From Promethearchaeota archaeon (lineage in GTDB: Archaea; Asgardarchaeota; Lokiarchaeia; Sigyniarchaeales; SOKP01): a stretch of 64,000 nucleotides of DNA. The translations under genes and the position numbers were made by a program. The notes under the pieces are model-generated. The model was not told where the DNA came from. It was given only the letters and a program-made list of their open reading frames with translations, and did no database searches. Below, piece by piece: positions 1-64,000 of this stretch; position 1 is the stretch's first letter, and each line of letters begins with the position of its first letter. The stretch spans positions 1 through 64,000 of the forward strand of contig RDOA01000003.1 in NCBI GenBank assembly GCA_011364925.1, in the 5' to 3' direction.

Positions 1-1010
1 GCTATTAGGTTTGATAAGTTATTCTGAACTCTTTCTCTATTCAAATAGTGTTCTTCACACAATAATGTGTAAAGTTTTTGCTCAGAGGGAATATTCCAAG
101 AGATATTTTCATACTGAGATAATACATCAGGGAGTAAAAATATCTTTCTTACTTTCATCATAATTTCGTGGGTGAGAGAGGAAAAATCGTAGTTGGCTTT
201 CTCGTTATTGATAGTATTTTCTAAGTTCCTATACTTTTTTATGAACTTGAGCGCATGTTTCGGTCCTATGTTTGCGACTCCTGGAAAATAATCGTTCCCA
301 ATAAGAATCGCCATGTCGACTAATTGAAATTGATCGATTTCTAAACGCTTTAAATTTTCTTTTAGGTTAATCGAGAAGGGAATCACCTTCTCGTACCTCC
401 ATTTACCCTGAACCTTTCTTCTTAGCGACTTTGAAAGGTTTTGAACCATTCTAGGACATCCAAACAATAGTGAGTCAAAATCCTGCGAATTTGAATAGTG
501 AGCGATCTTATCTTTAACAAGTTGGGCGCATTGAGATTCAGCTGAGGCGGGAGAGTTCAAATATGGAACTCCCAACGCACCTAATAGCAGTTTGGATTCT
601 TGGATTAGGTTTGGCCATAGATATTCTTTTGACATCGCAATTTGACGCACGAGTTGTTTATCACCCGATTTGTAAGCTGATTCGTACAACTTCTGCGTGA
701 AGCGAAAATCGTTCAACCTATCCTTTGTTTTTATCTTTTTTAGCTCTGAATCGAGCCCGTCAAAACAAAAAATCGGGAATATCTTTTTTGAGTAATAAAA
801 GTTAATCCGATACAGTATCCCATAAAGATGGGAGATAGGACGCTGAGTGCGATCAAGAATTAAGTCCGCGTACGACTCATCAGGGTTCTTTCGTGCGAAG
901 TTAAACAGTCCCATGATTATATTGGGAGCGTCAACCGCAATAACTTTCCCCGCTAACTTGGCGATCTCAACTTTATTTCTTATAATGATATCTTGTAGCT
1001 TAACTCCCAT
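1..1010 (-). CDS. fen: Flap endonuclease 1 (FEN1/XPG family), 3' end truncated by window edge
   Basis: Minus-strand translation MGVKLQDIIIRNKVEIAKLAGKVIAVDAPN...FPIFCFDGLDSELKK...LGVPYLNSPASAESQCAQLVK...SQDFDSLLFGCPRMVQNLS...ILIGNDYFPGVANIGPKHALKFI: N, I and H3TH motifs of FEN1. Not in ORF track because no stop is in the window. Confidence 0.93.
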   Translation of the reverse strand, partial: MGVKLQDIIIRNKVEIAKLAGKVIAVDAPNIIMGLFNFARKNPDESYADLILDRTQRPISHLYGILYRINFYYSKKIFPIFCFDGLDSELKKIKTKDRLNDFRFTQKLYESAYKSGDKQLVRQIAMSKEYLWPNLIQESKLLLGALGVPYLNSPASAESQCAQLVKDKIAHYSNSQDFDSLLFGCPRMVQNLSKSLRRKVQGKWRYEKVIPFSINLKENLKRLEIDQFQLVDMAILIGNDYFPGVANIGPKHALKFIKKYRNLENTINNEKANYDFSSLTHEIMMKVRKIFLLPDVLSQYENISWNIPSEQKLYTLLCEEHYLNRERVQNNLSNLI

Positions 1011-1108
1011 AATCATAGGATACATGAGTGATATTTAAATAAAAAATAAAGTATGTTGGAATTTTCCTTTATAAGGAGTCAATTAGTGTTGAGTATTAGT
1101 GATTTTAT

Positions 1109-1471
1109 ATGACTAAAAACCAATCAGTTTACATTTTAGAAAAGAAAAGAAAACCGAACAAATTTCTTTTAGTATTTATCAGTATTTTAGGTTTCGTAGC
1201 AATTTATGTGCCATTCTTCGGCTCAAACTTGCGATACATGACCGGTACCGCTTTCAAACTTATCTTCAACTATTTCGGAACCTTTTGTTTGATTGTAGGG
1301 GGTGCGTTCTTAGCAATTTGTGTTCTGAAAGTCATTGGTGGGAAAGTTGATATAGAAGGATTTGTAGTAAGCGTTCTCCTCTTGTGGATTGGTTCTTTTC
1401 TAACTGGAATTCCATTTGAAATCATGGGATTTGTATTCGGAGGGACCCAACCGCCTCAAGGATACCACTAA
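1109..1471 (+). CDS. Small membrane protein of unknown function
   Basis: 120-aa ORF with 3 hydrophobic segments. Confidence 0.6.
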   Translation: MTKNQSVYILEKKRKPNKFLLVFISILGFVAIYVPFFGSNLRYMTGTAFKLIFNYFGTFCLIVGGAFLAICVLKVIGGKVDIEGFVVSVLLLWIGSFLTGIPFEIMGFVFGGTQPPQGYH

Positions 1472-1510
1472 TTTTTATTTAAAATCCCAAAAAAATTAGG
1501 TTATTATTTT

Positions 1511-1735
1511 CTACCTGAAAATTCTGAAGTATTTGAGTCCAGTGCTGAAGCCACAAACAACTAATAGAGCGAGAGAAACTAATGTCAATCCCATCATTTT
1601 GTAGCGTCGCCGGCTACTTCCCCACAATACAAAAATCAGCCCAATAATGAACCCTAATAATCCCACTAAAGAACCGAGGGCAATGAGAAACTCAACTCCC
1701 TCTAAAACAGCCTCGAAGTAATCAAACATTACCAT
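1511..1735 (-). CDS. Small membrane protein of unknown function
   Basis: 74-aa ORF with 2 hydrophobic segments. Confidence 0.5.
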   Translation of the reverse strand: MVMFDYFEAVLEGVEFLIALGSLVGLLGFIIGLIFVLWGSSRRRYKMMGLTLVSLALLVVCGFSTGLKYFRIFR

Positions 1736-1970
1736 AATGATTATCGTATACTCTAAGTTTATTTAAATAAAAAATTGTGGAAGAAGTAGAAAGGTTAGAA
1801 AATGCTTTCTAACCAATCTAAGAAATAGCTAAGGCGTTTTTTCAAAGAATTGCATGTCTAATGAAAAATCTCTGGCTTTAAAACAAAATCACTTCGCGAA
1901 ATTTCTGATTTTTTTTCCTTTAAAAGGGTAAAATTTGTGGTATCTTTAACTTAACTACAAGGCGTTTTTT

Positions 1971-2288
1971 ATGAAGAAAGTTGAAGAAATAGGCACCTGT
2001 CCCGACTGCTCGTGCTCTCTGACCATCTATAAGACAAGCAATTATAAAAGATTCGTGAAATGCGATATTTGCAATGTTTCATATCCGCTCCCTAAGAGCG
2101 GCAAAATTAGCAATTCCGCGCTAGAATGTCCCAAAAATAAGCTCCCATTGCTTATTGTTGAAAAACCTAATCAAATAGCTTATTTTTGGGTAGATCAACC
2201 GTGTTTCAGTTGTATAGATTACGATAGGTGCCCAATTGTAAAAGATTTGATTTCCGAATTCAAAGAATTGCAGGTGTATGGCTATTAA
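1971..2288 (+). CDS. Zinc-ribbon protein (topoisomerase-type C4 zinc finger-like)
   Basis: CPDCSCSL...KCDICNVSYPLP and second Cys cluster CFSCIDYDRC. Confidence 0.6.
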   Translation: MKKVEEIGTCPDCSCSLTIYKTSNYKRFVKCDICNVSYPLPKSGKISNSALECPKNKLPLLIVEKPNQIAYFWVDQPCFSCIDYDRCPIVKDLISEFKELQVYGY

Positions 2289-3321
2289 AACATGTCAAAA
2301 AGCGTTAATTGTAACTTGCCTAATGATCTCTGGTATAACCGTAGGGATATTATTAAGCAACTCATACTTTCAAGAGGATACAATTCTGATGCCTAATATT
2401 CATCCAATCAAAACACCTAGGACAAGTTCTGAAGAAGTGCTCGTGGATAAAGTTTTTACATTTCTCGCACCTAACGATGTTAAACAGTTTGATAATCTCG
2501 ACCTTCTGGAAGATCTCAACTATTTCGTTTTATTAGAGATTGTAACGCCCCATAATTGTCAGATTAACATATCGGTCATCGATCCGGATTTCGATGTTTA
2601 CCAGATTTTTCGCACCGAGGTTAACATATCTCAAGGGGATCAGTGGTTCGAAGTCTCGTTTGGAACGGCGATCGCGGGAAATTACACTTTTATTTTTTCA
2701 GTGATTGCTGCGTTAAACCTGAATCTGTATATTAAGATTCACTTCGATAGGGACGATAAATGTTTGTACGATATCATCGCTCCCGAATATCTCAACAATT
2801 TGGAGCTTTACCGTGTAAATAAATTTTCCGATGGAACCTTTTTCGAACACAATATCATGCTCAAAACGGATGTATCGTACAAATTTTACCTTGGACGAGT
2901 TTCAGCAATAGGAGGAAATCCGGTGGAAAAAGAAGTGGAAGTTGATTACAATTTAATTGACCCTCAAGATATTGAATTTATTATCTACCAAAACCGAACG
3001 TTAGAAACTGTTGGATCCATCCTCCAGTTCAATTTCGGGACAGCAATTGAAGGAATTTACACTGTTGAAATTAAAATTTTTTGCCAAGTTGATGTGGTAA
3101 ATGTGGCTTACGCAATTGCGGAAGATCATGCAATTAGTACCGGAGTAAATGGTACCACACCTGATCCTGTACCGAGCAATGGAACTAATAGCGGCGTTTT
3201 TTACATGCCAATGGAATGGACGATTGGTTTTGGAGTATTCGCTGGAGGAATCTTAGGATTATTAGTTGTTATTGGCAGCGTTCGCAGGAAAAGAAACTCG
3301 GTAAGCCTAAGAAGCAACTAA
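2278..3321 (+). CDS. Secreted/membrane-anchored protein, unknown function
   Basis: N-terminal signal-anchor, extracellular beta-rich region with N-glycosylation-like sequons, C-terminal TM plus RRKRN; overlaps previous ORF by 11 nt. Confidence 0.6.
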   Translation: MAIKTCQKALIVTCLMISGITVGILLSNSYFQEDTILMPNIHPIKTPRTSSEEVLVDKVFTFLAPNDVKQFDNLDLLEDLNYFVLLEIVTPHNCQINISVIDPDFDVYQIFRTEVNISQGDQWFEVSFGTAIAGNYTFIFSVIAALNLNLYIKIHFDRDDKCLYDIIAPEYLNNLELYRVNKFSDGTFFEHNIMLKTDVSYKFYLGRVSAIGGNPVEKEVEVDYNLIDPQDIEFIIYQNRTLETVGSILQFNFGTAIEGIYTVEIKIFCQVDVVNVAYAIAEDHAISTGVNGTTPDPVPSNGTNSGVFYMPMEWTIGFGVFAGGILGLLVVIGSVRRKRNSVSLRSN

Positions 3322-3453
3322 AAATTTTTTTTTTTTTCGATTTTTCGACAAATTTTCGACACATTTCGAATTCATTCATTACCTCAAAGATTTAAAATTC
3401 TCTAATTCAAAATACTCTATCGATTTAATTGAAAGCAATATAATTTTATACTT

Positions 3454-3627
3454 ATGGAACAACCCGACTCGTTTTACGACTGGGAGCAAAATTTTAAGAA
3501 AAAAGCAAAAGTTAAGAAACCTGAACCTAGAGAAGCTCGAATTCTTAACTCAATCGATCTTCCGCACAATTTTTTCAAGCGCTATCTAGAGCTATGGAAG
3601 TCTGAAAACATGAAAAACGAAAGATAA
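3454..3627 (+). CDS. Small basic protein, 57 aa
   Basis: Translation MEQPDSFYDWEQNFKKKAKVKKPEPREARILNSIDLPHNFFKRYLELWKSENMKNER; below the ORF-track length cutoff. Confidence 0.45.
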   Translation: MEQPDSFYDWEQNFKKKAKVKKPEPREARILNSIDLPHNFFKRYLELWKSENMKNER

Positions 3628-3840
3628 TTATAATATTAGAAAAAAAAATTTCTTAAACATGCATTAAATTCCTACTTTCATTTTAACTATAATATAAACC
3701 AAATCCTTTTGTAGAAGATTAAATGTAATATAAACTAAATAAATAAAAATTGAAAGTATATCACTTTTTCATTCTACAATAAAAAATTATATTTTCGTGC
3801 TTTCTCATAAGAAGATTTTTAATTTTGGTGAACGGTAAAG

Positions 3841-5481
3841 ATGGAAAATCGTAGATTTTCAAAGAAGAGGATAATAGTTTTAACTCTTGTGATTATTCCT
3901 TCAGTTACAACGATTGTTATTCTATCGGTGCTTTATACTTCTAATATTTCTCCTGAAAGCGAGGTTTTATTCGTTGAAGGCCCTCTTACAGAAAATACAA
4001 CTTGGTCTGGACTTGTTCATGTAGAAAATTCGGTTGTCGTTCCTGAAAACATCTCTTTAACCATACTTCCTGGAACATGGGTCGAGTTTAGGCACTATCG
4101 GGGGTATAAAGAAGATACTTCTGTAGGCTTATTCATTGCAGGAGGAACTGTAATCGCAATTGGAAGCCCAGATCAACAAATCTGGTTTACTTCCGATGCA
4201 GATTCGCCGATTAATGGTGATTGGGCGGGAATAAGTTGCATCGGTACTAACAACAGCGTGTTCAAATATGTTATAATTGAATTTGGAACAATAGGGCTTG
4301 AGCAACTTGATTCCAGCGTTATCATTTCAAATTCAATAGTGCGATGGGTAAATACGGAGGGTCTATACGCAGAACGATCTCGACCGATAATTGAATATAA
4401 TCTCATATATGGAAACGCTTACCATGAAATTGCTTTAGAACAATTTAATTACGATGTTCAGATTAGATATAATATTTTTAAAGGCGGTCACTTCGGAATT
4501 CACGCAGAAGCAACAAATGTCAACATCGAGGGTAATTATTTCGTCAATTACACGCGTGGAGCTATAACTGGAGGCCAATTTTCTAATTTAACTATAATTG
4601 GGAACAAATTTGAGAACATTTCAGCCATTCCAATTTTACTAGACCACACGACAACCAATATAACCTTAAATAATGATTTTGGATTTGATACCATTCCAAT
4701 TCCAAACCTTGATTTTCCTGATCGTAAACGTATTGAACTCGGTTATATTCCGGGTGATCCACAAGATCAATATTTATATATTTATCCAGTAATTGATGAA
4801 ACGCGCAGGGTTGTGAAAAGGCTAGAAAACGAAATTACCATAGGATCTGCACTAACTTTCTTAAATGGTAGTATATGGCGCTTTAATCTTGCTTCTTACT
4901 CGAAGGGAATCCACCAGGATTTTATCAAAATTGATCCTGCTACAGGAAATAACACAAAATTCTATTCAAACAACTACATTGTCAATCCTCGAGGATTAAC
5001 GAGCGATGGACAATATTTTTGGGTAAATGATTTTACGCTCAGAAAGATCTTTAAATTTAAAATCAATTCGAGCAACTCGCTTGAAATAATTGACTCATTT
5101 AGCGTTCCTAATTCAACTAAAGGAGGCTTATCAAGCCTAGTTTGCGATGGATCGTTTTTATACGCGGTAGGTCATGATGGATCATTAGTTTACAAAATGA
5201 ATTTTACGGGAAATCTAATTTCTCAAATTTCGTATCAAGGTGCACCACTCTGGGGTTCTTTAACTTGGACAGGATCGCACTTTTGGGGATACTCTGGGAT
5301 TTTTTTAACAAAATGGTTTCCTAATTGGACTTTAGCTGGTAAGATATATCCTCCAGCATGGGGCACGGATGCATTAGCTTGGGATGGGACATATTTGTGG
5401 TCCATACAAAAAACATGTGAGCTATGGGCTGATGGAAAGATATTCCAAATAGAAATTATTGATGATCACACACTTTCCTGA
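3841..5481 (+). CDS. Secreted right-handed beta-helix plus C-terminal beta-propeller-like protein
   Basis: N-terminal TM anchor; PGTWVEF...GGTVIAIGSPDQQIWFTSD...GDWAGI and repeated I..N.I...N.F rungs; C-terminal GLTSDGQYFWV / SLVCDGSFLYAVG / ALAWDGTYLWSI repeats. Confidence 0.7.
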   Translation: MENRRFSKKRIIVLTLVIIPSVTTIVILSVLYTSNISPESEVLFVEGPLTENTTWSGLVHVENSVVVPENISLTILPGTWVEFRHYRGYKEDTSVGLFIAGGTVIAIGSPDQQIWFTSDADSPINGDWAGISCIGTNNSVFKYVIIEFGTIGLEQLDSSVIISNSIVRWVNTEGLYAERSRPIIEYNLIYGNAYHEIALEQFNYDVQIRYNIFKGGHFGIHAEATNVNIEGNYFVNYTRGAITGGQFSNLTIIGNKFENISAIPILLDHTTTNITLNNDFGFDTIPIPNLDFPDRKRIELGYIPGDPQDQYLYIYPVIDETRRVVKRLENEITIGSALTFLNGSIWRFNLASYSKGIHQDFIKIDPATGNNTKFYSNNYIVNPRGLTSDGQYFWVNDFTLRKIFKFKINSSNSLEIIDSFSVPNSTKGGLSSLVCDGSFLYAVGHDGSLVYKMNFTGNLISQISYQGAPLWGSLTWTGSHFWGYSGIFLTKWFPNWTLAGKIYPPAWGTDALAWDGTYLWSIQKTCELWADGKIFQIEIIDDHTLS

Positions 5482-5687
5482 TTTCACTTACTTAAAGTAA
5501 TCTAATACTAGTCAAATTGTTTGCAGAATTCTTTTTTAATTCAAATCCAAAATTCATCTAACTAGTTCTTGCATTAAAATTACCGGTAAAAATGGATAAT
5601 TGTTGGTGAAATTCGTTAAAATCTTTAAAAATCACAAGCCACACTAGAATTACAAGGCGAAATTCATAAGAATAAGAGGGAAAAATA

Positions 5688-5813
5688 ATGAGAGATGAAA
5701 CAGCTTTTTCACTGGTTTGCTACCTTGTTATAGCCATAATTGTGGGAATATTCCTCTTGGCCGGAGGATGGAAATTTGCACTCATGCTGTTCGTTGCGGC
5801 AGTCCACGGGTAA
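5688..5813 (+). CDS. Tiny single-pass membrane protein, 41 aa
   Basis: MRDETAFSLVCYLVIAIIVGIFLLAGGWKFALMLFVAAVHG, purine-rich RBS-like sequence upstream. Confidence 0.4.
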   Translation: MRDETAFSLVCYLVIAIIVGIFLLAGGWKFALMLFVAAVHG

Positions 5814-5901
5814 TCTATAAGATGATCTGAATGATAAGTATAAATAGAAGTTATACGAAATTATTTACACCACATAAGTATCAATGAAGGAATGAATAAG
5901 A

Positions 5902-6453
5902 ATGAGCGACCCAGATTTTACAAAATATAAGATTCAAGAAGAACTTCAAAAAGGACTGCCATCCAAAAGAAAAATTTTATCTCTTTTGCTTGATTTGCTT
6001 AAAAAAGATATATACCCGTCTCTATCTGACTCCGAATTTTACGAAATTGTCGGATATACATATCAATTAAATCTCGATTACAAATTAAATCTTGACATGC
6101 TATTTTATCCTATCTACAATCAATTGCAGAAAAGGATCAAGAAACTGTACGGTGACGATAAAAGAGTCGAAATGGAACAATACCTGATAGAAAACTTTAA
6201 TTTCTCTAATCGTGTAAAAAAGAATGTTAGTCAAACACAGAATTTGAAAGAAGCACGCTCCACATCTTCTAAAGTCATAAGGTTTGTTTCTTTTTTGTTA
6301 TTTCTAATAGCAGGTATACTTGTACTTATCGTGGGAATCACTATATACTTCAGCTCCCCTTCAGTCTCCTTTTTTAAAAGAGGCTTCGTAATTGTAGTTA
6401 TTGCAGTTGGTGTGAGTTTAATTATAGTTAGTATATTTTTTGTATCCAGATAA
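5902..6453 (+). CDS. Uncharacterised protein with two C-terminal TM helices
   Basis: 183-aa ORF, cytosolic N-terminus then hydrophobic hairpin. Confidence 0.55.
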   Translation: MSDPDFTKYKIQEELQKGLPSKRKILSLLLDLLKKDIYPSLSDSEFYEIVGYTYQLNLDYKLNLDMLFYPIYNQLQKRIKKLYGDDKRVEMEQYLIENFNFSNRVKKNVSQTQNLKEARSTSSKVIRFVSFLLFLIAGILVLIVGITIYFSSPSVSFFKRGFVIVVIAVGVSLIIVSIFFVSR

Positions 6454-6526
6454 AGGTTTTGTATTATTTTAGGATTAACTCCTTCTTTTTAAGAAATATT
6501 CCAAAAAGAATAAGAAAAAAAAATTT

Positions 6527-7762
6527 TTAGACGTTTAATAAGATTTTTGCATCTGCTTGCCACTCGACCACTTTTTTAGATGATACTCCGCTAAGAACAG
6601 AGGCAATTGCTTCAGGATCAGAATCAATCAAGTCTTCAACTGTATTTATCCCATTTTTTGCTAGATTTTTCGCAGTACCATCTCCGATTCCTCTCACTTC
6701 GACCAACGAATGTTCTCCATTAACTTTTTCTGATATTTGGTTTTCTTCAATATCATCCTCTTCCTCGAATAAAGTTTCGACTTCGAAATCCAATCCTGGA
6801 CCTTCCGAGACATCTCCTTTCTCAGTATCAGCAATTCCAACGCTTGTAATGTAAAACTCCGCTTCTTCAGGAGGTAAATCAGGAGCGTCTACGATTATCG
6901 CTCTACGCTTTAACGAATTGTTTGAGGAGAATCCCTTTGTTTTAAACATCACCCGGAAGTGACAACCATGCGCAACTATGTTTCCTCCAATAGCGTCATC
7001 GGCAGAGAACATGCCCATCATCTTAGTCGACACTTGATTGGTTAGCAGAATAGCACAATTATAGGTTTCGGCAACTCGCGATAATCCGTGAATCATGTTG
7101 TTGAGAACGCTCTGTCTACGAGCTAATAACCCGATGCCTACAAATTCTGCCCGTAAAAGCGCCATTAAACTGTCCACTACGATTAAACGCACATTCCGCG
7201 TCTTACATAGCGTTTCAGCCTTCTGGATCATTTGCATTTGGTGGTCGGACGAATAAATCCTGGCGTGGAATATTTGCGATAGCACCTTCTTAGGATCAAG
7301 TCCAAACCTTTTAGCAATTCTTTTTATTTTTTCTTTGGAAAAAGTATTTTCCGTATCTATATAAGCTACAGCTGCGCCCAAACCACCTTTCTTCTTAGGT
7401 AATTGGATCGTCACCGCGATCGTGTGAGCTAAATTCGTTTTCCCGCTTTTAAACGGACCATATACCTCGGTGAGCTTTCCTGTTTGAAATCCACCGCCCA
7501 ATATTCGATTTAGCTCAGAGGACCCGGTCGTAATGTATTCCGTGTTCTCGTCAATATCACCCGCTGCGATAAAGTCGGTCATACCTAAAGCGTTTCGCGC
7601 GTTCCAGATTAATTTCTTCGCCGTTTTATCTCCTAAACCTTCGATTTCAGAGATTATATTGTGCGGAGACATCGCAAGGGCTTCTGCTGTGCTAATTCCA
7701 CTTTCTTGAAGGAGCTTAATCTGTCTTGCGTTGATCGATTTTACTTGGTCTAAATCTGAAAT
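6527..7762 (-). CDS. radA: DNA repair and recombination protein RadA with extra C-terminal HhH domain
   Basis: GPFKSGKT Walker A, LIVVDSLMAL Walker B, TNQVSTKM, N-terminal HhH (SINARQIKLLQESGISTAEALAMSPHNII); reading frame continues upstream of the ORF-track ATG (7672) without ATG/GTG/TTG; 5' boundary approximate. Confidence 0.9.
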   Translation of the reverse strand: MSDLDQVKSINARQIKLLQESGISTAEALAMSPHNIISEIEGLGDKTAKKLIWNARNALGMTDFIAAGDIDENTEYITTGSSELNRILGGGFQTGKLTEVYGPFKSGKTNLAHTIAVTIQLPKKKGGLGAAVAYIDTENTFSKEKIKRIAKRFGLDPKKVLSQIFHARIYSSDHQMQMIQKAETLCKTRNVRLIVVDSLMALLRAEFVGIGLLARRQSVLNNMIHGLSRVAETYNCAILLTNQVSTKMMGMFSADDAIGGNIVAHGCHFRVMFKTKGFSSNNSLKRRAIIVDAPDLPPEEAEFYITSVGIADTEKGDVSEGPGLDFEVETLFEEEDDIEENQISEKVNGEHSLVEVRGIGDGTAKNLAKNGINTVEDLIDSDPEAIASVLSGVSSKKVVEWQADAKILLNV

Positions 7763-7898
7763 TTTTCGATATCAACTCCTAGTTACATAATTTGAGATTA
7801 TATCACCTTAAAATCATCTACTTATAAAGAAAAAAATTGAATCTGATCTTTTACATTTAGGAATTATAATCTAGAGGTTTAAAAACATTAATTCCATC

Positions 7899-8378
7899 TT
7901 ATTTGATCCATGTTGGTTCTGGTGCTTTAATCGCAATGACTTCTGCCTTTGCGCACTCAGTCTTACCCGAAAAAACTTTACATGCGATAATTGCCTTGCG
8001 ATCCTTCAATTCTATAACTTTTGCTCTCAAAACAACGGGTTTTTTGATAGATATCGGTTTCATATGTCTCATGTTTATGGATCCTCCAGCAAATGGAATA
8101 AATGGTTTTGATCCAAGTTCGCGACCCTCTGATTTATAGAGAGCAGCAATTGCAGTATTTACACAGTGGCAATCAATTAATGTAGAAACAATTCCGCCGC
8201 ATAAAACTCCTAAACCTGCTTCATAAATTTCTGATGGCGTCCAGGTGCAAATTGTTTCATCCCCATCCCAAAAACTCTTTATTTGCAAACCTAACTTATT
8301 ATTTCTTCCACATCCAAAACAATGACTATACTGTTCTGGCCATAGATCTTGAAAAGCTTGTTGAGACATAATTTTCAT
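7899..8378 (-). CDS. PaaI-like hotdog-fold thioesterase
   Basis: CFGCGRNNKLGLQIKSFWDGDE...GVLCGGIVSTLIDCHCVNTA hotdog signature. Confidence 0.8.
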   Translation of the reverse strand: MKIMSQQAFQDLWPEQYSHCFGCGRNNKLGLQIKSFWDGDETICTWTPSEIYEAGLGVLCGGIVSTLIDCHCVNTAIAALYKSEGRELGSKPFIPFAGGSINMRHMKPISIKKPVVLRAKVIELKDRKAIIACKVFSGKTECAKAEVIAIKAPEPTWIK

Positions 8379-8494
8379 ATTAAATATGGTTTTTTGATTT
8401 AACCTATATTATTATTTATTAGGTTAATCATCATTTTAAGAATTCCTCACGAGTACTCATTTTAAATACAAAATGAATCTGAATGTGGAATAAT

Positions 8495-8510
8495 CATGAA
8501 CATGTTCATG
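8495..8510. promoter_or_regulatory. Perfect 16-bp palindrome CATGAACATGTTCATG upstream of flavodiiron gene
   Basis: Self-complementary sequence about 30 nt after a tttaaata TATA-like box (8461-8468). Confidence 0.45.
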
Positions 8511-8598
8511 TGAGTAGTTTTTAAGAAGGTAATATTTCGTATAAATAATACCTAGAAGAGATATGGAAATAGAAAACATCACAGAAGAGGTAATAGAT

Positions 8599-9786
8599 AT
8601 GAGTTTTAAAATAAAAAGTAATGTATACTGGGTAGGAAAAACTGATTGGGAACTAAAAAAATTCCACGGGAATGAATATTCTACGCATCGTGGATCCACA
8701 TATAACTCTTACCTAATAAAGGAAGAAAAAAAAGTACTTATTGACACCGTCTGGATGCCGTTTGCAAAAGAATTTGTTGATAATCTTTCAAAGGAAATCA
8801 ACTTGGACGAAATTGATTATGTTATAGCTAACCACGCAGAGATTGACCATAGCGGAGCACTCCCAGAATTGATGAAAAGAATACCGGACACTCCAATTTA
8901 TTGTACTGCAAATGGTGTTAAGTCCTTAAAAGGTCATTATCATAAAGATTGGAACTTTCGACCGGTAAAGACTGGAGATACTTTAGACCTTGGAAATGAT
9001 AAGCAATTAATATTTGTAGAAATGAAAATGCTTCATTGGCCAGATAGTATGGCATGCTATATGACTAAGGATAATATTTTATTCAGTAACGACGCGTTTG
9101 GTCAACACTATGCTAATGAATATATGTACAATGACCTTGTAGATCAAAACGAACTCTTTACGGAATGTATTAAATATTACGCAAACATCCTTACTCCTTT
9201 CAGTTCTTTCGTTGATAAAAAAATAAAGGAAGTTTTGAGTCTTAATCTTCCTATTGATATTATTGCTACGAGTCACGGAGTTATATGGAGAGAGAATCCG
9301 ACACAAATTGTTGAAAAATACTTAGCTTGGGCGAATGATTATCAGACAAATCAAATTACAATATTGTATGATACAATGTGGAAGGGAACAAAGAGGATGG
9401 CGGAAGCAATTAGTAAGGGAATAGTGGAGACTGATAAAACTGTAAATGTGAAATTGTATAATATAGCAAATTCAGATAAAAACGATATAATCACAGAAAT
9501 CTTTAAATCCAAGACTATTTTAGTAGGCTCGCCTACAATTGGAGGAGGAATTATTTCAACAACTGCTGAAATTTTAGAGATGATTAAGGGTCTGCGTTTT
9601 AAGAATAAAAAGGCGGCTTCATTTGGATGTTACGGCTGGAGTGGAGAATCTGTAAAGGTGATAAGGGATCATTTAGAGAAGAGCGGTTTCACAATAATCA
9701 ATGATGGTATTCGTGCACTATGGAATCCCGATCAAGAAAGTATAGATAAATGCGTAGAATTCGGTAGAGAAATTGCTAAAAGTTAA
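8599..9786 (+). CDS. fprA: Flavodiiron protein (A-type flavoprotein; metallo-beta-lactamase plus flavodoxin)
   Basis: NHAEIDHSGALPEL diiron motif, FSNDAFGQH, SHGVIWR, flavodoxin ILYDTMWKGTKRMAEAI; start chosen at MSFKIKSNVYWVG rather than ORF-track 8563. Confidence 0.9.
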   Translation: MSFKIKSNVYWVGKTDWELKKFHGNEYSTHRGSTYNSYLIKEEKKVLIDTVWMPFAKEFVDNLSKEINLDEIDYVIANHAEIDHSGALPELMKRIPDTPIYCTANGVKSLKGHYHKDWNFRPVKTGDTLDLGNDKQLIFVEMKMLHWPDSMACYMTKDNILFSNDAFGQHYANEYMYNDLVDQNELFTECIKYYANILTPFSSFVDKKIKEVLSLNLPIDIIATSHGVIWRENPTQIVEKYLAWANDYQTNQITILYDTMWKGTKRMAEAISKGIVETDKTVNVKLYNIANSDKNDIITEIFKSKTILVGSPTIGGGIISTTAEILEMIKGLRFKNKKAASFGCYGWSGESVKVIRDHLEKSGFTIINDGIRALWNPDQESIDKCVEFGREIAKS

Positions 9787-9856
9787 CTTAATTCTTTTTA
9801 TTACTATTCTTTTATTTTTTAGAGTTTTATCAGGATTTTCCAATTCTTGAGAAAAT

Positions 9857-9994
9857 TTAGTTTAATTCTCTCCTAAATTCACCATGAGCTTTAATATCCT
9901 TACATACCTCTACCAAATGTTCAAAAAGAACTTCTCGAGTCCATTTAGGCAATTTAATATCGATTTTTTTGAGCTGTTCTGCTAATTTTCTCAT
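9857..9994 (-). CDS. Small ORF, 45 aa
   Basis: MRKLAEQLKKIDIKLPKWTREVLFEHLVEVCKDIKAHGEFRRELN, well-formed charged helix; below track cutoff. Confidence 0.35.
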   Translation of the reverse strand: MRKLAEQLKKIDIKLPKWTREVLFEHLVEVCKDIKAHGEFRRELN

Positions 9995-10130
9995 AATAGA
10001 ATCATAAAATTATATACACTTTAAGAAAAAGAAGATCTTTAAAGAATTAATTCAAAATCAACTTGTGTGTATCAGTATCATGAAACAATGAATAGCGTGA
10101 ATAATTTTATATTTCATTTATTCTGATTAG

Positions 10131-10157
10131 TATGAAATATATGAAATGTATGAAAAA
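10131..10157. repeat. Three tandem 9-bp TATGAAANN units
   Basis: TATGAAATA TATGAAATG TATGAAAAA upstream of AbrB-ABC operon. Confidence 0.5.
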
Positions 10158-10216
10158 CTATTTATTTTGCTCAGCTTTTTGCCATTTAATTAGTTTATAA
10201 AGGGGATATTTTTACG

Positions 10217-10489
10217 TTTGGAAATTTAGAATTCTTCGGTAGTACGACAGTTGGTGAACGGGGTCAGGTTGTACTTCCGATCGAGTTACGCAAGAAGATG
10301 CAGCTTCAAGCTGGCGATAAGCTTATTGCGTTGGGAGCAATGGGCGATAACGTCGCTTTTTTACTCAAGGCAGATTTCTTAACTCAGATTCTTGGGAAAA
10401 TGGAAGAAGGTCAAAATGAATTGAGACAATTTTTAAAGGATTTTACTGATTCTGAGATAATTGAAGACACTAAAGTAGATTTCGAGTAA
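10217..10489 (+). CDS. AbrB/SpoVT-family DNA-binding protein
   Basis: Frame upstream of ORF-track ATG 10298 reads FGNLEFFGSTTVGERGQVVLPIELRKKMQLQAGDKLIALG (AbrB/MazE swapped-hairpin signature); start codon not canonical. Confidence 0.75.
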   Translation, partial: FGNLEFFGSTTVGERGQVVLPIELRKKMQLQAGDKLIALGAMGDNVAFLLKADFLTQILGKMEEGQNELRQFLKDFTDSEIIEDTKVDFE

Positions 10490-10504
10490 ATATTTGGTGA
10501 TTTT

Positions 10505-12751
10505 ATGAAAAAAGTTAGAATGATTAAATACACAAAACCCTATCTCATCATGATTTTTATAGCTATAGGGTTGTTATATGCCCAAGCGAATTTCAACCTA
10601 ACGCTGCCTGACTATCTCTCGAAGATCGTGAATGTAGGCATTCAACAAGGAGGTGTGGAAGATGCTGTACCAGAAGCAATTCAGGAGATTGAAATGAACC
10701 GGACCTTATTGTTCCTTACCCCGGAAAACCAAACAGATGTGCTTAATGCTTATAAATTAGTAAATAATGGAACTACAGAAGCTAATCAGTATATTGACAA
10801 GTATCCAGTATTAATTAACCAATCTGTTTATGTATTAACCCACACAGACAGTGCAACAATCACACATTTAAATCCTATTATGGCTAGAGCCCTTTTAAAC
10901 GTGGCTTTCGTTGAATTGCTAATGGCAAATGATACTTTACTAAATAGTACAAATACTCTATTGGGACTTTCTCTCCCAGGGAACGGCACAGATTTGTTTG
11001 AGTATTTTGAAACGAATCCTATGGGACCTTATTCAAAAATGGTCATAATGGCTGTGGTTACCTCGCAATTAAACGCACTTGGAGATAAATTTATTATCCA
11101 AGCCGCAACTCAGGTTGTTAGGGCAGAGTACGAGGCGCTTGGAATGGATTTAAACCAGCTACAGTTAAACTATCTTCTATACTATGGAGGTCTTATGATT
11201 CTCTTAACGATACTTTCGATGGCATGTACGATTGCTGTGAGTTACTTATCCGCAAAGATTGCTACTGGAATAGCTCGCGATATGCGAAGAGATATATTCA
11301 AGAAGATTGAAAAATTTTCAAGCGCGGAATTTGATAGTTTTTCCACAGCATCTTTAATCACTCGATCAACGAACGACATCACACAGGTTCAAATGGCGGT
11401 AATGATGATTGTTCGTATGGTATTTTATGCTCCAATAATAGGGATCGGTGGGGTCATTCACGCTATTGAATTAGCTCCAACAATGTGGTGGATCATCGCA
11501 ATGGCAGTGGGCGTATTACTCGGTTTAATCCTCGTGGTTTTTTATATAGCCTTGCCTAAGTTTAAGAGTATCCAAAGATTGGTGGATCGTCTTAATCTTG
11601 TTGCTCGCGAAAGTTTAACGGGGATTATGGTGGTAAGAGCGTTTAATAAACAGCAATATGAAGAAGGTAGGTTCGATAAAGCTAATATCGATCTTACTAA
11701 GGTTTCACTGTTTATAAATCGAGTTATGGTAATCATGATGCCATTGATGATGATGCTGATGAATGTACTAACAATTGTAATTATATGGGTTGGATCTCAC
11801 GAGATCGCGAATGCAAATCTACAAGTTGGAGATATGATAGCTTTTATGCAATACGCCATCCAAGTTGCGTTTGCTTTCCTAATGTTGTCGCTAATGTTCA
11901 TTATTTTGCCTCGTGCTTCTGTATCTATTAGCCGTATAGCTGAAGTACTAAAAACTGACATAGTTATTCAAGATGCCGAAAATCCAAAGCTTTTCACCGA
12001 ACCGTTTAAAGGAACAATCGAATTCCGAAATGTCTCTTTTCGTTATGCTGGAGCACCTGAGGATGCGTTGCACAACATTTCATTTACTGCTCACTCAGGA
12101 GAAGTAACAGCTTTTATTGGACCTACAGGCTCTGGAAAGTCTACGCTCATAAATTTAGTTCCTCGTTTTTATGATGTTACCTCAGGGGCGATTTTGATCG
12201 ATGGTATTGATGTACGTGAAGTGAGTCAACATGACTTACGCGATAAGATTGGTTTCGTTCCCCAGAAAGATGTGCTATTTTCTGGCACCGTTGAGAGTAA
12301 CCTACTTTTTGCAGATGAAAATGCAAGTGAGGAAGAGCTCAAATATGCAATACAAACTGCCCAAATAACTGATTTTGTTGACGCTAAATCCGAAGGAATA
12401 GCTACTGAGATTGCTCAAGGCGGAACGAATGTGTCTGGAGGTCAAAAGCAGCGATTTGCAATCGCCCGAGCATTAGTCAAGAAAGCTCCAATAAATATTT
12501 TAGACGATAGCTTTTCCAATTTAGATTTTAAAACCGATGTTGCTTTACGCAAGGCCCTCCGAAAGTCTATATCAGCAAGCACAGTGCTTATTGTAACGCA
12601 GAGAGTTTCCACCATCAAAAATGCAGACCAAATCATTGTTATTAATGAGGGAAGAATTGTAGGGAAGGGGACGCATGTCGAACTTATGGAGACTTGTCCA
12701 ATATACAAAGATATAGCGATTTCACAACTTAAATTGGAGGAATTATTATGA
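10505..12751 (+). CDS. ABC exporter half-transporter with large extracytoplasmic insert and degenerate catalytic site
   Basis: TM domain plus NBD: GPTGSGKST Walker A, VSGGQKQR signature, NILDDSFSNLD Walker B with Asp at catalytic Glu; about 180-aa insert after TM1. Confidence 0.9.
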   Translation: MKKVRMIKYTKPYLIMIFIAIGLLYAQANFNLTLPDYLSKIVNVGIQQGGVEDAVPEAIQEIEMNRTLLFLTPENQTDVLNAYKLVNNGTTEANQYIDKYPVLINQSVYVLTHTDSATITHLNPIMARALLNVAFVELLMANDTLLNSTNTLLGLSLPGNGTDLFEYFETNPMGPYSKMVIMAVVTSQLNALGDKFIIQAATQVVRAEYEALGMDLNQLQLNYLLYYGGLMILLTILSMACTIAVSYLSAKIATGIARDMRRDIFKKIEKFSSAEFDSFSTASLITRSTNDITQVQMAVMMIVRMVFYAPIIGIGGVIHAIELAPTMWWIIAMAVGVLLGLILVVFYIALPKFKSIQRLVDRLNLVARESLTGIMVVRAFNKQQYEEGRFDKANIDLTKVSLFINRVMVIMMPLMMMLMNVLTIVIIWVGSHEIANANLQVGDMIAFMQYAIQVAFAFLMLSLMFIILPRASVSISRIAEVLKTDIVIQDAENPKLFTEPFKGTIEFRNVSFRYAGAPEDALHNISFTAHSGEVTAFIGPTGSGKSTLINLVPRFYDVTSGAILIDGIDVREVSQHDLRDKIGFVPQKDVLFSGTVESNLLFADENASEEELKYAIQTAQITDFVDAKSEGIATEIAQGGTNVSGGQKQRFAIARALVKKAPINILDDSFSNLDFKTDVALRKALRKSISASTVLIVTQRVSTIKNADQIIVINEGRIVGKGTHVELMETCPIYKDIAISQLKLEELL

Positions 12752-14607
12752 TGCAACGAGGTGGAGGTCCAATGAGGGGCCGTGGCCCGATGGGTGCTGC
12801 AATGAGTACTCGTGAGAAAGCAACCGACTTTCGAGGGACAATGGGTAAATTATTTCGTTATATGGGCAGATACAAGGGATTAGTAATACTAGTCTTCATA
12901 TTTGCTGCCGCATCAACAACAGCGAACATAATTGGTCCAAAAATACTCGGAAATGCAACGACAAGCCTTTTTGAAGGCGTAATTGCTAAAATTAGCGGCA
13001 CAGGAGAGATCGATTTCGTGTATATTGGGGGAATCTTATTGGAAGTACTAATAATATATGCTGTATCAGCGGTTTTTGGTTTTATCCAAGGCTGGATTAT
13101 GGCAAATATTTCAACGAATATCGCCTATCGCTTCCGTCGAGACATTGCTGAAAAGATAAATCGCCTACCACTTAAATATTTTGATAAAACTACTTACGGC
13201 GAAGTTCTTTCTCGTATTACAAACGATGTGGACACTATCAACCAATCATTAAGTCAAAGTCTTACACAGATCATCACATCAGTGGTGACCGTTGTTGGTG
13301 TTTTGATTATGATGTTTACTATAAGTTGGGTAATGACCTTGGTTGCGCTCGCAATGCTTCCGTTGTCGCTAATTTTTATGGGCGTAATTATTGGACGGTC
13401 CCAGAAGTACTTTAAACAACAACAGGATAACTTAGGGCACGTAAATGGTCACGTAGAAGAAATGTATGGTGGCCATGTTGTAATCAAAGCCTTTAGCGGT
13501 GAAGAGAAGAGTGTTAGGAAATTCAACCAGTTAAACGATAGTTGGTATACAGGATCTTGGAAAGCTAATTTTTTCTCAGGTTTGATGATACCAATAATGT
13601 TCTTCATAAGCAACTTGGGATATGTCGGTGTCGCAATTCTAGGTTCGTGGTTAGCAATCCAGAATACCATTACAGTGGGAGATATTCAAGCATTTATTCA
13701 ATATATTCGGTCGTTTACTCAACCCCTTAGCCAAATTGCTAATATTTCAAACGTTCTACAGCAAACTGCTGCTGCTGCTGAACGTGTATTTAACTTTCTC
13801 GAAGAGGAAGAAGAAACGCCCGATGTATCCGAGCCAGTAAGGTTAGACCAGATTAAAGGATTAGTGGAATTTCAAAATGTACAGTTTGGATATAATCCCG
13901 ACAAAATTATTATTAAAAATTTCTCTGCAGTAGCTCACCCAGGTCAAAAAGTCGCAATTGTTGGTCCTACAGGGGCAGGCAAAACCACTCTCGTTAAACT
14001 GTTAATGCGTTTCTACGAATTAAAAAGTGGTGCAATTTTAGTTGACGGGCATGATACTCGAAAATTTACCCGTGAAAGTTTACGTAGTATGTTTGGAATG
14101 GTGCTTCAAGATACGTGGCTATATAACGCTTCCATCATGGAGAACATCCGCTATGGTAATCAAAATGCTACTGACGATGAAGTTCTCACTGCAGCTCGTA
14201 TTGCTCATGTTGACCCTTTTGTCAAAACTTTACCAGAGGGATACAATATGGTGATAAATGAAGAAGTAACCAATGTCTCCCAAGGTCAAATGCAATTATT
14301 AACCATCGCTCGTGCTATTCTTGCGAATCCTCCTATCCTCATACTTGATGAAGCCACTAGTTCTGTAGACACTCACACGGAGATTTTGATCCAGGAAGCC
14401 ATGGATGCATTAATGAAAAATAGGACCAGTTTTGTCATTGCCCACCGCTTATCAACTATTCGTAACGCAGATTTGATCCTTGTAGTTCGAGACGGTGATA
14501 TTGTAGAGCAAGGCACGCATAATGAATTACTAGCAAGGGGTGATTATTATGCTGAATTATACAATAGCCAATTTCAAGAGAAAATGAATAATAACGAGAG
14601 CATTTAG
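12748..14607 (+). CDS. ABC exporter half-transporter, partner subunit
   Basis: GPTGAGKTT Walker A, VSQGQMQL degenerate signature, LILDEATSSVD canonical Walker B; 4-nt overlap with upstream half. Confidence 0.92.
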   Translation: MMQRGGGPMRGRGPMGAAMSTREKATDFRGTMGKLFRYMGRYKGLVILVFIFAAASTTANIIGPKILGNATTSLFEGVIAKISGTGEIDFVYIGGILLEVLIIYAVSAVFGFIQGWIMANISTNIAYRFRRDIAEKINRLPLKYFDKTTYGEVLSRITNDVDTINQSLSQSLTQIITSVVTVVGVLIMMFTISWVMTLVALAMLPLSLIFMGVIIGRSQKYFKQQQDNLGHVNGHVEEMYGGHVVIKAFSGEEKSVRKFNQLNDSWYTGSWKANFFSGLMIPIMFFISNLGYVGVAILGSWLAIQNTITVGDIQAFIQYIRSFTQPLSQIANISNVLQQTAAAAERVFNFLEEEEETPDVSEPVRLDQIKGLVEFQNVQFGYNPDKIIIKNFSAVAHPGQKVAIVGPTGAGKTTLVKLLMRFYELKSGAILVDGHDTRKFTRESLRSMFGMVLQDTWLYNASIMENIRYGNQNATDDEVLTAARIAHVDPFVKTLPEGYNMVINEEVTNVSQGQMQLLTIARAILANPPILILDEATSSVDTHTEILIQEAMDALMKNRTSFVIAHRLSTIRNADLILVVRDGDIVEQGTHNELLARGDYYAELYNSQFQEKMNNNESI

Positions 14608-14634
14608 ATAAAAAGATGCTAGAGATTAGTTCTT

Positions 14635-15030
14635 TTACGATTTTTCGCTCGATTTCAACTCTTTTTCTAAGACTTTTATTTGGCTATCAATTTCCTTCGT
14701 CTTAGTTTTCTTTTCTTTTTCAATTGCCTTCATTTCATAGCTTAAGAATTTCTGTTTTTCTTTTTCTAAATTATTGTAATCGGATTCCAATTTCTTAATG
14801 ATAGAAAGGAGTTCTTTCTTTTTTGCCGTTAATTCGTTAATCTTCTGAAGGATATCATTTAAGATGTTCTGATGATGAAGCAATTTTTCTCCCAATTCCT
14901 TAATTTGAGGATCGTAATCTTCATTACATTTATTTGTAATATAATTTTCTTTCTGTTTGGCGACATCTTCAACTTTCTGGATTTTCACTGCTATCTTAGT
15001 GATCTGATCCCTTATTTCTTCGTCTGACAT
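14635..15030 (-). CDS. Coiled-coil protein
   Basis: 131-aa highly charged heptad-like sequence. Confidence 0.6.
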   Translation of the reverse strand: MSDEEIRDQITKIAVKIQKVEDVAKQKENYITNKCNEDYDPQIKELGEKLLHHQNILNDILQKINELTAKKKELLSIIKKLESDYNNLEKEKQKFLSYEMKAIEKEKKTKTKEIDSQIKVLEKELKSSEKS

Positions 15031-15156
15031 TTTAAATTTCCGTGGTTTTATTAATTTCTTGCTTTTAAGCTAATTCGATAATAATAAAGAATCTTTAATT
15101 CATTTTGCTTAATAAGAATACCGCGTGATTTCTATATAAACTTTGATTCTTTTTTG

Positions 15157-15540
15157 TTAAACAAAACCTTGTTCGACATAGAGGGAAAGTTCTTTTAAAA
15201 ATTCTTCTGGGGTAATTCCGTAAGTTAAAACTTTATGCCACAATTTAATATTCTGCGAGTGGAAATTAGCCTTGCCTTCGTCTAAATCTATCGCGAATTC
15301 GACGATTACGTCTTTGATAGAGAACTTAGATTTATCGCGGGCTCCAAAATATTCCCCAAACGCAAAAAACATGTTAATAATCATATCTATATCCTCGTTT
15401 GAGAAACGCCGCTTACATAAGTCGCAAACAATGCCGAGTTTTAAGCTGGATTGATACGCTTTATTACGTTCTTTTATGTCGGCGTGGCAAATCGAGCATT
15501 TTAACTTGTTTGAGACTTTAGACTTTGGCGTGTTGATCAT
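15157..15540 (-). CDS. Zinc-binding protein (CxxC...CxxC), unknown function
   Basis: CSICHADIKERNKAYQSSLKLGIVCDLCKRRF. Confidence 0.55.
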   Translation of the reverse strand: MINTPKSKVSNKLKCSICHADIKERNKAYQSSLKLGIVCDLCKRRFSNEDIDMIINMFFAFGEYFGARDKSKFSIKDVIVEFAIDLDEGKANFHSQNIKLWHKVLTYGITPEEFLKELSLYVEQGFV

Positions 15541-15643
15541 ATACTATAGTTATAACTGATGTATTTAAAGGAAAAGAAAAAATGGCTAAAGAAATTTATC
15601 CTTTATATATAGATCAATTCAAATCTCACTACATCTCAAAATG

Positions 15644-16359
15644 TTAGCCTCGTGATAATCCGCACTCCTTAATTTCATACTTGAACTTTCTTGATATTAA
15701 GTAATCGCCGCTTATTATCTCCATCTCTTTAAACTTTGAATTAAAGCGTGATGACAGAGATACGTTAATGGCTTGAATTCTCGAATATAATTTGTTAAAA
15801 AAAGGTTGATTTCTGCCCAAATTTGGATCAAACGATACCTCGTGGATTAATATCAAAATTATCTTTTCTCTCAGACACCGCATAATAAGAGGAAATAACT
15901 GCGAATTAAAGAATCTATCAAGAAGGATATTTCTTCTCCGAATATCTGAATACATAGAAGCTGCGAAGCGTAAATGGTGGGATATGTTATCGATTACAAT
16001 AAACTTTGCATTAGACGGTAATAAACTGGTTCCAATGTTGCTTAAAAAAAGTGTTTGTTCATTGAAGTTAGAAAACGGCTTTTTTGCAGGACACACAAAT
16101 ACATTTCTCAGTAAATAATTAATTTTACCAGGGAAATTCTTGAAAAGTACTATCAAACGCTTCTTGGAAAACGGTTCGCTAGCTTGTATCCAAACACAAC
16201 TATTTTTATAAGGTGTGCCCCTCGTTAATATTGTACTTATTATTTGAAGCGCAAGGGTGGTCTTTCCCGTTCCTGACTCACCAGAAATAGATATGATACT
16301 TTGGTTCTTCTGTGAGAGATTGTATATGTATGAAAAACAGTATTGCCTAGCTCAATCAT
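15644..16359 (-). CDS. RecA/RadB-like P-loop ATPase, apparent frameshift near 16333-16337
   Basis: ATG at 16359 (4 nt after upstream gene stop) reads MIELGNTVF; after a T5 run the other frame reads SYIYNLSQKNQSIISISGESGTGKTTLALQIISTI...FIVIDNISHHLRFA. Confidence 0.65.
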
Positions 16360-16362
16360 AAT

Positions 16363-16707
16363 CTAATCGTTGCTCAGCAAATCTAAAACTTCTCGTTGAG
16401 TTTTCTCGATTTCATCTCGCCTCTTCCTCGATTCTTCAGATATTTGCTTTGATGCCGTATTATTCTGAGGATTGCTCGAAACGAGCTGTTGGAGCATCAT
16501 TAATGTCAGTAAATCGTCAAAATTTCTATCTTGAGCCGATTGTTGACCACTAAAAAATGATCCCACCACTCCTTTTCCGCTTTTTTTAGCCTTGTAATAA
16601 AGATATATAGCCAGTCCTGTACCCACGATAATGACCGTGTACACCGGCTCTTTCTGGAAGAAAATCAACATCACGATTGCTACTGCGATTAAACAATACC
16701 CTTTCAC
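16363..16707 (-). CDS. Membrane protein with cytosolic C-terminal helix
   Basis: Two hydrophobic segments then charged tail; abuts 16708 gene. Confidence 0.6.
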   Translation of the reverse strand: MKGYCLIAVAIVMLIFFQKEPVYTVIIVGTGLAIYLYYKAKKSGKGVVGSFFSGQQSAQDRNFDDLLTLMMLQQLVSSNPQNNTASKQISEESRKRRDEIEKTQREVLDLLSND

Positions 16708-17475
16708 TTACCATTGCGCCTCCTTTTCGATTTGTTTGTTAAACTCTTTAAACCTCCGTTTCCGAGTCAAGAACTTTGGACTTGACACATCATTTTTGCC
16801 AAATTTACCTCTTATCATGCTGAATGCTTTTCCCATAGTCCAAAATACGAATTTAAAAATATAATAAAATAGAATCATAATCATAAAGTATTCGATGTAA
16901 TACAACACCTCAAATGGAAGGGATACAAAATAGAGATCAATGAATGCCCACACTAACACTCCCGAGAGTAAAACTAAGAAAATTTGATAAAGAGAATATC
17001 TTGGATTTTTGTTAAAAGTAATCCCAACTAATCTAACATCTTGTCTAGATGGCGCTGAACCTATAAGTAGTGAAAAACAGAATACAACGGTGACTATGTT
17101 TACCCAGATCTCTGTATCTATATGAAAAATCACATCAAGACCAAACATGAATAGAAATGTCGATATGAATAAGGGGGCAAAACTTATCATGAAAGTTTGC
17201 ATAAAAGAATTGCGCTCGAACTCGGGATTACCAACTGAACCATGAGGAGCAACTCTACGACTACCCGTCCTATGATAAGCAATGCTAATCTTTCCCATTT
17301 TAGTACCAAAGAGAACACCAAGAGTATAGTGTGATAATTCGTGAACCACCACTCCTATAAACATGAGAACATCAAACATTGTCTTAAAACCTGGCGTGTG
17401 TGCGCGCCTATAAAGTGCTCGAGTTCCCATTGAAACTAATAACATAACGAAGATCCAAAGATAAAATTCAATCAT
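16708..17475 (-). CDS. M50-like intramembrane metalloprotease-fold membrane protein
   Basis: VVVHELSHYTLGVLFG (HExxH) in a TM segment, multiple TM helices, later SAPSRQDVRLVG in TM. Confidence 0.6.
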   Translation of the reverse strand: MIEFYLWIFVMLLVSMGTRALYRRAHTPGFKTMFDVLMFIGVVVHELSHYTLGVLFGTKMGKISIAYHRTGSRRVAPHGSVGNPEFERNSFMQTFMISFAPLFISTFLFMFGLDVIFHIDTEIWVNIVTVVFCFSLLIGSAPSRQDVRLVGITFNKNPRYSLYQIFLVLLSGVLVWAFIDLYFVSLPFEVLYYIEYFMIMILFYYIFKFVFWTMGKAFSMIRGKFGKNDVSSPKFLTRKRRFKEFNKQIEKEAQW

Positions 17476-17795
17476 ATGATAAAATCATTGTCAGATGAAG
17501 ATTTATAAACAAAAAATTTCAAGGGCTTTTTATAATCGATTTTTCACAATTTTATGGTAAACTTTAATAATTACCTAAGATGTATTTTCAACGGGAGACT
17601 TAAGGAAAGTCGAAGGATTGGAGCTTAATTCCTAATATCATTTAAAAGGTCTAAGGGATTATATAGAGTTTTGATTTATCTTTAGTAATATCAAAATATC
17701 TTCTCATCATTAATTTTAATCAGCTTTTGGAAATTTATTCCATTACAATCCCTTCTAAACTCTCAATTTATACTACAGTAATATAGAGCGTGAAA

Positions 17796-17846
17796 TCAAT
17801 ATTGCATTCGATCTAATTAGATTCGAAAAAACATTCAATATTGCAT
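17796..17846. repeat. Two exact 12-bp direct repeats (TCAATATTGCAT) flanking a palindrome
   Basis: Repeats at 17796-17807 and 17835-17846; palindrome core ATCTAATTAGAT 17811-17822 within TTCGATCTAATTAGATTCGAA. Confidence 0.5.
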
Positions 17847-18030
17847 GGATCTTAGAAAAAATAACTTTTTATCTTTTAGGTATTAAACTTTATCCCCACA
17901 AGTGAGGGATCTCTTTGAAGAATTTATTGTAATTTTCCTAAATTTTAGAGCATAGAATTTTTATTAGCTTTTAAAGCAACTTCTCATCGTTCCCAAAAAA
18001 TTTTTAAATAACACTCCCGATCTTCATCCT

Positions 18031-19338
18031 TTGAAAAAAAAAAATAAAATGTTGAGTAAAAAAATGGCAACACATAATGTAGAAAAATTTGATTCGGTAG
18101 GTATCGATCCTAACCAGAATCCTTTAGAATGTTGTGATGTTTGCAATTCTCAGGATATTGTTGAAACCCAGGAGGGTTATGTTTGCGCTAACTGTGGAAT
18201 AGTTTTGGAAATTCAAAAGTTAGAATACTATCGACCTTACGATAGGGATATCGTTCAATGCGCGGTTTTAAATAAAACACAAATGGGATATAGAAGTGAA
18301 AGATTAAATTCTAAAAATTCCCATCGATTAGAGGAATTGAGCAAGTTAGATTCCTTACGATCAAGTGAAGAAAGCGTAACCGTTCTAGCTCGCGTCGAGA
18401 TAAAACGCATTTTAACGGCGCTAGGTTTCCCTTTAACCGATGTTGACCCTCTTATGGAGAAGTTCAAATACAATCGGACTCAATTAGGGAAAGGAACTAA
18501 ATATCGCAGTCCTCAAATGTTGGTCCCATGTATCGTTTACGCGTATTATAAAGAAAACAATAAACCAATTCGAGAAAAAGACTTGTTAGAATTGACGAAT
18601 ATCTCTAAAAAAGACTTTAACGCCTTCAAGTTTTCGATTTTGCGTATCTGGCCAGAATATCAAGAACGTAACAGAAAGGAATACATCACTCAAAGAATCC
18701 TAGAAGTCACAGAGCATTTTGATCTTAATATGTCTTTTTTCTATCAATCAAAAAGGATTCTTAATAAGTTTTACGATAACATAAAAGGAACAAAAGATGA
18801 TGTAATAATTGGACTTGTTACTTCAATAACTCTCCTCTGCTCACAGCAAAAAGGAGTAAGTATTTCCGCCTTGTGTAATAGATTAGACATAAAGATGTCC
18901 ACAATTCACAGACAGGTAGAAAAACGGGTAATGCAAAGGTTTAAAATATCTGGATTTAAAAGTTTAGTAAAATCAGCTGACCTTTTAAAAAAGGTTATGA
19001 CTAAATTAGGAGTGCTCGATGCTTCACTTAATGACAATGAAGATAACTCTAAAGATATGGCGGATCACGACGATTTAATTCAAGTAACCTTAGGAAATGC
19101 GAAACCCATCTTTAATAACTTGAATACCAATGATAATTATTGTTTATTTACAAAAGGCTATAATGAAATTTTAGGAATGTCTATTATTGATAATAATAGT
19201 AATACTAACCTTAATCATATTCTTCAAACTAATGAACTTAAAAGTTCTAACAAAATTAAGAAAGTTGATAACAAGGATAAAGTAATGTTAGAATTGTGGA
19301 GATTTTCACCTCCTAAGGGCCCTCCGATAAGTTGTTAG
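18031..19338 (+). CDS. tfb: Transcription initiation factor IIB-like protein (divergent TFB paralog)
   Basis: Zn ribbon CDVCNSQDIVETQEGYVCANCG; TQMGYRSERL; two cyclin-like folds; long non-conserved C-terminal tail. Confidence 0.85.
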   Translation: MKKKNKMLSKKMATHNVEKFDSVGIDPNQNPLECCDVCNSQDIVETQEGYVCANCGIVLEIQKLEYYRPYDRDIVQCAVLNKTQMGYRSERLNSKNSHRLEELSKLDSLRSSEESVTVLARVEIKRILTALGFPLTDVDPLMEKFKYNRTQLGKGTKYRSPQMLVPCIVYAYYKENNKPIREKDLLELTNISKKDFNAFKFSILRIWPEYQERNRKEYITQRILEVTEHFDLNMSFFYQSKRILNKFYDNIKGTKDDVIIGLVTSITLLCSQQKGVSISALCNRLDIKMSTIHRQVEKRVMQRFKISGFKSLVKSADLLKKVMTKLGVLDASLNDNEDNSKDMADHDDLIQVTLGNAKPIFNNLNTNDNYCLFTKGYNEILGMSIIDNNSNTNLNHILQTNELKSSNKIKKVDNKDKVMLELWRFSPPKGPPISC

Positions 19339-19464
19339 TCTTATATTCCTACTTTTTTTTCTTTTCTCTTTCTGGTATTATCTTTTTGTTGTAATTATCC
19401 CATCATGATTTTTCCTTTAAAAATTCCTGATTAATCCATATTTAAGACTTTAACAACACACTTT

Positions 19465-22410
19465 ATGAGAAGTATTATGAAAATAAAAAAAACAGTAGGA
19501 TTGATTGTAGTAATTTCTGTCGTATTTTTATCTTGTCTTGTAGTAGTTAATACTAGCAGTAATAATTCAATTGCTGAAGGTAACATTGAGAAGACTAAAA
19601 GTTTTGATTTTCCTCAAACTTCAGACGCGTCGAACTTGGATATTATCCAAGCTATATTTGATTCAAAGAATAGCGAATATTCTTCGAAAGGGTATTATCC
19701 TGAGATTTATTCAAGCTCAATTCAAGCGACATACTATGCGCTCTCAATTCTGGAGGCAATAGGGAAGATTAGCGAAATTGATCAACAAGAAGTAGTTAAT
19801 TATATCATGACTTTTTACAACTCGAGTTCCTTTCAATTTATGGACGAGAACGCGTTGAGGTATTTAGCGTCTGAAATTCCTCGTTTGTATCTTCCGTTAT
19901 CTACGTTGTTAGAAGTGAATAGTTACGCAATATTTTCGCTTAGTATGTTAAACAGCTTGGATCAAATTGATACATCAAAAATGATTGATTTCATTTGGGA
20001 CTGCTTCAATCCCGATATTCACGGTTTTATAGGGAGACCGTACGATTCTTCGTTAGACGATGGATTTAAAATTGCGACTGCAGACAACACATATTACGCG
20101 GTGTTGACGCTAAATTTACTTGGTATCGACTGGAATCAGTTTTCTCAAGAAAGAAGCGGTATAGTTTCGTTCGTCGAGAACCTACAATCCTTAAGTTCTG
20201 ATACGGGATTCTTTAACGACTACGATTTTTTGTTTGATTCTCTCATGGAACGGGAACCGACTCAGTTCGCTTCTTACTATTGTATTAAAACATTGGAAGC
20301 GCTTGGACCGGCATACGTTAATGTAATTGACATATCTAAGTTTCACGAGCATCTAACGGCTTTATATAATCCGAACGACTACTATTTTGTTTTATCATCG
20401 TCTATAGGGTATGGAAACTACTCGAATATTGTGGCGACTACTATTAACTTAGAACTTTCTGATATAACTGGGTTTACGAGTTTTGATAGAACCAAGGTGG
20501 TAAATTTCATTTTAGAAAATAGAGATTATCTAGGAGGCTGGGAAGCGTCTACAACGGTAAAGTATCACGAGTTGATAGATACTTTCCAAATCGTAAGGTC
20601 TCTTTCTCACACAGGTGTTATCTCAAGTTTAACTTACAGTGAAAAATCAGAGATTGCATCATTTGTTAAATATTTTTGTCAAGAAAGGGGTTATTCCTTG
20701 CTTTCAGAGGATTATACCTCTGTAGATTTGATTCATTCGATTGTATCATCCTACGAATATTTTGACCGTCTTGGCGAGTTAGACTTTCAAGAATTGTACG
20801 ATCTATTAGAGACGACAGTGCGAGTACCCGCAGGAAGATACTGGCTTTTTGCCTGCACGAACCTCGATTCATCAATAATAGATTTCCGAACTAAACCAAT
20901 CGACTATTATTCTATAGGTTATGATAAGTATTTAGACAAAATAAACTCAATAAGGTCCAACGAAAATATTTTCAAATTACTTGACTCTCTCCAAAAAATG
21001 TTTAAGCTAAACGATTTTGCAGCGAGTTATAATTTAAATAAAATTTTACAAGTGATAATCGATTCTCAATTTCTCGATCCTCTGTACACTCAAAATTTTG
21101 GCGCGTTTATGGTCAATAATGTTAATATGTCTTCTAAATACAAGAATGATTTAATATATTTGAAATATTCATATTACGCGGTTAAAGCAATGGAAGTTAT
21201 CGCAGATTATTTATCTTTAGGTAATATTACCGGGCAATACTTTTCTAACTTAGGCTTTGACAGGTTAGCTCTAACTACATATATCACCAGAAACATGATA
21301 GAAACGCCGACAGAACTCTACTTCGATGTTCCTTATTCTGATTCTTCCGCTTTAACTTTAGAACATCTTTATCAGTCCATTTACATTTTAAAAGCACTTA
21401 ATCAATTCAACCTAAATGTAAATAAAATTAGGACTTTTGTATACAACCACTTAAACGATTCAAACATAAAAAACGTGTATTACTGCTACAAAATATCAGA
21501 AGTCCTAGATTTACAGATTTCTTTCGACATCCAACAAACACATTCTTTAATTCAATCGATATACTCTGAAGAGTATCACGAGTTCTATTTAACCACAGAT
21601 CGAATTGAACTAGAGCAGAAAGCGTTCTTATGGGTGTGCGAAATGGCAAAAAACGACAAGGTAAGGATCAACGCCAGTTATTCTGATTCTGTTATGCTGG
21701 GGGGGAGTAATAATTTTGTAGTTTCGCTGGTTAACCTCATTCTTTCTGATTTTGGTCAATACACTACGGTTAAACTCGAGAGTGTACAACTTGGCACTTT
21801 CGTATTCGATCAAGGAATTAACAATACTCACCAAAAGGAGATTCATATTCCTGTAGATCCAAACAATTACCCAACAATTCTCGGAGAATTAACTGTTTAC
21901 GACGGGAGTCTTAAGATCGCGCAATTACCCATATCGTTCACCACCCACTTTGACTCAATATATGGAGTTTCAATTTCGAAAACACCCTCGCGAATTGAGA
22001 TTGTGGTAAACGCATCTCATCGATTCGCCTCAGGGGAACAACCTATTTTTGACGGCGAGATGCTTGCTCATGTTTACAGAGGGGGCGATTATATCGACAC
22101 AGTGTTTTTGGCTTCGGAAAACGGACTCCAGAGTACTGAATTTACTTTAATCTATCGCCCTTCTTACAGTGGAGTCTACGATTTAGACCTCTACCTAAAC
22201 GATGCTTATCACACCAGCCCACAATTCGTAGTAGACGCAACCTATACCTACACAGGAGCTGGCCCCATACCAGGAGAACAGCCAATTAACGGTTTCGAAA
22301 ACGACGCGCTTATAACTTTGCCCTTGATTATTATGTTAATCGGAGCACCGGTAGGAGTAGTATTTACCACCTCAAAATCAAAAAATCTCAAAAAATCCAA
22401 AACCAAGTGA
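19465..22410 (+). CDS. Secreted, C-terminally membrane-anchored alpha-toroid (prenyltransferase/terpenoid-cyclase-like) repeat protein
   Basis: Signal peptide; repeated helical-hairpin units QATYYALSILEAIG, TYYAVLTLNLLG, ASYYCIKTLEALG, LYQSIYILKALNQ; C-terminal TM plus Lys-rich tail. Confidence 0.7.
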   Translation: MRSIMKIKKTVGLIVVISVVFLSCLVVVNTSSNNSIAEGNIEKTKSFDFPQTSDASNLDIIQAIFDSKNSEYSSKGYYPEIYSSSIQATYYALSILEAIGKISEIDQQEVVNYIMTFYNSSSFQFMDENALRYLASEIPRLYLPLSTLLEVNSYAIFSLSMLNSLDQIDTSKMIDFIWDCFNPDIHGFIGRPYDSSLDDGFKIATADNTYYAVLTLNLLGIDWNQFSQERSGIVSFVENLQSLSSDTGFFNDYDFLFDSLMEREPTQFASYYCIKTLEALGPAYVNVIDISKFHEHLTALYNPNDYYFVLSSSIGYGNYSNIVATTINLELSDITGFTSFDRTKVVNFILENRDYLGGWEASTTVKYHELIDTFQIVRSLSHTGVISSLTYSEKSEIASFVKYFCQERGYSLLSEDYTSVDLIHSIVSSYEYFDRLGELDFQELYDLLETTVRVPAGRYWLFACTNLDSSIIDFRTKPIDYYSIGYDKYLDKINSIRSNENIFKLLDSLQKMFKLNDFAASYNLNKILQVIIDSQFLDPLYTQNFGAFMVNNVNMSSKYKNDLIYLKYSYYAVKAMEVIADYLSLGNITGQYFSNLGFDRLALTTYITRNMIETPTELYFDVPYSDSSALTLEHLYQSIYILKALNQFNLNVNKIRTFVYNHLNDSNIKNVYYCYKISEVLDLQISFDIQQTHSLIQSIYSEEYHEFYLTTDRIELEQKAFLWVCEMAKNDKVRINASYSDSVMLGGSNNFVVSLVNLILSDFGQYTTVKLESVQLGTFVFDQGINNTHQKEIHIPVDPNNYPTILGELTVYDGSLKIAQLPISFTTHFDSIYGVSISKTPSRIEIVVNASHRFASGEQPIFDGEMLAHVYRGGDYIDTVFLASENGLQSTEFTLIYRPSYSGVYDLDLYLNDAYHTSPQFVVDATYTYTGAGPIPGEQPINGFENDALITLPLIIMLIGAPVGVVFTTSKSKNLKKSKTK

Positions 22411-22559
22411 ATAATCAGAGCAAAATAATTCATATTTTTTTAATTTTGATTTTTTCTATTATTTCTTTTTATTCATTATTCACATTTATAACCAATGATA
22501 TCTATTTAATCGTACTACACTATTTATTTGACAAAAATATAAAAGGAAGTGTAAAAAAG

Positions 22560-24323
22560 TTGAGTAATAGAAAGCATGTAATAAATTTCGTAATGACTTT
22601 CGTGATTGGGATCGCGTTTTTATTTCTTGGATTAACCATAACATTTTTTTATACGAGGTTAATGCCAGGCGATCCAACCGCTGCTTACTTACCCATTAAC
22701 GCTACTATTGAACAAAGAGAAGCTGTTATACGTTACTTAGGTTTGGATCAACCTTTGATAATACAATATTTCAGATTCATTGGAAATTTTTTAACTGGAA
22801 ACTGGGGGTTATCTTCTAGTATTTCAAAGGGGCAAGCTGTTGTAGCTTTAATAGGAGACCGATTTCCACGCACAAGTGAAATTCTAATTTTACCCTTGTT
22901 AATCGCTGCTATCATAGGATATTTATTTGGGAGAGTTTCAAATCGAACCAAACGCAATTGGCTAAAAATGGGGATACAAGTATTAAGCGCTGTTTGCATA
23001 GCAGTTCCAATTTTTGGATTTGGTATGTTTTTACAATACACGCTCGCTTATCAAGTTGATCTGTTTCCAGCAACAGGATATAAGAGCCCTGGTTATCCAG
23101 ATCCACCTTTCATTACGGGATTTCGGTTATTAGATTCATTAATGTCTGGACAATTATATTTAGCATTTGACACAATACTACACTATACCTTACCATGGAT
23201 TATATTAACTATGTTATTTACTGCGTTAATCACGAGAGTCCTTAGTTCAAAAATGGCAGAAGATATCTATAAAAAAAAGACTATCCTTTCAAATGCTGCC
23301 AAAACTAGTGCGATCTTTGGAGTTCTGATTATATCACTATTTCTAATCGACCTAACATTTAATTTAAGAGGCATAACTAATCTCCTTTTAACTGCAATTA
23401 GTCACTACGATTACTACGCGATCCAGGGACTTATCTTTGTTGTAATAATTCTATTTGTACTCACAATAATCGTCTCGAATTTGATTTTTAGCATTATAAC
23501 ATTAGTTAAAGATAAAAAAGGTAGATTTGTCGAAGTAGAAAAGATTGCGGAAAGAGAAGCTGAACCCACTATGGTGATAGATTTAAAGAATTATTCCAAA
23601 AAACTAGTACGATCCCCACTGACGATCATTGGAGTGGTAGCCGTCCTGATTCCTATTATTTTATCGTTGTTTGCGGAGCTAATTTCGGGATATACCTATA
23701 CCGAAGCTAGTGGCATATATCCAGGGGCATGGAATCCTCCATCTCCAGATCATCTCCTCGGAACAGGAGATTTTGGAAGGGATGTATTAGCGCGTTCGTT
23801 ATATGGTACTGGTGGCGCGTTATTATTTGGTATTGGAGCTGTTTTTGTAGGTCTGGTCGGAGGTTTGCACTTAGGGGGGTTAGCCCAATTGCATCGCGTT
23901 GTTCGCGTTATAATTATGAGTTTTACTTTAGTATTTTACATACTGCCAGGAATACTCATTATATTGCTTTTAGTCGGAATCATGGGACCCTCACCTGGAT
24001 TGCTAATGATTACAACTGGTTTACTTCTTATTCCAAGCTTTACGCGAATAGTGGCGAACGCAGAGTTCCGAGTTATTCCTATTGGAAAAAAGATCCTAGC
24101 GTATATCCCGTTATTCATGGGATTTTCGATATTATTTTATGCATCGTTAGGATTTTTAGGGTTTACCAATCCTTTTACAATTCAGCTAGGAATGGATATT
24201 AGTGAAGCACGAGCTTTCATGTACGTTGCGCCATGGGCTATCATTTGGCCAGGATTGGCGATATTCTTGATAGTGGTGAGCCTTTTTATATTACACGAAG
24301 GATTAGCGAAGCACTCCAGATAA
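22560..24323 (+). CDS. Fused dipeptide/oligopeptide ABC permease (DppB-DppC fusion), copy 1
   Basis: DppB-type RLMPGDPTAAYLP...GNWGLSSSISKG...VPIFGFGMFLQY then DppC-type LLGTGDFGRDVLARSLYG. TTG start 22560 chosen by alignment to copy 2 (both 587 aa). Confidence 0.88.
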   Translation: MSNRKHVINFVMTFVIGIAFLFLGLTITFFYTRLMPGDPTAAYLPINATIEQREAVIRYLGLDQPLIIQYFRFIGNFLTGNWGLSSSISKGQAVVALIGDRFPRTSEILILPLLIAAIIGYLFGRVSNRTKRNWLKMGIQVLSAVCIAVPIFGFGMFLQYTLAYQVDLFPATGYKSPGYPDPPFITGFRLLDSLMSGQLYLAFDTILHYTLPWIILTMLFTALITRVLSSKMAEDIYKKKTILSNAAKTSAIFGVLIISLFLIDLTFNLRGITNLLLTAISHYDYYAIQGLIFVVIILFVLTIIVSNLIFSIITLVKDKKGRFVEVEKIAEREAEPTMVIDLKNYSKKLVRSPLTIIGVVAVLIPIILSLFAELISGYTYTEASGIYPGAWNPPSPDHLLGTGDFGRDVLARSLYGTGGALLFGIGAVFVGLVGGLHLGGLAQLHRVVRVIIMSFTLVFYILPGILIILLLVGIMGPSPGLLMITTGLLLIPSFTRIVANAEFRVIPIGKKILAYIPLFMGFSILFYASLGFLGFTNPFTIQLGMDISEARAFMYVAPWAIIWPGLAIFLIVVSLFILHEGLAKHSR

Positions 24324-24511
24324 AAAATAAAAACTTTTTTCTTCTAATATTTTTCGCATATTGCTAAGTCCATTTCTCAGGATAGATCAAAATTATCTAT
24401 AGATAACCAACCAAATCGTACTTAGCATCCTTTAACTTTATAACGAATGATATCTAAATAATCGTACTACATTATCTATTTGACAAAAATATAAAACAAA
24501 GTGTTTAAAAG

Positions 24512-26275
24512 TTGAGTAATAGAAAGCATGTAATAAATTTCGTAATGACTTTCGTGATTGGGGTTGCATTTTTATTTCTAGGATTAACGCTAGCATTCAT
24601 TTTTACGAGGTTGCTACCGGGTGATCCAGTCCTCGCTTACTTACCACCTAGTTATACTCCAGCACAATACGAAGCTATGAGACAATATTTAGGTTTTGAT
24701 AAACCTATCTTTATTCAATATTTAAGATATATTGGAGATATGTTTACTGGAAACTGGGGACTATCTTCTAGTATCTCAAAAGGTCAACCCGTCGGGGATT
24801 TAATAGGACCACGATTTTCACGTACAATTGAAATTCTAGCTTTACCTTTAATAATCGCAGCTAATATAGGATATTTATTTGGGAGAGTTTCAAAGCGAAC
24901 GGAACGCAATTGGTTAAAAATGGGGATACAATTATTAAGCGCTGTATGCATAGCAGTTCCAATTTTTGGATTTGGTATGTTTTTACAGTACACTCTCTCT
25001 TATCAAGTTGATCTGTTTCCAGCAATAGGATTTAAGACTCCTGGTTTTCCAGATCCAACTTTTGTTACTGGATTTCGGATATTAGACTCATTAATCACAG
25101 GAAGATTAGATTTAGCGTTGGATACTATGCTACATTATGCATTACCCATGATCATATTAACGGTGCTATTTTCTGCGTTAATAACGAGAGTAGTTAGTTC
25201 AAAAATGACAGAAGATGCCTACAAAAAAAAGACTATCCTTTCAAATAGTGCCAAAACTAGTAGGATCTTTGGAATTCTGATTATATCTTTAATTCTAATC
25301 GATGTGACGTTTAATTTAAATAGTATAGGTTATCTATTTATAAGAGCAATTAACCAATACGATATCTTCGTGACTCGGGGACTTACATTTATTGTAATAA
25401 TTCTATTTGTAATCGCAATAATCGTCTCGAATTTGACCTTTAGCATCGTAACATTAGTTAAAGACAAAAAAGGTAAATTCGTTGAAGTAGAAGAGTTTAC
25501 GGAAAGAGAACCTAACACCACTATAGTTATAGATTTGAAGAATTATTCCAAAAAACTAGTACGATCCCCCCTTACAATCATTGGAGTTGTAGTTGTCCTG
25601 ATACCTATTATCTTATCAATTTTTGCGGAGTTAATTTCGGGATATTCTTATACCGAAGCTATTGGGATATATATGGGGTCATGGGCCCCTCCATCTCCAG
25701 ATCACCTCCTCGGAACAGGAGATTTTGGAAGAGACGTACTAGCGCGCTCGTTGTATGGAGCAGGTGACGCTTTACTCTTCGGTATCGTAGCTGTTTTTAT
25801 AGGTTTGGTCGGAGGATTAACATTAGGTTTGTTAACCCGATTGCATCGCGTTGTTCGCGTTATAATAATGAGTTTTACTTTGGTATTTTATGTATTACCA
25901 GGAATACTCATTGTGTTGTTTTTAATCGGAGTTATAGGCCCTCTGCTTGAATTAATATTGATTACCACTGGTTTACTTCTTATTCCAAGCTTTACGCGAA
26001 TAGTTGCGAACACAGAATTTCGAATCGTTCCTATTGGGAAAAAAATCCTTGCGTATATCCCGTTATTCATGGGATTTTCGATATTATTTTATGAATCGTT
26101 GGGATTTTTGGGCTTTACCAGTCCTCTTACAATACAGCTAGGTGCGGACATTAGTGATGCGAGATTACATTTGTACGATGCACCTTGGGCAAGCTTTTGG
26201 CCTGGATTTATGATATTCTTTATCACAGTAAGCCTTTTTATATTACACGAAGGATTAGCGAAGCATTCCAGATAA
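24512..26275 (+). CDS. Fused dipeptide/oligopeptide ABC permease (DppB-DppC fusion), copy 2
   Basis: Paralog of copy 1 over full length; RLLPGDPVLAYLPP...LLGTGDFGRDVLARSLYG. Confidence 0.9.
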   Translation: MSNRKHVINFVMTFVIGVAFLFLGLTLAFIFTRLLPGDPVLAYLPPSYTPAQYEAMRQYLGFDKPIFIQYLRYIGDMFTGNWGLSSSISKGQPVGDLIGPRFSRTIEILALPLIIAANIGYLFGRVSKRTERNWLKMGIQLLSAVCIAVPIFGFGMFLQYTLSYQVDLFPAIGFKTPGFPDPTFVTGFRILDSLITGRLDLALDTMLHYALPMIILTVLFSALITRVVSSKMTEDAYKKKTILSNSAKTSRIFGILIISLILIDVTFNLNSIGYLFIRAINQYDIFVTRGLTFIVIILFVIAIIVSNLTFSIVTLVKDKKGKFVEVEEFTEREPNTTIVIDLKNYSKKLVRSPLTIIGVVVVLIPIILSIFAELISGYSYTEAIGIYMGSWAPPSPDHLLGTGDFGRDVLARSLYGAGDALLFGIVAVFIGLVGGLTLGLLTRLHRVVRVIIMSFTLVFYVLPGILIVLFLIGVIGPLLELILITTGLLLIPSFTRIVANTEFRIVPIGKKILAYIPLFMGFSILFYESLGFLGFTSPLTIQLGADISDARLHLYDAPWASFWPGFMIFFITVSLFILHEGLAKHSR

Positions 26276-26322
26276 TTAATAAAAATTTTTTCTTTTTATT
26301 TTTATAATAAATTAATTAAGTA

Positions 26323-26898
26323 ATGGTTTATCCCGCTAAATTTAAGCAGTTATATCAATTAATATCTGCTTTAGATAAGTTTCAAACAAGGGAAAAGAAC
26401 ACGATTAGACTTAGTAAATTAGCCACATTTCTCCAAATATCCGAAGAAGATCTAAATGAGATTCTTGAACTCGTGTTTCGATTTCAGCACTTATTTAATT
26501 CTGTATTTAAAGAATACTATCTTTTTAAAAAGTGGAAAAACAACAAAACTTGTCTGGTCTTAAAATTGAAATCGGAAGTAAAAAACCTTAATAATACCGA
26601 ACCCAAAGAGATTGAAATCAATCAAGATCAAGTCAAGGTGTTAAATGACATCGTGTATTATTTTCAGCATATTAGCATTGGAAAAGGGTTCGATATCAAG
26701 CAACCTACAACCGAATTCTCTAAAAAAGTAAAAGAACTTAAAAGAGCTCACCCGCAATTCTTTGAGTATAGAGGAAACGGATTGGTTTATCCTTCTAAAC
26801 TCGCGATTGAAGCGGGAAAACTAATATCGTTTCACAATAAGAGTAAAAAACTGATTACTAAATTGGAAGTAGAAAAATATCTCATTCAACTTGTATGA
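26323..26898 (+). CDS. Uncharacterised protein, possible N-terminal winged helix
   Basis: 191-aa ORF overlapping downstream helicase gene. Confidence 0.5.
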   Translation: MVYPAKFKQLYQLISALDKFQTREKNTIRLSKLATFLQISEEDLNEILELVFRFQHLFNSVFKEYYLFKKWKNNKTCLVLKLKSEVKNLNNTEPKEIEINQDQVKVLNDIVYYFQHISIGKGFDIKQPTTEFSKKVKELKRAHPQFFEYRGNGLVYPSKLAIEAGKLISFHNKSKKLITKLEVEKYLIQLV

Positions 26899-26911
26899 TG
26901 GAGTTAAAGCG

Positions 26912-29065
26912 ATGATTGAATTAGAAAAGAGAGCTTACTTACGGGAGAAGCACTTAGAACATAGAGAGTATCAATTAAAAATTGCAAAAGAGTGCGTATC
27001 AAAAAATTCGCTTGTTGTTCTTCCTACTGGTTTAGGCAAGACGGTTATCGGTGTGTATGTCGCTGCGGAAACTTTAGAAAAATTCCCTTCTAAAAGTAAA
27101 ATACTCGTTTTAGCTCCGACCAGACCATTGATCAACCAACATTACGACTCTTTTAAAAATTTAATGACAATACCCGAAGACCAATTTTTAGTGTTAACCG
27201 GAAAAACCGTTCCTGAAAAGAGAGTAGAGTTGTTCCAAGAAAACCAAATAATATTTTACACACCCCAAACATTACGAAACGATTTAGTGAATAAAAAGTA
27301 CAATTTAGAAGACGTTTGTTTGATAATTTTCGACGAGGCTCATCATGCTACAGGTGATTACGCGTATACTCTGATCGCGGATGAGTATGTTGATCAAAAT
27401 CCAGACGGAACAATCTTAGGCTTGACTGCAAGCCCTGGAGCATCGAAAGAAAAGATTAAAATTTTGTGCAATAACTTACACATTCCGCTCACCAACATCC
27501 ATACCCGCACGAGAAAAGACATCGATGTAAAAACTTATTTGAAACCTATGGATGTCTACAAAATCGGCGTTAATCTTACCGAGCTTATGAGAGACGCTTA
27601 CTTAGCAATTCAAACTTTGCTAGAAGAACGATTGCAGTATCTTTCTCAACTAGGCTTTTTAACAACGAAAGCTAGTGAGCTACATACAAAAGTTATTCGA
27701 AAGGATTTAATCGCGTTAAACACAGAATTAATTCGATTAGTGAAAGGAGATGGGGATAAAACAGGAGTTTACAGCGCGTTATCTGTAAATGCTCAAGCTT
27801 TAATCTTGTATCACATGCTTGAGTTGATCGAACAACAAGGATTAGATGTATTACTGATCTATTTAATGAAATTAAAGCAGGACGCTCGAAAAAAGACTAG
27901 TTCTAAAGCAGTTAAAATTCTAGCTTCAGACCATAGAGTTAATCAAATTTACATTGAATTGAAGAAAAATGAAGATCTCTCTCCTAAACAATTGATCCAC
28001 CCCAAGTTTTACATTCTTGAAAAATTGCTCTTACAAGAGTTCAAAAACAACCCAGATTCAAGGATATTAGTTTTTGTAAAGTTGCGCGATTCGGTTAAAA
28101 ATATTGTAAACAAATTAAAGTTAAGCAATCATGAGACCATTAAGCCAACGAGGTTCGTAGGACAATCAACCAAATCGAAGGATGATAAAGGATTACCCCA
28201 GAAAAAGCAATTAGAGATATTGGAACAGTTCAAACAAGGACATTGCAATATATTGGTAAGTACTAATGTAGGAGAGGAAGGTCTGGATATAGCAGAATGC
28301 GATTTAGTTATTTTTTACGATGTTGTTGCCTCCGAAATTAGGTTTATCCAGAGAAAGGGAAGAACTGCTCGCCATCGTGAAGGGAAAGTTATTATACTGT
28401 ATTGTAAGGCAACGCACGATGAGATCTACATGAACATCGCTTTAAGTAGATTAAAGAAAATGAATATCAACCTTAAGAGCGATCAACAGTTAAAAACAGC
28501 TTATACAAGAAGTCCAAAAGAAATGAAAATTGAAGAAAGCAGTATAGAAGATTCTAAATATGAACTTCCAAAGATGGCTAAATCTCATCAGAAGCAAGGA
28601 AATTTGGAATCGTTTTTAGGTGAATCAGTCAGTCCACTCGATGTGAAGGATAATAGTCAAAAAGCGACCGAAATCAGGATAAGTCAATCTCTTCCGGTAA
28701 AATTCGGAATAAGAAAAAAACTGCAAGAAGATAACATTCCTTTCGACGTTGTAAAGTCAATCAACCATATAACATTATTCGACCGAATCATAATCCAAGT
28801 TGTAGATCCACGCCAATTCGAAGAAGGAAAGTTGATGAGAAAGATTTCTCATTTAAATAAAAAATACCCTCTTTTTATTTCGATATTTGATTTTGTGAAC
28901 TTTTCTAACGATTATCAAGACGAAGAACGGCTTCTCAAACAAAAAGTAAAGAATTGGGGTTCAATTAGCGGTTTAAAAGCGATTCCGATCGACCTTCCCG
29001 AAGAATTATATTTCATCGTTAAAAATGTATATTTACACTCAACTGTAGAACATGAGGTTTCGTAA
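26912..29065 (+). CDS. hef: Hef/FANCM-like SF2 helicase with degenerate XPF-type nuclease domain
   Basis: VLPTGLGKTVIG, IIFDEAHHATGDYAY, LGLTASPG, STNVGEEGLDIAECDLVIFYD, RKGRTARH; C-terminal GIRKKLQEDNIPFDV...GKLMRKISHLNKKYPLFISIF. Start moved to MIELEKRAY. Confidence 0.88.
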   Translation: MIELEKRAYLREKHLEHREYQLKIAKECVSKNSLVVLPTGLGKTVIGVYVAAETLEKFPSKSKILVLAPTRPLINQHYDSFKNLMTIPEDQFLVLTGKTVPEKRVELFQENQIIFYTPQTLRNDLVNKKYNLEDVCLIIFDEAHHATGDYAYTLIADEYVDQNPDGTILGLTASPGASKEKIKILCNNLHIPLTNIHTRTRKDIDVKTYLKPMDVYKIGVNLTELMRDAYLAIQTLLEERLQYLSQLGFLTTKASELHTKVIRKDLIALNTELIRLVKGDGDKTGVYSALSVNAQALILYHMLELIEQQGLDVLLIYLMKLKQDARKKTSSKAVKILASDHRVNQIYIELKKNEDLSPKQLIHPKFYILEKLLLQEFKNNPDSRILVFVKLRDSVKNIVNKLKLSNHETIKPTRFVGQSTKSKDDKGLPQKKQLEILEQFKQGHCNILVSTNVGEEGLDIAECDLVIFYDVVASEIRFIQRKGRTARHREGKVIILYCKATHDEIYMNIALSRLKKMNINLKSDQQLKTAYTRSPKEMKIEESSIEDSKYELPKMAKSHQKQGNLESFLGESVSPLDVKDNSQKATEIRISQSLPVKFGIRKKLQEDNIPFDVVKSINHITLFDRIIIQVVDPRQFEEGKLMRKISHLNKKYPLFISIFDFVNFSNDYQDEERLLKQKVKNWGSISGLKAIPIDLPEELYFIVKNVYLHSTVEHEVS

Positions 29066-29599
29066 ATGGAAGAAAATGCTTTTAAGAAAGATATAACACC
29101 GTATTTGATATTCGCGTGTAAAAGATGCCAGCAATATTCTTACGTTAAAACAACTCAAAAAACAAAAAAGTGTCTTAGGTGTGGGCATTCATACCAAGTA
29201 AAAGAACTGCTTAAAGAAGGCGAAATAGTGAGCGGCATATCAAATGCTGTCGATGCGGTGACTAGGAAACAAAACGAGCTCTCGGTTCCCGAGTTTAGGT
29301 CTCAAGGTGATTTTGTAATTAACACTAGCGATAAAATTCCAAAAAAACAAACCTTGCTTTATCTTCCGAAGGGAGATTTCAAAAAAAGGAATGAAGCTGA
29401 CGTGAAATTTAAAGCTCTCCTATACAATCTTTCAAATCTTTATGGAAAATTTCCAAGATATATGATTGAAATTATGGCAGAAAATAGCGGAATCTCAGGT
29501 GAAGAGATACCGCGCCTAATTGAAATCTTTGAAAAGCAGGGAATTCTCGTCCAATTAAAAGATGATGGTTTCTATTACCAAATTTCTCGCGAACATTAG
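29066..29599 (+). CDS. Zinc-ribbon protein (archaeal, possibly DUF1922-like) with C-terminal helical region
   Basis: FACKRCQQYSYVKTTQKTKKCLRCGHSY; 1-nt spacing after Hef-like gene. Confidence 0.65.
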   Translation: MEENAFKKDITPYLIFACKRCQQYSYVKTTQKTKKCLRCGHSYQVKELLKEGEIVSGISNAVDAVTRKQNELSVPEFRSQGDFVINTSDKIPKKQTLLYLPKGDFKKRNEADVKFKALLYNLSNLYGKFPRYMIEIMAENSGISGEEIPRLIEIFEKQGILVQLKDDGFYYQISREH

Positions 29600-29605
29600 C
29601 AAAAT

Positions 29606-29854
29606 TTATTCTAGTTTACGAACTGATTGTATTACCTTGGCAAATTCTTCTCTCATTATACTCTTATAGAGTGGATCCCGTTTTTCGAAAGGAATTTCCT
29701 CGTAGCCAGAATAGATATTTGGTGGATTTGTCGTTTTTAATAGTTCTGAAAATGGAATCAGCATTTCAGTAAGCGCTTGCTCCATATTTTCATAATCGGA
29801 TATCTCAATAATTAAGGGTTCGTGTTTCTTATTCTTTTCAACTTCAAGACCCAT
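29606..29854 (-). CDS. Uncharacterised 82-aa protein
   Basis: ORF with charged composition, convergent with upstream gene. Confidence 0.45.
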   Translation of the reverse strand: MGLEVEKNKKHEPLIIEISDYENMEQALTEMLIPFSELLKTTNPPNIYSGYEEIPFEKRDPLYKSIMREEFAKVIQSVRKLE

Positions 29855-29965
29855 CCTATATACCTTTTTCTCAGTTCTAAATCCTAAATATAACGGTTCT
29901 ATATAAAGAACAAATTGTTTGTTAAAACAAAAAAGAGATTTATTGCTTTCCTTTGTCTTAAAGGA

Positions 29966-30544
29966 TTATCTAGCAACTACTTCCTTAGTCAGATCAGAGT
30001 AAATTGAGCTCCATATTTTATGAGTAGGTTGCTTATATCCATGAGTTGGGCAAGATAATGTAAGCAAGGTCCAAGGTCCTGAGATTTTCACAAAATCTAC
30101 AGTAGCCTTTTGCCCGCATTTAACACACCGGAACACCGCATCTCGAAAGTAGGGAATAGATTGATTTTTTAACCTCAGAGGAATTCTTAGAATTCTCACC
30201 TTGTTAGGAGGACAGCTCTCTTTAACTAGAACATGATCTTTAACGAGTTTTATTAGCTTTATAGCACTTTTAGTTCCACTAACAGGGCATTCGAACATTT
30301 TAATTAAATCTGTTTCAGACATTGAGCTTAAATTCTTTTGCCGTTCGCTTTTTACAAAGTATGAGATTATAAAGTAAATCATGAGGAAGATTCCAAAGCC
30401 TAAACTCAGAAAAGATGCTAAAACACTCTTTTTTGTAGAGTCGTGAGCTACCCACTCAGAGTTAATCAATACGAAAAAAAGCCAAATAAAAAATCCGCCA
30501 AGTGCCAGAAACAGAATTAAAACAAATTCTTTACCATATTTCAT
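29966..30544 (-). CDS. Membrane protein with Zn-ribbon-like CxxC cytosolic domain
   Basis: Two TM segments then FRCVKCGQKATV. Confidence 0.55.
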   Translation of the reverse strand: MKYGKEFVLILFLALGGFFIWLFFVLINSEWVAHDSTKKSVLASFLSLGFGIFLMIYFIISYFVKSERQKNLSSMSETDLIKMFECPVSGTKSAIKLIKLVKDHVLVKESCPPNKVRILRIPLRLKNQSIPYFRDAVFRCVKCGQKATVDFVKISGPWTLLTLSCPTHGYKQPTHKIWSSIYSDLTKEVVAR

Positions 30545-30670
30545 TCGTAATCAGCTCAATTTTACTTTTCGTAAACACTAAGATTTCGTATAATAATACT
30601 TTTGTCAACATAATATTTAAACAATTTCTTAAATAATGAAATTGGAAATCAATATTTCTCGAATTGTTCT

Positions 30671-30955
30671 TTACTCAGAGTATTCTTTGTTCACTTCTTC
30701 AAGAAAAAGTTTTATAAAATACCGTTGTCGCTTAAGATAATCCTTGATTCGGTCTGATTTTAGGTCAGGTTGGTTTTTGATTATTTTTTGGATGTACTCA
30801 AGCGCTTCTAATGTCTGTTCTTTCGTCTTTTCAAACTCTTTAATGATGTAGTTATCTTGTTCGTCATTCAATCCTTTAAAAACGAGAAATTCCTTTATCT
30901 TAATTTTCTTTCTGCTGTGTAAGTCAAACGGATCTTGATGTTCTTTAGAATCCAT
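30671..30955 (-). CDS. Uncharacterised helical 94-aa protein
   Basis: ORF, charged alpha-helical composition. Confidence 0.5.
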   Translation of the reverse strand: MDSKEHQDPFDLHSRKKIKIKEFLVFKGLNDEQDNYIIKEFEKTKEQTLEALEYIQKIIKNQPDLKSDRIKDYLKRQRYFIKLFLEEVNKEYSE

Positions 30956-31018
30956 CGTATTTTCTGGTTTTATTTAGGATAGATCACATAGATTTCAAAT
31001 GCTTAAAAAGGAAAAATT

Positions 31019-31498
31019 ATGTTATCCAATGCAGTTGGTATCATTGAGATCACATTTCATTTTATATATTTAAAAAATCCGGTTAAGATTGTTATGCCAG
31101 AAGTTGATTTCTTACTTGATTTCTTTGTTTTAGCAGATGGCGGCAAAGTTATATTTAGCCATTGTTCTTTGCTGCAATGTGATGAAACGCTTATTGGTGC
31201 GTACTTTCACGCCATAAATTCCATCTACAGAATTTGCTTTAAGCGAGATATGCAAAAAGTATCCTTGAACGAATATCGCTTGCATTTTAAGAAACTTGAA
31301 CCGTTCTTCTTCATCGGGATTTCAACCATTCATGTCAAGACTAAGACGGCAAACGAGAACTTTGAGATTCTGTCAAACCTCTTTTACGATAGATACCATA
31401 ATAAACTTACTAAAAATTGGGAAAGCGATGTGGCACTATTTCAAAACTTTAATTCCGAAGTAGACAAGCGCGTTAAGGAGATTGAACTTTCAAAGTAA
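31019..31498 (+). CDS. Longin/roadblock-like domain protein (putative)
   Basis: Pattern ADGGKVIFSHCS...LIGAYFHAINSI...LHFKKLEPFFFIGIS...F..RYHNKLTKNWESDVALFQNF resembles archaeal longin-like proteins. Confidence 0.4.
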   Translation: MLSNAVGIIEITFHFIYLKNPVKIVMPEVDFLLDFFVLADGGKVIFSHCSLLQCDETLIGAYFHAINSIYRICFKRDMQKVSLNEYRLHFKKLEPFFFIGISTIHVKTKTANENFEILSNLFYDRYHNKLTKNWESDVALFQNFNSEVDKRVKEIELSK

Positions 31499-31525
31499 GT
31501 CAAACCCGAGTTGAAGATTGATTTT

Positions 31526-34045
31526 TTAATCTCCTTTGATAATCTTTTTACACAGATTAATTCCCAAACCAGTTTTTCGATCTAGAACATAGGGATTTTG
31601 CTTCTTTACTTGGGTCGCAGTGTGGAATCCCGCATTATACAGGATCCTTGCCCTAACTCTCGCTACATTATCCAACCTTAATATTAAATCAAACAATTCC
31701 TCGTGGATGCCATAATGAATTCTGATTTTAAGCGTTTCTACCATTTCAGCGATCCTTGTCATGTCTTCTTGTATTGTTAAATCTGATTCGCTTAAATGAA
31801 CTGCGATTATGCCGATAAACGTTATTATCCTTTCTATGTTGTCTTTTGTAGTGTAGAGGTCCCCAGTCATAATGTTATGGCGCTCCATTATACTGTCGAG
31901 AGACTCTTCGTCGCACCATTCCAGAATAGGTTGGAGGAGTCTGTAATCGCGCACTTTTTGTTCTGCTTTTAATACTTCATAAGCTTCTTTTACAATATCT
32001 TGGAATGTGTCTAACACAGCGTTTTCAAGTTTATATCTAATGAGCACGCCAGAAACGGGATAAAGGTACAACCTTATTATCAATTTCCCGAACTGTGAAC
32101 ACTTAATAGTCCCGTTATCCCTCAATGTAATTAAGCCTTTTTCAAACAAGTAATTTAACACATATTGGTTCTTAACTGACTTAGGAACGATATCAATCAC
32201 GTACTTTTGAAAATTGTTATCAGGAACATTTATTAAATGCAGTAAAAATGCTGTAATGTGATCGCAGAACTCAAACATAAATTGTTCGTTAGCGTAGTCG
32301 TTAGATATACCGTTTTGAAATCCGCACGAACATCGGATGCCAACATCCGTGTCGAATTCGGTATAAAATAATCCGAAATTGGTCCTTACATATCCTGATA
32401 TATTTGATTTAGATAGCTTTGTAATTTTTATCTGGTGGTGATTGCTTTTTAATTGTTGAACTTTTTGAGGATCGGAATGGAGTTTTAAAATATTAATTGG
32501 AGTGATTTCTTTAATCATAAGCAATTCGTCGATCGGAATCCCTTGTTGACCCATTTTATCTTTTATTCCGTACCAAAAGTAAGTTTTTTGGAAAAACGCA
32601 TTCAATTTCTCCAGATTGATATTTTTTTCTTCGTAAATTCGAAGGAGCACTTGTTCTTTTAATGTGTGTATCCGATTTAGCCCCGAAATTAGATCGTTAT
32701 ACTTAGGTTTATAGGTTCGCGATTGTGAAACGATTTGGAAGTAATGGTCTTCTACCCAATCTTTCTCGTCTATATCGTTTACCAACAAGTAACCAAATCC
32801 TTCATTATCTAAACCGGGTCGACCGGCTCGACCAAGCATTTGAAATATTGCATTAGCAGAAAAAGGTATGAAATAGGAAAATCCATCTCCGTTCTCGTAA
32901 TAACCAGAGAAATTTTTTATGTTGTGCCCAGAGGTAACATATTTCTTAAAGTCTTTGACTATAACTACTCGGCTAGGGAGGTTTACCCCAGCGCTTAAGG
33001 TGGTTGTAGAGCAGATGACTTTAATAATACGTTTACGATACGCATCTTCTATTAATTTTCTCTCTCGTGGAAGTAAGCCCGCATGGTGGAAAGCAACGCC
33101 GAATTTTACGAGTTTTTTAAGTTCAGAGTGTCTTCCTTTAATATTACTTAGTCTATTTTCGACCCTTTTACAAGCTTTAAGTTCAGATTCGGAGATATGA
33201 GATTTAACCAAATTTTTAAGGTTTGCTGCCATCTGATGCGTTGATTTTCTTTTATTTAAAAAGATTAATATTTGACCTCCGTTATCTAAAGTAGCTTTGG
33301 TTATTTTTTTTATTGTGGAATCTTTATTTTGGGTCGTCTCAATTCTGTATTGGAGAGGAACAGGTCGATCATCTGATGTGATGAGCGTTGTTTTATTTCC
33401 AAGAGAAGATAGCCATTCGTTAAAAAATTCAGGATTTGCTATCGTTGCTGAAAGTCCTATAATCTGAGGATTGTTCAAAAACTCGTTTAACCTTACGATT
33501 AACGACTCTAGTCGGGGTCCTCGAGATCCACTGGCGTCGCCAAGGATGTGAATCTCATCAATAATGATTGTTGAAATGTTAAAAATCCATTCTTGATCGC
33601 TAAAATTTCGTAATATTGAATCCATTTTTTCGTACGTAGTTACTAAAACATCCACATTCGCAAGTCTTGAATCGTCTATATCGTAATCTCCAATAGACAA
33701 CTCGATTTTAATCCCAAATCTGTCGTAACTTTTTTTAAAGTGTACATATTTTTCAGTTGCTAACGCTTTGAACGGAACAAGATAAATACTTTTACCGAAT
33801 TTTTGAAAAACATTATTTACTGCGCAAATCTCACCTATAAGAGTTTTACCGGATCCTGAAGGAGCGCAAACCAAAAAAGACTTTTGGAAAAATATGCCTT
33901 TTCTAATAGCTTCTTTCTGAATGTCACGTAACTTAAATATCTTTAACTCGAGAAGAACTCTTAATATCCTCTCGTCAGTAACGTATTGAAAAATCTCATC
34001 TGTTCTCTTTTTTTCTTTGGTCGGTTCCGAGTCGGTAAATTTCAT
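31526..34045 (-). CDS. Ski2/Hel308-like SF2 helicase with SWIM-like zinc motif
   Basis: CAPSGSGKTLIGE, IIIDEIHILGD, LSATIANPE, QMLGRAGRPGLD; CSCGFQN...FCDHITAFLLHL insertion. Confidence 0.85.
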   Translation of the reverse strand: MKFTDSEPTKEKKRTDEIFQYVTDERILRVLLELKIFKLRDIQKEAIRKGIFFQKSFLVCAPSGSGKTLIGEICAVNNVFQKFGKSIYLVPFKALATEKYVHFKKSYDRFGIKIELSIGDYDIDDSRLANVDVLVTTYEKMDSILRNFSDQEWIFNISTIIIDEIHILGDASGSRGPRLESLIVRLNEFLNNPQIIGLSATIANPEFFNEWLSSLGNKTTLITSDDRPVPLQYRIETTQNKDSTIKKITKATLDNGGQILIFLNKRKSTHQMAANLKNLVKSHISESELKACKRVENRLSNIKGRHSELKKLVKFGVAFHHAGLLPRERKLIEDAYRKRIIKVICSTTTLSAGVNLPSRVVIVKDFKKYVTSGHNIKNFSGYYENGDGFSYFIPFSANAIFQMLGRAGRPGLDNEGFGYLLVNDIDEKDWVEDHYFQIVSQSRTYKPKYNDLISGLNRIHTLKEQVLLRIYEEKNINLEKLNAFFQKTYFWYGIKDKMGQQGIPIDELLMIKEITPINILKLHSDPQKVQQLKSNHHQIKITKLSKSNISGYVRTNFGLFYTEFDTDVGIRCSCGFQNGISNDYANEQFMFEFCDHITAFLLHLINVPDNNFQKYVIDIVPKSVKNQYVLNYLFEKGLITLRDNGTIKCSQFGKLIIRLYLYPVSGVLIRYKLENAVLDTFQDIVKEAYEVLKAEQKVRDYRLLQPILEWCDEESLDSIMERHNIMTGDLYTTKDNIERIITFIGIIAVHLSESDLTIQEDMTRIAEMVETLKIRIHYGIHEELFDLILRLDNVARVRARILYNAGFHTATQVKKQNPYVLDRKTGLGINLCKKIIKGD

Positions 34046-34296
34046 TAACGAGATTTACAATCACCAAGATCTATTACATGTTCTTAACTTATCTCCAAAT
34101 TTAAAGAAAAAAAAAAAGTGTTCGTGCCAAAGTACAAGCCCATCTAATAAGGATTAGAGATACAGATGTTTATGACATTTTGGGCTAAAATTTGACAAGA
34201 ACAATCTAGGGTGTATCTAATATTTAATACAGAGAATCTATATAAACAAAAATTTTATCTGAACTTGTCTAATTTGTCTAAAATGGAAAAATCTCT

Positions 34297-34749
34297 CTAT
34301 ATATGTATTAATAGAATGAATTGAAAATTTCTATTTATTTTCACGATATGATATGGTTGAGTTAAAGCCATTGTCACGCAATCAAATGGCGAGGGACTTG
34401 TTTCTCTTATGTATACCCATCTAAACAACCCACTTTCTCTAGTACTAGTAATTTCAATACGATAACCTCCAGTAACACGTTCTCCCATAAAAACGGCAAT
34501 AACTAGATGAGAATTGAAATTAACATATGGAGGTTCCGAAGAAGACGAATGAACTTTTTGCCATAATTCTTCCCATTCTTGTTGTGTTTGAATGATGTAA
34601 TCGCATCTTTCACGATGAGCACCAAAATATCCTAGTTCAATAGTTTCAAAATTTAAATTAGCTTTAGTAAAGGGTAAAAAAGCAACTAATATACTGAACG
34701 AGGTGATTAAAGAAACTAAAATGTAATTATAGTAAAGCGATTTCATCAT
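34297..34749 (-). CDS. Secreted PrcB C-terminal-domain-like protein
   Basis: Signal peptide; HLVIAVFMGERVTGGYRIEI...SPFDCVTMALTQPYHIVKI. Confidence 0.65.
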   Translation of the reverse strand: MMKSLYYNYILVSLITSFSILVAFLPFTKANLNFETIELGYFGAHRERCDYIIQTQQEWEELWQKVHSSSSEPPYVNFNSHLVIAVFMGERVTGGYRIEITSTRESGLFRWVYIRETSPSPFDCVTMALTQPYHIVKINRNFQFILLIHI

Positions 34750-34819
34750 GATTTATACATTCATGTAAACTTAAATTTTTTTGTTTAAATATAAAGGCTA
34801 CATGTGATCTTCGATCCCT

Positions 34820-36538
34820 ATGACAAATGTGTTTGAAAATGCTCAGAGATTAGATGCCGAAGAACTCAAGGAAAAACCACTAAAATCGGATTTAACGGAA
34901 GATTTAACTATAATTAATGGAATTGGTCCCAGTACCGCTTCAAAGTTAAATAAAGCTAATATCAACACGATCAAACAGCTTGCAGATATTACGCCGAGTG
35001 AGCTTTCAGTAATTTCTGGGGTTAGCATCAATGCAGCACAAAAATTCATATCTGAAGCCAAAAACCTTCTTCCTGGATACGATTTTGAAACATTCGATGT
35101 TGCAGAGATATATTTTGAAGAGAAATTCCTACAAGAAGATAGTAATGGAGACTCAGAAATGTTCACATCTTCTCAACAAGAGGATCCCTCAATTTCAGAA
35201 AATCAATCGCAAGAGCATGAGTTAGTGATCGAGCAAATCCAAGATCGATCTCAGGAACAAATGGAAAATACATTCAATGAAGAATCTTTTATGGTTGAAG
35301 AACCTATATTCTTAGAAGAAGACTCTCGTGAAGAAACTCCGCTTGTTCCTGAGATACATGAAATGCAGGAGATTGAAACTATTCCGGAAGCATTCGAATC
35401 ATCAACAGAATTAGATATATTTGAGAATATGGTCGAACAATCGTTGAGAGCATCAGGATACTATATAATTCCAAATTCAATTAACTCATTAAACTCTATT
35501 ATGGATAATATTGACTATCTTGGATGTAAAGTTGTTCGCGTTTCGAGAAGTATCAACCACATTATCATAATTCCAATTAAGCTTTTAGATGTGGAAGAGA
35601 CCGTTTTAGTTAATGAATCGCAACTAAATTCTACTAATGTCGATTCTAGGAATAGGATACGACATTGTTATAAAGATTTATTAAAAACTGGAGATTTAAT
35701 ATTCGATGATATTTTGAACGACAATAAGCTCCGGGAATTCTTTCAAAAATATTTGCAGGTGAACTTAATACTTGAAAAAAGCGTAGAAAACAAAAAATTA
35801 TTTTTCATATCTGGTCAAACTCAGTATAAGATATTAATCGAACCAATTCTGGTCTGTAGAACGCCCCCAAGATGCATGGAAAAATCCATTTTGTTTCCAT
35901 ATCAAAGAAATACCAATGTTCATGTCGTGCAACACTCTTATTTATCCCAACTATTAGATTTTATAGAGCAAAAATACGGTTTTATCGAAACTCGCGGAAA
36001 AAGTTCGAATCCTGTCGAGGATTACCAGAAAAAAGACCATAAATTTCGAACAAACGTACGAGTCATTTCAATTCCGGTAATAGGCTATGCTATTGCGTTA
36101 GCAGTTATTTATTTCGCGGAACTCTATTTCTTGCTTAGGCTATTTAATAGTATTGGGTTTGCTATCGTAGGGATTTATCTCACAATGTTAAGCTACTTAT
36201 ACTCCAAGTCTTATAAAGCGAAAAAACAACTCGCCCTCGAATTTGAAACGCCGTATTACCTGCAAAATTTAGAATTTAGCGAAGCTGATTTATTAGAGTT
36301 TAAAGATATGTTCTCTACTGAGCTTTTAACGCAATTTGGGTACGAATGTTTTGGAAAAGAGAAGAGGTTCAAAGTTTTAGATAAGGTTGAGCAAGAAGAT
36401 TATATGAACAGCCTTCAGAAACATAAAAAAGAAGATATGTCTCATATCGTACACGAATCGAATAAAACTAATAAAAATTTTTTAACAGACGAAAATCCCG
36501 CTTATAACAGTAAGTATCTCTCATTCTTAGAAGATTAG
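34820..36538 (+). CDS. Membrane protein with N-terminal helix-hairpin-helix domain
   Basis: LTIINGIGPSTASKLNKANINTIKQLADITPSELSVISGVSINAAQKFISEAKNLL HhH; acidic linker; TM hairpin near C-terminus. Confidence 0.65.
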   Translation: MTNVFENAQRLDAEELKEKPLKSDLTEDLTIINGIGPSTASKLNKANINTIKQLADITPSELSVISGVSINAAQKFISEAKNLLPGYDFETFDVAEIYFEEKFLQEDSNGDSEMFTSSQQEDPSISENQSQEHELVIEQIQDRSQEQMENTFNEESFMVEEPIFLEEDSREETPLVPEIHEMQEIETIPEAFESSTELDIFENMVEQSLRASGYYIIPNSINSLNSIMDNIDYLGCKVVRVSRSINHIIIIPIKLLDVEETVLVNESQLNSTNVDSRNRIRHCYKDLLKTGDLIFDDILNDNKLREFFQKYLQVNLILEKSVENKKLFFISGQTQYKILIEPILVCRTPPRCMEKSILFPYQRNTNVHVVQHSYLSQLLDFIEQKYGFIETRGKSSNPVEDYQKKDHKFRTNVRVISIPVIGYAIALAVIYFAELYFLLRLFNSIGFAIVGIYLTMLSYLYSKSYKAKKQLALEFETPYYLQNLEFSEADLLEFKDMFSTELLTQFGYECFGKEKRFKVLDKVEQEDYMNSLQKHKKEDMSHIVHESNKTNKNFLTDENPAYNSKYLSFLED

Positions 36539-36663
36539 CATCTCAATTTAATTTAAAATTAATTATTCATACTTATTTTTACTTAGGACTCCTTATTATT
36601 ATAATAATGAATAAATAAATTTCTAATACTACAAAAAAGACAATCGTTAAAATAATTAAACAG

Positions 36664-37611
36664 ATGACGCAAAAAATAGTCTTAATAATCGGGTACCCGG
36701 CTTCTGGAAAAACCGTAGCTGCTAAAAAGTACGTAGATCAAGGTTATCACCGCTTAAATCGCGACGAAATAGGGGGCAAATTAGATGATCTTGTTGATCA
36801 CTTAGAAAGATTACATAAAGACAAGGGGATATCTAATTTCGTCATGGACAATACATATTCGACTAAAAAATCTCGTGAGAGCGTTGTTCGATGGGCTCGT
36901 GAAAATAATTTCGAGATAGTGTGTGAGTGGATTGATCTAGATGTGGGAGACGCTCTCTATAACGCCGCACAAAGAATGATTAACACATACGGAAAAATAT
37001 TGACTCCCGAACAAATTAAGAATTGTAACGACATAGGAGTTTACCCTCCAGTGGTGATTTACAAGATACGGAAAGCTTTTGAAGAACCGAATATTGAAGA
37101 AGGGTTCAATAATGTTGTAAGAGTTAAATTTAAGCGAGAATTAGATAAATCTGTATATACAAATAAAGCAATTGTGTTAGATTATGACGGAACATTAAGA
37201 ACGACAAAATCGGGGGAAAAGTATCCTAAAACTCCCGACGACATTAAAATCCTTCCTAATAGAACTGAAATCCTAAAAAGATACGTAAAGGAAGGATATT
37301 TATTGTTAGGCGCTTCGAATCAATCTTTTGTTTCTAAAAAAGTAATGACTGAAGAACAAGCAATCGAATGCTTTGATAAATCAAATAAATTGCTAGATTT
37401 GAATATAGATTATAAGTTTTGCCCACACCCTTCGTATCCTCAGATTTGTTATTGCCGAAAGCCTATGCCGGGAATGGCTGTGGAGTTTATAGAAAAATAC
37501 AAGTTAGATCCATCGCAGTGTATTATGGTTGGAGATTCGAAAACGGATAAAACCTTTGCTAACCGTTGTGGATTTCAATACATTAAACCTGAAGTGTTTT
37601 TCAATAAATAG
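36664..37611 (+). CDS. PNKP-like bifunctional polynucleotide kinase (N) / HAD 3'-phosphatase (C)
   Basis: IIGYPASGKT P-loop; VLDYDGTLR HAD motif I; CPHPSYPQICYCRKPMPGM Zn loop; MVGDSKTDKTFA motif IV. Confidence 0.8.
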   Translation: MTQKIVLIIGYPASGKTVAAKKYVDQGYHRLNRDEIGGKLDDLVDHLERLHKDKGISNFVMDNTYSTKKSRESVVRWARENNFEIVCEWIDLDVGDALYNAAQRMINTYGKILTPEQIKNCNDIGVYPPVVIYKIRKAFEEPNIEEGFNNVVRVKFKRELDKSVYTNKAIVLDYDGTLRTTKSGEKYPKTPDDIKILPNRTEILKRYVKEGYLLLGASNQSFVSKKVMTEEQAIECFDKSNKLLDLNIDYKFCPHPSYPQICYCRKPMPGMAVEFIEKYKLDPSQCIMVGDSKTDKTFANRCGFQYIKPEVFFNK

Positions 37612-37632
37612 CAACTTCTTCTGATTCTTTAA

Positions 37633-38130
37633 TTAATTGTGAGGTGGCAAATAATGTTCATTAGATGAAATGATGGTTCCATTTATAAGATAATAGTTGA
37701 TTGCTTTTTCCCAATGTTTCATTTGTTGATTAAAACTCTCCTCAGTAAATTTCTCCACTTCAGCATTTCCTCTTTCAGTTAAACCTGTCTTAGTGTACCT
37801 AATGGTTGTTTTAGTATGCTTATTATCATGATTTACTAATTGAATATTAATACTAACAACCATTATGCTAGGAATAACATATATCATTTCAATCAGACTA
37901 TTTGGATTGTATTTTGTGATAATCCAAGTGATTGATACATCACCATGGAAAGTTTGAAAAATTGCTCCATCTTCTGAAATTCCTGTTGAAGAATAAACGA
38001 TTTCTGCTTTAAAATGTGGAAGCCATTCTGATTCCCTAACAGGACATAATAAAGGAAATACTTTTTCAGGTTGTCCTGCATTCATTTGTATATATTCACG
38101 CGTAATCCTTTTTGATAGAAATTTTGACAT
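37633..38130 (-). CDS. SRPBCC (START-like) family protein
   Basis: KVFPLLCPVRESEWLPHFKAEIVYSSTG...TWIITKYNP... Confidence 0.7.
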   Translation of the reverse strand: MSKFLSKRITREYIQMNAGQPEKVFPLLCPVRESEWLPHFKAEIVYSSTGISEDGAIFQTFHGDVSITWIITKYNPNSLIEMIYVIPSIMVVSINIQLVNHDNKHTKTTIRYTKTGLTERGNAEVEKFTEESFNQQMKHWEKAINYYLINGTIISSNEHYLPPHN

Positions 38131-38312
38131 GAGTAAACTTTGTGTTTTTTTTTATAAAATTATCTTTTAGAATGAATAGCCATTTATTAACCTCTAAGCG
38201 TTAGAAATGTTTTTTGAGAGATTGACTACATTTAAATTTTTTATTAGAATTTTTTCCTTTATATATTTCTACCCTCTTATATGATATAGGAATTATAAGA
38301 GTTTAGTTCAAT

Positions 38313-39062
38313 ATGCCGATAAATTTTAAGTCAGTTTGCAAAGGACTATTTGTAATTGGGTTACTACTGGGATTTGTTTCTGTCTTCTTAGATTGGTATT
38401 ATTTACAGGGTATTAGTGATTCTGGAGAAACAGTAGTGTGTTGGATTTACAATGTTTTGTTTGACTGGAGCACCCCCTTTTCCGAGGGTGCGTTCTTCAA
38501 CGAAACGTACCAACCAAAGAACGCAACAATGCCGGTTTTGATTATTATAGTTTTTCTTATTACACTGTTCGTGTCTACCTATTCTGTGTTATTTCACGAT
38601 GTTGAACGAGGAGATAAGTTGTTAAAAGTAAGAAAATTTAATTTCGTAAACTTGTCATTGGTGATGTTATTTGGTTTCTTTATATTAGTATTCCCTTTAT
38701 TTTTTTTGTTGCCAAACGGCCTTTATTACCCGTATTTATTGTTTCATGATTACGATTTAAACATCACATTTTACTATTCAATTGGTCCTGGCTATTTTAT
38801 TCAGTTCATCTCTTTTAGCTGTACGTTTCCCTACGCTTTATTTAATCACTCTGTCATTACTACTTTCGATAAGGAACAATCCAGCGTAGAAAACACAGTT
38901 AATCGATACATTTCAAGCGTTCGGGAGGAGTTGGATTTAGACAAACTTATCGCCAAGGAAGAATTCGAGCTTGAATCGACAAATAGTACCCAAAGTCAAG
39001 TTCCTAAAAGTCAAGAGGAAGAAATTTACGAGGATTTTTTAGCAACTAGGGGGAGAAAATGA
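38313..39062 (+). CDS. Polytopic membrane protein, cluster gene 1
   Basis: 4 hydrophobic segments then acidic cytosolic tail; ATGA overlap with next gene. Confidence 0.65.
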   Translation: MPINFKSVCKGLFVIGLLLGFVSVFLDWYYLQGISDSGETVVCWIYNVLFDWSTPFSEGAFFNETYQPKNATMPVLIIIVFLITLFVSTYSVLFHDVERGDKLLKVRKFNFVNLSLVMLFGFFILVFPLFFLLPNGLYYPYLLFHDYDLNITFYYSIGPGYFIQFISFSCTFPYALFNHSVITTFDKEQSSVENTVNRYISSVREELDLDKLIAKEEFELESTNSTQSQVPKSQEEEIYEDFLATRGRK

Positions 39063-39913
39063 ACGAACAACTGTTGGACTTAAAATTAAAAAGGTTGATT
39101 CAACTTTGTAGAGAAACTCAAAACTATAAAAAGTTAGCGGTTGTTAGTTTTGTTCTTACAAGTAATACAGTTGACGAGATCGGGATTAAGCTTGGGATGA
39201 GACCGAGAGAAAAAAATGCTGGCGAAAAGATTTTTGAGTATATGGAGCTCGTGAACAAAGTTTTTTCACTCAATTTTAATATAAAGGTGTTTAAACCTGA
39301 GATTGTCGAAGGGCTCTCCCAAATCGAACTTCTATTCCTCAAAAAAGAAGGGGAAATAGGATTAGAATACATAAGAGAAGTTTTTGGTATTTACTACGAA
39401 CTTAGGAAGCTAGAAGTTCCTAATTTGCACGAGAACTTAAACTCAGACATATTAGATCGGAATAGGGCAATATCGTTATTTTCGTTCTTATCTGGAGGGC
39501 AGAGCTCGCGAAAGAATAAAGACGGGGCGTTTAATCCGATCCTTCTGCACAAAATTAGAGAAGAAGAAAAAGCTCTCCAAATTCAGCTCGAGCGAGAGTT
39601 CGATAAGGACACTTTCGAGAAGATCTTACACCTCAAAACTATGAGAAAAAACATCGAGCACCGTTCCAAGGGAAAAATTGTTATTTCCGGCTCATTAAAG
39701 GACAATATATCCTATAGGCAATCAAAAGAAAGAATTGGACAGTTTTTAATCTTCGGACTGATTGTATTATTCGCTATGATTGGAATTATAACTGCAATCG
39801 AATCATTCATGTATGGTGTGTTATCAGAAGCTATTGGTTATAACATGCTTATCTGTTTTGGAGCAATAATCGTGCTCTATTTTATTAATAAAAGCTACTA
39901 TAGGAGAGGGTGA
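39059..39913 (+). CDS. Helical protein with C-terminal TM pair, cluster gene 2
   Basis: 284-aa ORF, overlaps genes 1 and 3 by 4 nt. Confidence 0.65.
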   Translation: MNEQLLDLKLKRLIQLCRETQNYKKLAVVSFVLTSNTVDEIGIKLGMRPREKNAGEKIFEYMELVNKVFSLNFNIKVFKPEIVEGLSQIELLFLKKEGEIGLEYIREVFGIYYELRKLEVPNLHENLNSDILDRNRAISLFSFLSGGQSSRKNKDGAFNPILLHKIREEEKALQIQLEREFDKDTFEKILHLKTMRKNIEHRSKGKIVISGSLKDNISYRQSKERIGQFLIFGLIVLFAMIGIITAIESFMYGVLSEAIGYNMLICFGAIIVLYFINKSYYRRG

Positions 39914-42900
39914 TAAATAGTTTGGTAAAATCGTACGCGCACATGTTAAAAAATTCAGATAAAAAGAAAGGTAAAACTTTTTCGGCAGAATTTACTAAAA
40001 TAGACGACCAGGAGAAGAAATTTTTAAAGATTTGGAAAGTTAATCCGTCTTATAAGGACATAGAAAAAAAAGAAACTCTCCTTAAGACGGGTTCTCTAAC
40101 AATCCTTGGATTTATATTTTTTAGCTGTGCGCTATACGCAACGAGGAACCTTGTTTTATCGATTATCATTACTTCTATTATCGTGATTAGTTACGTTGTA
40201 GTATTTCATAAAAGTATTTTTAGCTTGAAACATGTTTTCGAGTTTAAATCCTTCGATCCTTTTCAAAAACTCGTATTCTGGCAACCAATATACGACAAAT
40301 CCATCTTATTTTTTACTAATCATAAAGACTTGACTACAACAGGAATGAGAATATTTCAGATCAAAGTTATCCCTGAAAACGTTCACGCAAACTTGAAACG
40401 ATTCATTAAAGGTTTGCATGCCGTAAAAGTGCCGTATTCTTATCAAATTATTCAAAAGCCTTTGCAAATTGCTAATGACACGCGTTCTGGGGCACAGATT
40501 TCTTCGTTCGAAACCTTAATCTACTTCAGCACTTTTTACTTCTTCAATGGGAGAGTAACCGAATCAAAAATGCTAAAACTCGTCGAATCATTGCGAGAGT
40601 ACACAGTATCTTTACAATCAGCTTTTGCTTCTAACTTTCACCACTTTAAAATCGCGCTTTTAACTGAGTCAGAGTTGATAGAAGTATTTAGAAATTCGGT
40701 TTTGAAACAAAATATAGGAATAGAAAACGAATCTACTAACGCCTCACATAAGCCTTATACGCATGAAAAAGTTAATTCTATTATAAAGCTTATTTATATT
40801 CTTTCGATCGTAATATCTCTTGATTTCTTTCTTTTAATTTTAAGCTTCCCTATAGGAATCCGGATATTGTTAATCGCTTTTATTATAGCAAGCTCAATTT
40901 TAATTTGGTGGCGTGAGTTGCTGTTCCAAGTTAACAAAGGAAAGCTGTTTAAATCGAAAGATATTGAAGTTCTGGCTCCCTTTTCGGGAATTCAGTTCTA
41001 TAAGTCTAGTAAAACGCCAGAAACTCTTTTTTTCAAGGCCAAGGGAAGTTTAATTGGAGGATTAAAGATGCTCAATCTTAATTTTAGTTATCCTCCTTCT
41101 TACTGTTCTCCCGATAAATTTTACGCGGCGTTAATTAGGGATAGTATGCCCTTTACAGTTACTTTTCAGTTAAGACCGTTAACCTTCAGCCAATTTGATA
41201 AAGAGGGATTTAAATACTTAAGAGATAACATAAAGAAAAAGCTGCTTTCTAAAACAGAAAAGTTCATTGACGGTAATAATTGGCTTAGCTTACGTTCGGG
41301 AATTTGGAGCACTATCGGAACGTATTCCACATGCGTAGTGTTTAATTCTCCGGATTTCACCTATGAGTTAGTGGATAAGATGGAACAAAAGCTAATTACC
41401 CAAAAAACGGTTCTATACAACACATTTAAGCAATTCTTCACTAATTTCGAAATTATTCCTCTTAGACATAATAAATTGGAGGCGGGGTTTCTGTTCGAAA
41501 ATTTGAAAAATAAGTTTTTCTTAAGAAATGGAACTCATCTAAATTACATATTATACCAAGGTATAAACTTATGTTATATAGCAGCGTTATCTGACCAATT
41601 TAAAAAGGGAGTAGAAACAAAGTTAGCAACAGAATTCAATACACCGTTACAATTAACTAACTACGTTACGGTAGGAAATACGATTAATACCGAATTCCTT
41701 GAAGGAGAAGTCCCAGCAGGATTTCTATTAAATCAACTACGAAACATACTTATCACAAATGGAACTTACTCGAATCGAGAATTACTTGCTCAAAAAATCG
41801 TAATCGAACTAGTTAAAATGGGACATAACGCGGTAATCTTCGATTTTACGGGGAACTGGTCTAAAGTTATGAATTGGTTTAGAGGAACTCGATATGAAGA
41901 TCAATTCATATACCATAAATTAGGCAAAACATTTGTGATCAATCCTCTTCGTTCTGGGATTCCTTACGATACTGATAATCCAGGATTTTTAGATTACATG
42001 CTCGATGTATACGCTATGTGCTTTAAAAAAGATGAAAAAACTATAGAAACTTTTAGGAACACCATCTTACGCAACCCAGATATCGATGTCTCCACACTCG
42101 TTTTGGATTTAACTACTATGCGTGAATGGGATAAGTCTGCTGTAACTGACACGTTGCTTTCTTTTTTTAAAGAATTTACGCCACACGATTCGAATTTTAT
42201 TCCCCAGCAACAAGTTGATACTCAGGATAATACTTTTGCTTACGAATTTATCACTAATGATAAAACGGTAATAATTGACCTTTCAGATTTAAACGATTAC
42301 GATAAACAATGCTATTTCTCTTTTGTAGCAATTTCTAAATTCATTCACTATTTAAAAACTGGAAAATCCTTTAATCCCAAATTTATAGTGATGCCGCACA
42401 TTGACATCATCTTCGATGGATTTTTCCTTGAAAGTAAAATTCAGTACGGTAAAATTGATAAGTTTTTCAGACCACTACTTGAAAACAATTTTGGGACTAT
42501 ATTCTCTGCGTCTCAGATTAGGTATCTTCATACCAATGTGTTTAACTTCTTAGTTAATATTGTGGCATTTCGGGCAACCGATAATCGAGACATCGCAGTA
42601 TTTAACGGTCAGATGAACTTAGAGAGCCTTCATGGAGTAGGGTACTACAGCACTAGTAGAAACGAAGGATATCAAGCGAGGTACATTGGGAACATGAAAC
42701 AAGACGAAGCCGTAGTTAAAAGAGATGATATTTATCAATCTTTTCCTGTTAAGTTTGATTTAGACGACATTCGAAATATGGAGCCGCTATCCTGGCAAGA
42801 AATCGTAAGTTATATGAAAAATCAAGGCTACGATCTTGAGAATACTGAACGAAAAGTCATGAAGAGGGCTCAGACAACGCTATTTGAATCCGATTTCGCG

Positions 42901-43686
42901 GGTTACAGCAACTTAGTTGACGGTATTATTAAATTTTTAAACAACCTCCAAGCAGTAGATAAAGTGGGAAATATGTACAGAAAGAAAATAAGGGAAGAGC
43001 TCCAAAAGGTATTACACCCTTACATTTTAAAAATAACTCGAGAGAAAAAAAGAGAAAAAGATATTGTTGATAGAGTGTTCGCTATTTTAATTAGACAGCA
43101 ATACTTAATAGAGAGCCATCCCAAAAGAGCGAGCGGTTCAGAATCGATGCAAACATCGTTCGCGGTCGGTCCACGATATCAAAAAGTTTTAAAAGATTAC
43201 TACGAATCCCGGGACAGCTCAATCATCAGTTACGAACCAATAGATCTCGAATCCGATATAACACCTCAAACAGAGCGTACGAATACTACTAATTTAAAAA
43301 ACGCGTTAACAGAACACTTTGCACCTATTCTATATTACGAATTTTTCAATATTCATAAATTCATCGCTCAGCAAAAATACGAAAAAGCTTTGAAAATAGC
43401 AAAAACGCTTCTGAGAAGATATCTTTACGAAGTTTACAATAGCTATTATAGCGTTGATTACACAATAACGAGCGCAGACATAAATAAATTTATAACTCTT
43501 ATGACCACTACAGAGAATTTTCCATTTACAGAAAAGGAGTTAAGCACATTCTTGTCTATGTGTGATGAAATTACTCCGGACGAAAAGAACCTAAAGCAAC
43601 AGAGTAAAAACTTATTCAACTCTTATTCAAAACTTTTCAACAAGTTCAAATCCTACTTAGAAGGAGAGGTGGAAGTAGTATCGTAG
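39910..43686 (+). CDS. Membrane HerA/VirB4-like protein with degenerate P-loop, cluster gene 3
   Basis: TM pairs in N-terminal half; EVPAGFLLNQLRNILITNGTYSNRELLAQKIVIELVKMGHNAVIFDFTGNW mirrors HerA/VirB4 Walker A-to-strand layout without GxxxxGKS/T; GTG start overlapping gene 2. Confidence 0.7.
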   Translation: MINSLVKSYAHMLKNSDKKKGKTFSAEFTKIDDQEKKFLKIWKVNPSYKDIEKKETLLKTGSLTILGFIFFSCALYATRNLVLSIIITSIIVISYVVVFHKSIFSLKHVFEFKSFDPFQKLVFWQPIYDKSILFFTNHKDLTTTGMRIFQIKVIPENVHANLKRFIKGLHAVKVPYSYQIIQKPLQIANDTRSGAQISSFETLIYFSTFYFFNGRVTESKMLKLVESLREYTVSLQSAFASNFHHFKIALLTESELIEVFRNSVLKQNIGIENESTNASHKPYTHEKVNSIIKLIYILSIVISLDFFLLILSFPIGIRILLIAFIIASSILIWWRELLFQVNKGKLFKSKDIEVLAPFSGIQFYKSSKTPETLFFKAKGSLIGGLKMLNLNFSYPPSYCSPDKFYAALIRDSMPFTVTFQLRPLTFSQFDKEGFKYLRDNIKKKLLSKTEKFIDGNNWLSLRSGIWSTIGTYSTCVVFNSPDFTYELVDKMEQKLITQKTVLYNTFKQFFTNFEIIPLRHNKLEAGFLFENLKNKFFLRNGTHLNYILYQGINLCYIAALSDQFKKGVETKLATEFNTPLQLTNYVTVGNTINTEFLEGEVPAGFLLNQLRNILITNGTYSNRELLAQKIVIELVKMGHNAVIFDFTGNWSKVMNWFRGTRYEDQFIYHKLGKTFVINPLRSGIPYDTDNPGFLDYMLDVYAMCFKKDEKTIETFRNTILRNPDIDVSTLVLDLTTMREWDKSAVTDTLLSFFKEFTPHDSNFIPQQQVDTQDNTFAYEFITNDKTVIIDLSDLNDYDKQCYFSFVAISKFIHYLKTGKSFNPKFIVMPHIDIIFDGFFLESKIQYGKIDKFFRPLLENNFGTIFSASQIRYLHTNVFNFLVNIVAFRATDNRDIAVFNGQMNLESLHGVGYYSTSRNEGYQARYIGNMKQDEAVVKRDDIYQSFPVKFDLDDIRNMEPLSWQEIVSYMKNQGYDLENTERKVMKRAQTTLFESDFAGYSNLVDGIIKFLNNLQAVDKVGNMYRKKIREELQKVLHPYILKITREKKREKDIVDRVFAILIRQQYLIESHPKRASGSESMQTSFAVGPRYQKVLKDYYESRDSSIISYEPIDLESDITPQTERTNTTNLKNALTEHFAPILYYEFFNIHKFIAQQKYEKALKIAKTLLRRYLYEVYNSYYSVDYTITSADINKFITLMTTTENFPFTEKELSTFLSMCDEITPDEKNLKQQSKNLFNSYSKLFNKFKSYLEGEVEVVS

Positions 43687-44072
43687 TCCAAGACCAGAAA
43701 AGAAGAACCTACGAGCAAATCATAGAAAAAATTGTGTTCGACGAAGATGAATTAAACAAACTTAAAGATAAAATTCGGGATTTAGTCGAGGGTAAGATTC
43801 AAGCTAAGCAGCTTAAACAAAATTTGTTGCAATCAAGAGATCGTATAGTCAAAGATTTATCGAAATTTTTAATTTTTTGCATCGAACGTGTGGAAAGTAA
43901 CAATCAAAATCGAAACCTTGAAAAAAACTCGGCTTCTAATAAACCAGATTTGGAATTTGAACGATTACGTAAAGATATAGCAGAAAAAAATGAGTTTTTA
44001 GAAATCGTTGCTAAAAAAGTTGATAATCTTGTGTCTAAAGTTAAGGTCGCTAATAAATCTGAAATTTCATGA
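43680..44072 (+). CDS. Coiled-coil protein, cluster gene 4
   Basis: Track start GTG 43734; frame open upstream to 43680 (IVVQDQKRRTYEQIIEKIVFDEDELNKLKDKIRD) overlapping gene 3 stop. Confidence 0.55.
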   Translation: MVVQDQKRRTYEQIIEKIVFDEDELNKLKDKIRDLVEGKIQAKQLKQNLLQSRDRIVKDLSKFLIFCIERVESNNQNRNLEKNSASNKPDLEFERLRKDIAEKNEFLEIVAKKVDNLVSKVKVANKSEIS

Positions 44073-44105
44073 CCTATAAGATTAAAAAAAAGTGAAAAAA
44101 CGCTT

Positions 44106-44975
44106 TTAATATTCTAGATTTGATAAAAACGCTTCCCGTATTTCCATGTTTATGTAATCATACCCTTTCAGGTGCGGTGCTAAGTTCTTTGGTTTTATTC
44201 CTAAAATACCAGAAAAGATTATGTCAACAGAGAGTAAGTCAGAAGTTATTCTCACAAAAGGTGTGAAAGATCGAGCTCCGATATTTCCTGACATCATCTC
44301 TTCAAAAATTCCGGGTTCGCGGTCGTATTTTTCTCTAACTCCTGGTATCGTAAAAACTTTTGGCAACAACGCCTGGTAAGTTGCGAGGTTAATCTCGCTT
44401 TTCAGGTTAGTGAGTTCATAATAATCGAATTCTTTAGTGTCTAAACCGTAGCAAGTTTCGTAATCGACGCTTTCAGGAGTAAACCACCAAGTAAACAAGA
44501 ATGGGATCCCCCAAGACTCGATCATCGGAATCCCATGCTTACGACTTTCCCTAGCAATAAAAATCGAAGTTGCAGGATCGTCTAAAGTTAATGCTACAAC
44601 CTTTACATCTTTAAGGACAGAATCTATGTTATTCTGTGTAATTTTAGAGAGCTTTTTTATACTTACTTCGGGATCGATTTTATGTAAAAACGATTCTAAT
44701 ACATCAATTTTCCTTTTACCTATATCTTCAGTAGTACATATCTGTCGATTCAGGTTAGACTCATCAAACACATCAGAATCGCATATCACTAAGTTTTGGC
44801 AACCAGCTCTTATCAGATTCTCGGATAATGGCCCACCTAACCCACCTACTCCAAGAACTGCTACGCGCGATGTCCGAATAGTTTCTTGCTCTTGGAAGGT
44901 AATCGGACCTATATTTCGATTTATATGTTCCCAATAAGGATCCGACCAAGACTGTAATTTTTGATTAGCAAACAT
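44106..44975 (-). CDS. ThiF/MoeB/E1-like adenylyltransferase
   Basis: VAVLGVGGLGGPLSENLIRAGCQNLVICDSDVFDESNLNRQ ... DIGKRKIDVL. Confidence 0.85.
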   Translation of the reverse strand: MFANQKLQSWSDPYWEHINRNIGPITFQEQETIRTSRVAVLGVGGLGGPLSENLIRAGCQNLVICDSDVFDESNLNRQICTTEDIGKRKIDVLESFLHKIDPEVSIKKLSKITQNNIDSVLKDVKVVALTLDDPATSIFIARESRKHGIPMIESWGIPFLFTWWFTPESVDYETCYGLDTKEFDYYELTNLKSEINLATYQALLPKVFTIPGVREKYDREPGIFEEMMSGNIGARSFTPFVRITSDLLSVDIIFSGILGIKPKNLAPHLKGYDYINMEIREAFLSNLEY

Positions 44976-45131
44976 AATTTCACCTTATCTTTATTTTTTT
45001 GATTTTATGACCTATAAAATTATGAGGACTATATAAAAAAAAATCCAGAGGCTGTTTTAGTCTCTTTTTGTTATTTATATATTCTCATTGGGTGGGTTAA
45101 GTAATCAATAACAGCAGTTACCATTTAAAAA

Positions 45132-46367
45132 ATGATCACTCAAGAAGTTGTATCCTGCCCTATAATCCCCTATAAGAAGTTAAATCCCGGTTCCGTAGAC
45201 GAATTTTTAGGCATATTTGAGGATGTGTTAAACTTAGACCTAGAACGCGGTATGGAATTAGACTTCGTGATCGACAGTAAATTAGGTAATAATAAAATTA
45301 GTCCGACTCTCGTGCTTGCCAAACCTTGCGATGCAGAAGATATTGCCAATATTTGTAAAGAAGTGTACGAATGCTCGTATCCCTATAAAGAGATTGAGGA
45401 CAAGCATAGTGTCAAAAAAATGATTGAAAGTCCCGAACATCATTTTATCCTCTTTAAAATAGGTGATGATATAGCCGGATGCTTCAGATGTGCGTTAGAT
45501 TTCGAGCATAAAAAGGGGTATACCGGTGGGTTCATGGTCAGAAAGGAATATCAGAAGTCCCTTGATGTTACCAAAGCAATTATAGGTTCGTATGCTTGGA
45601 TGTGGAGCACCTATCGAAAGGAAATTCTGATGTGGTATTGCGAGAATCGGACAGCACACGCAGCTTCCCAGTATATTACTTCCGTTTGCGGTATCAATAC
45701 TGTCGCGTTTTTTCCAAACAAAGATGTCTTTTACAATCGAGTAGAATCCGATGTTATGGGTGTCATTTATCAAGAAAAAGCTTTAATCGAACAGAGAGAG
45801 CGTCAAACTCCTAGCCTAATTAGGAGCGCCCTCGATAGTTTTTTACATTGCGATAACCTATATGGATTGGGAGGGTTCAAGTTAGTTTCTCCTGATCTTA
45901 TGATTGATTACGCGAAGGTTTCGGAACTACAAAAAAGGTTTCGAAAGGATGTGATCGCAGATAAATACGGCTACAAATATTATCAATTTTTTTTAAGTGG
46001 AACAAAATCATATTTTACATTTTTACACACGCCTAACATTCAGAATATAGAGAAAACTAAGTATTACGTTAATTCCTTGGAAGAATTATATGTATATTTA
46101 GAAGAGTTATTGAAGTGTATAAAAGAAAACGCTATTAGATATAGCGAAGTGTTTGTTTCTGCTTTCTGTCCAGAGCACCAACAATTGTTTTATGAGTTTG
46201 GATTTAGAGCGAGAGGATATGTGCCATGTTGGGCTTACAATAAATCAGAAAATGTGTTTGAGGATTATGTCGTTTTTAACTATTTCGAAGGAGAAGTGTC
46301 TCAAGCTGAGCTTCTACCGATAGGCCAAGAGCTATTCGATATTTTAAATCTACAAATTAATGTTTAA
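45132..46367 (+). CDS. GNAT-like acetyltransferase
   Basis: GDDIAGCFRCALDFEHKKGYTGGFMVRKEYQKSLDVTKAI layout of a GNAT fold. Confidence 0.6.
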   Translation: MITQEVVSCPIIPYKKLNPGSVDEFLGIFEDVLNLDLERGMELDFVIDSKLGNNKISPTLVLAKPCDAEDIANICKEVYECSYPYKEIEDKHSVKKMIESPEHHFILFKIGDDIAGCFRCALDFEHKKGYTGGFMVRKEYQKSLDVTKAIIGSYAWMWSTYRKEILMWYCENRTAHAASQYITSVCGINTVAFFPNKDVFYNRVESDVMGVIYQEKALIEQRERQTPSLIRSALDSFLHCDNLYGLGGFKLVSPDLMIDYAKVSELQKRFRKDVIADKYGYKYYQFFLSGTKSYFTFLHTPNIQNIEKTKYYVNSLEELYVYLEELLKCIKENAIRYSEVFVSAFCPEHQQLFYEFGFRARGYVPCWAYNKSENVFEDYVVFNYFEGEVSQAELLPIGQELFDILNLQINV

Positions 46368-46411
46368 TTGAATTACCAACTTTTAAATAACGAATTTTGT
46401 TATTAAAGTTT

Positions 46412-46996
46412 ATGAATAAATTTCCAAGAGATAAATACGAAATTATAGATCTAATTTTTACATTCCTTTTTGCTATAAGTTTTACCTTAACAGCTCTCCT
46501 CCTTTTAGATAATTTGATAGTTTCTATAATTTATATCATTTTAGTTGGTCTTTTTTCGCTTGTAACCATATTTTTGTGGTTTGTACAGAATCCATTTAAT
46601 ATGTATTTAGTCAGAACATTTGCCTTTACCAACTTTTTATTCACATTTATAGCGATTATTGCTTACGTTTTACCACCAATTGAAGATGTAGTAAATCCAT
46701 ATATCTCAATTATTATGATATTGCTGCTTATCCCTTCAATTTTCTATCTCGCAATTACAACTAGGTTTGTAGCAACTTCAACCCTTAAGTATAAAAGAAC
46801 AGGGGCAGCGCTAGCTTTTATGGGAAGAATTAAAAATGTCGAGCAAGCTTTATATGGAGATACAGTAGAGAATAAAATAAGACGAGAAGAAGCAATGGCT
46901 AAAATCAAGAAAGCATACAACCAAAAAATCGTAATAGTGTTATGCATCGTTTTTGCTTTATGTAGTATTTCTGCACTAATTTTTGGATTTTATTAG
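46412..46996 (+). CDS. Membrane protein, tandem paralog A
   Basis: MNKFPRDKYEIIDLIFTFLF... aligned with 47075 gene; start 46412 set by that alignment. Confidence 0.65.
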   Translation: MNKFPRDKYEIIDLIFTFLFAISFTLTALLLLDNLIVSIIYIILVGLFSLVTIFLWFVQNPFNMYLVRTFAFTNFLFTFIAIIAYVLPPIEDVVNPYISIIMILLLIPSIFYLAITTRFVATSTLKYKRTGAALAFMGRIKNVEQALYGDTVENKIRREEAMAKIKKAYNQKIVIVLCIVFALCSISALIFGFY

Positions 46997-47074
46997 GTTT
47001 GTAAATTGAGTAAATGAAATTTATATCTAATCTATATACGAATATTTATATGCCGAATTGTATCAGTATAGTGT

Positions 47075-47659
47075 ATGAACGATCTTCCTAGAAAGAAATC
47101 CGAAATTCTGGATTTAACATTTACAATTCTTTTCACAATAAGTATGGTGTTAAACGTTTTATTTCTTCGTTTGAATTTAATAATATCTACAACATCTGTC
47201 ATTATATTCTTTCTCTTATCCGCTCGGGTTATACTTTATTGGATAGCAAGGAATCCTTTTAAAACATTATTAATTAGATCGTTTGCTTATACTAATTTCT
47301 TGTTTAGTATTGTAGCACTCATAACTTTAACGAGGCCTTCTTTTTCCGATACTCCAGACTATTTTCCATTTGGTATTGTATTTCTCCTCTTTTTACCATC
47401 TGGGATTTATACCTTACTTGCGATTTTCTCTCATAGAAGCTCAAGCCCCTTGGATAAAATTGCAGGGGCTGAGTTAGCTTTTTATGGGAAAATTAAAAAT
47501 ATTGAAATCGCTTTGTTTGGAGATAGCTTAGAGGTTGAAAAGAAGAGAAAAGAAGCAATTACTCAATTGAAAACAGTCTACAGGTATAAATTGATTGTAA
47601 TATTAAGTGTTCTATTTCCGATAATCAGTTTTATAGCTCTTATCATTGGATTTTTGTAA
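47075..47659 (+). CDS. Membrane protein, tandem paralog B
   Basis: MNDLPRKKSEILDLTFTILF...GKIKNIEIALFGDSLEVEKKRKEAI; paralog of 46412 gene, both 194 aa. Confidence 0.65.
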   Translation: MNDLPRKKSEILDLTFTILFTISMVLNVLFLRLNLIISTTSVIIFFLLSARVILYWIARNPFKTLLIRSFAYTNFLFSIVALITLTRPSFSDTPDYFPFGIVFLLFLPSGIYTLLAIFSHRSSSPLDKIAGAELAFYGKIKNIEIALFGDSLEVEKKRKEAITQLKTVYRYKLIVILSVLFPIISFIALIIGFL

Positions 47660-47713
47660 TGGAATTTAGCCTTCAAATTTTGATTTTTTCCTTTATATAC
47701 ATACCTTGGAGAA

Positions 47714-48916
47714 TTGGTTATAGAACTAAAAAAATGTGATTATAGAGTGGAAATTAGTTTAAAAAAACCAGTTCACCAGGAAGTTGTAGTTTTTAACACA
47801 CGCAAGATCGCTGAGATTCAATTAGTGTTGACAGAAATTTTATACGTACCTAACGAAAAATTAAAACTTGTAGTCGTTTTAGAATTACTTGATTATTTAA
47901 AAGACAAGTTTTCAAAGCCAAACTATAAAATCGAATTCGTTTACACAAAAGAAGGAAATGTCATCACGGGTTTTGTAGTGTGTCAAATAGATACAGATTA
48001 CAGAAGTTACGGCATGAAATGTCCGAGTTTTGGGTGGCTTCACGCTAAGGATTTTCGCTCCTGTGAACTACTAATGAACGAGTGCGAAGATTTTGTAAGG
48101 AGGAATAAATTTCGAAAAATTCGAGGTCCAATCAATTTTCCAAAAAAAATAGGGGGAATTGGATTTCAAACTGAAGGTTTTGAGGCTCCTATGCTTAGTG
48201 GAGTCGCGTTCAACGAGCCAAGTTCGAGAATCTTGGAGTACTTAGAGGAGTTGGGTTATAAAAAGGACTCAAAATATAGCTGTGTGGAAGTAATCCAAAC
48301 GAATTGGAAGAAGGGGTACGCACTAGATAAGAATCTAATAATGCGATTTCTGCCTTTGAATGAAATCAGAAAATTACGCTCTGAAATATTATCTCTTGCT
48401 CAACATTCCTTTCACTCGGTTTTAGCAGATGCTCTAGGAGGTCACTCTCGTTTCGAAGAGTTCATGGATTCGTATAAGCATCTTTATGGAGAAGGGGCTG
48501 AAATTAAAAAAGAATTGGATCAAAGCTCTTATTCGTCAATACCTGAGTTCATCGAGATGTGGGAATCAATAGATTTCAATAGTATCGTTCCTTGTTGTGA
48601 TATGGCTTTCGATCGAACCACGGGTGAACTTGTGGGAATAATAATGGCCTTTCCCAACTTATTCCAGTTATGGAGTAGGGAACCACTCACCCAATTAAAT
48701 ATCGATACGGTGATTATCAAAAAAGAGTACGCGGGACGCGGTATATTTTCTTCTCTGGGCAATGTAGGGCAATTAACATGTAAATTATACGGTCTTGATT
48801 ACCTTGAAGGTACAACCATTTGGGCAAACAACGATCGCGCCGTAAAAACCATTTTTCCTCATTGTAAACCAGTTAGAACGCATTATGTTGTTCAGAAGCG
48901 GATTTTAAGAAAATAA
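47714..48916 (+). CDS. GNAT/N-acyltransferase-superfamily protein
   Basis: RGPINFPKKIGGIGFQTEGFEAPMLSGVAFNEPSSRILEYLEELGYKK motif and C-terminal NRTTGELVG-like/KKEYAGRGIFSSL acetyl-CoA loop. Confidence 0.65.
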   Translation: MVIELKKCDYRVEISLKKPVHQEVVVFNTRKIAEIQLVLTEILYVPNEKLKLVVVLELLDYLKDKFSKPNYKIEFVYTKEGNVITGFVVCQIDTDYRSYGMKCPSFGWLHAKDFRSCELLMNECEDFVRRNKFRKIRGPINFPKKIGGIGFQTEGFEAPMLSGVAFNEPSSRILEYLEELGYKKDSKYSCVEVIQTNWKKGYALDKNLIMRFLPLNEIRKLRSEILSLAQHSFHSVLADALGGHSRFEEFMDSYKHLYGEGAEIKKELDQSSYSSIPEFIEMWESIDFNSIVPCCDMAFDRTTGELVGIIMAFPNLFQLWSREPLTQLNIDTVIIKKEYAGRGIFSSLGNVGQLTCKLYGLDYLEGTTIWANNDRAVKTIFPHCKPVRTHYVVQKRILRK

Positions 48917-49032
48917 TTTTTCCTTTTTTTATTTTTACTGGGCTGTAAAGTCGATTTTTGCTATACTTTTTATATTTATTCACTATTATTAATGTAAATA
49001 TTATTTTTTCGATAAAATAAGGATGATTTGAT

Positions 49033-49497
49033 ATGGAGAAATTTAATTTAGAACTTATTAAAAAATACTTCTGGCTGATAAATTTAGTCACAGGGTTATT
49101 GGGAGTTGTTTCGGCGTTCATTCCATCTTGGGGTGGTACAGAGGGAGCAAATCTGATAAGTGTGTGGTACTGGGGATTTTATTACTTGGAAGGATTTCAT
49201 GATCTTGAGGAGCCGGCAATAACAGCTACTGGAGTAGTAGTAGCAATTATGTTATTGGTAGGAGCAGCCTTAATCCTCTATTCCGCAATATCGGCTAAAA
49301 GAAAGGAAGAACCTAAAAAATTATTTACCTTAATAGGCGGAATCCTCTATCTTGTAGCACCAAGTTTGTTTATGATTACCATGGCAGGTCTTATGGATAC
49401 CTTTTGGGTCGAATACTTTGCTAGTGTTGGTTTGATTTTTCCCTATATTGCCGGTGTGATCACAATATTTAGTTGGTTTTCGCTAAGACGGAATTAA
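49033..49497 (+). CDS. 4-TM membrane protein of unknown function
   Basis: 154-aa ORF, 4 hydrophobic segments. Confidence 0.6.
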   Translation: MEKFNLELIKKYFWLINLVTGLLGVVSAFIPSWGGTEGANLISVWYWGFYYLEGFHDLEEPAITATGVVVAIMLLVGAALILYSAISAKRKEEPKKLFTLIGGILYLVAPSLFMITMAGLMDTFWVEYFASVGLIFPYIAGVITIFSWFSLRRN

Positions 49498-49521
49498 TTT
49501 CGAAATTAATTCTTTTTTTTT
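49491..49521 (+). terminator. Putative intrinsic-like terminator: 22-bp perfect palindrome followed by T-rich tract
   Basis: GAATTAATTTCGAAATTAATTC then TTTTTTTTTT, overlapping stop codon of 49033 gene. Confidence 0.5.
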
Positions 49522-49634
49522 TGTTTACACATCCGCTTTCTACAAACTTGTAAAACCTTAAATATCTCCGAATAACTTTAATAATTACTAGAAAATCTAA
49601 TCGTAAAAATTAAAAAAACAAAGAGGAAATAATC

Positions 49635-49958
49635 ATGCCATATATTATTGTATATATTACGTACCCTTCTGATATAAATGATGAGGTAAGGGATAAGTTT
49701 TTTGAGGTAGTAAAAGAATTTCCTTTCGAAAAGGAGCTTGGAAAAGAGACGATTCAAGTCGCTTCAAATACTAATGCTCACGGTGTAGAAGTAGTAAGCG
49801 TTGTGGATGTAAAACAAGGGAAATTAGAAGAAGCCTGGAAATGGGCTCGTAATAGAATGAGACCCTTCCAGAGTATTAAGGGTTTAGAGTACGATCTGAG
49901 GCTCTGGAACACGCTAGCTGAAGCTTTAGAAGGAACTGGGCGTTCTCCCCCAGAGTAA
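49635..49958 (+). CDS. Conserved-looking small soluble protein, unknown function
   Basis: 107-aa ORF with upstream gaggaaat RBS. Confidence 0.6.
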   Translation: MPYIIVYITYPSDINDEVRDKFFEVVKEFPFEKELGKETIQVASNTNAHGVEVVSVVDVKQGKLEEAWKWARNRMRPFQSIKGLEYDLRLWNTLAEALEGTGRSPPE

Positions 49959-49987
49959 ACTATCCAAAATTATTTTTAACTTTTTTT

Positions 49988-50530
49988 TTAACTTCTAGTT
50001 CTTAAACCGATAATTCGACGAGTTAATGCATTAACAGCATCTTCGACCACCTTAATATCATCTGGACTGGCTTCTACATACAACCCGCCTTCCCTTTCGG
50101 CAAAAGCTCTTGCTTCTTCTCGATCAATGACTTCTCCTACATCTTCGAGGAGATCTGCTTTATTACCAATTAAAACAAACGGAATGTTTTCATTACTGAA
50201 CTCTCGAACTTCAGTGAGCCATTTCCTTGTTTCTAGATAATTCTGCTCCCGAGTTAGGTCGAAAACCAATAAGGCACCAGCCGCACCTTTATAAAAAGTT
50301 GATCTTATGAACTCAAACTTTTGTTGCCCTCCAATATCCCATATTGAAAGCGTTGCAACCTCTCCGGGTATAAACTCCACATCTTTGGTGAGGATGTCTA
50401 CTCCGACCGTTAACTTGTAATTCGCAGCAAATCGGTTTTTGATAATTCTTTGAATTACCCGATTATTAGCTAAATTCCTTCCAATCAGCAATATTTTCAA
50501 TTTAAAACTCGACATTATTTGCTTCGACAA
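49988..50530 (-). CDS. Rab/Ras-like small GTPase with degenerate P-loop
   Basis: WDIGGQQKF (G3), LIGNKADL (G4), TVGVD switch I, but G1 is GRNLANNR. Confidence 0.85.
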   Translation of the reverse strand: MSKQIMSSFKLKILLIGRNLANNRVIQRIIKNRFAANYKLTVGVDILTKDVEFIPGEVATLSIWDIGGQQKFEFIRSTFYKGAAGALLVFDLTREQNYLETRKWLTEVREFSNENIPFVLIGNKADLLEDVGEVIDREEARAFAEREGGLYVEASPDDIKVVEDAVNALTRRIIGLRTRS

Positions 50531-50644
50531 AACCCATGTTGTTATAAGAAAATCTAGACTTATAAATAGATTCCATATATGGATTATCAGTTTGAAATTT
50601 TTCCTTTAAATTATGATGAATATTTTGAGTTATAACTAAATTAG

Positions 50645-52351
50645 ATGATAATTAATTCGAGTTTAAAAAGAATGACACTAGCGTTAGTCAAAGTATCGTG
50701 TATTAACGATCGCCTAATCCCTTTAGGTTTGGCGTGTTTACAGGCGTATTTGAAGCAACAGACACAACCAGTTCGCGTTTTTAACTTCAGGACTTCGAAT
50801 TACACTTTGCCAAAAGTGATGTTCGATCCTCTCATTCAATTAGATTTAACAGATTTCATTATGAACCATCAAGACTTTCCAATAATGATTCCCCTCGTGG
50901 ACGATCTCCTTCGAAATCTTCGACCTAACTTTGAGGAAGGCGTATATCCTGAGATCGTGAAAGATTATTCTAAGAGGATGTTCGAAGCTCCGGAAACGAC
51001 CATAAAGCGTTTTGAAGCGATGATGAAGTATTGTAAGAGTACTGTTCTAGAAGAATTAAAAGAATATGATATAATTGCATTTTCGGTGAATTACCTTAAC
51101 ATTTTGGAAACAGTGATTTCTTCTTGCTTCTTAAAGCAACATAATCCAGACTGTATAATCGTTTGGGGCGGACCCTCCATCACTCAATCCTTTGAAGCGT
51201 ACAAGCTTTTTTTGAGGAGAAGAATATGTAATGGCCTTGTAATTGGAGAAGGAGAAAATCCGTTATTAGAAATTGCAAAAGGAACGGAGTTAACCAAAAT
51301 AAAGGGCGTAATGACCTTAGATCACCAACAAAATTATAGTTATTCACCTGGAATTCAACTTGATTTAGATACACTTCCTACTCCCGATTACACCGATATC
51401 CCATTAGATACCTATTATCAAATTGCTTCAACCTATAGATCGCGTGGGTGTACAAATAGGTGTCAATTTTGTGCCGAGTGGAAGCTCTTCGGTCCGCGTT
51501 TTAGAATTCGGTCAGTAGAAAAAGTAGTCCAAGATATAGAGATCATCGTGCGAACATTTAAACCGAGGTTCATGTTGTTTGGAGAGTCGTTAATCAACGA
51601 TAATCTCGAATATTTTGAGCAACTTTGCGATCAACTTATAGAAAAGCACTTAAATATCAAGTTTGGAACTCATTTTCGAGCCAACATTACTCCGAGCCTC
51701 GCTAGAAAGGCAAAATTAGCGGGATTTGAGGACGCGTGGGTGGGACTCGAAGCGTTCTCAGATTCGGAACTTAAAGAAATGAATAAAGGAACCAGCGTTA
51801 ACCATAACATGGAAACCATTGAAAACCTAACTCAGGCGGGTGTAAACGTGCTCGCGATGCTTGTTGTAGGTTATAGCGATTACGAGAACGAGATAGCCAA
51901 CTGTAACAATGTGATCCGAACGATAGAACACTTCTCTAAACAATATTACGTTGATCTGAAGGGAATTGAGCGTCCGCTTCCGATTCAATTTCGTCCAGCA
52001 CCAATGTATATCGTCCCTGGTTCATTTGATTACCAAGCGAAAAAAGGTACCGCGACATTTCCGTGGATATGTGCTTTTAAGAGTCAGAAGAACACACAAC
52101 AGATTACTGAATTAGAAAAAGAGTTAAGTGATATACCTTATTCGTTTGACCGTCCGATATCTAAGGACCAAATAGTAAGTTTTATGGCGCAAATTCAAGA
52201 CGCTGATAGAAATGCCGGTTTTATGATTGGTGGCGTTATGAAATATGCGATCGAATACACTATGGAAATGAGGAGAAAGAACCGTCAGAATCGAAAAACT
52301 GAAAGAATAGGAATATCAGCTCAGAGATTCGAAGCGAAAGTCAAACATTAA
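50645..52351 (+). CDS. B12-binding-domain radical SAM protein
   Basis: YRSRGCTNRCQFCAEWKLFGPRFRIRS CxxxCxxC cluster; N-terminal IVWGGPSITQSFEAY. Confidence 0.85.
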   Translation: MIINSSLKRMTLALVKVSCINDRLIPLGLACLQAYLKQQTQPVRVFNFRTSNYTLPKVMFDPLIQLDLTDFIMNHQDFPIMIPLVDDLLRNLRPNFEEGVYPEIVKDYSKRMFEAPETTIKRFEAMMKYCKSTVLEELKEYDIIAFSVNYLNILETVISSCFLKQHNPDCIIVWGGPSITQSFEAYKLFLRRRICNGLVIGEGENPLLEIAKGTELTKIKGVMTLDHQQNYSYSPGIQLDLDTLPTPDYTDIPLDTYYQIASTYRSRGCTNRCQFCAEWKLFGPRFRIRSVEKVVQDIEIIVRTFKPRFMLFGESLINDNLEYFEQLCDQLIEKHLNIKFGTHFRANITPSLARKAKLAGFEDAWVGLEAFSDSELKEMNKGTSVNHNMETIENLTQAGVNVLAMLVVGYSDYENEIANCNNVIRTIEHFSKQYYVDLKGIERPLPIQFRPAPMYIVPGSFDYQAKKGTATFPWICAFKSQKNTQQITELEKELSDIPYSFDRPISKDQIVSFMAQIQDADRNAGFMIGGVMKYAIEYTMEMRRKNRQNRKTERIGISAQRFEAKVKH

Positions 52352-52409
52352 TATTGTTTATTCTAAACACCGTACTAAAAATTTAAATAAGAAGCATTCA
52401 ATTTCAAAC

Positions 52410-52820
52410 TTGGTTACAAAAATGTCGAATCCAACAAAAGAAGATGCAGCATTATTACTTCAATTAATGTCGTATTTTGCTGCGAATGAAAAAAATAGTC
52501 TAGCCTCCGACTGGGTTTACGAAAAATTTAGCGAAAAGAGCTATGATGATTTCAAAACCAAGTATCCGCCTGGGAGTGAAGGATATAAAAACGTAATGCG
52601 AGTAGCTAGTAATGGGGAGCTTATCGGCATGCTCGTTAACAAAGATCTTCTCAGTGAAGATCTAGTCTTTGATTTAATGGGAGCTTTGCTTTGGGAAAAA
52701 TTAGGACCTATTGTTCATGGTATCCGAAAGGACGCAAATATGTCTAGACTTTTCGAAAATTATGAAGTTTGTGCCAAGAAATATCAAGCATGGGCAGATC
52801 AAAATCCTCCTAAAGTTTAG
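52410..52820 (+). CDS. DUF4760-like protein
   Basis: NGELIGMLVNKDLLSEDLVFDLMGALLWEKLGPIVHGIRKDANMSRLFENYE. Confidence 0.5.
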   Translation: MVTKMSNPTKEDAALLLQLMSYFAANEKNSLASDWVYEKFSEKSYDDFKTKYPPGSEGYKNVMRVASNGELIGMLVNKDLLSEDLVFDLMGALLWEKLGPIVHGIRKDANMSRLFENYEVCAKKYQAWADQNPPKV

Positions 52821-52998
52821 AAAATTAAAATTTTTTACAATTTTTTTTTTAATTGAAAACTATTCTAATTCAACTTAAATAAACGCTAAATTTTCTTTAT
52901 AAGATTGAAAATGTTTATTCTTTCGTTTAATGAATTAATTAAATTTATTAACTGCTATTTTTTTTCAATTATAAAAATGAAGTAGTTGATTTTGCTCT

Positions 52999-53259
52999 AT
53001 GGATCAAATTACTGGTATACTTTCAGCAGAAGTAGTTGGAAAAGGTACTAAATCTGAAGGCCCAAAGTATTTTCTACAACCGTTAGACGATTACGCTACT
53101 AAATGGTCTAAAATACTAGTGAGAAAGCAAGCTCATTTATGGGAAAACGATCGAGTCCTTCACCATTATGTAGGTAAAAAAGTGGTGATTTTAGGCAAGA
53201 TCACTGAAACTAAAAGCACTATAACAGTAGATTATGAGTTCGTGGAAGAAGTAGATTGA
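52999..53259 (+). CDS. Small OB-fold-like protein
   Basis: 86 aa, YVGKKVVILGKITETKSTITVDYEFVEEV beta-rich. Confidence 0.45.
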   Translation: MDQITGILSAEVVGKGTKSEGPKYFLQPLDDYATKWSKILVRKQAHLWENDRVLHHYVGKKVVILGKITETKSTITVDYEFVEEVD

Positions 53260-53264
53260 GGAAG

Positions 53265-53489
53265 TTATACTTTCATTTTTTCAGTTTTAAGGTACTTGCA
53301 GAAATAATCGTCTTTACGAGCATCGTTTTGTTTAGATTTTCGTTCCCGCAGCACTTCGTTTATCAATTCTACGCTACCTCTTTTTAAAAACATTCGAATA
53401 AATTTTAATTCGTTTACACTGATATTGAGCGTTTGTAAGAATTCGGGATGACGATACTGCCCCCAATCTAAATTACGAATCTTTCTCAT
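53265..53489 (-). CDS. Small basic protein
   Basis: MRKIRNLDWGQYRHPEFLQTLNISVNELKFIRMF...; start at ATG overlapping upstream ORF stop. Confidence 0.45.
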   Translation of the reverse strand: MRKIRNLDWGQYRHPEFLQTLNISVNELKFIRMFLKRGSVELINEVLRERKSKQNDARKDDYFCKYLKTEKMKV

Positions 53490-53804
53490 GGCGGTAACCT
53501 CTTTTTTATGTATGATCGCATCACAATGTCCCAATATTCAGGACTATAACATCCAGCATCGATTGTGTTCTCAAACGAGTGAAAGTCGCGTTTAAAATCA
53601 TCCCCCTTGATTGGTTCTCTTCCTAATTTAAACTTATAAATTTTAACGCACCATTGACTTGTTTATACTTTCTAAATACCCCTAAACTATTTAAAGGAAA
53701 ATTTGAAAATCGACTATTAGAACAATTTTGACAAAATTTTTTTTTAAATAAAAATAAATCTTTAATTCCTCAATATAATCAAATTTAGTTATCTGAAACC
53801 AATA

Positions 53805-54149
53805 ATGACATGCGAATTTTGCGGTATTTCGCTTAAAGGATCTAGAAAGAAAACTGTCGAGCACATTAACATATCGCAACCACATCAAACTCATCATTTC
53901 TGCTCGTTATCTTGTAAAGATAGATGGTGTTTACAGCTTCAGAGATACAAAGCTCGACTTATAGTTATTTGGTCAATAGGTTCTTATGCAGGAAGGTATT
54001 TTTTCGTGAAGAAACTAATGAAAGTTCGAAGTCCATCTTTGTTAAGCTTAGCAACGAATAGATCTTATTTTAAACCTAAGCTTCAAGAGATTGAATTATT
54101 ACAATTAGTAAATTTACATGATAGAAAGGTATTGAAGGTAAGGGACTGA
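53805..54149 (+). CDS. TRASH-like zinc-finger protein
   Basis: CEFCGISL...HHFCSLSCKDRWC. Confidence 0.55.
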   Translation: MTCEFCGISLKGSRKKTVEHINISQPHQTHHFCSLSCKDRWCLQLQRYKARLIVIWSIGSYAGRYFFVKKLMKVRSPSLLSLATNRSYFKPKLQEIELLQLVNLHDRKVLKVRD

Positions 54150-54165
54150 AAGTAAAGAGGATTTT

Positions 54166-54456
54166 TTACTTTCGCGGTTCAATATGCTCAAGAGAAGTAA
54201 GATGACTCATCGAATAATCGTGATATCCGTCATTAGCAGGCGATTTAATACCTTCTGCCCGGATGTAGTGCCCAACGCGTGGTAAAAAACCGTAGGTATT
54301 AATTTTGGAAGAATTCACCAGCACAGAATACATCTCCGTTCCTACTCGAACAGTTAACGACATGTATCCATAAGTATAGCTACGAGAAATTCTTCTTTCG
54401 CCACCCCTAACTTCTACTATTCTTCCTTCGATGGTACTTCTTCCTTTATGAGACAT
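54166..54456 (-). CDS. OB-fold nucleic-acid-binding-like protein
   Basis: STIEGRIVEVRGGERR...YMSLTVRVGTEMYSVLV...GHYIRAEGI. Confidence 0.5.
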   Translation of the reverse strand: MSHKGRSTIEGRIVEVRGGERRISRSYTYGYMSLTVRVGTEMYSVLVNSSKINTYGFLPRVGHYIRAEGIKSPANDGYHDYSMSHLTSLEHIEPRK

Positions 54457-54587
54457 TAATTAATTCACATCAATTTGAAAACTTAATAACAAACAAGAAA
54501 GAAATACTTTTGTTTCATAGTTTAATTGATCATTAGTAGGAACTCCTGAGCATTTCTTGCTTATAGACAGAAAGAAGAAACTGAAAT

Positions 54588-54608
54588 TGGATTTTCAATC
54601 AAAATCCA
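54588..54608 (-). terminator. Possible stem-loop TGGATTTT-CAATC-AAAATCCA downstream of TPR gene
   Basis: Perfect 8-bp stem, 5-nt loop. Confidence 0.3.
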
Positions 54609-54629
54609 GTGAAAATTTCAAGATCTTTC

Positions 54630-55034
54630 TTAAAAAAAAGGTCCAAACTTTTCGTAAACGCGAATGAGATTATCGCGGTAGAATTGAATCTTTTCATCAA
54701 GTGGATTTAATTCAACCGCAGTTTTCATTACTTCTTGTGCTTTCTGGAGATCTCCTTTGTCCATATAAGTTAATGTGAGTAACCCCCAAGCTTCTATCAT
54801 AGCGTTGTCTAATTCCGTAGCGGTTTCAAAACTACTAATGGCGATATCTAATTTTCCCATGCGGCGATTTACAATACCTAAATAGAGCCAAGCGTTTTCG
54901 TTTGTAGGATCCTTATCTAATAAGTCGTTTACAGCAGCTAACGCTTTATGGTTTTCCTTATCTGCTAAGAATTTATTGATCTGTTCAATGGCTTGCTTGT
55001 TTTTAATTTCGTCGAGTTCCAAGATATGCTTCAC
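54630..55034 (-). CDS. TPR-repeat protein
   Basis: NENAWLYLGIVNRRMGKLDIAISSFETATELDNAMIEAWGLLTLTYMDKGDLQKAQEVM. Confidence 0.8.
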   Translation of the reverse strand: MKHILELDEIKNKQAIEQINKFLADKENHKALAAVNDLLDKDPTNENAWLYLGIVNRRMGKLDIAISSFETATELDNAMIEAWGLLTLTYMDKGDLQKAQEVMKTAVELNPLDEKIQFYRDNLIRVYEKFGPFF

Positions 55035-55161
55035 AAATAATTTTTTCCTAATTATAACTTACCCACACTTATTTAAATAGATATAACATACCCTTTTAAA
55101 AAAAAAGAATACGATAGGTATATCACATAGTAAGAAAGATAAAAAGGAGATTAAATTTCCT

Positions 55162-55545
55162 TTAAAATAACGCAGGATGCTTTTTCTCAATGTTATTTAA
55201 GGTAGATACGAGATCGTAAAGGAGTTTTTCGTCTTGGCATTGATTAATTGACTCAGACAATTTATTTAGGAGCGCATTAGCAAGGTTTTTTTCGTATTCC
55301 GTAGGCCGATTTGTTGTTTGCTTAAAAATTTCATCGAACTCTGCTTCAAACCACCGTAACTGTTCCTGGAATTCCTCCTTTTGAAGGTTTTCACTATTGT
55401 AGTTTAGAAACATATGTCTCCTCAACTCACTTTTTTTATAAATTATTGAGCTAAAATAATAGTTATATAACTTATTTAAAAACTTAAGCAAGTCTGCGGG
55501 TTTTCTAATATTTCCTACGACAAACGGGAAAACGAATCGTATCAT
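55162..55545 (-). CDS. Uncharacterised helical protein
   Basis: 127-aa ORF. Confidence 0.45.
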   Translation of the reverse strand: MIRFVFPFVVGNIRKPADLLKFLNKLYNYYFSSIIYKKSELRRHMFLNYNSENLQKEEFQEQLRWFEAEFDEIFKQTTNRPTEYEKNLANALLNKLSESINQCQDEKLLYDLVSTLNNIEKKHPALF

Positions 55546-55687
55546 ATTACACTGAAATACGTCGGATCAGACAATTCCAATTATTTAACGATTAGAGCGC
55601 TTGTTCTTAAATTTAACGGGAATAATACTATGAAAGTATTTTTGTCGGGATTCTAAAAAAAAGGAAAAAAAGTAGGTATTGTCGAAA

Positions 55688-55873
55688 TCATATAACCAGT
55701 AAGACACCTATAATACTAATAGTTAAGATTAAAAAGAGATTACCGAAATTTACTGCGATTACGAAAACAACGAATTGGAGAATAAGGGTAAATTGAATAA
55801 CCACTCCTATCTCTTTCACGTAGCACCTATTGGCTAATAAAATCCTAACAACCATGTTGACAACAAATGACAA
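55688..55873 (-). CDS. Small membrane protein
   Basis: 61-aa hydrophobic ORF; weak support. Confidence 0.3.
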   Translation of the reverse strand: MSFVVNMVVRILLANRCYVKEIGVVIQFTLILQFVVFVIAVNFGNLFLILTISIIGVLLVI

Positions 55874-56013
55874 CCGTTATTAACTGTCAAGGAAAAAATT
55901 CTCTTTATTTGTAGCTTCTATCTCTATTACATTAGCTTTATTATATGCATGATTCCTATTGTGGTAAGATTTAAATAGAGAACTAACAAAAATGTATAAT
56001 AGAGGTCGTAATC

Positions 56014-56517
56014 ATGATCGAAAAAGAACCATTTTCTGAGAAGCAAGCTGACGAAAAACTCAGAAGCGAAATTAAGGAAGAAATAAAACGGGAAATGCGA
56101 GAAGAGCAAAGAGTAAAATCAGGGAAATCGAGAAAAACAGCGGGTGTAATTATAAGCGGCGTTGGTGCGATATTATATCTTATTTTTGGATTCTTTCTTT
56201 TAATATTAGGTTCAGGAATGGGAATTATGCGCAACATCGCTATTATGATGTTAATTGCAGGAGGAATTTCAATCACAGGAGTAATAGTAGCAATGTATAA
56301 AGTAAAAATAGGCGGTATAATCACTTTAATCTCAATACCGATCGCTATCGTTATTGGAATAATCTTACAGTTCACGGAACTTCATTACTATTATTATTAT
56401 TACTGGTTATATCTCCTTGAATATATGTTGGCGTATACACCGTATGCATATTTACACGTCATACCTGGTGGAATTATATGTTTAACTGCTAATGACATGG
56501 AAGAAATTAGCCGGTAA
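56014..56517 (+). CDS. Tandem paralog membrane protein, copy 1
   Basis: EKLRSEIKEEIKREMREEQRVKSGKSRKTAGVIISGVGAILYLIFGFF...HVIPGGIICLTANDME. Confidence 0.75.
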   Translation: MIEKEPFSEKQADEKLRSEIKEEIKREMREEQRVKSGKSRKTAGVIISGVGAILYLIFGFFLLILGSGMGIMRNIAIMMLIAGGISITGVIVAMYKVKIGGIITLISIPIAIVIGIILQFTELHYYYYYYWLYLLEYMLAYTPYAYLHVIPGGIICLTANDMEEISR

Positions 56518-56742
56518 AACGAACTACATATAATTTTTTTATTTTAATTTATTTTTTCCGATTTAGTAAAGTCGTGAGAAATTCTTAGCAGTATTATTTC
56601 CTACTAAGATTGTGAAAGTCAAAAAAATTCTCTTTATTTATAGCTTCTACCTCTATTTCATTAGCTTTATTATATCCATGATACCTATTATGTAAAGATT
56701 TAAATAGAGAACTAACAAAAATGTATAATAGAGGTCGTAATC

Positions 56743-57234
56743 ATGATCGAAAAAAAACCATTTTATGAAGAAGAAGCTGACGAAAAACTCAGAAGCGAAA
56801 TTAAAGAAGAAATAAAAAGGGAATTGAAAGAAGAAAAAAGAGTAAAATCAAGGAAATCGAGAAAAACAGCGGGAATAATTATAAGTGGTGTTGGTGCGAT
56901 ATTATATCTTGTTTTTGGATTCTTTTTTTTAATATTGGGCTCGTCATATGGATATATGCGCGATGCTGCTGTTTCTATGTTGATTGCGGGAGGAATTTCA
57001 ATTGCAGGTATAATAGTAGCATTATATAAAGTAAAAATAGGAGGCATAATCACTTTAATCTCAATTCCGATCGCTATCGTTATTGGAGTAATCTTAATGC
57101 TCATGGAACCTTATTCTTATTATTATTACTGGTTAAATTTCATCCAATACGTAATATTTCCTCTCCCTATTCCGCACTCGTTACACGTCATCCCTGGTGG
57201 AATTATATGTTTAACTGCTAAGGACATAGAATAA
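56743..57234 (+). CDS. Tandem paralog membrane protein, copy 2
   Basis: Near-identical N-terminus and core to copy 1; same upstream region. Confidence 0.75.
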   Translation: MIEKKPFYEEEADEKLRSEIKEEIKRELKEEKRVKSRKSRKTAGIIISGVGAILYLVFGFFFLILGSSYGYMRDAAVSMLIAGGISIAGIIVALYKVKIGGIITLISIPIAIVIGVILMLMEPYSYYYYWLNFIQYVIFPLPIPHSLHVIPGGIICLTAKDIE

Positions 57235-57476
57235 AATAGACATCAAAACGATCTAAATATCCTTTTTTTATTTTAATTTATTTTTTCCGATTTAATAAAG
57301 TCGTGAGAAATTCTTAGCAGTATTATATCCTAATAAGATCGTATAAGGCGAAAAATTTCTATTTATTTATAGTTTCTATCTCTATTTCGTTATCTTTATT
57401 TATTATAAGAGAGATTTTCGATGATGTAAACATTTAAATAACCTAACCACAAAGATGTATATCAGAGGTCGTAATC

Positions 57477-57971
57477 ATGAACGAAGGAGAGCCAATTTCT
57501 GAAAATCAAGTTAAAGAAAAACCCAGAAACGAAATCAAAGAAGAAATAAAACGGGAAATGCGAGATGGACAAAGAGAAAAAAAAGGGGAGTCAAGAAAAA
57601 CAGCGGGAATAATTATAAGTGGTGTTGGTGCGGTATTATATCTTGGTTTTGGATTTCTTTTTTTAACTTTGGATTTTGGATATAGTTATTTGCGCAGCTT
57701 CCCTCTTACATTAGTGGTTATTGGAGGAATTTCAATGACAGGAGTAATAGTAGCGCTGTCTAAAGTAAAAATAGGTGGTATAATTACTTTAATTTCGTTG
57801 CCGATTGCATTCGTTATTGGAATCGCCATGGAACCTTATTACTATACCTATTACTCGACGTATCCTCTTCTATATATGTTGATATATGGTACACCATTTG
57901 GGTATTTACATGTCATACCCGGTGGAATTATATGTTTGACTGCTAGCGATGTAGAATTAAGTACCCACTAA
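57477..57971 (+). CDS. Tandem paralog membrane protein, copy 3
   Basis: ENQVKEKPRNEIKEEIKREM...KTAGIIISGVGAVLYLGFGF...HVIPGGIICLTASDVE. Confidence 0.75.
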   Translation: MNEGEPISENQVKEKPRNEIKEEIKREMRDGQREKKGESRKTAGIIISGVGAVLYLGFGFLFLTLDFGYSYLRSFPLTLVVIGGISMTGVIVALSKVKIGGIITLISLPIAFVIGIAMEPYYYTYYSTYPLLYMLIYGTPFGYLHVIPGGIICLTASDVELSTH

Positions 57972-58204
57972 ACCAATCTTAATTTCCTTTTTTTACTTTA
58001 ATATACTTCCTTATTAAGTAAACTCGTGAGAAATTCTTAGCAGTAGTATTTCCACGATCTTAAAAGATCTTTATTTATAGTTTTTATTAAGAGTATCAAT
58101 TTTTTATGATAGATTCTTGTCTATCTGATGATCCAGCTTTGTATACTTTTATATAGAGGTTCGACAATAATGTATTATTATACAATAATAATCGGTTATC
58201 AAGG

Positions 58205-58624
58205 GTAATTCCAATTTCTGAAATTGAAAATCACGTTGAAGAAAAAGTTGAAGAAAAAAAAAAAAGAGAAGTTACTGAAGAATTAACCAAAAAAAAGAGC
58301 GGTGTGCCCATCAAAAAGGTAGCAGCTTTAATTCTAAGCGGTATTGGAGGCGGAATATATCTCTTCGTAGGCATCATGTTTCGAGTCGGATGGTGGAGTT
58401 CTGTTAGCCCAACACTCATAGCTGCCGGGATAATTTCACTGATAGGAACAGGAATAGGAGCAGTAAGAATAAAAATAGGTGGTGTGGTCATTTTGCTTTC
58501 AATTCCGCTTTCTATCCTTATTGGAATTTCTGGTGGGATTTATAGTATTCTTTTTGTATTAATTCCAGTCCCGTTCCCACATTCAATATTGGTTATGATT
58601 GGCGGTATTCTTTGCGAATTCTAA
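58205..58624 (+). CDS. Tandem paralog membrane protein, copy 4 (divergent; original start codon apparently lost)
   Basis: VIPISEIENHVEEKVEEKKKREVTEELTKKKSGVPIKKVAALILSGIGGGIYLFVG...; ORF track begins at internal GTG 58304. Confidence 0.5.
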   Translation, partial: VIPISEIENHVEEKVEEKKKREVTEELTKKKSGVPIKKVAALILSGIGGGIYLFVGIMFRVGWWSSVSPTLIAAGIISLIGTGIGAVRIKIGGVVILLSIPLSILIGISGGIYSILFVLIPVPFPHSILVMIGGILCEF

Positions 58625-58834
58625 AATTAAACAAGTAAAACCGATTATATCATAAATAATTTTTTTTTTTAATCCAATATAACTCCCATTAATTCTTATT
58701 ACAATATGATCGTGAAAGCAGACTTTTACGAAGAAAATCTAATCGCTTATTCTTTTAAGTTTTTTAAAAGAGGGAAGTTTTTATAATCTTCAAGACTCTC
58801 AATCCTTTTAATTTTTGATTTTCATTTTATAAAT

Positions 58835-59314
58835 GTGGACAAAAGGATAAAAGATTCAGCAAATTCATCTACAAAGCATAGTATAGTAGATTATAAAGAA
58901 TGTTAAAAATGTAGAGTATTATATCCAAGCACTTCAGAACATTTCTATAAGAATAAAAATCGTAAAATGGGACTAGATGCATGGTGTAAAAAATGTAAGA
59001 AGGATTATGATCATAAACGACATAAAGTCTATAGATACGGTATAAGTTTACAAAAAGTAAATGAATAAATTGCTGCGCAAGAGAAGAAATGTGCGATATG
59101 TGGACGACTATTTGATGATATTTTTAACACATACAAGGATAAGAATACGATACGCTCTCCGAGAGTTGATCACGACCATAAATCGGGAAAAATTAGAGGA
59201 ATTTTATGCAACCGATGCAATATCCTCTTGGGGTTAGTAAAAGATAGTATATCAATATTATGTAGAGCAATAAATTACCTCAATGAAGAAAGAAAGGAGA
59301 TTAAAAAAAAGTAA
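58835..59314 (+). pseudogene. Recombination endonuclease VII-like gene interrupted by two in-frame TAA codons
   Basis: Single frame reads ...YKEC*KCRVLYPSTSEHFYKNKNRKMGLDAWCKKCKKDYDHKRHKVYRYGISLQKVNE*IAAQEKKCAICGRLFDD...VDHDHKSGKIRGILCNRCNILLGLVKDSISILCRAINYL; TAA at 58904 and 59066. Confidence 0.8.
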
Positions 59315-59438
59315 ATTAGATCCTTGTAAACATTTATTAAATTTTAACATAGAAATAGAATTAATATATACAAGCTATGCATAAGTACATATTAAATACC
59401 AATTGTTTGAAATTACAACAAAAGAAAGGTAATTTGTA

Positions 59439-59663
59439 ATGAGAAAGAGAAATATCGCTTTTATTTTGTTTGCCGTTGCGGGAGTTAACCTTCTAACGCT
59501 TCCTATATTAATTCTTATATATACACCGTTATTTGCACAACTTGGATTGCCATCTACCGTTGTAAACAGGGTTATGATGACTGTTGCTATATCTGGAGTA
59601 ATCCCAGCTATCGCCCTCATAATCGCGGGAATAATAGTTCTTATTAAATTTAGAAATACTTGA
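59439..59663 (+). CDS. Small two-TM membrane protein
   Basis: 74-aa ORF with two hydrophobic segments. Confidence 0.5.
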   Translation: MRKRNIAFILFAVAGVNLLTLPILILIYTPLFAQLGLPSTVVNRVMMTVAISGVIPAIALIIAGIIVLIKFRNT

Positions 59664-59729
59664 ATTATTTTTGATTCAAAATTTTTACTTTTTCCTCTTT
59701 ATTATCGATTGAATTACGAATTAGAGGTT

Positions 59730-60473
59730 TCAGTCTTGAAAAAAATCAATGTTAAATTCTTCTAGATCATCTGGCGGCCATGCAGAAGGCGTTTTGGAGT
59801 TTTTTACGAACCTATGGGTGCATAGTGGAGCGCCAAATCCAAGCGTTTTGTCTCGAGAGAAGCCAAATCCTAAACCTTCTGCTTCGTAATAATCCCCTAA
59901 ACAAATTAACGGTAAGTATTTCTCGTCTCCTAATTTCTTATAAGCTTTTTGAACCCCACACTCCGTTATATCCCACCCCCATTCAAACTTTTTGCCATCG
60001 CCTTCCACGAATTCCATAACCCAATCGTCTGGATAAACCCTCAATTGTGTTTCTTGAGTAAGTTTCTTTTGATAATCAACATACACGGGATCAAAAGGAT
60101 ATTGCGAAGGATCTCTTCCCGTGCTTTCTAATAATTCTTTTCTCTTCTTTTGGTCGCATAGGACATAGTGATAGTGAAATTCTCCTATTTCCCTAAACGA
60201 AAGTCCTGCTCTTTCTAATACGCGAAAAACTGCCAAATCAGACATGCATTTGACTAAGACTAGTGTAGTTGGATTCTTCTGTCCTCCTATGTATGGAATA
60301 TCAGGCAGAATTTTCTCGAATTCTTCTCGCATTTGATTTAACAAATCTTCAGTTTTCTTCTCGTCAAATTTCACTTTTAGTTCTGAGCTTACAGCCTTTA
60401 AACGCTCGTTAAAACCATTCATGAATTTAGATTTCTTTTTAACGTAAAAGTCTTCAACAATTTTAGGAGTCAT
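59730..60473 (-). CDS. ATC (aminothiazoline-carboxylate) hydrolase-like family protein
   Basis: WDITECGVQKAYKKLGDEKYLPLICLGDYYEAEGLGFGFSRDKTLGFGAPLCTHRFV. Confidence 0.6.
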   Translation of the reverse strand: MTPKIVEDFYVKKKSKFMNGFNERLKAVSSELKVKFDEKKTEDLLNQMREEFEKILPDIPYIGGQKNPTTLVLVKCMSDLAVFRVLERAGLSFREIGEFHYHYVLCDQKKRKELLESTGRDPSQYPFDPVYVDYQKKLTQETQLRVYPDDWVMEFVEGDGKKFEWGWDITECGVQKAYKKLGDEKYLPLICLGDYYEAEGLGFGFSRDKTLGFGAPLCTHRFVKNSKTPSAWPPDDLEEFNIDFFQD

Positions 60474-60631
60474 AGTAATTTATGATGAGTTCTTTTTATA
60501 TCAATTTAACTGAGGATCGTTCTCTAGATCTTCTTTTCTAGTGTTATACTAGAACAAAATTAAATATTTCAACTCTAATTATTAAGGTATACTTTATTTG
60601 ATAATTCAATCGATCATTAAAAGATGAGTTA

Positions 60632-60907
60632 ATGGACATAATTAAGCATCTTGCAAGCAGATTAGCGGAATTAATAAATATTAGTGCTCCCGCTGCTCGA
60701 GGTTTAATTAAATTAGCTATTAAAGACGAGATTGGTCCTTTCAGGCCGTTAAATCAAGTTTCTTTTAATGAATTTAAAAGTACAATAGAAAATTCGCTAA
60801 AAAAAAGGTTAATTAATTTGGAGATAGCTACGCACGAATTGATCGTACAGTATTTAGTCAGAGAACTTACAGAATATCAGTCATTAATTACATTAGGAGG
60901 TGTGTAA
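60632..60907 (+). CDS. Uncharacterised helical protein
   Basis: 91-aa ORF directly upstream of 60910 gene. Confidence 0.5.
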   Translation: MDIIKHLASRLAELINISAPAARGLIKLAIKDEIGPFRPLNQVSFNEFKSTIENSLKKRLINLEIATHELIVQYLVRELTEYQSLITLGGV

Positions 60908-60909
60908 AG

Positions 60910-61704
60910 TTGACTCCTGAGCTTTTCTACATTGTGTTCGTGATCCTGTTTGGGATTTTTATTATCACTTTAGCGGTTATGGGCATTTTTCTTCTGATTA
61001 AAGGAGTAAGAAATAAGATGATTAACATCGTGCTGGTAGGATTAGCATTTATTTCACTACCAATTGGATTTATTGGAAATTTCATTTTTCAGTTGGGTTC
61101 AATTTTTCAAGAAACATTTATTGTGGCATGTTTTATTTTAACTGTGATTTTCACCAATTTAACATTTTATAAGAATAGGGGTTCATTTTCAAAGATACTT
61201 TTGTGTACAGTAATAATTTTAGCGTGCATTCAGTTATGGTTTTTCTTTATATCAGTTTACGGTGAATGGACTTATTATCTCTATTACATCCGTGTTGCTT
61301 TTGATTTTCCATATACATTTATAGTTTTTAACTGGTTATCGTATTCAGCTTATTCGGCTTATAAGCTCGTTAAATCGCAGAATATAGACCCGTGGATTAA
61401 GTTTAGATATAAGATGCTCGCAATATTCTCCTTTATCTTTAGTTTTCACAGTATTCCAGAATTTTTCCAACCTCCCGGAACTGTGTGGGGTGATCCTTAT
61501 AATATTGTGAGTTTAGCGGTTTTTGGAGGAACTGCTATTTTAGTAGTTGTATTCTCAATAGGATTTTCAACCGCTTGGATTATGCCGGGATGGTTGAAAA
61601 CCAGACTAAATAGAAACTACCACGCAATTGAAGACAAAGATTATCAAGAAAAAGAATTACTTGAATTGATAAAAAAAGAATTATCACAAAAAAGAACGCT
61701 CTAA
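60910..61704 (+). CDS. Polytopic (about 7 TM) membrane protein
   Basis: 264-aa ORF, TTG start, seven hydrophobic segments. Confidence 0.6.
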   Translation: MTPELFYIVFVILFGIFIITLAVMGIFLLIKGVRNKMINIVLVGLAFISLPIGFIGNFIFQLGSIFQETFIVACFILTVIFTNLTFYKNRGSFSKILLCTVIILACIQLWFFFISVYGEWTYYLYYIRVAFDFPYTFIVFNWLSYSAYSAYKLVKSQNIDPWIKFRYKMLAIFSFIFSFHSIPEFFQPPGTVWGDPYNIVSLAVFGGTAILVVVFSIGFSTAWIMPGWLKTRLNRNYHAIEDKDYQEKELLELIKKELSQKRTL

Positions 61705-61769
61705 TGTCGAATGTTCAATCCTTTTAATTTTATTTTCCTTTTAATTATTAACAAGAAATAAGTAATACA

Positions 61770-62765
61770 GTGGACTCAAACTTGAATATTAATAGAAAAC
61801 AAGAATTCATCGCCTATGCATTACTCATAGTGACATCGATTATTTGGGGAGGTACGTGGCCATTGGGGCGATGGTTAGTATCGGAGGAGGTTGGTGGAGC
61901 AACCATCCCTCCATTGATGATTGCAACTATTCGCTATTTTCTCGCGGTAGTTTGCTTTCTTCTAATCCTTAAGCTTAAAGAAGGAACATTAAACTGGAAG
62001 TTTGCGAAAAAGTACTGGAAGACAATAGTTATGATGGGAATGTTGTCGGTGACAATATATCAAGCTGGTTATTTAATAGGAGAATTACTTACAAGTGCGA
62101 GTGATGCGAGCATAACGATTGCAACTAATGCTGTTTGGGTAGTCATACTTTCAAGCATCTTTTTAAAGACCGAGAAGTTTTCGTGGAACAAGATCGTTGG
62201 TTTATTATTAGCATTTATAGCAGTAGTGTTTGTAGTAGGCTTTTCTCCTAATGTAAATGTTGCAAATCGAATCGTTGGCGATATTATTATCCTCCTAGCA
62301 GCATTAGGATACGCAGCGTACACGGTCATATCTCGTTACTTTTTTAATAAAACTCGTGAAATCGAAGAATTGTTTAAACCAAGTTCACTTTGGCTAATAA
62401 CCTGGGTTTCCTTGTTTGGCTTTTTGATAACCCTCCCAATATCCTTAATTGTAAGCCCAGAATATTTAATTCCAGTGACATATTTGACAATTCCATCTCG
62501 AGTTTGGATCGGGATCTCATATCTTGCTTTCATTTCTACTATAGGAGCATATACTTTCTACCTAGAAGGAGTTAAGCGCCTAGACGCTAGTAGAGCAGCG
62601 ATTTTTCAGGCTTTAGTCCCTCTTTTTGGCGTTCTTTTTTCAGCACTGTTTTTACAAGAAAAGTTTGATTTCTTTATATATCCACTCTCCCTTTTGTTAG
62701 TTGTTGTAGGAATTATACTTGTAAACCTTAAAAAAAATCGAGATAATCCCAGTGATTTAAAATGA
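61770..62765 (+). CDS. EamA/DMT-family transporter
   Basis: SIIWGGTWPLGRWLV, two EamA repeats with 10 TM segments. Confidence 0.88.
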   Translation: MDSNLNINRKQEFIAYALLIVTSIIWGGTWPLGRWLVSEEVGGATIPPLMIATIRYFLAVVCFLLILKLKEGTLNWKFAKKYWKTIVMMGMLSVTIYQAGYLIGELLTSASDASITIATNAVWVVILSSIFLKTEKFSWNKIVGLLLAFIAVVFVVGFSPNVNVANRIVGDIIILLAALGYAAYTVISRYFFNKTREIEELFKPSSLWLITWVSLFGFLITLPISLIVSPEYLIPVTYLTIPSRVWIGISYLAFISTIGAYTFYLEGVKRLDASRAAIFQALVPLFGVLFSALFLQEKFDFFIYPLSLLLVVVGIILVNLKKNRDNPSDLK

Positions 62766-63223
62766 GAATACCGATACAGGTTTTAGTTTACCCAGTTAGG
62801 AGGATTAAGAAAGGATGGGAGTATCTAATGCTCAAAAGGGTTGAGAGCCGAGGAGGATTTTGGCAAGGAGTAACAGGAGCCCCTGAAAATAGCGAGACTA
62901 TTACTAAAGGAGCATATAGAGAGTTGATAGAAGAAACAGGTTATACATCGTTTATTCTAATCAAAACCGATATCTCTTATACAATTCCTATGGAGGAAAG
63001 ATGGGAGAATATCTATCCCAAAGGGACTAAAGAAATTCCTGAATATCTTTTTATAGCGCTAATCCACCAATCAATTCCACCTAAAATAGATCCAAATGAA
63101 CATACAGAATGGAAATGGTGTACATTCGAAGAAGCAATGCAACTTCTCAAATGGGACGATAATAAGAGCGCTCTCAAGTGTGTAAAAAAATATATAAACG
63201 AAGATAAGAAAAAAAAAGATTAA
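62762..63223 (+). CDS. NUDIX hydrolase
   Basis: GAPENSETITKGAYRELIEETGY Nudix box. Confidence 0.88.
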   Translation: MRIPIQVLVYPVRRIKKGWEYLMLKRVESRGGFWQGVTGAPENSETITKGAYRELIEETGYTSFILIKTDISYTIPMEERWENIYPKGTKEIPEYLFIALIHQSIPPKIDPNEHTEWKWCTFEEAMQLLKWDDNKSALKCVKKYINEDKKKKD

Positions 63224-63229
63224 CTTAAT

Positions 63230-63544
63230 TTAATCTGACCTTCTTGCTCTTAATATCAAAAGAAGTATCCCTACGCAAATTAAAATAATTCCAATTATTA
63301 GTCCTGAATACAAGACTACCCAAACCGCAGGAACTATATCTGGTCCTGGATATTCAGCTTCCAAATCTAAACCGAACTTGAGCAGAAAACCAAAAATAAA
63401 CGAAAGTATCGCACCACCTACAGTACTAATAATACCAAAAACTAAGAAGACATTTTTTGACACTCTTAACACCATTCTTTTATAGATTTCTTTAAGATAT
63501 GCAAGAATAGTTTCTTGTGTATTTAAGTTTAACACATTAGTCAA
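63230..63544 (-). CDS. Small 2-TM membrane protein, paralog of 63584 gene
   Basis: VFGIISTVGGAILSFIFGF...ILLLILRARRSD. Confidence 0.6.
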   Translation of the reverse strand: MTNVLNLNTQETILAYLKEIYKRMVLRVSKNVFLVFGIISTVGGAILSFIFGFLLKFGLDLEAEYPGPDIVPAVWVVLYSGLIIGIILICVGILLLILRARRSD

Positions 63545-63583
63545 TAATTATCGCATCAAAAAATAAAAAAAATAGAATTTGAA

Positions 63584-63826
63584 TTAATCTTTTACTCGGG
63601 CTCTTACAATAAAGAGAATAATCGACACAACTATTAATGCAATACCCATAGAAAAGAAGAAATATAAGAAAAAATAACCTTGAGGATCCATTGTAGCTCC
63701 AGGAAATTGTGATGTTATAGCCACATGTAACATGACAATAATAGCACCAAGTGTCGTAAAGATTGCTCCTCCAACTAAGGTTAATATCGCAAATATTAAT
63801 AGAACTGTTCTTGCCACCTTATTCAC
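63584..63826 (-). CDS. Small 2-TM membrane protein, paralog of 63230 gene
   Basis: IFAILTLVGGAIFTTLGAI...IILFIVRARVKD. Confidence 0.6.
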   Translation of the reverse strand: MNKVARTVLLIFAILTLVGGAIFTTLGAIIVMLHVAITSQFPGATMDPQGYFFLYFFFSMGIALIVVSIILFIVRARVKD

Positions 63827-63922
63827 CTAAACTTTAAGACTTTGATATGACATATAAGGTTCGTTTCTTAAGTATTTAAGTTTTACATTTTCGTCTATTC
63901 TGTTAATTTATTGACAAAATTG

Positions 63923-64000
63923 TTAAGGATCTATGAAAATGTTTTTACACTTCGACTTAATTACTTTTTCTCCTACATTTGCAACCCTACGAGCTAACTC
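63923..64000 (-). CDS. C-terminal fragment of a protein continuing past the window
   Basis: Open minus frame ELARRVANVGEKVIKSKCKNIFIDP*. Confidence 0.35.
   Translation of the reverse strand, partial: ELARRVANVGEKVIKSKCKNIFIDP

Follow-up and report, generated by a model that had tools for sequence, protein, structure and literature searches.

The product of gene 3 in the cluster described here is a conserved pseudo-ATPase that, by its predicted fold, belongs to the VirB4/HerA branch of the FtsK-HerA superfamily, and its steadiest genomic partner is a helicase, HEL. We propose, with a probability of about 45%, that it is part of a membrane-anchored DNA-handling platform that feeds recombination and takes its motor from another protein, the process served being most likely Ced-like DNA uptake or exchange; both the cargo and the direction are what we infer. 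The window, i.e., the whole stretch of 64,000 nucleotides that was analysed, comes from a Lokiarchaeal MAG, and the ORFs of the cluster lie on its + strand at positions 38313-44072 (Table 1). Lokiarchaea are kin of the cell that was ancestral to eukaryotes, and the Asgards are the phylum nearest to eukaryotes.

Table 1. Genes and protein features at the gene-3 locus, in positions of the window
Feature	Position	Strand	Description
HEL	31526..34045	-	Hel308-like DEAD-box helicase, divergent neighbour of the block
gene 0 (HHH)	34820..36538	+	HhH/TM protein, first gene of the block
polynucleotide kinase/3'-phosphatase-like protein	36664..37611	+	insertion outside the conserved block; PNK3P 3.1e-12, AAA_33 1.1e-8
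165-aa protein	37633..38130	-	insertion outside the conserved block; no family
g1	38313..39062	+	249 aa; membrane protein, 3-4 TM, charged cytosolic tail
g2	39059..39913	+	284 aa; helical cytosolic domain, then C-terminal TM segments
gene 3 (G3)	39910..43686	+	1258 aa, GTG start
G3 TM hairpin 1	40066..40203	+	residues about 53-98; AF2 helices and hydropathy (peak 81-99)
G3 TM hairpin 2	40768..40905	+	residues about 287-332; opens the duplicated unit; hydropathy peak 315-333
G3 Walker A-equivalent TNGTYSNRE	41755..41781	+	residues 616-624; without GK[ST]; Arg623 near the Walker Lys position
G3 Walker B-equivalent (K)FIVMPHID	42376..42405	+	residues 823-832; Pro-His/Asn in place of the D/E pair
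G3 winged-helix-like domain	42979..43212	+	residues about 1024-1101; helix/strand order in the model
g4	43734..44072	+	short helical protein; coordinates from the listed GTG

Composition of the conserved block

In the first-pass annotation, the cluster was described as four overlapping genes, g1, g2, gene 3 and g4. All four ORFs are present and linked, and g1/g2 and g2/gene 3 do share 4 bases each (ATGA and GTGA); the conserved block, however, consists of five genes, the HHH gene having been overlooked. DNA surrounding 46 additional loci of gene 3, 20 kb at most for each, was collected and its ORFs were called and then clustered. At least one of HHH, g1 and g2 is located upstream of gene 3 in 32 Lokiarchaeal loci, and in 22 of these, which represent most genera of the family, HHH, g1, g2 and g4 all adjoin gene 3, i.e., the three neighbours named by the annotation do stay beside gene 3 in Lokiarchaeal homologues. 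The order of the block in these loci is HHH-g1-g2-G3-g4, the same -4 overlaps are often kept, and the conservation of the block exceeds chance. Nearly all relatives lack, at this position, the two insertion genes that separate HHH from g1 in the window. In another family of the order, a relative of gene 3 (locus L061) has a divergent g1 upstream. A viral or plasmid origin of the cluster was not supported: the scans run returned no relative among viral contigs or among plasmids.

The HHH protein consists of a RadA/RAD51-type helix-hairpin-helix, an acidic linker, a folded domain, two TM segments (residues about 415-459) and a C-terminal helical domain, in this order. Its N-terminus matches HHH_5 of Pfam (1.9e-9), residues 2-64 match RadA TIGR02236 (2.3e-8), and the N-lobe resembles RadA/RAD51 by Foldseek with a probability of 1.0 but an E-value of about 0.015. 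The linker is long, disordered and acidic (32 D/E and 3 K/R among 104 residues); the folded middle domain gave no significant match in a PDB structure search. By hydropathy, g1 has three or more TM segments and g2 has two or three, which are C-terminal, while g4 has none. Neither g1 nor g2 matches a family in Pfam, NCBIfam or PADLOC, and no channel family was matched by either.

The annotation had gene 4 running into the stop of gene 3, and this is probably correct despite the GTG listed as its start. In relatives, the ATG of g4 either overlaps the gene-3 stop or directly adjoins it, and the protein then continues with a conserved '..(F/Y)EQ(V/I)(V/I)EKI(V/I)F(D/N)' stretch. The window has this stretch in frame 5' of the listed GTG, which suggests that the true g4 start coincides with the gene-3 stop or slightly precedes it. 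ATG, GTG or TTG was not found at the start position used by the relatives; the true start would be a non-standard codon, or a start codon has been altered by a base change or an error.

Gene 3 and its lost nucleotide site

As single sequences, the four proteins of the original cluster gave nothing useful against Pfam, NCBIfam and PDB, and gene 3 is recognised only through family profiles and its predicted fold. The AlphaFold (AF2) model of its residues 30-1120, calculated from an alignment of 43 sequences, has a mean pLDDT of 80.8. The first Foldseek match of the model is VirB4/TrwK of R388 (E 7e-21, about 950-1050 columns) and the second is HerA (E 3e-12); TM-scores over the whole chain are low (0.28 by query), an effect of differing domain orientations. 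When the gene-3 family profile was compared with PDB sequences, HerA was matched at 3.5e-6, in the part from Walker B to the sensor. The RecA/FtsK-like fold suspected in the annotation is thus found in the predicted structure, where it is a VirB4/HerA fold, and the N-terminal TM pairs appear as two hairpins both by hydropathy and in the model.

The predicted layout of gene 3 is a TM hairpin with a VirB4-NTD-like unit, present twice, followed by a VirB4/HerA-fold pseudo-ATPase, a winged-helix-like domain and a helical C-terminus. A tandem duplication makes up the N-terminal half, as its two profiles (residues 1-285 and 286-540) align with an E-value of 3.5e-18. The VirB4 NTD as defined by Pfam (PF03135) has no sequence match in the window's genome, the resemblance of gene 3 to it being structural only. 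For the winged-helix-like domain there are also weak PadR/HTH_34 matches, under the curated cut-offs, in shorter Asgard homologues.

The two motifs of an active ATPase, Walker A GxxxxGK[ST] and Walker B hhhhD[DE], are both absent from gene 3. In Loki gene 3, the Walker A position reads NGTxxxRE, with the R in 42/44 full-length copies, and GK[ST] is present in none of 48 Loki sequences. It is also missing from every distant Asgard relative examined; HerA/VirB4-like controls and the c19 family described below keep a canonical Walker A. At the Walker B site, P829 is found in 44/44 Loki gene 3 and position 830 is N or H in 39/44, and nearly all Loki copies have P-[NHY] as the pair. Some distant Asgard relatives retain a Walker B-like DD or DE and no Walker A, which suggests that Walker A was probably lost before Walker B. 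The loss of the Walker A lysine from Loki to distant Asgard families argues for an old, conserved pseudo-ATPase, and the pseudo-ATPase call made in the annotation is correct for the whole family, the lysine being missing in all members examined.

By protein, gene 3 is matched in 58 of 228 Asgard genomes and in 13 of 45 good genomes. The profile search adds lineages and extends to more distant Asgard families; several lineages are still without a strong match by profile. Weak profile matches in non-Asgard archaea were not counted as members, the two that were read (L142 and L143) having a canonical P-loop. In several other Asgard families, a single N-terminal unit is encoded by a separate gene for a TM protein of 250-325 aa, which lies directly upstream of a gene for a pseudo-ATPase of 480-535 aa. 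Either the Loki gene 3 was duplicated and fused or the others split: the simpler reading, not proven, is that Loki gene 3 arose from the two-gene arrangement by duplication and fusion, and the less simple one is that other Asgard families split a fused gene 3.

DNA enzymes encoded next to gene 3

HEL is a Hel308-like SF2 helicase (Pfam DEAD, 3.6e-29) that differs from Hel308 in its invariant SWIM-type CxC..CxH (C572, C574, C594 and H596) and in scoring far under the cut-off of the Hel308 equivalog NF040935 (330.7 bits against 1200). True HEL proteins were taken to be those that match the HEL profile at full length with about 500 bits or more; Hel308-type copies, which are present in the same genomes, match it over the first two thirds only. 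Among the 73 genomes with both genes, gene 3 and HEL are at most 15 kb apart on one contig in 56, where about 0.7 genomes would be expected if the genes were placed at random in a genome of 3.3 Mb. The pairs span about nine Asgard families, and in the one genome with two gene 3 and two HEL the genes are arranged as two separate pairs. Many of the exceptions to the linkage are on short contigs. A genome of family f15 (G042) carries a Loki-like contig, which may be a binning error.

A gene for a RadA-like HhH recombinase is located near the gene-3 relative in families f3, f19, f20 and f28, and the f28 operons also hold an XPD-like helicase and a zinc/winged-helix protein. The f28 partner proteins of 206, 530 and 90 aa were tried as homologues of HHH, g2 or g4 and no homology was found.

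Some Lokis possess another cluster, in which a gene-3 paralogue is accompanied by TPR proteins and by a HerA-type ATPase of roughly 650 aa (c19) encoded just 3' of the paralogue or one gene off. The nucleotide-binding motifs of c19 are intact (GLTGxGK[ST] or similar, plus DE), by which it is predicted to be an active HerA-type ATPase; it matches DUF87 of Pfam at 4.7e-7, and its best NCBIfam match, a weak one, is CedD (1.9e-5). The paralogues associated with c19 are placed on at least two branches of a quick gene-3 tree. In the window's genome there is no clear c19, with weak P-loop matches only.

Known systems and the possible role of the block

The annotation could not match the cluster to a named system, and our comparisons agree with this. 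As in VirB4/TrwK, the type IV secretion ATPase of R388 that pumps DNA in conjugation, N-terminal VirB4-like domains precede a RecA/HerA-type domain in gene 3, which would likewise work at a membrane complex; unlike TrwK, it has two tandem TM-anchored N-terminal units and no Walker motifs. With HerA of the HerA-NurA and HerA-effector systems it shares the fold and, over the second half of the ATPase core, the sequence profile, whereas its membrane anchors and VirB4-like N-terminus are additional and Walker A and B have been lost. EccC of type VII secretion, which belongs to the same FtsK-HerA superfamily, likewise has inactive ATPase domains and sits at a membrane; other ATPase domains of the EccC chain are active, whereas gene 3 has a single domain of this kind, which is degenerate. 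The nearest functional parallel is the Ced DNA-import system: CedB and CedD, which are needed for DNA import, combine TM, VirB4-NTD-like and ATPase parts (PMC11868833), and Ted loci carry recombination genes too (PMC9905601). Gene 3 is similar to CedB and CedD in its N-terminal TM, VirB4-NTD-like and HerA/VirB4-like domains, and similar to Ced in its nucleic-acid context and in that the putatively active, HerA-type c19 can accompany it. Both CedB and CedD are described as ATPases, however, while gene 3 is degenerate; CedA and CedA1 are unrecognised among the cluster genes, g1 and g2 matching no family; and c19 is far under the CedD cut-off. The best CedD match in the window's genome reaches 83.6 bits, where the cut-off is 600, and is a protein other than gene 3; a VirB6-like channel (TrbL, PF04610) was not found there in a Pfam search. 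Since TrbL/VirB6, the VirB4-NTD of Pfam and CedD above its cut-off all went unmatched, we do not claim that the block belongs to a Ced system or a T4SS. No Asgard VirB4, HerA or Ced system was described in the papers searched, nor was the gene-3 family. The fold and domain order are VirB4-like, but in no named system that we found have the phylum-wide loss of catalysis, the duplicated N-terminus and the partnership with a helicase been described.

The proposal of a DNA-handling platform follows from VirB4 (TrwK) being at the top of the structural matches, from the linkage with HEL, from the RadA-like neighbours and from the presence of an HhH domain on a membrane protein; the c19 ATPase beside the gene-3 paralogue and the Ced precedent lend it support. 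Gene 3 would constitute a membrane ring or docking scaffold, as VirB4/HerA proteins do, that holds DNA and does not pump it. The HhH domain of HHH, held on its acidic tether, and the winged-helix-like domain of gene 3 would bind DNA or RadA, while ATP-driven movement would be contributed by the adjacent HEL or, in the paralogous cluster, by the neighbouring c19. The DNA would be passed on to RadA-type recombination. The process most probably served would be the uptake of DNA or its exchange among cells, similar to Ced, with recombination coupled to it at the membrane. The membrane assembly imagined in the annotation is in this respect supported, but the context favours DNA handling over a pore for proteins or a machine at the cell surface. 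Several observations speak against an exchange platform: there is no VirB6 (TrbL) or VirB4-NTD Pfam match, g1 and g2 have no channel family, and the window's genome is without a c19-type partner. One may go further and imagine an Asgard-specific DNA-exchange apparatus of long standing in the phylum, where a motorless VirB4-type ring would obtain force from a dedicated SWIM/Hel308-type helicase or a separate HerA-type ATPase and couple transfer to RadA recombination at the membrane; we regard this extension as somewhat doubtful.

The linkage to recombination genes suits repair or segregation equally with uptake. It is possible, if on the unlikely side, that the block serves to repair DNA by homologous recombination or to restart replication and is a tether at the membrane, which no DNA would cross; the pseudo-ATPase would be a scaffold that fixes damaged DNA, HEL and RadA at the envelope. 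Such a tether accounts for much of the same evidence, including the genomic linkage, the HhH and winged-helix-like modules and the failure of TrbL and VirB4-NTD Pfam searches to identify a channel partner, but taken alone it leaves unexplained the VirB4-type N-terminal units and the HerA-type ATPase with intact motifs beside the paralogue. A segregation or division factor similar to FtsK/SpoIIIE, i.e., a membrane-anchored ring that captures septal DNA, would agree with the superfamily fold, the membrane anchors and a winged-helix-like domain that, as in FtsK, follows the ATPase fold; we consider it unlikely because gene 3 is not universal in good genomes, has no motor residues, and is not accompanied by division genes at the loci.

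Slightly less probable still is that the complex secretes proteins or forms a pore, with the pseudo-ATPase as its gate or substrate-receptor ring. The precedent for this is the EccC5 DUF, which PMC11154593 presents as a degenerate ATPase domain in a secretion ATPase, and g1 and g2 are membrane proteins, as this would require; the recurring partners, however, are DNA enzymes rather than secreted substrates, and it is an HhH domain that the cluster's own membrane protein carries. Finally, HerA-type ATPases pair with effectors in known defence systems (8j4u and 8ziq are among the matches) and HEL matches PADLOC helicase models such as HamB, both of which could point to an anti-mobile-element module of the HerA and effector kind. 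This is very improbable, as the HEL matches reflect generic DEAD-box similarity, HHH, g1, g2, G3 and g4 are all without a PADLOC match, no viral or plasmid relative emerged from the scans run, and the block and its partner are kept across the phylum, in contrast to patchy defence islands.

No DNA-exchange or membrane-coupled recombination machine of Asgards was found in the literature searched, and a conserved pseudo-VirB4 with a helicase dedicated to it would offer a concrete candidate for one, open to testing, in the phylum nearest to eukaryotes. The gene-3 family would also illustrate clearly how an entire FtsK-HerA family can lose catalysis and yet be retained phylum-wide, and how an N-terminus was duplicated and fused in steps that can be traced.

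Genes within and around the cluster

The kinase/3'-phosphatase-like gene lies between the helix-hairpin-helix protein gene (HHH) and the membrane protein gene g1 in the window, and in nearly all relatives it is missing from this position. Close relatives carry homologues of the 159-aa protein, which looks longin-like by eye, at the same position, and in several relatives the cluster is followed by the same set of a membrane-protein pair and two GNAT-like genes. At a single locus, L039, the N-terminal half of HHH is joined to the pseudo-ATPase gene 3, with g1 and g2 absent; this may be either a true fusion or an assembly artefact.

Coordinates of neighbouring and additional features
Location	Position	Feature
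Window	6527-7672	RadA-like protein with HhH motifs
Window	22407-24323	Fused ABC transporter permease
Window	24512-26275	Fused ABC transporter permease
Window	26891-29599	Hef/MFH-like helicase, then zinc-ribbon/winged-helix protein
Window	31019-31498	159-aa protein
Window	36664-37611	Polynucleotide kinase-like (N-terminal) and 3'-phosphatase-like (C-terminal) protein
Window	46397-47659	Tandem paralogous membrane proteins, one GNAT-like gene on either side
Window	56014-57971	Three small membrane proteins, tandem paralogues
L039	6040-9726	HHH-gene 3 joining
L053, L063 (families f9 and f10)	6299-8403, 2907-6629	NifH/NifD/NifE-type nitrogenase-like genes after split gene-3 relatives
L056, L127 (families f20 and f18)	2890-5493, 9912-12962	M28 peptidase-domain membrane protein upstream of split gene-3 relatives

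Other genes of the window and of Asgard families

The two permeases are closely alike and form a tandem pair, each with both permease halves on one chain, and the three small membrane proteins share an N-terminal coiled segment. The Asgard families f9, f10, f18 and f20, in which the transmembrane unit of gene 3 is encoded separately, have the neighbours listed in the table. The zinc-ribbon/winged-helix protein of the window is weakly similar (hhalign probability 61) to one encoded in the f28 operons, where a gene-3 relative occurs with an XPD-like helicase.
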